Shown: positions 1 to 38,489 of the stretch, in pieces
Layout: each line of letters opens with the position of its first letter
How positions within the stretch are numbered: position 1 is the stretch's first letter
Assembly (NCBI GenBank): GCA_031291415.1
Contig: JARLJB010000008.1
Coordinates: 1 to 38,489 of the forward strand
DNA length: 38,489 nt
Direction of reading: 5' to 3'
Origin: Telmatospirillum sp.
Lineage (GTDB): Bacteria > Pseudomonadota > Alphaproteobacteria > Rhodospirillales > Magnetospirillaceae
The notes under the pieces: generated by a model
Told to the model about the DNA's origin: nothing
The model's input: the letters and a program-made list of their open reading frames with translations, nothing else
Databases searched by the model: none
Program-made: the position numbers and the translations under genes

Positions 1-46
1 AATCCTTGGAGAATTTCAGTCTCAGTATCTCGCGCACATGACGCAT
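1..46 (-). CDS. istA: IS21-family transposase IstA, N-terminal 15 residues only
   Basis: The start codon is ATG at 46-44 on the minus strand, with GGAGAGGA placed 5-6 bases upstream. The visible peptide reads MRHVREILRLKFSKD. This resembles the usual IstA opening, a short basic stretch before the helix-turn-helix. IstA is the DDE transposase that works with the ATPase helper IstB. Only the first codons are in the window, so the call rests on this short match plus the IS21-type terminal repeats just upstream. Confidence 0.6.
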   Translation of the reverse strand, partial: MRHVREILRLKFSKD

Positions 47-209
47 CGTCGTCCTCTCCGCTGGCATCCGACCCTTCCTCAGCAAAAGCCAAAAGAAGGA
101 CCGTAATCACAGCCAGCAGAGACGTCCCGACCCGGGCGGCTTCATCCCGGAATAGACGGGCGAGATCATTCCGGAATGGGTGGGCGGCTTCCTCCGGAAT
201 CAGCAGACA
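1..209 (-). mobile_element. End of an IS21-family insertion sequence (cut by window edge)
   Basis: Read on the minus strand, the element starts at 209 with TGTCTGCTGATTCCGGAG. It continues with repeated ATTCCGG blocks (near 199, 175 and 151) and two GAAGCCGCCC blocks (near 190 and 145). A TGT terminus followed by several copies of a transposase-binding repeat, and then an istA-like start codon, is the usual layout of an IS21-family end. The transposase reading frame begins at 46 and leaves the window. The other end and the target duplication lie outside, so completeness cannot be judged. Confidence 0.72.
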
Positions 210-278
210 GTCAAAAAAATAGGTGTCGTCGTAGACAACTTTGGTCGGGCCGTTGACTCCGCGCTCCGCGGCCGTTCC

Positions 279-362
279 GCGAAAGCGGGGATCCATGGTT
301 GGAAAAGACAATGACTCTACGACCAAAGACAGTTCTGTCGCGGCATGGATCCCCGCTTTCGC
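279..362. repeat. 19-bp perfect inverted repeat with 46-bp loop
   Basis: The arms at 279-297 and 344-362 are exact reverse complements (GCGAAAGCGGGGATCCATG). The core GCGAAAGCGGGGATCC followed by GATGACGGGG resembles a dispersed intergenic repeat common in alphaproteobacteria. It lies between the IS end and the 3' end of the SDR gene. No reading frame in this stretch looks like a gene. Confidence 0.7.
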
Positions 363-424
363 GAGGATGACGGGGAAATGTGACAGGAAAACCGTAACTG
401 ACGTCACACCCAGGAAATGCCGAG

Positions 425-464
425 ATCCACCCCGGCGGTCCTGAACAAGGCCTCCGGGGTGGAT
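425..464 (-). terminator. Possible terminator hairpin downstream of the SDR gene
   Basis: ATCCACCCCGG (425-435) and CCGGGGTGGAT (454-464) are perfect 11-base complements with an 18-base loop. The hairpin starts 32 bases after the SDR stop codon on the minus strand. There is no T-run after it, so it may be a repeat rather than an intrinsic terminator. Confidence 0.35.
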
Positions 465-495
465 AGTCGCGCATCCCCGAAGTTCGAGGGGCCGA

Positions 496-1329
496 TCAGC
501 CGTCGGTGGAGACGGTGAGCTGCTCCCATGCGTCAATCTCCTGCGCCATGCGGACGAGTTTGTCGCGCACCAGCTTCAGGGCGTCACTCCCCATCAGGAG
601 TTGCGGCGGCGGATTGCCGCTTTCGATCAGCGTCAGGACGGCGTGGGCCAGCTTCGCGGGATCGCCAAGCTGCCGGCCGCTCTTCTCCAGGCGCGCCTTG
701 CGGATCGGTTCGAAAAGGTCGTCATAGTCGGCGACGCTGCGCCGGCTGCGCACCATCGAGCGCCCGGCCCAGTCGGTGCGGAAGGAGCCGGGACAAAGGG
801 CCGTCACATGAACGCCGAACGGCGCCATCTCCGAACGCATGACCTCGGAAATGCCCTGGAGGGCAAACTTGCTACCGCAGTAATAGGCGATGCCGGGCAT
901 GGTGATCAGCCCGCCCATCGAGGTGACATTGACGATGAAACCGCGCCGCCGCTCGCGGAACTTTGGCAGGAAAGCCTTGGCCACCGCGACGGCACCGAAG
1001 ACGTTGACCTCGAACTGGCGGCGCATTTCCGCAAGCGGCGATTCCTCCAGGATGCCTTCGTGACCGTAACCGGCATTGTTGATGAGGACGTCGACCGGCC
1101 CGAACGTCGCCTCGACGGTCTGCACGACGGCCGGAATGGCGTTCATATCGGTGACGTCAAGCGTGACCGCGTGGATGCGGCCGGCCGCCGCCGCTTCAAT
1201 CTCATCGCCGGCCGCACTGCTCCGCACCGTTCCGATGACCGTATGGCCGGCTTCGGCCGCGGCCATTGCGATGGCGCGTCCGAAGCCGGAACTGGCGCCG
1301 GTAATGAAAAAAATCTTTCCGCTGCTCAT
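496..1329 (-). CDS. Short-chain dehydrogenase/reductase (SDR)
   Basis: This 277-residue protein is a classical SDR, expected to be a cytosolic NAD(P)-dependent oxidoreductase of unknown substrate. The Rossmann cofactor motif TGASSGFG is at residues 10-17, NNAG at 84-87, the catalytic Ser at 137 and the YxxxK pair at Tyr150/Lys154. The length is typical of the family. The ATG at 1329 is preceded by AAAGGAAG at good spacing. It is divergently arranged with an AraC-type regulator whose start lies 90 bases away, so that regulator probably controls it. The substrate cannot be read from the sequence. Confidence 0.9.
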   Translation of the reverse strand: MSSGKIFFITGASSGFGRAIAMAAAEAGHTVIGTVRSSAAGDEIEAAAAGRIHAVTLDVTDMNAIPAVVQTVEATFGPVDVLINNAGYGHEGILEESPLAEMRRQFEVNVFGAVAVAKAFLPKFRERRRGFIVNVTSMGGLITMPGIAYYCGSKFALQGISEVMRSEMAPFGVHVTALCPGSFRTDWAGRSMVRSRRSVADYDDLFEPIRKARLEKSGRQLGDPAKLAHAVLTLIESGNPPPQLLMGSDALKLVRDKLVRMAQEIDAWEQLTVSTDG

Positions 1330-1418
1330 CCGCGCTTCCTTTCGAGAGGCTCGATTTTGCCCGATGTGCTTGATAGCATCCAGTTATCGTCTTTTACAGG
1401 CTGGATACTGTCTCTTTG

Positions 1419-2363
1419 ATGCCTGATCCTATGAATGATCTGGACGAATTGGTCTTGTTGGCCGGAAACATCGCGATTAACGAGGGCTATACCGCGACGT
1501 CGTTGCCGGGATTGCGGCTGTTGCGATCGGGCACGGATCTCAATGACGTGCCGGTGCTTTACCGGCCCGGAGCGGTCTTCGTTCTTCAGGGCGCCAAGCG
1601 CGGCTTTCTCGGCGAGAAAAGCTTTGTGTATGACGCCCGCCATTATCTGGCGGTGTCCGTCCCCGTGTCCTTCAGAATGGAATCGCGGGCCAGCCCGGAA
1701 GCGCCGCTGCTTGCCGTCTATATGGATTTCGATCTCAGCATTGCCGCCGAGCTTATCGGGCTCCTGCCGGCCCGGCAGGGTCGGACGCGGGACACCGCGC
1801 GCAGCCTGGTATCCTCGCCGATGGAACGGGGGGTGAGCGGAACGCTGTTACGCCTGCTCATGGCGCTCGCCGACCCGGTGGAAACCGCGGCGCTCGGCCG
1901 GCAGTTGGTGCGCGAACTGCACTACCGCGTGCTTACCGGCGCACAGGGGGCGGAACTGATCGCCGCGCTCCGCCAGGCGGGAGGCCGTGGGGGAATCGGG
2001 CGCAGCCTCGCCTACATCAGACGCCACTACCGTCATCAGATCAGCATCGCCGCGTTAGCGGCCGAAGCGGGCATGAGCGTACCGACCTTTCACAGCCGGT
2101 TCCGGGAACTGATCGGCACGACACCGCTCAGCTATATCAAGTCAATCCGCCTGCACGAGGCGCGCCTTCTCATGGCGAGAGACGCCAGTTCCGTAGCGGC
2201 GGCCGCAGCCGCCGTCGGCTATGTCAGCACGTCCCAGTTCAGCCGGGAATTCAAACGGCATTTCGGGCGAACGGCCTCGGAGGAGGTTCTCTGGATGCGC
2301 GCCCATCTCGGCGAACTGGCTCAGACGGATGATCATGAACGGAATTGCATGGTGATTCCCTAA
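1419..2363 (+). CDS. AraC-family transcriptional regulator
   Basis: A protein of about 314 residues with an N-terminal AraC_N-type sensing domain (roughly residues 10-165, including the stretch LQGAKRGFLG). The C-terminal DNA-binding domain has two helix-turn-helix units, near residues 208-230 and 258-282 (GYVSTSQFSREFKRHFG). YqhC-type regulators share this layout and often control an adjacent oxidoreductase. Here the divergent SDR at 496-1329 is the natural target, with operators expected in the 1330-1418 gap. The start is uncertain: TTG 1416, ATG 1419 and ATG 1431 are in frame and none has a strong ribosome site. Confidence 0.88.
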   Translation: MPDPMNDLDELVLLAGNIAINEGYTATSLPGLRLLRSGTDLNDVPVLYRPGAVFVLQGAKRGFLGEKSFVYDARHYLAVSVPVSFRMESRASPEAPLLAVYMDFDLSIAAELIGLLPARQGRTRDTARSLVSSPMERGVSGTLLRLLMALADPVETAALGRQLVRELHYRVLTGAQGAELIAALRQAGGRGGIGRSLAYIRRHYRHQISIAALAAEAGMSVPTFHSRFRELIGTTPLSYIKSIRLHEARLLMARDASSVAAAAAAVGYVSTSQFSREFKRHFGRTASEEVLWMRAHLGELAQTDDHERNCMVIP

Positions 2364-2375
2364 AAGCGGCCCCTC

Positions 2376-3167
2376 CTAAACCTTGAACCTGTATTCGGCA
2401 CCAGGAACCCGCTCGATATCGGGCGGAAAGCTTGCGTGCTTATCCGCGTGATAGGCGGCTCGTTGATCGCCATGGACCTGGCTGTTGTATGTGAAAAACA
2501 GGACCCGGCGCTGGCCGGACGACATGTTGGCCTTCGATGCATGCGGGACATAGCTGTCGAAGAACACCGCGTCGCCCGGTTGTGTCGGAACGGGCAGCAT
2601 GGTCAGTCCCGTGGCTTCGCCGTCGTTGACCGGGCGCCATTCTTCGCCGATCAGACGATCGAAACGCGGCGACGCACCAGGCATTTCCAGGCAGCCGTTG
2701 TCGATTGTCGCGGCATCGACGCAAACCATGGCGGTAACGAAAAGAGGCGCGTAACGCGACCATCCCGCCTGCTGATCCTGATGCAGCTCGAAGCCGGCGC
2801 CGCCGCTTTCCTTGAAATTGATCTTTTCCTTGAAAAGGAAAACCGACCCCCGCAGCATCTGTCCGGCTGCCGTCTGCAAGCGGGACTGGTGGGCCAGGGC
2901 ATCGAAGCCGGTATGATGCGGACAGAAATTTTCGATCCGCTGTACCAATTGCCGCGACGGATCGAGCAGGCTCGGCTGATGATAGACCCAAAGGGTTCCC
3001 GGAACCTCGGGTCTGGCCAGCAACTCGTCGATCCAGCCGGACATCTCCGCGACCTCGGCGGCACTGAAAAAACCGGGAGCCACAGCCCAGCCGGTTTGGT
3101 CGAAATGTGTCAGGGTGTCACGCGTCAAGAAGCCATCCAAACTGTCATGAGACATCGCTGATTGCAT
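2376..3167 (-). CDS. Phytanoyl-CoA dioxygenase (PhyH) family oxygenase
   Basis: A 263-residue protein expected to be a non-haem Fe(II)/2-oxoglutarate dioxygenase. The iron triad is visible as His129-x-Asp131 (LHQDQQ) and the distal His209 (YVPHASKAN). A 2-oxoglutarate-binding Arg follows at about 220 (GQRRVLFF). The segment KEKINFKESGGAGFELHQD resembles PhyH enzymes that act on aminoethylphosphonates or small trimethylammonium compounds, but no phosphonate genes are nearby, so only the family call is safe. ATG 3167 has GGAG about 9 bases upstream; TTG 3170 is an alternative. It converges on the AraC gene with a 12-base gap. Confidence 0.85.
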   Translation of the reverse strand: MQSAMSHDSLDGFLTRDTLTHFDQTGWAVAPGFFSAAEVAEMSGWIDELLARPEVPGTLWVYHQPSLLDPSRQLVQRIENFCPHHTGFDALAHQSRLQTAAGQMLRGSVFLFKEKINFKESGGAGFELHQDQQAGWSRYAPLFVTAMVCVDAATIDNGCLEMPGASPRFDRLIGEEWRPVNDGEATGLTMLPVPTQPGDAVFFDSYVPHASKANMSSGQRRVLFFTYNSQVHGDQRAAYHADKHASFPPDIERVPGAEYRFKV

Positions 3168-3604
3168 CAAATTCGGCTCTCCAGTCTTGGCGACGGAATC
3201 CCCGAGGGGGGTACCGTCGGTGTTGGAATACCAGGGATCGTTCCTCTACCAAGATGGTGACGATTTTGCGCACGACGAGTGCTGCGGCGACTATCGATGA
3301 ACGGGCAGATCGTCTTGTTTCATGATTACCGATCGATGTCAAAATTACACGAAAAGTGATGTAACCAATATTTGCTGTCTGAGGCACCATTCAACTGATA
3401 CACGAAAAATACGGAAGAGGTGTATTGCGTTTCGCGTATTTCTTGATCCTGGTGTCTTGGTGCTTCATCGAAAATTTCGATTGCACCGGAATGATCGGGA
3501 TAAACCCGACCATCATTGACATCGAAAGTCGTAGATGTAAAATTAATAGAGTTATTCCTTGTGTCTGTATAAATTTTTTAAGAAATTACCGGATAACGAC
3601 ATCG
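3168..3604. other. Intergenic stretch before the diguanylate cyclase gene
   Basis: No convincing gene is seen. The 3425-3604 part stays open in frame with the downstream gene and could add 60 residues from a TTG at 3425. That extension lacks a clear ribosome site and would put a second hydrophobic patch ahead of the membrane domain. Base composition turns AT-rich from about 3330. Promoters for the divergent PhyH and cyclase genes must lie here, but I could not place them. Confidence 0.4.
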
Positions 3605-5167
3605 ATGATCATGGACATTCATACACTATTCATCGTCATCATAATAATATGCCTGCTACAGGCGCTTTCCGTCGGCTGGGCCAGCCGGCGAGATGATCGG
3701 GACGGGTTGCGCAGCTGGTCCATCACGCTATGCATCCACGCGGTGGGATATATTTTGCTTGCATTACGTGGAGTAATTTCTGATTTTTCCTCAATTATTG
3801 TCGCAAATTCAGCCATATCCGCATCGTATTCTCTATTTACGTTATCTATAATCAAATTTACAGGAAGAAAGCCAAACTATTACGTTATATTTTTCCCGGT
3901 AATTATCTTACCCGTGTGTTTTTCGCTGGTAATGGATAGCTTTCAATTAAGGACAGCTATAGGTAATTTCATATTTTTCATACAGACATTAATAATATTA
4001 ATGTACGTGTTGAAATACAAAGCACAACACGAAATGAATGGGAGAAACCTGATATTATTTTCCCTATTCATCGTGTCGATATCGACGGTATCACGGACGA
4101 TCGTCGCGCTTTTGAGACCGGAAGACATCAGCCGGATTTTTCAGAATTCGTCGGTGCAGGCCGCAACATATGTGACGGCGCTCGCCACCATTATTCTGAT
4201 CTCAAACGGCTTTATCATGATGGCGAAGGAGCGCTCCGATGAACAGTTCCGGACCGTCGCGATGAAGGACAAGCTGACGGGATGCTGGAACCGCATAAAG
4301 ATCGAAGAGACATCCGCGCAAGAAATAGAACGGCTCAGGCGATATGGCAACCAAGTCTCGCTGATTATGATCGACCTCGATCACTTCAAATCGATCAACG
4401 ATCGGCATGGTCACGCCATGGGTGATCTCATTCTCAAGGGGTTCGCCGATATCGCCGGAAGCTGCATCCGGTCCACCGATACCCTGGGACGCTGGGGTGG
4501 CGAGGAGTTCGTCCTCCTCCTCTCGTCCAGCGGCTTTCCCGAAGCCATCGCCATCGCGGAACGAATCCGGACCACCTTCGCCAATCATGAGTTTCCCGGA
4601 GGCTGTCGGGCGACAGCCAGTTTCGGAGTAGCACTTTGTCTTTCGACCGATAGCTGGGAAGACTGGCTGGCACGGGCCGATTCCGCCCTTTACCGCGCCA
4701 AGGAACACGGCCGCAACCGGATCGAGGTGGAAGGCGTGGAATTGTCGGAAGCGTCCTCCGACCGCGTAAGCCTTCAGGTTCTGCAACTGATCTGGCGGAA
4801 GAAGTTTGAAATCGGAAATCCGGTTATCGATGAGCAGCATAAAGCTATTTTCGAGCATGCCAACCGGATCATAAATGCCTTATCCGATGAAACTTCCCCG
4901 ATCAATATTGAGGAAATATTTATAGATTTCATCAGACAAATGGAATCACATTTTTCCGATGAGGAAGAAATTATGAAAAATAGAGGATATCATTACGTCG
5001 ACAAACACGCAGAAATTCACCGCACGCTCATCAATCGTTCTTACAATATTTTGAACCTATTTAAAGACAAGAAAATTGGAGTTACGGACATCCTTCACTT
5101 TGCTGTATATGAATTTGTATCGCAACATATAATAACTTACGATAGGGACCTTGCCGGACTATTTTAG
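3605..5167 (+). CDS. Membrane diguanylate cyclase with C-terminal hemerythrin domain
   Basis: A protein of about 520 residues predicted to make cyclic di-GMP at the inner membrane. Residues 1-200 hold about six or seven hydrophobic segments. A GGDEF domain follows, with active-site GGEEF at 298-302 and a product-inhibition RxxD (RSTD, 289-292) exactly five residues before it. The C-terminus (about 400-520) is a complete hemerythrin with His412, His449/Glu453, His468/His472 and His508/Asp513, so a di-iron site for O2 or NO can form. Hemerythrin-cyclase fusions are known as oxygen-responsive enzymes. The membrane and hemerythrin parts are AT-rich while the GGDEF part is GC-rich. Start alternatives: ATG 3611 or TTG 3425. 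Confidence 0.9.
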   Translation: MIMDIHTLFIVIIIICLLQALSVGWASRRDDRDGLRSWSITLCIHAVGYILLALRGVISDFSSIIVANSAISASYSLFTLSIIKFTGRKPNYYVIFFPVIILPVCFSLVMDSFQLRTAIGNFIFFIQTLIILMYVLKYKAQHEMNGRNLILFSLFIVSISTVSRTIVALLRPEDISRIFQNSSVQAATYVTALATIILISNGFIMMAKERSDEQFRTVAMKDKLTGCWNRIKIEETSAQEIERLRRYGNQVSLIMIDLDHFKSINDRHGHAMGDLILKGFADIAGSCIRSTDTLGRWGGEEFVLLLSSSGFPEAIAIAERIRTTFANHEFPGGCRATASFGVALCLSTDSWEDWLARADSALYRAKEHGRNRIEVEGVELSEASSDRVSLQVLQLIWRKKFEIGNPVIDEQHKAIFEHANRIINALSDETSPINIEEIFIDFIRQMESHFSDEEEIMKNRGYHYVDKHAEIHRTLINRSYNILNLFKDKKIGVTDILHFAVYEFVSQHIITYDRDLAGLF

Positions 5168-5199
5168 CCCGCGCCCGGCGAGGGGCACAAAGATAACCA

Positions 5200-5233
5200 A
5201 GAGCGTGATGCACGATTTAACGCACTACGCTCT
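5200..5233 (+). terminator. Weak hairpin after the cyclase gene
   Basis: AGAGCGT (5200-5206) pairs with ACGCTCT (5227-5233), with some further pairing inside the loop. It lies 33 bases after the stop codon. There is no T-run, so termination is only a possibility. Confidence 0.25.
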
Positions 5234-5441
5234 GGCGCAGCACGGCCTCACGACACAACTTGACGTTAAAAACGTCGGAGAATTTTACATCCCCAGGTGG
5301 ATGGCTCCTTTAGATGGTTGATATTCCATACTACTAAAAGTAGGCCTGGATCTTGCAAACACTCGGGTGCTATCGGACCGATCGCGCATATTAGGACGAT
5401 CAGCCAATGCAATCGCGACAACTACAGTAAGGAACAAGCAA

Positions 5442-6161
5442 ATGCGACGCTATGCTAAGCAACTTGCCTGGTTGGGGACGGCTGCCTTGTGTTACGTGAC
5501 CGCCATTTCAAGCGCCGAGGCCTCAATCACGCAAGTGTCGAGCTCCGCCGGCTTTGGAAGTGCACTCACTGTCAATTGGGGAATCTTTGGTGCCGTCCCT
5601 GGTACCGTCTCGACCTTCGCGTCGGCGCCGGTCGGAACGCTGACCGTCGGCATCAACACCGCGAGTGGCGCCCTCAATCTTGCGAACGGATCCGCCGTCG
5701 GCGGCTTTCTGCCGACCGATACGCTGCTGTCGCAGTCCCCCGGCAATCTAAGCGATCCAATCCTTGTCGATTTCTCGACACCGGTGCAAGGGGTCGGAAC
5801 ACAGATAGAGAGCCTTCTGGCCGGCGCCTTCACCGGCATCCTGGATCTTTATGATTCAGGCAATCATCTACTGGGCGAGGTGACGGTAACCGCCACCACC
5901 ACGGCCCTGAACGACGGCTCCGCGCCCTTCATCGGCGCGATTTCGACCAGTGCCGACATCGACCACATCGTGTTCTCGGTCAATAACGGCAATCCTGATT
6001 TTCCAAAGGCGGGCGATGTGGCTATCAACGGACTGGCCATCGCGCGCGCCGTCCCTGAACCCACCTCGCTTGGACTGCTGGGCGCCGCCCTGGCGGGTCT
6101 TGCCTTTCTCATCCGCCGCCGGGAGAGGCGATCGGATGGCGATATGCGCTCTTTCGTTTGA
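5442..6161 (+). CDS. PEP-CTERM sorting-domain protein
   Basis: A 239-residue exported protein. It has a Sec signal peptide (about 1-27, MRRYAKQLAWLGTAALCYVT, ending near SAEA). The beta-rich body is dominated by Gly, Ser, Thr and Val. The C-terminus is a standard PEP-CTERM tail: VPEPTS, a hydrophobic helix and an Arg cluster (IRRRERR). Such tails are recognised by an exosortase, which must be encoded elsewhere because none is in the window. A role in the cell surface or extracellular matrix is family-level inference. ATG 5442 is chosen over an upstream in-frame start because AAGGAA sits 7 bases before it and the signal peptide then begins at residue 1. Confidence 0.88.
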   Translation: MRRYAKQLAWLGTAALCYVTAISSAEASITQVSSSAGFGSALTVNWGIFGAVPGTVSTFASAPVGTLTVGINTASGALNLANGSAVGGFLPTDTLLSQSPGNLSDPILVDFSTPVQGVGTQIESLLAGAFTGILDLYDSGNHLLGEVTVTATTTALNDGSAPFIGAISTSADIDHIVFSVNNGNPDFPKAGDVAINGLAIARAVPEPTSLGLLGAALAGLAFLIRRRERRSDGDMRSFV

Positions 6162-6207
6162 GCTTGAGATAAGGACGCAATCGCGCCCGGCCCGTCAATT
6201 CGTCGAC

Positions 6208-6245
6208 CTGATGCTGTGAGCCATCCAGATGATTCACAGCATCAG
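6208..6245 (+). terminator. 12-bp perfect hairpin after the PEP-CTERM gene
   Basis: CTGATGCTGTGA (6208-6219) is the exact complement of TCACAGCATCAG (6234-6245), with a 14-base loop, 47 bases after the stop codon. It lacks a T-run, so it may act as a terminator or as an mRNA 3' stabiliser. Confidence 0.5.
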
Positions 6246-6347
6246 CGTCATCAGGAGCCGCTGACTTCCCCACGCGCAACAAAACCCTATATCAGTCACG
6301 AACGCGCCTCGTGCGCGACTTGACCTGTTTTAGGGATTGCCAGGACG

Positions 6348-7415
6348 ATGACCACATTATTCTCGCCTATCGACCTTGGGCCGCTGACCGCGGCAAATCG
6401 CATTTTCATGGCCCCGCTTACGCGTTGCCGGGCCGACGCACAGCATATCCCGACCGCTCTGATGGCTGAATATTATGCGCAGCGCGCAAGCGCCGGCCTG
6501 ATCATCGCGGAAGCCACCATGGCCATCGAGGGCAACTCGGCATTCTGGATGGAGCCTGGAATCTACTCCTCCGCCCAGGTTGCCGGCTGGAAGATCATCA
6601 CCGATGCCGTTCATGCCGCCGGTGGACGAATCTTCCTTCAGATATGGCATGGCGGGCGAGCCTGCCATCCACTGCTCAACAACGGAGCCCGGCCCGTCGC
6701 GCCCAGTTCGATTGCCATCGTCGGCGATGAAGTGCATACGCCGGAGGGCAAGAAGCCCTATGTCATTCCCCGCGAACTTCGCGACGACGAACTGCCGGAC
6801 ATTGTCTCCGGCTTCAAAAGGGCCGCCGGGAATGCCAAGACTGCGGGGTTCGACGGTGTCGAGGTCCATGGCGCCAACGGATATCTGTTGGACGAATTTT
6901 TGCGCGACAGTGCGAACAAGCGTGTCGGACCATACGGCGGTTCCGTTGAAAACCGGGCACGCCTGATGTTCGAAGTGCTCGAAGCCGTCATCGGCGTTTG
7001 GGGCAACGGCCGGGTCGGACTGCGGATTTCGCCGCTCAACAGCTTCAACAGCATGATCGACAGTGATCCGATCGGCCTCTCCACATGGCTTGCCGGACGG
7101 CTCAACGACTTCAATCTCGCCTATCTTCACGCCATGCGTGGTGATTTTTTCGGGCAACAAAGCGGTGATGTCATGACGCCGATCCGCGCGCATTACAAAG
7201 GCGTCCTCATCGGAAATATGGGCTACACGCCCGAAGAGGCCGAAAAAGCCGTTACCGACGGGAAACTGGACGCGGTCGCCTTCGGCACCAGCTTCCTGGC
7301 CAATCCCGACCTTCCGGCAAGAATCAAAGGCGGGGCAAAATTGAATCAGGCGAATCAGGCGACATTCTATTCTCCGGGGGAAAAGGGCTATACGGATTAT
7401 CCCGTCCTGGATTGA
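6348..7415 (+). CDS. Old-yellow-enzyme family alkene reductase (NADH:flavin oxidoreductase)
   Basis: A 355-residue TIM-barrel FMN enzyme expected to reduce activated C=C bonds, nitro groups or nitrate esters with NAD(P)H in the cytosol. Family marks are QIWHGGR near residue 98, the substrate-binding His174/Asn177 and catalytic Tyr179 in HGANGYLLDEF, and the following YGGS and ENRARL segments. The length is typical of NemA/XenB-like members. It stands alone between two hairpins, with no neighbour pointing to a substrate. Confidence 0.92.
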   Translation: MTTLFSPIDLGPLTAANRIFMAPLTRCRADAQHIPTALMAEYYAQRASAGLIIAEATMAIEGNSAFWMEPGIYSSAQVAGWKIITDAVHAAGGRIFLQIWHGGRACHPLLNNGARPVAPSSIAIVGDEVHTPEGKKPYVIPRELRDDELPDIVSGFKRAAGNAKTAGFDGVEVHGANGYLLDEFLRDSANKRVGPYGGSVENRARLMFEVLEAVIGVWGNGRVGLRISPLNSFNSMIDSDPIGLSTWLAGRLNDFNLAYLHAMRGDFFGQQSGDVMTPIRAHYKGVLIGNMGYTPEEAEKAVTDGKLDAVAFGTSFLANPDLPARIKGGAKLNQANQATFYSPGEKGYTDYPVLD

Positions 7416-7451
7416 TGTCGTCTGCGGATACTCAATAAGCTAAAGGATTGC

Positions 7452-7489
7452 ACCAAGTCTCGATGAGAGATGACTCATCGAGACTTGGT
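7452..7489. repeat. 16-bp perfect palindrome, ACCAAGTCTCGATGAG element, copy 1
   Basis: ACCAAGTCTCGATGAG (7452-7467) pairs perfectly with 7474-7489 around a 6-base loop. It lies between the convergent OYE gene and the 7504-8256 gene, and may end transcription from both sides. The same sequence recurs at 11121, and at 30569-30603 as a full hairpin, which marks it as a dispersed repeat rather than a one-off terminator. Confidence 0.85.
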
Positions 7490-7503
7490 ATTTCCGCCGG
7501 TAT

Positions 7504-8256
7504 TTAACTTGTTATTTCCGACGTCGTCGAAGTCTGACCACCAGACGTAGTGGAATTTTGCGCCATTGCCTGTTTCAATATATTGAGCTGTGTCTGCACA
7601 TCGTCTTTTGCGTTGGCCTCAATATTGGTCGGATCCACAGCGTCCCAATAGCTCTGTGGTTGAGCAAGCCGCAATTCGAGAATGTCGGCGACCGTCTGCG
7701 CTCCGGATTTTCCTTGCGACTTATCGGAGTTGTAAAGAGCCTGCGCCTGTTGTTGGAACGAATTAACGATGGCCTGGGCCTGATCGATCTTGGCGTCAAA
7801 CTGCGTGAACCAATTTGGATCATCCATCAAGGTCGTATTTACCGTCCCGTCCGCATTCATCGGCAACTGAACGGCGATAAGCGTGTTCGTCGCCGATAAG
7901 TGCCCGGCCCAACTATTCGCGAAATCGGGATCGTTGGCAACTTCCTGCATAATATTCATTGTGCCGATGGCTTGGTAAGCGGTCGATGTCGCTTGTTGTG
8001 AACCGGCCGAGGTCGACGACGTCATATCCTGGTCCAATTGCATCAAATATTGGGCTGTACTTGCGGCCAGCAGACCACCACCGACGCCCGCCCCGGCAAC
8101 AGCCTTGTCGGCGCCGGTTTTCGCCGTCGTGTCGGTCGACGACGAATCTTGGGAGTCTTGGGGCGTATAGGGCGTCAAAGACGTCCAGCCCGACTCCATG
8201 GATCGGCGCAAAGCCGCCTGCATCGTCGACGATAGTGCTGTGGTATCGATTTGCAT
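7504..8256 (-). CDS. Unrecognised Ser/Thr/Gln-rich protein, possibly secreted
   Basis: A 250-residue protein with no family I recognise. It has no cysteine and is rich in Ser, Thr, Gln, Ala and Asp. A glycine/alanine-rich hydrophobic stretch lies near residues 54-70. A more ordered region with Trp and Pro (about 110-215) ends in a Ser/Thr/Gly-rich tail. No N-terminal Sec signal is visible. The composition resembles substrates of signal-less secretion (type I or flagellar-type), but that is only a guess. ATG 8256 is chosen because GGGAG lies 8 bases upstream; an in-frame TTG at 8274 would place that site inside the gene. Confidence 0.6.
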   Translation of the reverse strand: MQIDTTALSSTMQAALRRSMESGWTSLTPYTPQDSQDSSSTDTTAKTGADKAVAGAGVGGGLLAASTAQYLMQLDQDMTSSTSAGSQQATSTAYQAIGTMNIMQEVANDPDFANSWAGHLSATNTLIAVQLPMNADGTVNTTLMDDPNWFTQFDAKIDQAQAIVNSFQQQAQALYNSDKSQGKSGAQTVADILELRLAQPQSYWDAVDPTNIEANAKDDVQTQLNILKQAMAQNSTTSGGQTSTTSEITS

Positions 8257-8714
8257 TTTTTGGGCTCCCTGCAACCCATAAATCGCTTAGTAAGAGAATA
8301 TTAAGCAATTTTCATGCCGGCATCGCACGCGCCGCTTATCTCCTTTTAGTTGAGTAAAAATACCAGAACTTCTGCACGTCCCTTTGAGATCTCCTGCCGC
8401 GGACCGACCCGACCGGACGGCGGAGTTGCGGACGGAAAGGGCATCATGATGCCCCCCGCAGGAATATTTTTCCGCCTTGCCTGCAAAAGCTGCCGCCTCG
8501 GCTTGTTCTCGTTCATTTGAGATCGACAGCCTCGCCGCTCCGGGTGATTCCATCGAACCGCCGCCTCAGAGCTGCGATGCCGATCCCCTCAGTCCAACTG
8601 GTGCAAAACGCCGGGGCGGATCGTTTGCCCCACTTGGTAAGCCGTTGAAGAGTCTGCTATGGTGCGCCTTGCCGTCGAACACGTTTGACGGGAAGCATCA
8701 GGCCGGAGTTTTCA
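8257..8714. other. Intergenic stretch with a 16-bp palindrome
   Basis: No gene is supported here. It must carry divergent promoters for the 7504-8256 gene and the IclR gene. A perfect 16-base palindrome, GGGCATCATGATGCCC, sits at 8439-8454 and could be a regulator site; nothing identifies its binding protein. Confidence 0.4.
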
Positions 8715-9539
8715 GTGAGTCTTCCGCAATCATCCGAATCCCTGCCTCCGTCCGACGACGGCGAAAAAGCCGCCGCCGGCGCGCAGACCCTGGTCCGTGG
8801 GCTGACCTTGCTGGAACTCGTCGCCGAAGGCGTCGACGACGTCAAGGGCCTGTCCGAACGGCTGCACTCGCCCCGCAGCACGGTCCATCGCGTGCTGAGC
8901 AACTTGGTCGCCCAGGGTTATCTCCATCATGCTCCGCACCAGGCCTACACGCTCGGCTACAAGCTGATTTATCTCGGCGGCCGGGCCCGCGAACAGAGCC
9001 CGGTGGCGCTGCTGGCTCGCCCACACCTTGAGATTCTGGCCAAATCCTGCGGAGATACGGTGCATCTCGGGGAAATGGACGGATCTTATGTGTTGTATCT
9101 CGACAAGCTGTCGGGAGGGAAAGGTCTCGAAATGCGGTCGCGCATCGGCCAGCGTATGCCGCTCGCCTCGACCGGCGTCGGCAAGGCCCTGATGCTCGGT
9201 CTCGACGAAGATCGCTGGCGCGATCTCTATGACGAGGCACTCGCCTTGAAGCAGGAATCGGGTACCGATCGCCCGTTCCTCCCCCCCTGGCCCGATTATC
9301 TGGAAACGATGCGCAACTATCGCCAGCATGGATGGGTGATGGATTTCGAAGAGAACGAGGTCGGTATTCGTTGCGTCGGGGCCCCGATCCGCGACGTCAC
9401 CGGCCACGTCGTCGCCGCGATCAGCATTGCCAGCGCGAATTTCTACATGTCCGAGGACCGCATGCGGGAACTCGGCCCCACCGTCGCCGCAACGGCGATG
9501 GCGATTTCGAAGCAGCTTGGGGCGACCGCCACACCGTGA
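8715..9539 (+). CDS. IclR-family transcriptional regulator
   Basis: A regulator of about 274 residues. An N-terminal winged helix-turn-helix (about residues 20-85; SERLHSPRSTVHRVLSNLV) precedes the IclR effector domain (about 95-270) with the conserved stretches MPLASTGVGKALM and GIRCVGAPI. IclR proteins usually control a nearby catabolic operon. Here a decayed SDR gene and a lactonase follow on the same strand, so sugar or aromatic acid breakdown is plausible but unproven. GTG 8715 is preferred because CGGAG lies 6 bases before it; TTG 8685 is an in-frame alternative. Confidence 0.88.
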   Translation: MSLPQSSESLPPSDDGEKAAAGAQTLVRGLTLLELVAEGVDDVKGLSERLHSPRSTVHRVLSNLVAQGYLHHAPHQAYTLGYKLIYLGGRAREQSPVALLARPHLEILAKSCGDTVHLGEMDGSYVLYLDKLSGGKGLEMRSRIGQRMPLASTGVGKALMLGLDEDRWRDLYDEALALKQESGTDRPFLPPWPDYLETMRNYRQHGWVMDFEENEVGIRCVGAPIRDVTGHVVAAISIASANFYMSEDRMRELGPTVAATAMAISKQLGATATP

Positions 9540-9570
9540 CAGGTTGCGGAACCGTTCCCATCACTTGCAA

Positions 9571-9741
9571 CGACTTTCACAGGGCAACCTGGCCGTCATC
9601 GGCGGCGCCATCCTCTTCCCGTGCAACGACCGGGCATCCTATATTTCCGGCACCGGGCTTTATATCGATAGCGCCTATCCGCTCAATCTGGCTCGTTACG
9701 GCGATCGTCCGGGGCGAAGCGATCTGAGGCCAAGCGAATGA
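9571..9741 (+). pseudogene. C-terminal remnant of an SDR dehydrogenase gene
   Basis: In this frame the translation contains GGAILFPCNDRASYISGTGL followed by YIDSAYPLN. That closely follows the C-terminal signature of classical SDRs (AGAVLFLASD..SYITGTVLYVDGG). The cofactor motif and catalytic YxxxK are absent, and the frame runs back into the IclR gene without SDR similarity. It therefore looks like a deletion relic squeezed between the IclR and lactonase genes. It overlaps the lactonase start by 4 bases. Confidence 0.55.
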
Positions 9742-10799
9742 AATTCCTAATCGGCTCCTACTCGGAGTCCAAGCGTTGCGGTATCTACACCGCCGAGTTC
9801 GATGAGAAACAGGAGCGGTTCCGGATTGTCAACTGCGTGGACGGCAATCTCAATCCCTCCTTTCTTGCCGTAACGTTCGATGACCGGCACGTTTATGCGG
9901 TCAACGAGACCGTCGATGGCCCCGGCGCGGTGGTCGCCTACCGCATCGACCCGGATGGAGCGCTGGTGCCGCTCAATCGACAATCGACGGCAGGCCTGGC
10001 TCCCTGTTACGTCAGCGCAAGCTCGCGTCACCATATGCTGGTCGCCAGCAATTATCTGAGCGGCAGCCTTCGCGTGTTCGCGCTGGAACCCGATGGTCGC
10101 GTCGGATCTCCCCTGCAATTGATCGAGCATCACGGCCACGGCCCCAATTCCCAGCGACAAACCACGGCCCACCCGCACGCCGCCGTTTTCGACGCGAGCC
10201 AGGATTTTCTGCTGGTTCCCGATCTTGGGTCCGATACCCTCTTTCAATACCGGATCGACCATCGGGAACTGAGGTTGTGGCGCACTATCGAACTCCCGCC
10301 GGGCTCCGGACCGCGTCATTTGACGTTTTCCGCCGATGGACACGTCCTCTATCTGATCAGTGAAATGGCAAATACCGTGACCGTGTTCCACCGGCCGTAT
10401 GGCGACTGGCAACCGATGCAAACCCTGCCTTCCTTGCCAAACGGCTACGTCGGCGAAAGCACGGCGAGCGACATCCATCTTTCCCCCGACGGACGATATG
10501 TCTACGCAGCCAATCGCGGAGATGACAGCATCGTGGTCTATGGTGTCGGCGATGGGGGCGAACTCACCCTGGTGAATCGGATAGCGACCGGCGGACGCAC
10601 TCCGCGCAATTTCGCAATTTCACCCGATGGCAATATTCTATTGGTCGCCAATCAGGATTCGAACAACGTCACCGCCTTCCGGGTCGATCGCGACAGCGGA
10701 AGATTGACGGCCATCAGGGAGCGACTGCCGGTTGCCAGTCCCTCCTGTCTGCTCTTTTTGGGTGAGGGCGTCGAAGCCGGAGGCGAACGCATCGTGTGA
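9738..10799 (+). CDS. Lactonase family protein (seven-bladed beta-propeller, 6-phosphogluconolactonase type)
   Basis: A 353-residue protein built of repeated blades with motifs such as HPHAAVFD, GPRHLTFSADGHVLY, SPDGRYVYAANRGDDS and FAISPDGNILLVANQDSN. This matches the lactonase/Pgl propeller family (PF10282), whose members hydrolyse sugar lactones or act as muconate cyclases. There is no signal peptide, so it is probably cytosolic. ATG 9738 has GAGG about 8 bases upstream. It follows the IclR gene and the SDR relic, a pairing that would fit a sugar oxidation pathway (dehydrogenase, then lactonase). Confidence 0.85.
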   Translation: MKFLIGSYSESKRCGIYTAEFDEKQERFRIVNCVDGNLNPSFLAVTFDDRHVYAVNETVDGPGAVVAYRIDPDGALVPLNRQSTAGLAPCYVSASSRHHMLVASNYLSGSLRVFALEPDGRVGSPLQLIEHHGHGPNSQRQTTAHPHAAVFDASQDFLLVPDLGSDTLFQYRIDHRELRLWRTIELPPGSGPRHLTFSADGHVLYLISEMANTVTVFHRPYGDWQPMQTLPSLPNGYVGESTASDIHLSPDGRYVYAANRGDDSIVVYGVGDGGELTLVNRIATGGRTPRNFAISPDGNILLVANQDSNNVTAFRVDRDSGRLTAIRERLPVASPSCLLFLGEGVEAGGERIV

Positions 10800-10835
10800 A
10801 CTCCTGTGGCGCATTTTGTCTTGGTGGTGGTGGAA

Positions 10836-11120
10836 ATGCTTCAAATTGCTGACGACGCACTCGCGTTGGTGCGCGAAAAACAGACGACGATCTTCATCGA
10901 TCGCGTGCACAGCGTCGATTCCTGTTGTTTCACGTTCGCCCCCTGCCCCACGGTCCGGTTCGGACGGCCCAAACAGCAGGACGCCTACGTGAGTCACGTG
11001 ATCAGGGGCGTCGAGGTCTTTACCCCGCCCTGCTTCCCCTTGGAGCACCCGCTGACCATTCGCGTCAGCCAGTTCCTGGGCTTCCGGCGACTGGTCATCG
11101 AGGGCTGGCGTCTGGTGTAA
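10836..11120 (+). CDS. Small CC-motif protein (CC/Se motif family-like)
   Basis: A 94-residue protein with a vicinal cysteine pair (DSCCFTFAPCP) and a following FGRP and Tyr segment. It ends in a hydrophobic strand pattern (LGFRRLVIEGW). This resembles the small CC/Se-motif family, in which the cysteine pair is replaced by selenocysteine in some species. The function is unknown; a thiol redox or metal role is only inferred. ATG 10836 fits the family start; GTG 10806 would add ten residues. It starts 36 bases after the lactonase stop and may be co-transcribed. Confidence 0.6.
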   Translation: MLQIADDALALVREKQTTIFIDRVHSVDSCCFTFAPCPTVRFGRPKQQDAYVSHVIRGVEVFTPPCFPLEHPLTIRVSQFLGFRRLVIEGWRLV

Positions 11121-11137
11121 TACCAAGTCTCGATGAG
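11121..11137 (+). repeat. ACCAAGTCTCGATGAG element, half copy
   Basis: TACCAAGTCTCGATGAG matches one arm of the hairpins at 7452 and 30569. The second arm is lost: only CTCA at 11143-11146 can pair. It begins directly at the end of the CC-motif gene. Confidence 0.7.
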
Positions 11138-11146
11138 CTGAACTCA

Positions 11147-11272
11147 CCCCTCGGGAATTGCCGTTCCGGCGATCAGTTCATCACCGAATACAGCGTCGCC
11201 AAGACCATCGGCAAACGGACCTTCGGTGTCGGTGGTGACAAATTCCTGACCCGCGTCCTCATGCCATTCTGA
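11147..11272 (+). pseudogene. Possible 3' gene remnant
   Basis: From 11147 to a TGA at 11272 the frame reads coherently as protein-like sequence (ITEYSVAKTIGKRTFGVGGD). It has no plausible start of its own and I cannot assign a family. It sits between two repeat elements and may be the tail of a gene lost by deletion at the half repeat. Chance cannot be excluded. Confidence 0.25.
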
Positions 11273-11278
11273 GTAAGA

Positions 11279-11301
11279 GGGTGGGACGGTCGGGACCGCC
11301 C
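11279..11301 (+). repeat. GGTGGGACGG palindromic element, copy A
   Basis: GGGTGGGACGGTCGGGACCG lies six bases after a TGA stop and is preceded by GAGTAAGA. A second copy with the same preceding bases (GAGTGAGA) lies in inverted orientation at 12344-12369. Both form imperfect GC-rich stems, as REP-like elements do. Confidence 0.6.
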
Positions 11302-11319
11302 AGCCCCTCCAGCTATCTG

Positions 11320-11358
11320 TTGACGCCCCGTTGGTCTATCCGAACAACGGGGCGTCAA
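11320..11358 (-). terminator. 14-bp perfect hairpin after the GxxExxY gene
   Basis: TTGACGCCCCGTTG (11320-11333) is the exact complement of 11345-11358, with an 11-base loop. It starts 5 bases after the stop codon of the minus-strand GxxExxY gene. Its stability suits a terminator, although no long T-run follows. Confidence 0.6.
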
Positions 11359-11362
11359 ACAT

Positions 11363-11785
11363 TTAATGATCCGCAGATGACGCAGATTGGCGCAGATCAA
11401 GGACAAGACGCTTGTACTGAAGGCGCGACGTGCCGAAATTCACAAGAATCGCTCGCTTCAGACCGGAAGCCTTCAGGTAATTGATAACCTGTGCTTCTTC
11501 GACGCCTGAAAGCCGCTGTATTGCTTTGAGTTCAACCAGAACCGAAGAAAAGCAAACAAAGTCCGCCCGATAAAATACGGTCAGAGGGTGGCCACGATAG
11601 AGGACCGGCAACCGGACTTCTTTCTGGAACGGGATCTTCCGCTCCGCGAATTCGCGTTCCAACGCCTCGCAATAGACCGCCTCCAGGAAGCCATGTCCAA
11701 GTTCGCTGTGAACGGCCATCGCCGCTCCAATAACCGCATAGGTTTGCTCGTCGCGGCAATCGACATCTGCGTCCATCGGCGTCAT
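11363..11785 (-). CDS. GxxExxY family protein
   Basis: A 140-residue protein with the family-defining motif in GHGFLEAVY (about residues 30-38). A PD-(D/E)XK-like core follows ([16 protein letters not shown], about 73-88), with [10 protein letters not shown] further on. The length is typical. The family is widespread and its biochemical role is not established; a nuclease-like fold is inferred from the motif. The gene is enclosed by an inverted 15-base repeat (11369-11383 and 11779-11793) and by GGTGGGACGG elements, consistent with its usual behaviour as a mobile accessory gene. No strong ribosome site precedes ATG 11785. Confidence 0.85.
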
Positions 11786-11793
11786 CTGCGGAT
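11369..11793. repeat. 15-bp inverted repeats at both ends of the GxxExxY gene
   Basis: ATCCGCAGATGACGC at 11369-11383 is repeated in inverse orientation at 11779-11793. The first copy encodes the C-terminal residues and is followed by further CGCAGAT units. The second overlaps the start codon. Repeats of CGCAGAT units are often seen beside genes of this family. Confidence 0.65.
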
Positions 11794-11803
11794 AACTTTC
11801 TCG

Positions 11804-12334
11804 CTAATCCTTGGACAACGGAGAGCTGTGCTTGCAGCGTAGGCTATTCGCCATGTCGTCGAGCGCATCGTTTCGCCCAAGTGTCAACCGTTCGCGGCAC
11901 TCGGGTTCGACGACAGTGGAGTTGAGATGGACTTCGCCCTCCAGAGCGTATTCCTTCTCCATCCAGCGCGTCCAAAGCCGTTGGCTCTCTTTGATTTCCG
12001 GCTGAAAGTCGAGGTGCTGTTCGCATTCGGCCATAACATTCTTTGCGGCGACGAGCGCCCTGTCATAGCTCTTGCGGGCCTTGGCTGAGGCCGAACAGAC
12101 ATCTAATGCCAAAGTCACGCTCCCCTGGCGTCTGACTGAAAATGCTCCGGGTCTTTTGATAAATATCATAGAGCAGTCGAATTTTACTTGCGGGTTGATT
12201 TCCCACTTGTCCGTCATCATGAGCGATTCGCATTTTCGACGATCTTTTTTTCTGGCGTCTCTCCAATACCGCCTCCAAATGAAGCCGCCCGCACCCCAGA
12301 TCGACAACAGTGCCGACCCGAGTGCTGACGTCAA
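11804..12334 (-). CDS. Hypothetical protein, possible N-terminal membrane anchor
   Basis: A predicted protein of 176 residues that I do not recognise. The N-terminus has a short hydrophobic segment (ALLSIWGAGGFIW) followed by an Arg/Lys-rich stretch. The remainder is mixed polar and could be helical (about 85-150). The start is TTG 12334 with no clear ribosome site; ATG at about 12220 would remove the anchor. It ends near the GxxExxY gene and shares its strand. Codon use is ordinary. Existence as a gene is likely but not certain. Confidence 0.45.
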   Translation of the reverse strand: MTSALGSALLSIWGAGGFIWRRYWRDARKKDRRKCESLMMTDKWEINPQVKFDCSMIFIKRPGAFSVRRQGSVTLALDVCSASAKARKSYDRALVAAKNVMAECEQHLDFQPEIKESQRLWTRWMEKEYALEGEVHLNSTVVEPECRERLTLGRNDALDDMANSLRCKHSSPLSKD

Positions 12335-12343
12335 CAGATTGCT

Positions 12344-12369
12344 GGTGGGACGGCCGGGACCGCCCCACC
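12344..12369 (-). repeat. GGTGGGACGG palindromic element, copy B / GNAT terminator
   Basis: The stem 12344-12353 with 12360-12369 is ten base pairs including one G-U pair, with a 6-base loop. It begins about 4 bases after the GNAT stop codon on the minus strand. It is the inverted partner of copy A at 11279. Confidence 0.65.
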
Positions 12370-12373
12370 CTTC

Positions 12374-12871
12374 TCACTCCGCGTCGAAGGCAGGGTGGAA
12401 ACGGATCCGCCCCTCGGGAACCGGCGCTCCCAACGAAACCCCCATCACGAATTGATCCGGCACACCCTCATGCACCAGACCTGCCCGCGCGGCGAAGCCG
12501 AAACGGCCGTAGAAAGCCGGATCGCCCACCAGGACGCAACCTGGCGCACCAAACCGGCGGGCGCGTTCCAACGCCGTCGCGACCAGGGCGCAACCGATGC
12601 CGCGACCCTGGCGATCGGGGCGCACGGCGAGCGGACCGGCCCCCAGCCAATCGCCGAACGTTCCGCCGATCGTCACCGGCGACAGGACGATGTGGCCGAC
12701 AACGGCACCCTCCTCCTCGGCGACCAGAGCGACGGTCATGGCGCCCGCCGTCCGCAGGCCATCGTAGATCGCGACCTCCGTTTGCCGGCTGTAGGGCATT
12801 GATTTGAACGCTTCGGCGATCACCTCGCGGATTGCGGGGACGTCACCAGGTATTTCATCACGAATAATCAT
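12374..12871 (-). CDS. GNAT-family N-acetyltransferase
   Basis: A 165-residue protein with the GNAT fold. The acetyl-CoA loop is in LAVRPDRQGRGIGCALV (about residues 80-96), followed by VLVGDPAFYGRFGF, which is characteristic of the YhbS-like (COG3153) subgroup. These enzymes transfer acetyl from acetyl-CoA to an amine or protein; the substrate is unknown. ATG 12871 is chosen because GGAG lies 8 bases before it. A longer in-frame reading to 12979 would add residues that do not belong to the fold. Confidence 0.88.
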   Translation of the reverse strand: MIIRDEIPGDVPAIREVIAEAFKSMPYSRQTEVAIYDGLRTAGAMTVALVAEEEGAVVGHIVLSPVTIGGTFGDWLGAGPLAVRPDRQGRGIGCALVATALERARRFGAPGCVLVGDPAFYGRFGFAARAGLVHEGVPDQFVMGVSLGAPVPEGRIRFHPAFDAE

Positions 12872-13344
12872 GCTTTTTCTCCGAAGTCTCGTTCGCCCGT
12901 TTGAGAGGGCGCAGGTCGGGACGTCGGGTTCGTCGCCGGGAACGACGTTCGCGTTGTTCATTGTCTGGAGTGGGTACATTTGCGATCAGAATCCGGCGAT
13001 AAGCCCGAACAACACCGCCCGGCGGACGCGATCATCCCCGGTTCGGTGTCTCAATTCCGTTCCGCTCAGGCGGAACGGCTGCGGTTGCCCGCGGATTCCG
13101 ACATACACTCTCCAACATGGAACACCCGTCGGACGGCACCCGTCCGACGACGACGGTAGGTTACGCCGCCCGGCTCCGCGACGCAACGCCCGCGGATTGC
13201 GGCAACTGCGCACCAGGCGTTTTTCACCGGCGCCCCCTCCGGTCCGGCAAAACCAGGATCGGAGCCCCAACCGCTCGAATCTCTTGCAGAGGCACCATCC
13301 ACACCTCACAATCCCCCCAAATTCCGCACAACTGGGAACCCCTT
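12872..13344. other. Intergenic stretch with one strong hairpin
   Basis: No gene is supported. CCGTTCCGC (13057-13065) pairs perfectly with GCGGAACGG (13070-13078) across a TCAG loop, which looks like a terminator with no obvious gene to end. Open frames here lack ribosome sites and recognisable motifs. It may hold the debris of a lost gene. Confidence 0.35.
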
Positions 13345-13740
13345 ATGGCTGCGCCCGCTCACGTCTTTCTCGAAGAGGTAATCGATGCCGATGGCCAGGT
13401 TGCGATCGACCAGCTGGCCAAAGTGCTGCGTGTCAGCCAGACTGTTCTGGCGTTTGCTTCCGGCCTGTCGCGCGATGCCATCTCGACGCCCCTCCGTTTG
13501 AAGGCCGGGGCCACCCAGACCAAGCTCCACGACATGGTGGAGATCATCAATCGGATACTGCCGTGGACAAGATCCGCGGCACAGGCTTTCGTTTGGTACC
13601 ACACCCACCCTCTGCCCTCGTTCGGTGGCCGTACGCCCGAGGATCTGGTCAAGGAAGGCCGGGCGGAAACCGTCAAGGCATACTTCGACCGCAGCGCCGA
13701 TGGTGGGGACGCCGGGAACGGTTCGCGGTCGGCGGTCTAG
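13345..13740 (+). CDS. Antitoxin-like protein, Xre/MbcA/ParS toxin-binding domain
   Basis: A 131-residue protein. The N-terminal part (about 15-60) looks like an Xre-type helical DNA-binding unit (VAIDQLAKVLRVSQTVLAFA). The C-terminal part is the conserved toxin-binding domain (FGGRTPEDLVKEGRAETV, about 92-109). Such proteins normally pair with a downstream RES-domain toxin that breaks down NAD. No toxin gene follows, and the C-terminus carries an extra GDAGNGSRSAV tail that ends inside a tandem duplication. It may be an orphan or decayed antitoxin. ATG 13345 has GGGAA about 8 bases upstream. Confidence 0.75.
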   Translation: MAAPAHVFLEEVIDADGQVAIDQLAKVLRVSQTVLAFASGLSRDAISTPLRLKAGATQTKLHDMVEIINRILPWTRSAAQAFVWYHTHPLPSFGGRTPEDLVKEGRAETVKAYFDRSADGGDAGNGSRSAV

Positions 13741-13776
13741 GTACGCATATGCGGTCGGCGGTCTAGGTACGCATAT
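13725..13776 (+). repeat. Perfect 26-bp tandem duplication
   Basis: The 26 bases at 13725-13750 are repeated without change at 13751-13776. Each unit begins GCGGTCGGCGGTC and ends GTACGCATAT. The stop codon of the antitoxin-like gene lies in the first unit. An exact repeat suggests a recent slippage or joining event. Confidence 0.9.
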
Positions 13777-14084
13777 GACGCCAGCACGCCGCTCGGGCTT
13801 GGGGTTCGCGAATCTGTGAGAACGCATCGCGTTCCAGGTCGGAGGTCGCGTCTCCGGCGAGGTTCAAAAGGCACGCAGAGCCTGGGTTTGCCCAGGTACA
13901 CCAAACAGCAACAAATTATTTCATGCAATTCTCTTGTCTTTTTTTTCCGCACAATGGCATTTTGCGCCCGCGCCTGCGCAACTCAATCGGGTCCCCGGTC
14001 ATGGGGATTTGCCATCGGGAGGGCGGCGCCGAGAACCATGCCGCCTAACCCCGGCTTAACCAGTAACTGCAACGGAACGATATT
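13741..14084. other. Intergenic stretch upstream of the EF-G gene
   Basis: It holds the second unit of the 26-bp duplication and a small hairpin (CCTGGG TTTG CCCAGG, 13881-13896). A more T-rich section near 13915-13955 may contain the EF-G promoter. No RES toxin or other gene is seen. Confidence 0.4.
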
Positions 14085-16226
14085 ATGCCACGCCAAACGC
14101 CCCTCTCCGATGTCCGCAATATCGGCATCGTCGCCCATGTCGATGCCGGCAAAACGACCACCACGGAGCGCATCCTGTATTACACCGGGCGCAAACACAC
14201 CATCATCGACATTCATGATACCAAAGATCTGAAAACCTCGACGACCACCGACTATCTCGAGCAGGAACAGAAGCGCGGTATCACCATTCAGAGCGCCGCC
14301 GTTTCGGCCTTCTGGCGCGGCAAGAAGATCAACGTCATCGACACCCCCGGCCACGTCGACTTCACCATCGAGGTGAACCGTTCGCTGCGCGTGCTCGATG
14401 GTGCCGTGGTGGTGTTCGACGGTGTGGCAGGTGTCGAGCCGCAGTCGGAAACCAACTGGCGCCTGGCCGACAATTACAGCGTCCCGCGCATCTGCTACGT
14501 CAACAAGATGGACCGCAGCGGCGCCAATTTTAAGCGCTGTGTCGAGATGATCCGGACCCGCCTGGGCGCGCGGCCGCTGCCGATCCAACTGCCGCTCGGC
14601 TCGGAAGACAATTTCAAGGGCATGATCGATCTGGTCGAGATGAAGGCCCTGGTCTGGGATTCGGACGACAAGGACGCCCAGTGGCAGACCCTCGAGGTCA
14701 CCGACGATCTGGCCGACAAGCTGAACATCACCGTGGCGGAAGACCGTGAGCTTCTGGCCAATGTCGCCACCTACCGGACCGAGCTGGTGGACACCGCGCT
14801 CGAGCAGGACGAAGTGGCGATGGAAGCCTTCCTTACCGATGGCACCGTGCCCTCCCCCGACATTCTCCGCCGCGCGCTCCGCAAGGGCACGCTGAACTCG
14901 TCGTTCACTCCGGTTCTGTGCGGCTCGTCCTACAAGAACAAGGGTGTCCAGCAGGTCCTCGACGCCGTCGTCGATCTGCTGCCGGCCCCCACCGACGTGC
15001 CCGCCATCAAGACCGTGGATGCGGACGGCGAACCGGTCGGCGAGCGTATCTGCTCGGACGAGGAACCCTTCTCGGCTCTGGCCTTCAAGGTCATCAACGA
15101 TGTCTACGGCGCGCTGACCTTCATCCGCGTCTATTCGGGCGTGCTGACCAAGGGCGCCTCGATCCTCAACTCGACCCGCGGCAAGCGCGAGAAGATCGGC
15201 CGCATGGTCGAAATGTTCGCCAAGGAAGCGCAGCCGGTGGAAGAGGCCCGCGCCGGTGACATCATCGCCCTGGTCTCGCTGGCCGAGACCGAGACCGGTG
15301 ACACGCTCTGCGACTCCGCCAACGAGGTGGTGCTGGAGCGGATGCGGTTCCCCGACCCGGTGATCAGCGTCTCGGTGGAAGCCAAGACCAAGAACGACCT
15401 GGAAAAGTTCACCACCGCTCTCGGCAAGATGGTGCGCGCCGATCCCTCGCTCCGTCTGGAAACCGACCGCGAGACCGGTCAGACCATTCTGCGCGGCATG
15501 GGCGAGCTGCATCTGGAAGTCACGCTCGACCGCATGCGGACCGAATTCGGCGTCGAAGGCAATATGGGCAAGCCGCAGGTGGCTTACCGCGAAACCTTCA
15601 CTCAGCCGATCACCCATACCTATACCCACAAGAAGCAGACCGGTGGGTCGGGCCAGTTCGCCGAGGTGAAGATCGTCTTCGAACCGCTGGAGCGGGGCGC
15701 CGGCTTCGAATTCGTCGATGAGACGGTGGGCGGCTCGGTGCCACGCGACTATGTCCCCTCGGTCGAAAAGGGCTTGCGTCTGCAAAAGGAAGACGGCGTG
15801 CTGGCCGGCTTCCCCACCGTGGATTTCAAAGCCACGCTGGTGGACGGCAAGTTCCACGACGTCGACTCCAACGCACTGACCTTCGAAATCGCCGGCAAGG
15901 GCTGCTTCCGCGAAGCCATCCGCAAGGCCAGCCCGATCCTGCTGGAGCCGGTGATGAAGGTCGAAGTGGTGACGCCGGAAGATTATCTGGGCGACGTCAT
16001 CGGCGACATCAACCGTCGCCGCGGCTCCATCCAGGGTCAGCTGGAACGCGGCACCAACATCGCCGTCGAGGCTGACGTGCCGCTCTCCGAAATGTTCGGC
16101 TATATCGGCCAGCTGCGCGGCATGACCAGTGGCCGGGCCTCCTACACCATGGAGTTCTCGCACTACAGTCCGGTACCGCGTCAGGTCGCCGACGAAATCG
16201 TCGCCCAGATGGGCAAGGCACAGTAA
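14085..16226 (+). CDS. fusA: Elongation factor G (free-standing paralogue)
   Basis: A 713-residue translational GTPase that would drive ribosome translocation, or recycling if specialised. The GTPase motifs are intact: AHVDAGKT (17-24), RGITI (about 64-68), DTPGH (86-90) and NKMD (140-143). Domains II-V follow in normal order, ending in the conserved [12 protein letters not shown]. Unlike standard fusA it is not beside rpsL, rpsG or tuf, which suggests a second EF-G. Switch I differs from E. coli EF-G: between HD and the D[YW]xEQEQ motif there are ten residues ([10 protein letters not shown]) instead of five. Codon use is strongly biased to C/G-ending codons, as in a well-expressed gene. A perfect hairpin follows. 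Confidence 0.93.
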
Positions 16227-16244
16227 CACCGTTTGTCAGTACCC

Positions 16245-16272
16245 GCCCTCCGACGGCTCTCCGTCGGAGGGC
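16245..16272. terminator. 12-bp perfect hairpin between convergent EF-G and Crp/Fnr genes
   Basis: GCCCTCCGACGG (16245-16256) pairs exactly with 16261-16272 around CTCT. It starts 18 bases after the EF-G stop and 2 bases beyond the stop of the convergent Crp/Fnr gene, so it can serve both as a bidirectional terminator. There is no T-run. Confidence 0.75.
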
Positions 16273-16274
16273 GT

Positions 16275-17024
16275 TCAGGGCGGTGAGCCGCGGGAAGCCG
16301 TGTCGACACCACCCCACGTTCTTTCCGGTCCATCAATCAGTGGATCAAGCATGCATTCGGCGGCAAAACGGGATGCATCGCGAATGACGATGGTTCCATC
16401 GCGCACCTCGATACCGGCCTGCTGCAGCGCCGACAGTGCCCGCGAGAAGCTTTCCCGGGTAATCCCCAATTCCGAAGCAATGAGACCCTTCTCATAGGGC
16501 AGGACGGCACGATCCGGCGTGCCCTGCCGCTTCGACAAGGCAAGAATATAGCAACCGACGCGTTGCGTTGCCGATCTGAGCTTGAGGTTCTTGATCTGGC
16601 GGACCATGCGACGGAATTGCCCGGCCAGACAACCGATCACCTCCTGGGCCAGGGCCGGCTGGCTGGCGACGGCGGCACGGAATGCGGCTCCGTGGATCAG
16701 CAGAAACTGCGACGCCTGAGGCACCCGGGCTTCCATAAGATAGGGCTCCTCCGTCAGAACGGCGGCAGGAATGACCAGATCGGGCGCCTCGACTGTTTCA
16801 ACAAGCACCTCGCGCCCCTCGGTCGAGCGTCCGAACAGGTGTGCCGACCCCGACAGAACGATGTGTTGGAAGTTCGGCATCTCACCTTGGAAAAATAACA
16901 CCGTGCCGGGCGCCACACCGTGCTGGACGGAGCTCCGCAGCAACTCGGCGCGGTCAACAGCTGACAGCGACCGGAAAAGCGGCAGGCGCTCCACAACCGA
17001 TAGATAATCTTCGGAATCACCCAA
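16275..17024 (-). CDS. Crp/Fnr-family regulator (NarR/DNR-like)
   Basis: A 249-residue regulator. The N-terminal cyclic-nucleotide-type beta barrel (about 10-130) is followed by a long dimer helix (about 125-150). A winged helix-turn-helix closes the protein (ASELGITRESFSRALSALQQ, about 190-210). The N-terminal cysteine cluster that holds the FeS centre in FNR is absent, so oxygen sensing by FeS is unlikely. NarR- or DNR-type sensing of nitrate/nitrite or NO fits better. Position supports this: it is divergent from narK, with two FNR-type boxes between. The only workable start is TTG 17024, with GGGGG 7 bases upstream; a rare start may limit its level. One box 54 bases upstream allows autoregulation. 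Confidence 0.85.
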   Translation of the reverse strand: MGDSEDYLSVVERLPLFRSLSAVDRAELLRSSVQHGVAPGTVLFFQGEMPNFQHIVLSGSAHLFGRSTEGREVLVETVEAPDLVIPAAVLTEEPYLMEARVPQASQFLLIHGAAFRAAVASQPALAQEVIGCLAGQFRRMVRQIKNLKLRSATQRVGCYILALSKRQGTPDRAVLPYEKGLIASELGITRESFSRALSALQQAGIEVRDGTIVIRDASRFAAECMLDPLIDGPERTWGGVDTASRGSPP

Positions 17025-17077
17025 CCATCGCCCCCATTGCCATTCGCTTTCGCAATCCGCAAAGCCATCAACTTCGT

Positions 17078-17091
17078 TTGATAAATATCAA
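17078..17091. promoter_or_regulatory. FNR/DNR/NarR-type box 1
   Basis: TTGATAAATATCAA is a perfect match to the TTGAT-N4-ATCAA consensus. The centre (17084.5) is 60 bases from the regulator's start and 130 bases from narK, in the divergent promoter region. Confidence 0.88.
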
Positions 17092-17099
17092 ATACTCGA

Positions 17100-17113
17100 T
17101 TGATTAAAGTCAA
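17100..17113. promoter_or_regulatory. FNR/DNR/NarR-type box 2
   Basis: TTGATTAAAGTCAA fits the consensus TTGAT-N4-(A/G)TCAA. Its centre is 22 bases from that of box 1, two helical turns, so two dimers could bind on the same face. Activation at -41.5 would place a narK start site near 17148. Confidence 0.85.
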
Positions 17114-17214
17114 GGAATAAGGTCATTCCGGCCTTTAGGCTGCCGATGTCGACAAAGCCACCGCCTCACCCGCACCGGATGCCACATCGAAAAGCGAAAC
17201 AGAGGATGCCGCGA

Positions 17215-19920
17215 ATGAACGATCCAAGATCCCTTCGCATTCTCGTCATGAGCACACTGGCTTTCACCATTTGTTTCGCCGTCTGGTCGGTCTTCTCCAT
17301 CATCGGCATCGGCATCAAGCAGCAGCTCGGCCTGGACGACACCGAATTCGGCCTGCTGATCGGAACGCCGATCCTCAGCGGCTCGCTGATTCGTCTGGCG
17401 CTCGGAGTCTGGACCGACCGCTACGGAGGCCGCGCCATATTCCCTCTGGTGATGCTGGCCGGGGCCGCGGCGACGTTCCTGCTGTCTTACGCCACCAGCT
17501 ATCCGATGATGCTGTTGGCTGCGCTCGGGGTCGGCATCGCCGGCGGTTCTTTCGCCGTCGGCATCGCCTACGTTTCGCGCTGGTATCCGAAGGAACGGCA
17601 GGGCACAGCCCTTGGCATCTTCGGCATGGGCAATGTCGGCGCCGCCGTCACCAAACTGTTGGCGCCGCTGGTCATGGTCGCCTTCGGATGGGCGATGGTG
17701 GCGCAGCTCTGGGCCGCCGCCCTCTTCATCATGGCGATCGCCTTTTGGGTCACCACGTCGGATGATCCAGTGCAGCGCGCCCGACGCGCCGGTACCGCCG
17801 AGGCCTTGTCGCTGGCCGAGCAACTTGCCCCTCTCGCCGATGTCAGGGTCTGGCGTTTCGCCGGTTACTATTTCTTCGTCTTCGGCGGTTTTGTCGCCCT
17901 GGCGCTGTGGTTGCCGCGTTTCTACGTCGGGGCCTATCATCTCGACGTGGTCACGGCCGGCGTTCTCGGCGCGGCCTACTCCATCCCGGGCAGCCTGTTC
18001 CGGGTCTATGGCGGCATCCTCTCCGACAAGATCGGCGCGCGCCGCGTCATGTACTGGGCCTTTGGCGCCGGCGTGCTCTGCACCTTCCTGCTGTCCTATC
18101 CGGCGACCGACTACGTCGTGCATGGCATCAAAGGCGACATCAATTTCAGCTTCGGGCTGGGATTCGTGCCCTTCACCATCATCACCTTCGTCCTCGGCTT
18201 CTTCATGGCGATCGGTAAAGCCGCGGTCTATCGGCACATTCCCGTCTACTATCCCGATCACGTCGGCCCGGTCGGCGGCGCCGTCGGCATGATCGGCGGA
18301 CTCGGCGGCTTCGTGCTGCCCATCGCCTTCGGCCTGATGAACGATCTGACCGGATTGTGGACCAGCTGCTTCATGCTGCTGTTCCTCATCGCCGTGGTGA
18401 ACCTGGCGTGGATGCACCGCAGCATTCTGCGGACGGAACGATCGACATCCGCCTCCAATCGCCGCTTCCTGCCGGAGTTGCAGCCGCAAGGAGCGGTTCT
18501 GACCGAATGGTCGCCGGAAAGCGCAGACTTCTGGGCGCGGACCGGACGACGGATCGCCAATCGCAATCTGTGGATCTCAATACCCAGTCTGCTGTTGGCC
18601 TTCGCCGTCTGGATGGTGTGGTCGGTAGTTATCGTGAACCTTCCGGCGATCGGTTTTGCCTTCTCGCCCGATCAGCTTTTCTGGCTGGCGGCGCTGCCCG
18701 GATTGACGGGCGCCCTGCTGCGCGGCTTCTACGCCTTCATGGTGCCGATCTTCGGCGGTCGGACCTGGACCACGTTCTCCACCGCCTCGCTGCTGGTGCC
18801 GGCCATCGGCATCGGCCTGACCGTGCAGCACCCGGAGACGCCCTACACCCTGTTTCTCATCCTGGCACTGCTCTGCGGCCTCGGCGGCGGCAATTTCGCC
18901 TCGTCGATGGCCAATATCAGCTTCTTCTTTCCAAAAGCGGGCAAGGGCCAGGCATTGGCGCTCAATGCAGGCCTCGGCAATCTCGGCGTGTCGGTGGTGC
19001 AGTTCCTGGTGCCCGTCGTCATCACCGCCGGCATTTTCGGAGCCTTTGGCGGTGAACCGCAGACCATCGTCGTCGCCGGCGCCCCCCAACAACTATGGCT
19101 GCAAAATGCCGGTTTCATCTGGGTTCCGCTCATCCTCGCCGCCACCGTCGCCGCCTGGTTCGGCATGAACGACATTGCCTCGGCGAAGGCGTCCTTCGCC
19201 GATCAGGCGGTAATCTTCAAGCGCAAGCACACCTGGATCCTGTGCTGGCTGTATTCAGGCACCTTCGGTTCCTTCATCGGCTATTCGGCCGGCTTTCCGC
19301 TGCTGACCAAGGTGCTTTTCCCGGCGATGAACCCGGTCGCCTTCGCTTTCCTCGGTCCTCTGGTGGGCGCCGCCAGCCGGTCTCTCAGCGGCTGGATGGC
19401 CGATCGCTGGGGCGGTGCGCGCGTCACCATTTGGGTCTTCGCCGTCATGATCGCCGCGGTTGCCGGTGTCATGTTCTTCGTCGGCATCAAGGATCAGCCG
19501 AACGCCTTCTGGGGTTTCCTCGGCATGTTCCTGCTGCTTTTCGCGGCAAGCGGCGTCGGCAATGCCTCGACCTTCCAGATGATGCCGGCCATTTTCGCGA
19601 CACTCCTGCAACGCAAGGCCGCCGGACGTGGAGCCGAGGCGCTCGCCGCCGCGCAACGCGATGCCGCCAAGGAAGGTGCCGCCGTGCTCGGTTTCACCTC
19701 GGCTGTGGCCGCGATCGGCGCCTTCTTCATTCCCAAGAGCTTCGGAAGCGCAATTGCCGCAACCGGCGGTCCCGAGGCCGCCCTGATCGGGTTCATCGTC
19801 TTCTACGTCAGCTGTCTCCTGCTGACCTGGTGGTACTACACCCGCCGTCAGGCCGAGGTGCGGCTAACGGGAACGACCGAGACCGTCCATCCGGAACAAT
19901 CCGCCGCCGCGACACGCTGA
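17215..19920 (+). CDS. narK: Fused NarK1-NarK2 nitrate/nitrite transporter
   Basis: A 901-residue inner-membrane protein made of two complete major-facilitator domains (about 1-430 and 460-880). In characterised fusions the NarK1 half is a nitrate/proton symporter that starts nitrate respiration and the NarK2 half a nitrate/nitrite antiporter. Each half shows its signature: GGSFAVGIAYVSRWYP and GGILSDKIGARR in the first, GGGNFASSMANISFFFP with NAGLGNLG, and SGWMADRWGG, in the second. ATG 17215 is chosen because AGAGG lies 9 bases upstream; earlier in-frame starts add a Pro/His-rich leader. narG follows after 12 bases. Confidence 0.93.
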   Translation: MNDPRSLRILVMSTLAFTICFAVWSVFSIIGIGIKQQLGLDDTEFGLLIGTPILSGSLIRLALGVWTDRYGGRAIFPLVMLAGAAATFLLSYATSYPMMLLAALGVGIAGGSFAVGIAYVSRWYPKERQGTALGIFGMGNVGAAVTKLLAPLVMVAFGWAMVAQLWAAALFIMAIAFWVTTSDDPVQRARRAGTAEALSLAEQLAPLADVRVWRFAGYYFFVFGGFVALALWLPRFYVGAYHLDVVTAGVLGAAYSIPGSLFRVYGGILSDKIGARRVMYWAFGAGVLCTFLLSYPATDYVVHGIKGDINFSFGLGFVPFTIITFVLGFFMAIGKAAVYRHIPVYYPDHVGPVGGAVGMIGGLGGFVLPIAFGLMNDLTGLWTSCFMLLFLIAVVNLAWMHRSILRTERSTSASNRRFLPELQPQGAVLTEWSPESADFWARTGRRIANRNLWISIPSLLLAFAVWMVWSVVIVNLPAIGFAFSPDQLFWLAALPGLTGALLRGFYAFMVPIFGGRTWTTFSTASLLVPAIGIGLTVQHPETPYTLFLILALLCGLGGGNFASSMANISFFFPKAGKGQALALNAGLGNLGVSVVQFLVPVVITAGIFGAFGGEPQTIVVAGAPQQLWLQNAGFIWVPLILAATVAAWFGMNDIASAKASFADQAVIFKRKHTWILCWLYSGTFGSFIGYSAGFPLLTKVLFPAMNPVAFAFLGPLVGAASRSLSGWMADRWGGARVTIWVFAVMIAAVAGVMFFVGIKDQPNAFWGFLGMFLLLFAASGVGNASTFQMMPAIFATLLQRKAAGRGAEALAAAQRDAAKEGAAVLGFTSAVAAIGAFFIPKSFGSAIAATGGPEAALIGFIVFYVSCLLLTWWYYTRRQAEVRLTGTTETVHPEQSAAATR

Positions 19921-19932
19921 CAGGATCGCATC

Positions 19933-22900
19933 ATGAGTCACTTTCTCGATCGTCTCGCTTTCTTTCGCAAAAACATCGCCACCTTTTCCGGCGACCATGG
20001 CGTGGTCACCAACGAAGACCGGCAATGGGAAAACGGTTATCGCGCCCGCTGGCAGCACGACAAGATCGTGCGCTCGACCCACGGGGTGAATTGCACCGGG
20101 TCCTGCAGTTGGAAAATTTACGTCAAGGGCGGCATCGTCACCTGGGAGACGCAGCAGACCGACTATCCGCGTACGCGCCCGGACCTGCCCAACCACGAGC
20201 CCCGCGGCTGCGCCCGCGGCGCCAGTTATTCCTGGTATCTCTACAGCGCCAACCGGGTGAAGCACCCGTTGATCCGGCGCAGGCTGGCGGAACTCTGGCG
20301 CGCCGAACGGGCGACCAAGGCCCCGGTCGAAGCCTGGGCAGCCATCGTCGAGGATCCGGTAAAGGCGCAATCCTACAAGAAGATCCGGGGACTTGGCGGC
20401 TTTATCCGGGCGAAATGGGACGAAGTCGAAGAGATCATCGCCGCCGCCAATGTCTACACCACGAAGAAATACGGCCCCGACCGCATCGCCGGCTTTTCGC
20501 CGATTCCCGCCATGTCGATGGTTTCCTACGCGGCCGGCAGCCGCTATCTGTCGCTGATCGGCGGCGTCTGCATGAGTTTCTACGACTGGTATTGCGATCT
20601 GCCGCCCGCATCGCCCCAGACCTGGGGCGAACAGACCGACGTGCCGGAAAGCGCCGACTGGTACAATTCCACCTTTCTCCTCCTCTGGGGCTCTAACGTA
20701 CCGCAGACAAGGACGCCCGACGCCCATTTCTATACCGAGGTCCGCTACAAAGGCGCCAAGTCGGTGGTCATTTGTCCGGACTACAGCGAAGCGGCGAAAT
20801 TCGCCGACCTCTGGCTGCATCCGAAACAGGGAACCGACGCGGCGCTGGCCATGGCCATGGGTCACGTCATCCTCAAGGAATTCCATCTCGCCGGCCACAG
20901 CGCCTACTTCGAGGACTATTGCCGCCGCCTGACCGACATGCCGACGCTGGTGGTTTTGGACAAACGGGGCGACGCCTATGTTCCCGGCCGCACACTGCGG
21001 GCGGCCGATCTCGATGACGCCCTCGACCAGACCAACAATCCCGCCTGGAAAACCCTGGCCTTCGATCGCGCCGACGGCTCGCTGGTCGTGCCGAACGGCG
21101 CGATCGGCTTCCGCTGGGGCGAAAGCGGCAAATGGAATATCGAAGAGAAGGACGCCCGGGACGGCCGGGACGCGCCGCTGGTTTTGTCGCTTGCCGAGAC
21201 CCGGGACGCGCTGGTGCCGGTGGCCTTTCCCTATTTCGGCGGCAAGGCGCCGGAGTCCTTCCATGCCACCAGCCACAGCGACGTCACGGTGCGCCAACTG
21301 CCGGTACGCAAGGTGATGACCCGGAGCGGCGAAGTCCTGGTCGCCACCGTCTTCGATCTGCTTGCCGGCAATTACGGCATCGACAGGGGTTTCGGCGGCG
21401 GCAATGTGGCGTCCAGCTATGACGACGACGTCCCTTACACACCGGCCTGGGCCGAAGCGGTAACCGGCGTCAGACGCGAACACATCATCACGGTGGCCCG
21501 CCAGTTCGCCGCGAACGCCGACAAAACGCATGGCAAATCCATGGTCATCCTCGGGGCCGGGCTCAATCACTGGTACCACATGGATATGATCTACCGGGGG
21601 ATCATCAATCTTCTGATGATGTGCGGCTGCATCGGTCAATCCGGTGGCGGCTGGTCGCACTATGTCGGTCAGGAAAAGCTCCGGCCGCAGACGGGGTGGA
21701 CCGCGCTGGCCTTCGCCCTCGACTGGAACCGCCCGCCGCGTCAGATGAATTCCACCTCGTTCTTCTATGCCCATAGCTCGCAATGGCGCTACGAGAAGCT
21801 CGCCCCGTCGGAAATCCTCTCACCGCTCGCCGACGCCGATGATTACCCACGCAGCCTGATCGACTACAACGTCAAGGCCGAACGCATGGGCTGGCTGCCG
21901 TCAGCCCCGCAGCTCGACACCAATCCCCTGCGGATTGCCGCCGCCGCCGAGGCGGCGGGAAAAGACGTGCCGGCCTATGTCGCCGAAAGCCTGGTGTCGG
22001 GTGCTCTGAAATTCGCAGCGGAAGACCCGGACGCCCCGGCCAATCATCCACGCAATCTGTTCGTCTGGCGTTCCAATCTCCTGGGCGCCTCCGGGAAAGG
22101 CCACGAGTACTTCCTCAAATATCTGCTCGGCACCGATCACGGCGTGCTGGGACGGGATCTTGGACAGGAGGACGGGACCAAACCGGAAGAGGTCCGTTGG
22201 CATGACGAGGCGCCGACCGGCAAACTCGATTTGCTGGTGACGCTCGACTTCCGCATGTCGACCACCTGTGTCTATTCCGACATCGTGCTGCCGACCGCGA
22301 CCTGGTATGAAAAGCACGATCTCAACACGTCGGACATGCATCCCTTCATCCACCCGCTTTCGGCGGCGGTCGATCCCGCCTGGGAAGCCCGGACGGATTG
22401 GGACATCTACAAGAACATCGCCCGCAAATTCTCCGAAGTCGCCAAAGGCCATCTCGGACGCGAGCGCGACGTGGTGCTGACGCCCATCTTGCATGACACG
22501 GCCGGCGAGCTCGCGCAGCCGCTGGACGTCGCCGACTGGAAACTGGGCGAATGCCCGCCGATCCCGGGCCAAACCATGCCTTCGGTAACGGTGGTCGAAC
22601 GCGACTATCCGGAAACCTTTGCCAAATTCACGTCCCTCGGTCCGCTGATGGAAAGTCTTGGCAATGGCGGCAAGGGCATCGGCTGGAAGACGGAGAAGGA
22701 GGTAGCGTTCCTGAAACAGCTCAACGGCGTCGTCACCGCGCCGGGCGCCGGCCTGGGACGCGCGAAGATCGAGAGCGATATCGACGCCGCCGAGATGATC
22801 CTGAGCCTCGCCCCGGAAACCAATGGCGAAGTCGCGGTCAAGGCTTGGGAAGCTCTCGGCAAGATGACCGGCCGCAACCACACCCATCTCGCCCGCGCCC

Positions 22901-23685
22901 GCGAGGACGACAAGATCCGCTTCCGCGACATTCAGGCGCAACCGCGCAAGATCATCTCGTCACCGACCTGGAGCGGCCTCGAAAGCGAACATGTCAGCTA
23001 CAACGCCTGCTACACCAATGTGCATGAGCTGATCCCCTGGCGCACCCTGACCGGCCGGCAGCAGTTCTACCAGGATCACAAATGGATGCGGGGCTTCGGC
23101 GAAGCGCTCGCCGTCTATCGGCCGCCCATCGACACCAAAACGGTGGCTCCGATCCGCGAGCGCTTTGCCGACGGCCGCAAATCACTGGTGCTGAACTTCA
23201 TCACGCCACACCAGAAATGGGGCATTCACAGCACCTATACGGACAATCTTCTCATGCTGACCCTCTCGCGCGGCGGGCCGATCGTCTGGATCAGCGAAGT
23301 GGACGCGCAAAGCGTCGGGCTCGTCGACAACGATTGGATCGAAGTCTTCAACGCCAACGGAGCCCTGACGGCGCGCACGGTGGTCAGCCAGCGTGTGCCG
23401 GTCGGCATGTGCATGATGTATCACGCCCAGGAGAAGACCGTGAATGTGCCGGGAAGCGAGATCACCGGCAAACGTGGCGGCATCCACAATTCGGTGACGC
23501 GGATCTGCCCCAAACCGACTCACATGATCGGCGGCTACGCCCAGCTTTCCTACGGCTTCAATTACTACGGCACGGTCGGCGCCAACCGGGACGAATTCGT
23601 CGTCATCCGCAAGATGGACAAGATCGACTGGCTCGAAGGTCCGCGCGCTCCGGCGGCGGCTCTGGTGGAGGGAGACCGGTCATGA
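19933..23685 (+). CDS. narG: Respiratory nitrate reductase alpha subunit NarG
   Basis: A 1250-residue catalytic subunit that reduces nitrate to nitrite at a Mo-bisMGD centre on the cytoplasmic side of the membrane. The FS0 iron-sulphur ligands are His50, Cys54, Cys58 and Cys93. The Mo ligand is Asp222 in FYDWYCDLPP. The N-terminus is nearly colinear with E. coli NarG, and length is normal. There is no twin-arginine signal; MSHFLDRLAFFRKN resembles the vestigial leader of NarG. The ATG is preceded by AGGA. The stop codon overlaps the narH start (ATGA), so translation is coupled. Confidence 0.98.
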   Translation: MSHFLDRLAFFRKNIATFSGDHGVVTNEDRQWENGYRARWQHDKIVRSTHGVNCTGSCSWKIYVKGGIVTWETQQTDYPRTRPDLPNHEPRGCARGASYSWYLYSANRVKHPLIRRRLAELWRAERATKAPVEAWAAIVEDPVKAQSYKKIRGLGGFIRAKWDEVEEIIAAANVYTTKKYGPDRIAGFSPIPAMSMVSYAAGSRYLSLIGGVCMSFYDWYCDLPPASPQTWGEQTDVPESADWYNSTFLLLWGSNVPQTRTPDAHFYTEVRYKGAKSVVICPDYSEAAKFADLWLHPKQGTDAALAMAMGHVILKEFHLAGHSAYFEDYCRRLTDMPTLVVLDKRGDAYVPGRTLRAADLDDALDQTNNPAWKTLAFDRADGSLVVPNGAIGFRWGESGKWNIEEKDARDGRDAPLVLSLAETRDALVPVAFPYFGGKAPESFHATSHSDVTVRQLPVRKVMTRSGEVLVATVFDLLAGNYGIDRGFGGGNVASSYDDDVPYTPAWAEAVTGVRREHIITVARQFAANADKTHGKSMVILGAGLNHWYHMDMIYRGIINLLMMCGCIGQSGGGWSHYVGQEKLRPQTGWTALAFALDWNRPPRQMNSTSFFYAHSSQWRYEKLAPSEILSPLADADDYPRSLIDYNVKAERMGWLPSAPQLDTNPLRIAAAAEAAGKDVPAYVAESLVSGALKFAAEDPDAPANHPRNLFVWRSNLLGASGKGHEYFLKYLLGTDHGVLGRDLGQEDGTKPEEVRWHDEAPTGKLDLLVTLDFRMSTTCVYSDIVLPTATWYEKHDLNTSDMHPFIHPLSAAVDPAWEARTDWDIYKNIARKFSEVAKGHLGRERDVVLTPILHDTAGELAQPLDVADWKLGECPPIPGQTMPSVTVVERDYPETFAKFTSLGPLMESLGNGGKGIGWKTEKEVAFLKQLNGVVTAPGAGLGRAKIESDIDAAEMILSLAPETNGEVAVKAWEALGKMTGRNHTHLARAREDDKIRFRDIQAQPRKIISSPTWSGLESEHVSYNACYTNVHELIPWRTLTGRQQFYQDHKWMRGFGEALAVYRPPIDTKTVAPIRERFADGRKSLVLNFITPHQKWGIHSTYTDNLLMLTLSRGGPIVWISEVDAQSVGLVDNDWIEVFNANGALTARTVVSQRVPVGMCMMYHAQEKTVNVPGSEITGKRGGIHNSVTRICPKPTHMIGGYAQLSYGFNYYGTVGANRDEFVVIRKMDKIDWLEGPRAPAAALVEGDRS

Positions 23686-25214
23686 AGATCCGCGCCCAGA
23701 TCGCCATGGTGCTGAACCTGGACAAATGCATCGGCTGCCACACCTGCTCGGTGACCTGCAAGAACGTGTGGACCAGCCGCGACGGCGTCGAATACGCCTG
23801 GTTCAACAATGTCGAGACCAAACCGGGAATTGGCTATCCCAAGGACTGGGAGAATCAGAAGAAGTGGAACGGCGGCTGGACCCGCAACAAAAACGGCAAG
23901 CTTACGCCGCGGTTGGGCGGAAAATTCCGGGTACTGGCCAAGATCTTCATGAATCCGGATCTACCGGAAATCGATGACTATTACGAACCCTTCACCTTCG
24001 ACTACGCCCATCTGCAGACTGCCGGATTGAGCGAGGCGGCGCCGACCGCCCGCCCCCGCTCGGTGATCACCGGCCAGCGAATGGAGAAGATCGAATGGGG
24101 GCCGAACTGGGAGGAGATTCTCGGCGGCGAATTTTCGAAACGCGGCAAGGACCAGAACTTCGAGGCGATCGAGAAGGAAATCTACGGTCAGTTCGAGAAC
24201 ACCTTCATGATGTACCTGCCCAGGCTCTGCGAGCATTGTCTCAATCCGGCCTGCGTCGCCGCCTGCCCGTCCGGCTCGATCTATAAGCGCGAGGAAGATG
24301 GCATCGTCCTGATCGACCAGGATAAATGCCGTGGTTGGCGCATGTGCGTCAGCGCCTGCCCCTACAAGAAGATTTACTATAACTGGGAAAGCGGCAAGGC
24401 GGAGAAATGCATCTTCTGCTATCCGCGCATCGAGGTCGGCCAGCCCACGGTCTGCTCGGAAACCTGCGTCGGCCGGATCCGCTATCTCGGTGTCATGCTC
24501 TATGACGCCGACCGCATCGAACAGGCGGCAAGCGCCCGGAGCGATGCGGACCTCTATCAGGCGCAGCTCGATATCTTCCTCGATCCGCACGACCCCGAGG
24601 TCATCACCCAGGCGCGCGCCGATGGCATCCCGGAGGCATGGCTGATCGCCGCCGCCCAGTCTCCCGTCTACAAAATGGCGATCGACTGGAAGATCGCCTT
24701 CCCGCTGCATCCGGAATACCGGACCTTGCCGATGGTCTGGTACGTGCCGCCGCTCTCGCCGATCCAGGCCAAGGCCGAAGCCGGCCAACTTGGCACCAAC
24801 GGCATCATCCCGGACGTCTCGAAGCTGCGCATCCCGCTCAGATATCTGGCCAACATGCTGACCGCCGGCGACGAGAAACCGGTGAAACTGGCACTCGAAC
24901 GACTGCTCGCCATGCGCGCCTACATGCGGGCCCGCCATGTCGATGGGCTCGAGGCCAAGGATGTTCTCGATCAGGTCGGTCTCGATCGGGCATTGGTCGA
25001 GGACATGTACAAGATCCTGGCCATCGCCAACTACGAGGACCGCTTCGTCATCCCGACGACGCATCGCGAATATGCCGAGAACGCCTTCGATCTGAAAGGT
25101 TCCTGCGGCTTCAGTTTCGGCAACGGCTGTTCAAGCGGCGCATCCGATTTCGGCCTCTTCGGCAAACCCAGGCATCAGCATGGCGTCAAGACTCCGACGG
25201 AGGAGGTGAAATGA
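23682..25214 (+). CDS. narH: Respiratory nitrate reductase beta subunit NarH
   Basis: A 510-residue electron-transfer subunit linking NarI haems to NarG. Four iron-sulphur clusters can be read: Cys16/19/22/26, Cys183/186/191/195, Cys216/222/226 with Trp219 in place of a fourth ligand (the [3Fe-4S] site), and Cys243/246/258/262. The start overlaps the narG stop by four bases and has GGAGGGAG upstream. The stop overlaps narJ in the same way, with AGGAGG serving narJ inside the narH 3' end. Confidence 0.98.
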   Translation: MKIRAQIAMVLNLDKCIGCHTCSVTCKNVWTSRDGVEYAWFNNVETKPGIGYPKDWENQKKWNGGWTRNKNGKLTPRLGGKFRVLAKIFMNPDLPEIDDYYEPFTFDYAHLQTAGLSEAAPTARPRSVITGQRMEKIEWGPNWEEILGGEFSKRGKDQNFEAIEKEIYGQFENTFMMYLPRLCEHCLNPACVAACPSGSIYKREEDGIVLIDQDKCRGWRMCVSACPYKKIYYNWESGKAEKCIFCYPRIEVGQPTVCSETCVGRIRYLGVMLYDADRIEQAASARSDADLYQAQLDIFLDPHDPEVITQARADGIPEAWLIAAAQSPVYKMAIDWKIAFPLHPEYRTLPMVWYVPPLSPIQAKAEAGQLGTNGIIPDVSKLRIPLRYLANMLTAGDEKPVKLALERLLAMRAYMRARHVDGLEAKDVLDQVGLDRALVEDMYKILAIANYEDRFVIPTTHREYAENAFDLKGSCGFSFGNGCSSGASDFGLFGKPRHQHGVKTPTEEVK

Positions 25215-25849
25215 AGACATTCAAGGTTCTTTCCGTCCTGCTGAGCTATCCGGAGTCCGAACTGTCCGATCAGCTGGGGAGCCTGTCCGAGGTCCTGGAC
25301 AGCGAGGCGCTCCTGCCCATCGAGCATCGCCAGGCGCTTCAATGCCTGCTGGACATCTTGCGGGTGCTCGATCCGCTCGACGCCCAGGAACGCTATGTCG
25401 CGTTATTCGACCGCAATCGATCGCTGTCCTTGCATCTCTACGAGCATATCCACGGCGAGTCGCGCGACCGCGGACAGGCGATGGTCCAGCTTGCCGAGAT
25501 CTACCGTCTGCACGGCGTCGAAATCAGCGCCGCGGAATTGCCCGACTATCTTCCCCTTTTTCTCGAATTTCTCTCCCTGCTGCCGATCAAAGCGGCGGCA
25601 TCGCTGCTCGCCGAAGCCGTCCATGTCGTGGCCGCCTTGCGCGAAAAGCTGGAAGCGCGCGGCAGCGCCTACGCCGTCGTCATGGGGGCGATCGAGGCGC
25701 TGGCCGCCAAGCCGGCCGAGCGCGCCGCCGTCGACGAAGTCCTGGCGATGCTGAAACCCGAAGCGGACAGCCTCGATGCCCTCGACGGCCAGTGGGAAGA
25801 GGAAGCGGTGCGTTTCACGGCGGCCGGTGCCGCAAGCTGCGCGGGGTAG
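25211..25849 (+). CDS. narJ: Nitrate reductase assembly chaperone NarJ
   Basis: A 212-residue all-helical chaperone of the NarJ/TorD class that keeps NarGH open for molybdenum cofactor insertion and delays membrane docking. It begins MKTFKVLSVLLSYPE and has the conserved segments RYVALFDRNRSLSLHLYEH and LPDYLPLFLEFLSLLP. It is not part of the final complex. AGGAGG lies 4 bases before ATG 25211, which overlaps the narH stop. Confidence 0.96.
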   Translation: MKTFKVLSVLLSYPESELSDQLGSLSEVLDSEALLPIEHRQALQCLLDILRVLDPLDAQERYVALFDRNRSLSLHLYEHIHGESRDRGQAMVQLAEIYRLHGVEISAAELPDYLPLFLEFLSLLPIKAAASLLAEAVHVVAALREKLEARGSAYAVVMGAIEALAAKPAERAAVDEVLAMLKPEADSLDALDGQWEEEAVRFTAAGAASCAG

Positions 25850-25853
25850 TGCG

Positions 25854-26561
25854 ATGATCGATTATATCAACCAGGCGCTTTTCGGGATTTATCCCTACAT
25901 CGCGCTCAGCATCTTCACGATCGGCTCGGTCGTCCGCTTCGATCGCGAGCAATACACTTGGCGCTCGGGGTCGAGCCAGCTTTTGCGCCGCAAGCTGCTG
26001 TTCACCGGCAGCAACTGCTTTCACATCGGTGTGCTGGCCATCTTCGGCGGGCATCTGGTCGGCTTACTGACGCCGCACGAGGTCTATACGGCGATGGGCC
26101 TCAGCGTCGAGGCGAAACAGTTGATGGCGATGATCATCGGCGGTGCCTTCGGCACATTATGCTTCGTCGGCATGACGTTGCTGATTTACCGCCGGCTGGT
26201 CGATCCGCGCATCCGCGCCACCAGCAGCGTCATGGACATCGCCATTCTTCTCATTTTGTATGCGCAGCTCACCCTGGGCTTGTCGTCGATTTTCGTCTCC
26301 GCCCGGCACCTTGACGGGTCGGAAATGCTGTTGCTCGCCGAATGGGCTCAACGCATCGTCACCTTGCGCGGCGGCGCGGCCGATCTGCTCGCTGCCGTCC
26401 ATCCGATCTTCAAGCTGCATATCGTCCTCGGGATGACGATCTTCCTGCTGTTCCCGTTCTCCCGCCTGGTTCATATCTGGTCGGCGCCGATCGGCTACGT
26501 CGGCCGGTCGTACCAAATCGTCCGCCGGCGTGGCGGCCTGTCGGCGACGCGGGGGCGATGA
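25854..26561 (+). CDS. narI: Respiratory nitrate reductase gamma subunit NarI (cytochrome b)
   Basis: A 235-residue membrane protein with five hydrophobic segments. It takes electrons from quinol on the periplasmic side and passes them to NarH through two b haems. The haem ligands are His57 and His67 in the second helix region and His189 and His207 near the C-terminus, matching the E. coli spacing. It starts 4 bases after narJ and its stop overlaps the ppiC-like start. Confidence 0.97.
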   Translation: MIDYINQALFGIYPYIALSIFTIGSVVRFDREQYTWRSGSSQLLRRKLLFTGSNCFHIGVLAIFGGHLVGLLTPHEVYTAMGLSVEAKQLMAMIIGGAFGTLCFVGMTLLIYRRLVDPRIRATSSVMDIAILLILYAQLTLGLSSIFVSARHLDGSEMLLLAEWAQRIVTLRGGAADLLAAVHPIFKLHIVLGMTIFLLFPFSRLVHIWSAPIGYVGRSYQIVRRRGGLSATRGR

Positions 26562-27346
26562 TGGACACGATCGTCGTCAACGGCACGGAAATCCCGCCGC
26601 AGGCCATCGCCGCCGAGATGCAATACCATCCGGCGCCAACCCGGGAACAGGCCTGGACCGAGGCCGCCGTCGCCCTGGTCATCCGGCAGTTGCTGCTGCA
26701 GGAGGCGGCCCGCCACGGCATCGTCTTGGACGCCGACACGGACGAGGAGGCCGACAGGGAAGAAGCCGTCATCCAGGAACTGCTCGCCAGGGAGGTTGCG
26801 ACGCCGGACGCCGACGAAGCGACGTGCCGCCGCTATTGGTCGGCCAATCCGGCGAAGTTCACCACCCCCGACGTCTACGAGGCCGCCCATATCCTGTTTC
26901 CGGCATCGCCCGACGATCCGCCGTCTTATGAGGCGGCCAAACGAGCCGCCACCGAGACGCTGGCCTTGCTGCAACAGGATCCCGGGCGGTTCGCGGCCCT
27001 GGCCCGGGAACGCTCGGCCTGCCCGTCCGCCGCCGCCGAAGGTCGTCTGGGCCAACTGAGCCGCGGCGATCTGGTTCCGGAGATCGAGACCTTTGTCGTC
27101 GCCTTGCAGGAAGGGCAGATCTGTCCGGTCCCGATCGCCACGCGCTACGGCTATCACGTCTTGCGCGTCGACCGCTTCGTGGCCGGATCGGTCTTGCCGT
27201 TCGAGGCGGCCGCCCCGCGCGTCGAACGGCTTCTGGCAAGCCAGTCCTGGCAACGCGGCGTCAGCCAGTATCTGCGCGTTCTGGCCGGGCGCGCCCGGAT
27301 CGAGGGCCTGGTCATCGACGCGGCCCTGACACCGTTGGTGCAGTGA
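26558..27346 (+). CDS. PpiC-type peptidyl-prolyl isomerase of the nar operon
   Basis: A 262-residue parvulin-type rotamase. An N-terminal helical part (about 1-110) precedes a PpiC domain (about 110-215; [37 protein letters not shown]). No signal peptide is visible, so it should be cytosolic, unlike most parvulins of this size. A gene of this kind lies between narI and moaA1 in the Pseudomonas nar operon, and NifM, a relative, helps mature nitrogenase iron protein. A role in NarGH folding is therefore a reasonable inference. Both ends overlap their neighbours, so expression is coupled to nar. Confidence 0.9.
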
Positions 27347-28338
27347 TGCCGATGATCGACCGCCAGGGCCGCAAGATTACCTATCTTCGCGTGTCTGTGA
27401 CCGACCGTTGCGATCTGCGCTGCGTTTACTGCATGGCCGAGGACACGCGATTCCTGCCCAAGGCGGAGGTTCTGACGATCGAGGAGTTGGACCGGCTGTG
27501 CCGGGTCTTCGTCCGCAAAGGCATCCGCAAGATCCGTTTGACCGGCGGCGAACCTTTGGTCCGGCGCAACGTCATGGCTTTGATCGCCGGCATGGGAGAC
27601 CTCGTGGCGGACGGCTCTCTCGACGAACTGACCTTGACCACCAACGGCACGCATTTGGCCCGACATGCCGAGGCCTTGGCCGCCGCCGGCATGAGACGCA
27701 TCAATGTCTCGCTCGACACGCTCGACCCCGTGCGGTTCCAGGGCCTCACCCGCTGGGGCCGCCTGGATCAGGTGATGAATGGCATCATGGCCGCCAAAGC
27801 GGCCGGGCTGGCCGTGAAAATCAATGCCGTGGCGCTGAAAGGCGTCAACGAGGACGAATTCGACCGTTTGGTGGATTGGTGCGGACGGCAGGTGTTCGAC
27901 TTGTGCCTGATCGAGACCATGCCGCTGGGAGAAATCCACGCCGACCGGATCGATCAATATCTGCCTCTGTCCGAGGTGCGCGCCCGCCTCGAGCGGAATT
28001 GGACGCTCAAGGCGACCGACTACCGCACGGGCGGACCGGCCCGCTATGTGGAGGTGGCCGAAACCGGAAGGCGTCTCGGTTTCATCACGCCGATGTCGCA
28101 CAATTTCTGCGAAAGCTGCAACCGTGTGCGGATCACCTGCTCCGGCACGCTCTTCCCATGCCTGGGCCAGGAGGAGGCCATCGATCTTAAGCAGCCTCTC
28201 AGAAGCAGCGAATCGGATCTGCCGCTGGAGCTGGCGATCGATCGCGCGGTCGATAGAAAGCCCGAAGGTCATGACTTTGTGATTGAGCGCGACGGCGTTC
28301 CGACTGTGCACCGCCCCATGAGTGTGACGGGCGGATGA
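27346..28338 (+). CDS. moaA: GTP 3',8-cyclase MoaA
   Basis: A 330-residue radical SAM enzyme that carries out the first step of molybdenum cofactor synthesis from GTP. The SAM cluster motif is Cys22-x3-Cys26-x2-Cys29 (CDLRCVYC), followed by RLTGGEPL. The second cluster lies in the C-terminus ([13 protein letters not shown] and the following FPCLG). The chain ends in the functional Gly-Gly tail (VTGG). Its ATG shares one base with the preceding stop codon. Placement at the end of the nar operon suggests a copy that raises cofactor supply when nitrate reductase is made. Confidence 0.96.
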
Positions 28339-28650
28339 GACTGGCAAGCTGCCGTCGACCTCGCCATAATACCATATTAAAATTATTTGTTATTTCCAGA
28401 TTCATCGCCGATGAGATCCACCTGGACGATACACATGGAAACCATTGATTGCTAATATTAGTTGAACAATACCATAATATTATGCTGAAATCAGGAAATC
28501 GGTGATCAACCTGACTCTCTTTGGTCGGCGCCTGAAAATAGTTGATAAATTTTCTGTGATATTTGCGGTGAGCTTGACGAAAGGCAAGGCCGCCGGCTGA
28601 TCCGTCGCCCTAACCTGCAACTGCTTTTCTGCACGGGAGGACCCCAACCG
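28339..28650. other. AT-rich intergenic region between moaA and norC
   Basis: No gene is seen in these 312 bases. They are clearly more AT-rich than their surroundings. A 12-bp palindrome CATAATATTATG lies at 28473-28484, a TTGATAAAT half site at 28542, and a near-consensus FNR-type box at 28574-28587. The norCB promoter is expected here. Confidence 0.55.
28574..28587 (+). promoter_or_regulatory. Near-consensus FNR/DNR-type box upstream of norC
   Basis: TTGACGAAAGGCAA differs from TTGAC-N4-GTCAA at one position. Its centre is 70 bases before the norC start. A transcript starting 41.5 bases downstream (about 28622) would have TAACCT (28611-28616) as a plausible -10 element. Confidence 0.5.
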
Positions 28651-29094
28651 ATGGCCGAACATCTTACGAAATCGGCAGCGAGAAACATCTTCTACGGCGG
28701 CTCTCTGTTCTTCTTCGTCATCTTCGTCGGATTGGTCGCGCAGAGTTTCCACTACGCCACCACCGTCTCGGAGACGGATCCGATCACTCCGGCTGTCGCG
28801 CATGGCAAGCGGATCTGGGAACGGCACGCCTGTTTCGACTGTCACACGCTGTTTGGCGAAGGAGCCCGCTTCGCCCCCGAGCTCGGCCATGTCTGGCAAC
28901 GCTATGGCGGCGTCGACGACCCGGATGGAACGCGCGAGCGCCTGAAGGACTGGATCAAGTCGCAGCCGAGCAGGGTCGAAGGCCGCCACCAGATGCCGCA
29001 TTTCGATCTGAGCGAAACCGAACTCGATGATCTGGTCGAATTCCTGCGTCACGCCAGCACCATCAATACCCAGAACTGGCCGCCGAAAGGCTGA
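28651..29094 (+). CDS. norC: Nitric oxide reductase subunit C (NorC)
   Basis: A 147-residue membrane-anchored c-type cytochrome. A single N-terminal transmembrane helix (about 13-33) precedes one haem site, Cys61-x2-Cys64-His65 (CFDCH). Met115 (HQMPHF) is the likely axial ligand. It receives electrons from periplasmic cytochrome c and passes them to NorB. The ATG has GGGAGG 9-10 bases upstream. norB follows after 21 bases. Confidence 0.97.
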   Translation: MAEHLTKSAARNIFYGGSLFFFVIFVGLVAQSFHYATTVSETDPITPAVAHGKRIWERHACFDCHTLFGEGARFAPELGHVWQRYGGVDDPDGTRERLKDWIKSQPSRVEGRHQMPHFDLSETELDDLVEFLRHASTINTQNWPPKG

Positions 29095-29115
29095 GCCGAC
29101 AAGGGAAGATATGAC

Positions 29116-30459
29116 ATGAAATACGAATCGCAGAACGTCGCCCGGCTTTATTTCACCGGCGCCATGGTGCTGTTCGCCTTGCAGATCGTGTTCGGTCTGT
29201 TGGGGGCGACGCTTTATGTCGTCCCCACCGCTTTGCCGGATTTCCTGCCGTTTTCCGTGGTTCGGATGATCCATACCAATGCGCTGATCATCTGGCTGCT
29301 GATGGGATTTTTCGGCGCGACCTATTATCTGCTGCCTGAGGAAACCGAAACCGAGCTGCACAGTCCGTTCCTCGCCAAATTGCAGTTCTGGCTGTTTTTC
29401 GGCGCCGCCGTCGCCGCCGTTGTCGGTTATCTGTTCGGCTATTACGACGGTCGCTCCTATCTCGAGCAGCCGATGTATATCAAGGTGGGCATCGTCGTCG
29501 TCGCCCTGATCTTCCTCTACAACTGCTCGATGACCGTGCTGAAGGGCCGCAAGACGGTGATCAGCAACATCCTGCTGCTTGGCCTGTGGGGTATCGCGGT
29601 CTTCTTCCTGTTCGCCTTTTACAACCCGGCCAACATCGTGCTCGACAAGATGTTCTGGTGGTGGGTGGTGCATCTGTGGGTCGAAGGAGTCTGGGAACTG
29701 GTCATGGCGGCGATCCTCGCCTTCCTGATGATCAAACTGACAGGCGTCGATCGCGAGGTGATCGAGAAATGGCTTTATGTGATCGTCGGCCTGGCGCTGT
29801 TCTCCGGTATCCTGGGCACCGGCCATCACTATTATTGGATCGGTCTGCCGGCCTACTGGCAATGGATCGGCAGCGTCTTCTCGGCATTGGAGATCCTGCC
29901 TTTCTTCGCCATGGTGATCTTCACTTTCACCATGGTCTACAAAGGCGGCCGCGACCATCCCAACAAGGCCGCTTTGCTATGGTCCCTGGGCTGTTCGGTA
30001 ATGGCCTTCTTCGGAGCCGGAGTCTGGGGCTTCATGCACACGCTGGCGCCGATCAACGAATACTCGCATGGCACCCAGGTCACCGCGGCGCATGCGCATC
30101 TGGCTTTCTTCGGAGCCTATGCGATGGTCAATCTGGCGATGATCACCTATGCCATGCCGCAATTGCTCAAACGCCCGCCCTACAACCAGATCCTCAACAT
30201 GTGGAGTTTCTGGTTGATGACCTCGGGTGTCGCCTTCATGACCTTCGCGCTGACCTTCGCCGGCGTGGTGCAGACTCATCTCGAACGGGTGCTCGGCATG
30301 TCCTACATGGAAGTGCAGGACCAGTTGGGCCTGTTCTATTGGATGCGCCTTGGTGCCGGTGGGGTGGTGGCCTTGAGCGTTCTCATGTTCCTCGGCTCCA
30401 TTCTTCTGCCCGGACGTGAGCCAAAGGCCGGCCGGATCGGCCTGCAGGCAGCGGAATAG
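29116..30459 (+). CDS. norB: Nitric oxide reductase subunit B (NorB)
   Basis: A 447-residue haem-copper-oxidase-like membrane protein with about 12 helices that reduces two NO to N2O. Visible ligands are His53 and His328 for low-spin haem b, His326 for haem b3, and His186, His237 and His238 for the non-haem iron. Glu190 and Glu194 (HLWVEGVWEL) are the conserved active-site acids of cNOR. The long quinol-binding N-terminal extension of qNOR is missing, which agrees with the separate norC. Confidence 0.98.
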   Translation: MKYESQNVARLYFTGAMVLFALQIVFGLLGATLYVVPTALPDFLPFSVVRMIHTNALIIWLLMGFFGATYYLLPEETETELHSPFLAKLQFWLFFGAAVAAVVGYLFGYYDGRSYLEQPMYIKVGIVVVALIFLYNCSMTVLKGRKTVISNILLLGLWGIAVFFLFAFYNPANIVLDKMFWWWVVHLWVEGVWELVMAAILAFLMIKLTGVDREVIEKWLYVIVGLALFSGILGTGHHYYWIGLPAYWQWIGSVFSALEILPFFAMVIFTFTMVYKGGRDHPNKAALLWSLGCSVMAFFGAGVWGFMHTLAPINEYSHGTQVTAAHAHLAFFGAYAMVNLAMITYAMPQLLKRPPYNQILNMWSFWLMTSGVAFMTFALTFAGVVQTHLERVLGMSYMEVQDQLGLFYWMRLGAGGVVALSVLMFLGSILLPGREPKAGRIGLQAAE

Positions 30460-30492
30460 TATCAAGTTTCGGTGATCGCAACCGATCACCGA
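30460..30492 (+). repeat. Diverged ACCAAGTCTCGATGAG element behind norB / possible terminator
   Basis: TATCAAGTTTCGGTGA (30460-30475) differs at three positions from the repeat seen at 11121. A 10-bp perfect stem forms from TCGGTGATCG (30469-30478) and CGATCACCGA (30483-30492). It begins directly at the norB stop, so it may end or weaken the norCB transcript. Confidence 0.6.
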
Positions 30493-30568
30493 CCCTCAAT
30501 CGCCGGGCAGGACGCCTCCGCGTCCCTTGGCTACGCTCGCATAAGCTCGCGGGCGCGCAATGCGCCAC

Positions 30569-30603
30569 CCAAGTCTCGATGAGTCCTTCTCATCGAGACT
30601 TGG
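30569..30603. repeat. ACCAAGTCTCGATGAG element, full hairpin copy between norB and norQ
   Basis: CCAAGTCTCGATGAG (30569-30583) pairs perfectly with 30589-30603 across a 5-base loop. It is nearly identical to the palindrome at 7452-7489, 23 kb away. A further 8-bp hairpin (30622-30629 with 30637-30644) lies in the norQ leader. Confidence 0.85.
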
Positions 30604-30668
30604 AATAACCCACCAGGAGCCCGTCTCCTCGCCGGAAGGAGACGTGCCGGGCCCAAGGATCAGGCTTC

Positions 30669-31478
30669 ATGACCAGACCTTTCGCGGTAACCGATTTGGC
30701 GCCAGCCGTTCCGTTCTATTTGCCCATTGGCAACGAATGCACGTTGTTCGAACACGCCTATCGGCGGCACCTGCCTTTGTTGCTGAAAGGGCCGACCGGT
30801 TGCGGCAAAACCCGCTTCGTCAGCCATATGGCGGCGCGACTGGGGCGCCCCCTGTTCACAGTCGCCTGTCATGACGACCTTACCGCCGCCGATCTGACCG
30901 GCCGCTTTCTGCTGCAGGGCGGCGACACCGTGTGGTCGGACGGCCCGCTGACGCGCGCCGTGCGCGAAGGCGGCATCTGTTATCTGGACGAGGTTGTCGA
31001 AGCCCGCAAGGATGTCACCGTGGTCCTTCATCCGCTCACCGACGACCGCCGCATCCTGCCGCTGGAACGAACCGGCGAGACATTGCGGGCGCCCGACGAC
31101 TTCATGTTGGTCGTCTCGTACAATCCCGGCTATCAGTCGCTGCTCAAGGCGCTGAAACCCTCGACCCGCCAACGCTTCGTCGCCGTCGAATTCGATTTTC
31201 CCCCGGCCGACACCGAGGTCCGGGTGGTGGCCGGCGAAAGCGGCCTGGCTCCCGAGCGTTGCCGGACCCTGGTGGCGCTGGCGGGACGCCTGCGCGAATT
31301 GAAAGGACATGATCTGGAGGAAGGGGTTTCGACCCGTCTGCTGGTCTATTGCGCCAGTCTGATGGCCGATGGTGTCGGGTTGGAGGAGGCGGTGATGTGT
31401 TGCCTGATCGAACCGCTGACGGACGACCCCGATGTGAAGAAGGGACTCGTCGCCCTGGCCCGGATCGTCCTCGGATAA
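30669..31478 (+). CDS. norQ: NO reductase activation ATPase NorQ
   Basis: A 269-residue MoxR-type AAA+ ATPase (NorQ/CbbQ group). Walker A is GPTGCGKT (41-48) and Walker B is in ICYLDEV (about 103-109); a sensor region [11 protein letters not shown] follows. NorQ with the VWA protein NorD is needed for insertion of the non-haem iron in NorB. ATG 30669 has AAGGA 9 bases upstream. It is 209 bases from norB, unusually far and filled with repeats, but only 7 bases from norD. Confidence 0.94.
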
Positions 31479-31485
31479 CCGGGCG

Positions 31486-33402
31486 ATGACCGGTTTCCTG
31501 GAACTCGAGGAGCAGGTCGGCAAACGCTGGCATCGGCTGGTCGGTGGAGCGAAATCCTGGCAGAGCTTCCCCAACGCCGCTGTGACGCTCGATTCGCTCA
31601 AAGGTCCTTTGGCGGTGTTTTTCCGCGGCCTCGGCGGCGACGCCGGTGTCGTGCTGGCCGGCGGCCAAGCCGCCTCATCCGGCCACCGTCTGTCCTGGCG
31701 CCAACGTCTGGGCAGCGATGCCGAACGCCTGGAGCAGCCGCGTCGCGATGGACAGACCCTCGCTTTCCCGCCGGTTCTCGACCTGTTGCCATCGGCCGAA
31801 CTCAATCGTTCTCTCTATTTCTGGCTGGCGACCTTCTTCGCCCATCTGCCGTTGCGGGCGCCGGAAATGCCCGTCGATCCTTTGCAGGCCGATCTCCAGT
31901 TTCTCCGCCGGGCCCATCGGACCAGCCTGCGAACTCTTGCCGCCTGCCCTGGGATCAAATCCACCTTCGATGCCTTGCGGGCGGAACTGGCGGCGCTTCG
32001 TCCCTGCCGCGATCTTCCGCCGTTCGAAACCGAAGTGGAAAAGACGGTGTGCCATATGCTGGACGATAACGCCGATGGCGGCCGCTTCTGGCCGGTGGTC
32101 GCGGGAACGCAAGTCTGCGGACAGGCGGCCCCGGCGCGCTACAAAACGTTTCTCCCGGTGCCGTTGTGGGGCGATGCGATCGATGTTGCGCCGTGCAGAT
32201 CGCCGCCTGATCCGGACGACTCCGCCGGTTCCGGGTCGGCAGACGCGCGGGATGGCAGAACCCGCAAGGCTCAAAGACGTTCCACCGACCAGCCCGAACG
32301 CAAGGACAGTCTGATCCTCAATCGATTCGAAAAGATCCTGACGCTGATCGAATCTCTCAACATCAACCGCGCGGTGGACGACGACGACGAGGATAGCGCC
32401 AGGAAGGCGCTCGACGACGCCGAGGAGATCAGCCTGTCAGCGCATCGACGGAAGCCGGCGACACGTCTCGCCTTCGACCTCGATCTGCCGCCGGAAGCAG
32501 TGGACGTCGAAGCACTGGCGGCGGCGCTCACCTATCCCGAATGGCATTATCGGAAAAAAGCCTACCTCCCCGATTATTGCCGGGTGATCTGCACGACGGC
32601 GTCGGAAGAGGGGGAGACCTGGCAACCGAGTCCCGAGACGCACCGCAGAATCCGCCAGGTACGGCGTCAGTTCGAAGCCTTGCGTCCGCGCCATGAGATT
32701 TTACGAGGTCAGTTGGACGGCCCGGAACTCGACCTTGAAGCCCTGATCCGGGCGAGATCGGATCTCAGGGCCAGCGGTGTCGGATCCGACCGCGTCTATC
32801 AGGCGTCACGCCGGCAAGCCCGGGACCTGGCGGTCCTGCTGTTGGTCGATGTCTCGCTGTCGACCGACGGATGGATCGACAATCGCCGCATCCTCGATGT
32901 CGAGAAGGAAGCCCTGGCCGTGCTGGCGAACGGCCTGGCGGCCTGCGGCGACGACCACGCGATCCTGACCTTCACCTCCCGCAGGCGCGATTGGGTGCGC
33001 CTCGAAAGCGTCAAGGACTTTGACGAGCCCTTTTCCACCCTGATAACCCGCCGCATCGCGGCGTTGAAACCGGGCTTCTACACCAGGATTGGAGCCGCCT
33101 TGCGCCATGCCGTCAAACGCCTGGACGAACGGCCCAATCGCCATCGCCTGATCATCTTGCTGACCGACGGCAAGCCGAACGACATCGACCACTATGAAGG
33201 GCGTTACGGTATCGAAGATACGAGACGCGCCGTGCAGGAAGCGCGCCGCGCCGGTGTCGCCGTATTCGGCGTCACCATCGATCGTCGGGCGCAGGACTAT
33301 TTCCCCACCCTGTTCGGTCGTGGCGGTTATGCCATCATCAATCATATCGCCCGCTTGCCGTCGGCCTTGCCGACCCTCTATCGGCATCTGGTCGGTTCCT
33401 GA
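31486..33402 (+). CDS. norD: NO reductase activation protein NorD (VWA domain)
   Basis: A 638-residue protein partnering NorQ. The C-terminal von Willebrand A domain carries the metal-binding MIDAS residues in DVSLST (about 455) and a downstream Thr and Asp (TRIGAAL, LLTDGKPND). The N-terminal two thirds is the helical NorD region with an acidic low-complexity linker (DDDDEDSARKALDDAEE). It is cytoplasmic and presumably docks NorQ to NorB. The end lies 38 bases from the convergent norF. Confidence 0.94.
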   Translation: MTGFLELEEQVGKRWHRLVGGAKSWQSFPNAAVTLDSLKGPLAVFFRGLGGDAGVVLAGGQAASSGHRLSWRQRLGSDAERLEQPRRDGQTLAFPPVLDLLPSAELNRSLYFWLATFFAHLPLRAPEMPVDPLQADLQFLRRAHRTSLRTLAACPGIKSTFDALRAELAALRPCRDLPPFETEVEKTVCHMLDDNADGGRFWPVVAGTQVCGQAAPARYKTFLPVPLWGDAIDVAPCRSPPDPDDSAGSGSADARDGRTRKAQRRSTDQPERKDSLILNRFEKILTLIESLNINRAVDDDDEDSARKALDDAEEISLSAHRRKPATRLAFDLDLPPEAVDVEALAAALTYPEWHYRKKAYLPDYCRVICTTASEEGETWQPSPETHRRIRQVRRQFEALRPRHEILRGQLDGPELDLEALIRARSDLRASGVGSDRVYQASRRQARDLAVLLLVDVSLSTDGWIDNRRILDVEKEALAVLANGLAACGDDHAILTFTSRRRDWVRLESVKDFDEPFSTLITRRIAALKPGFYTRIGAALRHAVKRLDERPNRHRLIILLTDGKPNDIDHYEGRYGIEDTRRAVQEARRAGVAVFGVTIDRRAQDYFPTLFGRGGYAIINHIARLPSALPTLYRHLVGS

Positions 33403-33440
33403 CGCAATCCCCTCTTCCGCCCGATGGACTGCGAGAACGC

Positions 33441-33740
33441 CTATTTCGCCAAGGCGCTGACGCCGGCGCATGCCAGCACGATGACGATGATGGTGGCGAG
33501 AAAGGCGGCAAGCGTCGCCTTCCAGGTCGTTGTCGATTGCCGCAGGTTGAGAAACACCCACAGAATTTGCCGAGCCTTTATTGCCGCCGCGGCAAGCAGG
33601 ATGACCACCCAGAGGAACGGCAACCGCCGGTCGTCCGTGGGGTCGCCGGCCACCAGGGAAACGGCCGTCATGCTCATCAGAATGAGCCAACAGATCCAGA
33701 GCTGCCGCCGGGAAGGAAGGGTGGACGGATAGGTCGTCAT
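33441..33740 (-). CDS. norF: NorF, small membrane protein of the NO reductase cluster
   Basis: A 99-residue protein with about three hydrophobic helices (near 13-32, 42-62 and 73-96). It matches the prokaryotic cytochrome oxidase subunit IV-like group to which NorF belongs. NorE and NorF are accessory proteins that raise NO reductase activity. It is downstream of norE by 3 bases on the minus strand and converges on norD. Confidence 0.85.
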   Translation of the reverse strand: MTTYPSTLPSRRQLWICWLILMSMTAVSLVAGDPTDDRRLPFLWVVILLAAAAIKARQILWVFLNLRQSTTTWKATLAAFLATIIVIVLACAGVSALAK

Positions 33741-33743
33741 GAA

Positions 33744-34310
33744 TCACCGGATCAGATAGACGATGGGATAAAGCAGAACCCAGATGAGGTCGACCATGTG
33801 CCAAAAGGCCGTTCCCGTTTCCACGTCGTCCTGATCGCAACGCCAGGAAACGACGGCCAGGATGATCAGGCCGAGGATGACATGGAGGGCATGGAAACCT
33901 GTCATCAGATAGAACAGAGTGAAAAAGCTGTCGGTATCGATGCTCATTCCCTGCGCCGCCTCGTCGGCGTATTCGTACCCTTTGACCAACAGGAAAGCCG
34001 TGCCCAGCCCGCTGGCGCCGGCCAGCCAGAAACGACATTTCCGCACCCCCTCTTCGGCACGGGCCCTGAGCGCCATGGCGGCGCAGGCGCCGCTGGACAG
34101 CAGGATCATTGTGTTGATGCCGCCGGTAATCCGATTGAGATGCGCCTGAGAGCCGGCGAAGGCCACCGGATGCAATGCGCGCATCACCGAGAACCCGGAG
34201 AGGAAGGCCCCGAAGACCAGCAATTCGCTGATGATCAGGATCCACATCAGGGGATTGCCCGGCAGGTTGTCGAGAGCCCCCCACCCAACGGTGTCATCCT
34301 GGCGTTCCAT
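33744..34310 (-). CDS. norE: NorE, cytochrome oxidase subunit III-like protein
   Basis: A 188-residue membrane protein with about five helices. It matches the haem-copper oxidase subunit III family (ISELLVFGAFLSGFSVMRA; LMTGFHALHVILGL; FWHMVDLIWVLLYPIVYL). In denitrifiers NorE is an accessory factor for NorCB activity and not a proton-pumping subunit. A perfect FNR-type box lies 77 bases upstream of the ATG at 34310, so norEF has its own promoter apart from norCB and norQD. Confidence 0.92.
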   Translation of the reverse strand: MERQDDTVGWGALDNLPGNPLMWILIISELLVFGAFLSGFSVMRALHPVAFAGSQAHLNRITGGINTMILLSSGACAAMALRARAEEGVRKCRFWLAGASGLGTAFLLVKGYEYADEAAQGMSIDTDSFFTLFYLMTGFHALHVILGLIILAVVSWRCDQDDVETGTAFWHMVDLIWVLLYPIVYLIR

Positions 34311-34386
34311 GCGCTTTTCCTGCCCGGTTTATCCGGTCGTTTCGAATCACTGGGGGCATCAAAGCACTCAGGCGGGCGCCATGACC

Positions 34387-34400
34387 TTGACGCAAATCAA
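34387..34400. promoter_or_regulatory. FNR/DNR-type box between norE and a divergent small gene
   Basis: TTGACGCAAATCAA matches TTGA(C/T)-N4-ATCAA perfectly. The centre (34393.5) is 83 bases from the norE start. A start site 41.5 bases away on the minus strand would leave a 42-base leader for norE. Being symmetric, it can also activate rightwards, where a Cys-rich small gene starts at 34523. Confidence 0.85.
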
Positions 34401-34406
34401 GAGAGC

Positions 34407-34526
34407 ATGCCGCTCATCAACGACTTGCCCGTCTGCCGGAAAACCGCTCACGCGAGCCGACGCATCATGGCACAATCGGACCAGACGCCGATCACGACGT
34501 CGATGTTGGTAAGGGTCGCCGGATGA
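34407..34526 (+). CDS. Possible leader or upstream small ORF
   Basis: A 39-codon frame (starting MPLINDLPVCRKTAHASRR) ends in TGA that overlaps the start of the 34523 gene as ATGA. An internal ATG at 34467 would give only MAQSDQTPITTSMLVRVAG. The overlap is of the kind used for translational coupling, but no ribosome site is clear and no family is recognised. It could be chance. Confidence 0.2.
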   Translation: MPLINDLPVCRKTAHASRRIMAQSDQTPITTSMLVRVAG

Positions 34527-34768
34527 GTGGCTGGGGATGCCCCCATGAGATCATGGGCGTTTGTCAGCGGTTGAACGGATTGAGCTGCGATCCCGGCCGC
34601 AAGGGGTGCGTGCTGCATGACCGCTTCCGCTTCAGCAATGAGGCCAAGAATCCCGGCCATCCGCCGCCTCGAAGGACGGCACGGCTCCTCCCACGAAGAA
34701 GACGGACGACTGACGTTTCGTCCTTCTCCCCTCATCGCTCTTTGACGACCTTGATGATCTCGGCCTGA
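34523..34768 (+). CDS. Small Cys-rich protein of unknown function beside norEF
   Basis: An 81-codon gene whose first 40 residues look highly ordered: Cys6-Pro-His-Glu, Cys14, Cys22-Asp-Pro-Gly and Gly-Cys29-Val-Leu, then FRFSNEAKN. Four cysteines and a histidine in so short a chain suggest a zinc or iron-sulphur site. AAGGG lies 7 bases before ATG 34523. I do not recognise a named family. The last 35 residues are Pro/Arg-rich, look non-conserved and overlap the convergent flavin reductase gene by 37 bases, so the tail may be read-through after a late mutation. The FNR-type box 122 bases upstream suggests anaerobic or NO-linked expression. Confidence 0.5.
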   Translation: MSGWGCPHEIMGVCQRLNGLSCDPGRKGCVLHDRFRFSNEAKNPGHPPPRRTARLLPRRRRTTDVSSFSPHRSLTTLMISA

Positions 34769-35232
34769 TAGACGGTGTGATAATCCTTTTCAGGGTAGAA
34801 CTCGCCATCCAGGTTCTGGTTGACGAAATCGGTCGGCTTAAGCTGCATGCGGCAAAGCTTCCTGGCGACGACGGTCAGGTAGGATTCCTTGAAGGTTGGA
34901 ATGCCGTCGATGAAGGTAGGCGTCAGTCCGGCCAACGCGACCTTGTCGACATCGCGGCCGGATTTGCTCCCGAGGATGGCGAGCGACTTCCGGTATTGCC
35001 TTGTGTAGAAGCTGACGGTGAACTCGTTGAATTTTTCGATGAACCCGTATGTGTAGCGGACCGGGCGCACCATAACGGTGACGATGGGGCGCTCCCAGAT
35101 GAAGCCCAGCGCGCCCCAACTGATTGTCATCGTATTGAACTTCTTTTTATCCCCGGCGGTGAGGAGTGCCCACTCGTGACCCAGGCCCTGGAAGGCGTGT
35201 GTCACCGCATTGTCGACAACATCAGACGACAT
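34732..35232 (-). CDS. Flavin reductase family protein
   Basis: A 166-residue protein with the FMN-binding split-barrel fold (PF01613-like). Marks include MTISWGALGFIWERPIVTVM (about 35-54), RYTYGFIEKFNEFTVSFY and LAILGSKSGRD. Members reduce FMN with NAD(P)H or carry electrons to oxygenases. Some relatives occur beside NO-detoxifying or rubredoxin-like proteins, so a link to the Cys-rich neighbour is possible but unproven. Start ATG 35232 has AAGGAGGA about 10 bases upstream, a strong site. Confidence 0.88.
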   Translation of the reverse strand: MSSDVVDNAVTHAFQGLGHEWALLTAGDKKKFNTMTISWGALGFIWERPIVTVMVRPVRYTYGFIEKFNEFTVSFYTRQYRKSLAILGSKSGRDVDKVALAGLTPTFIDGIPTFKESYLTVVARKLCRMQLKPTDFVNQNLDGEFYPEKDYHTVYQAEIIKVVKER

Positions 35233-35495
35233 CAGAAAATATCCTCCTTTTTGTGTTCAGAACCGGCAAGTCGCACGGCGGTCCGCTGATCGAGCGGTGG
35301 TGCCGAGTTGGATTTTCCGGTCGCAGGTACCTTGGAAAAAGCGGCGTCTATGGTAAATCATGCGTCCCTTCGAACCATACCATCCCACTGCGACCTCTGT
35401 AATATTGCAAACCTCAAGTGAATGCACTGACGTTACGATAGACTAATACCAATCAGCGCGAATTCGCCGACACGTGTGAAATGAAGGCAGCCACC

Positions 35496-37163
35496 ATGTC
35501 CATCACCAATTCAAACCTGCCAAAATCGATTCAGGCATTGAGGACATATACCGCCCAGATGTTCCTGCGCGATATTTTGGCCGGGCTCACAGTGGGACTG
35601 GTCGCCCTGCCACTGGCGATGGCCTTCGGCATTGCTTCGGGTGTGACTCCGCAGGCCGGCATTTACACGGCGGTGGTGGCCGGTTTCCTGATTTCGGCGC
35701 TGGGCGGTTCACGCACCCAGATTGGCGGGCCCACCGGGGCCTTCGTGGTGATTGTGGCGGGGATTGTCGCCCACTTCGGGATGAGTGGCCTTGCCATGGT
35801 CACGTTGATGGCCGGCGTTCTGCTTCTGTTGATGGGCCTCACCGGCCTTGGGGCGGCGGTTCGTTTCATTCCACGGATGGTGGTCGTCGGCTTCACCAAC
35901 GGCATTGCCATTCTGATCGCCTCGACGCAGATCAAGGATTTTTTTGGCCTGCACACCGGTGAGAGCCCGAGCGAATTCCTGCCCCGCATGAAGATGCTCG
36001 CCGGGAACTTCGACAGCCTGAACCCGTCAGCGCTGGGGCTGGGCCTCGGAACATTGGCGATTCTGCTGTTGCTGCCGCGCTTTACCAAGCGGATTCCGGC
36101 GTCGATCGTCGCCCTGCTGTTTTGTACCGGGGTGAGCGTCCTGTTTCACCTGCCGGTAGAGACTGTCGGCAGCAAGTTCGGTGGCATCCCGCAGGGGCTG
36201 CCGCCCTTTGCCATTCCGGAATTCCACGCCGAAGACATTCTGCCGTTGATTCCTTCGGCATTCACCGTGGCAATGCTGGCCGCCCTGGAGAGCATGCTGT
36301 CGGCTGTCGTGGCCGACGGCATGACCGGCGACCGGCACAACCCGAATGTCGAACTGGCGGCTCAGGGAGTCGCCAATATGCTGTCGCCGCTGTTCGGAGG
36401 CATCCCCGCCACCGGGGCCATCGCCCGCACGGCGACGAATATCCGTGCCGGTGCGCAGTCGCCGGTTGCAGGAATAGTGCATGCGCTGACGCTGCTGGCG
36501 ATTCTGCTGGTGGCCGCGCCGCTGGCCAGTTACATCCCGTTGACGGTGTTGGCTGCTGTATTGTTCGTGGTCGCCTATAACATGGGCGAGTGGAACGAGA
36601 TCGGCGGCATTCTGCAATTGGATTTTACGGCCAAGTCGGTGTGGGTGGTGACCTTTGCGCTGACGGTCTTTGCCGATCTGACCGTAGCCGTGGGTGTGGG
36701 CTTCACACTTGCCGCCCTGCTCTACATTCACCGCGTGGCTGAGACCACCTCCGTGTCGCCGGTCACCGAGGAGTACATCCGGGACGGCCTGCCCCACAGC
36801 CTCCAGGGCCGCATCCTGCCGTCGTTTGTGACCGTCCTGCGCATTCACGGACCGTTCCTCTGGGGCACCACCGAGAAGCTGGTGGAGGCGACCGCGGATC
36901 TGACGGTCTTTCAACCGGTGGTGATTTTGCGGCTGCGCAACATGACGGCAATCGACGCCACCGGCATTCACGCCATCGAGACCTTCGCCCGGCAGCTCCA
37001 GGACTCCGGACGCACGCTGCTGCTATGCGGAGCGATGCAACAGCCGTCGAAGCTGCTGCACGGCGAGCGTTTTCTTGACCGGATAGGCCGCGAGAACTTC
37101 GTGCCGAATATCCAGACAGCCCTGGACAGGGCGAACGAGATACACAATCTCCAGTTGCCATAG
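35496..37163 (+). CDS. SulP-family inorganic anion transporter with STAS domain
   Basis: A 555-residue inner-membrane transporter. It has about 12-14 helices (residues 25-420) with the SulP stretches DILAGLTVGLVALPLAMAF and GGSRTQIGGPTGAFVV near the start. A cytoplasmic STAS domain (about 440-540; VILRLRNMTAIDATGIHAIE) closes the chain. Family substrates include sulphate, bicarbonate and dicarboxylates; sequence alone does not tell which. ATG 35496 is preferred because GAAGG lies 8 bases before it; ATG 35481 lacks a site. Nothing in its promoter resembles an FNR box, so it may be unrelated to the nar-nor cluster. Confidence 0.93.
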   Translation: MSITNSNLPKSIQALRTYTAQMFLRDILAGLTVGLVALPLAMAFGIASGVTPQAGIYTAVVAGFLISALGGSRTQIGGPTGAFVVIVAGIVAHFGMSGLAMVTLMAGVLLLLMGLTGLGAAVRFIPRMVVVGFTNGIAILIASTQIKDFFGLHTGESPSEFLPRMKMLAGNFDSLNPSALGLGLGTLAILLLLPRFTKRIPASIVALLFCTGVSVLFHLPVETVGSKFGGIPQGLPPFAIPEFHAEDILPLIPSAFTVAMLAALESMLSAVVADGMTGDRHNPNVELAAQGVANMLSPLFGGIPATGAIARTATNIRAGAQSPVAGIVHALTLLAILLVAAPLASYIPLTVLAAVLFVVAYNMGEWNEIGGILQLDFTAKSVWVVTFALTVFADLTVAVGVGFTLAALLYIHRVAETTSVSPVTEEYIRDGLPHSLQGRILPSFVTVLRIHGPFLWGTTEKLVEATADLTVFQPVVILRLRNMTAIDATGIHAIETFARQLQDSGRTLLLCGAMQQPSKLLHGERFLDRIGRENFVPNIQTALDRANEIHNLQLP

Positions 37164-37525
37164 CCGCTATCGTGCATAGCGTGCTTGCAGACGCTCTCCG
37201 ATCTCAGCAAGGTCGACCGGGAAACACCGGACATCCAGGAGATCGAACCCCTGCAGCAGTTCTCATTTTGAAATGATCCGCCGATTCGGCGGCGGCGCAG
37301 ACAAGATATAACCACCAAGAACACCAAGAAGATACGGAGATCAAATAGAGCGTGCAGCGCAATAGTCCTCCTCGGTGTCTTGGCGCCTTTGTGGTTCAAA
37401 ATTTCTCAAGCCACAGGGAGTACCGAAAGAAAAGAGTAAGCGTCATAATTAAACCCGAGGGAACCATAGACCAGAGAACAAAAGCCCTTCACCCCCGTTT
37501 TCTACCGAATACACAGAGTGAACGT
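37164..37525. other. Intergenic stretch with decayed ACCACCAAGA inverted repeat
   Basis: No gene is supported. ACCACCAAGAACACCAAGAA (37311-37330) is an imperfect inverse of the segment 37371-37395 (CTCGGTGTCTTGGCGCC and then TTTGTGGTT). This resembles decayed copies of a widespread intergenic repeat built of ACCAAGA units. The base composition falls towards AT from here on. Confidence 0.5.
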
Positions 37526-38119
37526 CTACCTGCTGCGATACATTATCGTGTAAGGTGCCGCCCCATATTGTCCCTTTTCCTCAAATATTCTTACGGAACT
37601 GCGGGTCTCAAAGCCGTTTTGCCAAGGAGCATCCAATACAAAGCAATTGGCCACTCTTTCAGAAAGGTGCGCATCTTGAATATATTTATCTAATTTTGGA
37701 GAGCGACGCATATCTCCCATCTCTGTCTGATATTTTTCAACGACATCTGAATAATACTGTTTGAAAATACGCGTTTCTACGTATAGTTTAGACTCACTAC
37801 CGTTGACATTATATTCAATATATTTTCCAACTTGATTCAATCTATCAAATTCAAAAGATAGTTTCGCGTATTTTTCATCATACCTGTTGCCGTAATAATA
37901 AAGTAAACCGCATACCTTCAGTTTACCATCCTGTTCTTCTGAACGAAGAGCAACTACAGTCGAATTTGTAAAACCGGACCTTATTGCGAGAAAATTCTCC
38001 CCGAGCGTTTCAGATGAGGAGCTTGTAATCGGCGCAACAGTTACCCCACATCCACACAGCAACTGCACCGTCAATAAGAGAGACAGAAAAACATAAAATC
38101 TCTTTTCTTTAGTTATCAT
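37526..38119 (-). CDS. Putative lipoprotein, AT-rich
   Basis: A 197-residue protein of no recognised family. It starts with a lipoprotein-type signal (Lys/Arg at 4-7, hydrophobic core, LLCGC with the lipid-bearing Cys at about 24). It is followed by a Ser/Thr spacer and a polar, Tyr-rich body. It should be anchored in the outer or inner membrane facing the periplasm. ATG 38119 has GGAG 10 bases upstream and puts the signal at the N-terminus; 38140 is an alternative. The gene is much more AT-rich than its neighbours, which suggests transfer from elsewhere. Confidence 0.65.
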   Translation of the reverse strand: MITKEKRFYVFLSLLLTVQLLCGCGVTVAPITSSSSETLGENFLAIRSGFTNSTVVALRSEEQDGKLKVCGLLYYYGNRYDEKYAKLSFEFDRLNQVGKYIEYNVNGSESKLYVETRIFKQYYSDVVEKYQTEMGDMRRSPKLDKYIQDAHLSERVANCFVLDAPWQNGFETRSSVRIFEEKGQYGAAPYTIMYRSR

Positions 38120-38182
38120 CACCGAAAGTCTCCAGATCAAGGCAAGAAAACCGGGGTTGGAGTGCCTGACCCCATCCTCCCC

Positions 38183-38489
38183 TCATGCCAGATCCCCTGT
38201 CGTCAGACTGGCCGGCAGCACGCCGATCAGGGTGGCGACATGGGTCAGCTCGTTGGCATTGGCCGTGTGGCTGCCGCTGCTGTCGATCTTGAACGACCAC
38301 AACTCGGTGCTGTTGCCGCTGTCGGTGCCGATGAACATCACATGTTCGCCAAGCGCCCCGCTGCTGGCGTTGCCGGTGAGGTCGGCGACCTGATAGGCCT
38401 TGTTGGCGGCGCTCACCACTTCGGCGGTGGTGCCGTTGCCGATGCTGCCGATAGTGACGAAGATCGCCTGGGCGGCGCTGGTCGTGCCG
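38183..38489 (-). CDS. C-terminal part of a possible large surface protein (cut by window edge)
   Basis: The last 102 codons of a gene that enters from the right edge. The sequence is rich in Gly, Ala, Ser and Thr with segments such as HVMFIGTDSGNSTELWSFKI and ELTHVATLIGV. It ends in LTTGDLA. Such tails are common in large secreted or surface repeat proteins of proteobacteria, but no exact family is claimed. High GC and regular codon use support a real gene. Confidence 0.6.
   Translation of the reverse strand, partial: GTTSAAQAIFVTIGSIGNGTTAEVVSAANKAYQVADLTGNASSGALGEHVMFIGTDSGNSTELWSFKIDSSGSHTANANELTHVATLIGVLPASLTTGDLA

Follow-up and report, generated by a model that had tools for sequence, protein, structure and literature searches.

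A conserved family of tiny four-cysteine proteins with a member gene beside norEF in Telmatospirillum sp.

A small cysteine-rich ORF that diverges from norE in a 38,489-nucleotide stretch of Telmatospirillum sp. DNA (contig JARLJB010000008.1, hereafter the window) belongs, as judged by homology, to a widespread, conserved family of tiny four-cysteine proteins. We consider it probable that this family is a conserved orphan microprotein of low-oxygen bacteria, presumably holding one metal ion (zinc) and acting as a binding module, and that the window gene came to lie beside norEF by rearrangement. The family is unnamed in Pfam, NCBIfam, PHROGs and the PDB and occurs in magnetic bacteria, in iron oxidisers and in several denitrifiers. 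Given its small size, gene callers may miss it, as our own did in the window. Its members are tiny and occur once per genome, and culturable laboratory magnetospirilla probably have one, which makes the family easy to test. Should the family have a redox or NO role, it would supply a factor so far missing from micro-oxic metabolism; otherwise it would still be a conserved protein that is unstudied, as far as our searches of titles and abstract openings show.

The small gene and its family

The ORF (Table 1) begins MSGWGCPHE and runs on through a second cysteine to CDPGRKGCVL, with the elements CPHE, C, CDPG and KGCVL and the four cysteines C6, C14, C22 and C29 all lying within its first 40 residues, as an earlier, sequence-only reading of this DNA had described. 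That reading had looked to a transcript from 34435-34768. The ORF is real, but the starts of the relatives align at 34523, so that coding begins there and 34401-34522 is leader. Homology to the family covers only residues 1 to about 43, and past about residue 47 no relative is matched. Since this tail also overlaps the flavin reductase gene at its 3' end, as well as a hairpin resembling a terminator (34704-34723, minus strand), the 3' boundary of the small gene is doubtful. When the window was submitted to our own codon-usage gene-calling model, the small ORF was not called and a weak antisense ORF (34448-34660) was chosen instead, a candidate that was overruled by the homology and dN/dS of the small ORF. 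On homology, the small divergent ORF is a true gene.

Table 1 Features of the window around and related to the small gene
Feature	Position	Strand	Basis or remark
Small Cys-rich ORF	34523-34768	+	ATG at 34523, stop ends 34768, 81 codons
Conserved core, 47 codons	34523-34663	+	C6, H8, C14, C22, C29; homology to 60 aligned relatives; dN far below dS in ten close pairs
C-terminal tail, unconserved, doubtful as protein	34664-34768	+	Common to no relative; overlaps flavin reductase 3' end and terminator-like site
AAGGG, plausible ribosome-binding site	34511-34515	+	7 nt before ATG 34523; read from sequence
FNR/DNR-type box TTGACGCAAATCAA	34387-34400	.	Exact TTGAC-N4-ATCAA, N4 being GCAA
TTTGAT, -10-like hexamer	34358-34363	-	Faces norE; 33 bp from box centre; 4/6 to TATAAT
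norE, COX3-like, 188 aa	33744-34310	-	PF00510, E 8.4e-17
norF, COX4_pro, 99 aa	33441-33740	-	PF03626, E 2.7e-11
Flavin reductase-like protein, convergent with small gene	34732-35232	-	PF01613, E 2.3e-11
norC, norB, norQ, norD (norC and norB presumed from sequence)	28651-33402	+	Gene map; norQ AAA_5 and CbbQ_C domains, norD VWA domain
Presumed CRP/FNR-type regulator, candidate reader of boxes	16275-17024	-	Gene map

The genome scan gave at least 34 relatives of the small protein. Members are mostly 56-70 aa long and combine a rigid core of ~43 residues, with the consensus GWGCPHE-x4-C-x7-CDPGMKGCVLxGRFxF-x4-KN, with a variable, mostly charged tail. In an alignment of 61 rows, G3, W4, C6, C22, G25, G28 and C29 were invariant, and M1, S2, G5, H8, C14, M26, K27, L31, G33, R34, F35, K42 and N43 were conserved in at least 90% of rows. 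Homologues with conserved cysteines, which the sequence-only reading had left to be looked for, were thus found, and the four candidate metal-ligand cysteines are present throughout the family (C6, C22 and C29 in 61/61 rows, C14 in 60/61). H8 is likewise kept in 60 of the 61; the single exceptions are C14 to R in L016 and H8 to N in L092. The alignment leaves out one sequence cut at a contig end (L036), two whose core is identical to that of another row (L025, L031) and two with long extensions (L076, L082), and the duplicates L012 and L032 were dropped.

Eleven close pairs of relatives were named for dN/dS analysis, of which L075/L077 was uncomputable, its core being one residue shorter; the remaining ten gave dN of 0-0.07 against dS of 0.17-2.3. 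These codon comparisons show the family core to be under purifying selection. For the core of the window copy, dN was 0.18 against a dS of 1.27 in comparison with L066, and 0.24 against 1.45 with L069, dS being saturated with L067 and L068. Two residues, R26 and D33, are found in the window copy alone among the 61 rows (M stands at the first position in 56 rows and G at the second in 60), so that the window copy may be drifting.

Searches of Pfam, NCBIfam and PHROGs with each of the 61 members returned best E values of 0.14, 0.06 and 0.074, in every case from a single member. The family profile run against PDB sequences returned a best E of 1. All of these values are noise; the earlier remark that the protein fits no named family agrees with this. 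Among the papers listed, the titles and abstract openings searched by family motif strings and by topic contained nothing on this protein. Two AlphaFold2 models had mean pLDDT values of 62.6 and 59.0, a low confidence that makes them too poor to interpret and that may be of the kind that can occur with small metal-dependent folds.

Several divergent members were seen. In G024, close to the end of a contig, the family sequence L082 (123-467, minus strand) passes after ~37 residues into a stretch that we take to resemble the STAS type, the join falling around GRFTFAD; this may be a fusion or an assembly chimera. In two Chloroflexi MAGs (L034, 6001-6207, and L035, 6001-6195) the core is kept to about GCVL and the RF...KN part is not recognisable, so that the ancestral unit may have been the cysteine part; alternatively, these copies may be MAG contamination. 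The core, elsewhere rigid, is interrupted between C14 and C22 in the Magnetovibrio sequences L033 and L099 by an acidic-rich insertion of ~15 residues.

The FNR/DNR-type box and the genomic context

The perfect TTGAC-N4-ATCAA box that had been reported between norE and the divergent small gene is exact. Two such exact matches occur in the window where 0.04 are expected, the second being at 17100-17113 (minus strand) between the CRP/FNR-type regulator and narK. The looser TTGAY-N4-RTCAA pattern with at most one mismatch occurs 8 times against 2.58 expected, and a one-mismatch copy is found at 28574-28587, upstream of norC. Judged by these expectations, the box beside norE is a non-chance FNR/DNR-type box. 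Two exact TTGAY-N4-RTCAA boxes of FNR/DNR type, at 17078-17091 and 17100-17113, stand 22 bp apart, both between the CRP/FNR-type regulator (minus strand) and a long narK-like gene (plus strand).

In a class II FNR site the box centre is expected near -41.5. On the small-gene side, the best plus-strand hexamer 25-38 bp from the box centre has only 2/6 agreement with TATAAT; the TTTGAT hexamer (Table 1) has the right spacing on the norE side only, and the geometry of the box therefore fits norE and not the small gene. Upstream of the family genes, 65 regions including that of the window were scanned, L097 with its 15 upstream bases having been left out. An exact box within 300 bp was present in one of them, the window's own. 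One-mismatch boxes were present in 9 regions and two-mismatch boxes in 19, against 1.3 and 8.6 expected per 65 from mononucleotide shuffles and 3.1 and 15.4 from 573 same-length stretches elsewhere in the same loci, so that one-mismatch boxes upstream outnumber those elsewhere in the loci roughly threefold. Of the nine, three are a single sequence, GTGACGGTGATCAA, within a PhnA-like gene, four form two pairs from related genomes, and the two that stand alone belong to L013 (TTGACCAACCTCAA, 75 bp upstream) and L021. As a sequence count this is a mild excess, and it does not amount to a conserved box.

Genomic contexts were compared over 66 loci, the window and 65 others, with up to 8 kb taken on each side; the loci sum to 773,563 bases with a median of 12,129, many being shorter than 16 kb. 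L096 (G060), a true match missed by the motif search, was left out of this set. The norC, B, Q, D, E and F, flavin reductase, CRP/FNR, narG and SulP proteins of the window served as tblastn queries at E 1e-4. Within 8 kb, none of the 65 other loci had norB, norC, norE, norF, norQ or the flavin reductase, and none had a CRP/FNR regulator, narG or SulP within the up to 8 kb available. A norD-like match of 33.7% identity was found 7.3 kb away at one locus, and in G036 match positions place a cd1 gene about 5 kb from the family gene, nir genes being outside the tblastn query set. The sequence-only reading had the small gene made together with norEF and had raised the prospect of homologues beside nor or flavin reductase genes. 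Apart from the remote norD-like match, neither expectation was borne out as a family trait, the exact box being present in the window only and its geometry fitting norE. Among the loci seen, both the adjacency to norEF and the shared box look private to this one genome.

Neighbours within six genes on each side differ by lineage. The commonest were a ~470-aa protein (14/66 loci, at varying offsets), an ABC ATPase (11), a PhnA-like gene (10), an enoyl-CoA hydratase (8) and rsmA/pdxA-type genes (6), the names being those we presume from sequence. With contexts varying in this way and no neighbour fixed, the hypothesis of a conserved neighbour was ruled out. The flavin reductase of the window, searched at E 1e-15, matched one of 61 genomes, its own, and none of the 60 other relatives.

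Distribution and co-occurrence with denitrification genes

What we take to be narGHJI and norCBQD lie in one stretch of the window (16275-33402). A search of the whole host genome at E 1e-40 gave no match to a cd1-type (PF02239) or Cu (TIGR02376) nitrite reductase. The host would thus be a nitrate reducer with an NO reductase and without an NO-forming nitrite reductase recognised at that threshold.

Matches at E 0.01 were found in 39 of 61 relative genomes, a set that includes the window's own, and 37 were counted as carriers. The weak rows G037 and G048 were set aside; neither reaches E 1e-6 with the profile. On reading their sequences, the weak matches L002, L100 (G037) and L101 (a second match of G028) were rejected as family members. 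By profile search, 24 of 398 genomes sampled from the phylum carry the family, as do 53 of 199 from the order, where the match in G505 spans 20 residues close to the end of a contig (E 4e-8). Each genome has one strong match, and tblastn against the plasmid collection gave no family match. The distribution is patchy in Pseudomonadota, even between related genera, with the two distant copies in Chloroflexi MAGs besides; among the matches listed are Gallionella, Sideroxydans, Mariprofundus and Magnetovibrio, all of micro-oxic habits. The three full-size genomes of the window's genus (G001, G003, G004; a fourth, G002, is just 0.9 Mb) are without both the gene and norB, which is consistent with a joint gain in the window genome or a joint loss in them.

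Co-occurrence with denitrification genes was then counted, with p values that ignore kinship and are not tree-corrected; the norB relatives are 67-86% identical to the window's norB. Among the 61 relatives, norB, cd1-type (PF02239) or Cu nitrite reductase was present in 35/37 carriers against 11/24 non-carriers (p 2.5e-5). Within the host's bacterial family the figures were 27/28 against 2/9 (p 2.6e-5), with a nifH control at 21/28 against 5/9 (p 0.40). For the 24 relatives outside the host family, the denitrification genes gave 8/9 against 9/15 (p 0.19) whereas nifH gave 4/9 against 1/15 (p 0.047), and nifH also correlated with family presence over all 61 relatives (p 0.0016).

In the phylum sample, norB was found in 8/24 carriers, cd1 in 8/24 and either in 11/24, against either in 86/374 non-carriers (p 0.024). 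Taxonomic family f61, which we take as Zetaproteobacteria because its genomes G077 and G270 have proteins identical to those of Mariprofundus sp. KV and of MAG CG1_02_53_45, has 12 carriers and 14 genomes with a nor-like gene, a single genome having both, and no cd1 match; 11 of its 12 carriers are therefore without a nor-like gene and all 12 without cd1. Outside f61, 10 of the 12 carriers have norB or cd1. In the order sample norB accompanies 28/53 carriers and 16/146 non-carriers (p 2.8e-9). Within that sample, no carrier was found in family f26, although 8 of its genomes have norB, and f19 has 5 norB genomes without the family gene; f115 has 6 carriers without norB, and f17 has 4 without and 2 with. 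Both f17 and f115 thus include carriers that have norB as well as carriers that lack it. An obligate nor partnership was ruled out by the Zetaproteobacterial carriers without nor and the norB lineages without the family gene.

Proposed role and relation to known systems

We propose that the four cysteines, perhaps with H8, would hold one metal ion, most likely zinc, which would fold the core, and that the conserved W4, R34-F35 and K42-N43 may bind a protein or nucleic-acid partner. No signal peptide is evident by eye in the small protein, which would act in the cytoplasm as a small adaptor of benefit to bacteria living at low oxygen in redox gradients. The small gene could have come beside norEF via genome rearrangement or have been gained along with the nar-nor region, and the box would mainly drive norEF. 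Points that weigh against this proposal are the lack of the CxxC knuckles usual in zinc folds, the low-confidence models, the single exceptions at C14 and H8, the link of the family with denitrification genes among the host's relatives, the upstream excess of one-mismatch boxes and the residues R26 and D33 of the window copy.

This proposal overlaps with a reading that is independent of the metal and that we hold to be about evenly balanced: a general adaptor for low-oxygen or housekeeping functions (associated, for example, with the ribosome, RNA polymerase or a cofactor) with no specific NO link, the correlation with denitrification genes reflecting a shared micro-oxic lifestyle and descent. 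The single strong match per genome, the absence of a fixed neighbour, the micro-oxic genera among the relatives and the mixed carriers of f17 and f115 all speak for it, but the patchiness even among related genera is unlike that of core housekeeping genes. We think it rather doubtful that the window copy is a passenger in decay, acquired by this genome and left stranded between norE and the flavin reductase gene. Its altered core (R26 and D33), an unrelated tail overlapping a terminator-like site and an ORF not called by the codon-usage model would fit such decay; against it, the four cysteines, H8 and the start are all intact, and dN in the core stays well below dS in the comparisons with L066 and L069.

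A factor for NO or nitrosative stress, FNR/DNR-induced with norEF and using a Zn-thiolate site to sense or buffer NO or to repair nitrosylated targets, appears unlikely. The exact box between norE and the small gene, the excess of denitrification genes among carriers, seen also inside the host family with a nifH control that is not significant, the norB or cd1 genes of most phylum-sample carriers outside f61 and the norB excess in the order sample argue for it. On the other side stand the 65 other loci without norB, C, E, F or Q nearby, the lack of conservation of the exact box, the association outside the host family, which is not significant there for denitrification genes and is for nifH, the correlation of nifH over all 61 relatives, and the carriers and norB genomes that part company in f61, f26 and f17. 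An NO role is kept as a minority reading because carriage of the gene and denitrification genes are statistically linked within the host's bacterial family, but the carriers among Zetaproteobacteria and the lineages that have norB and lack the gene argue for a broader low-oxygen role. It is, to our mind, quite improbable that the family is a new single-metal thiolate microprotein that serves micro-oxic and denitrifying bacteria as a switch sensitive to NO or redox state, placed here under the FNR/DNR box of norEF and so exposing a link that is made at a distance elsewhere.

With respect to known systems, the favoured single-metal microprotein is adjacent in the window to the nor accessory genes norE, norF, norQ and norD, to which no sequence relation was seen, and is not adjacent to them in the 65 other loci, save for the one remote norD-like match. 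Small zinc-ribbon and rubredoxin-like Cys4 proteins are short and have four conserved cysteines, glycine-containing turns and CxxC knuckles. The family resembles them in being short, with four conserved cysteines, glycine turns and no other domain, and differs from them in lacking two CxxC (or CxxH) knuckles, its spacing being C-x7-C-x7-C-x6-C plus CxH.
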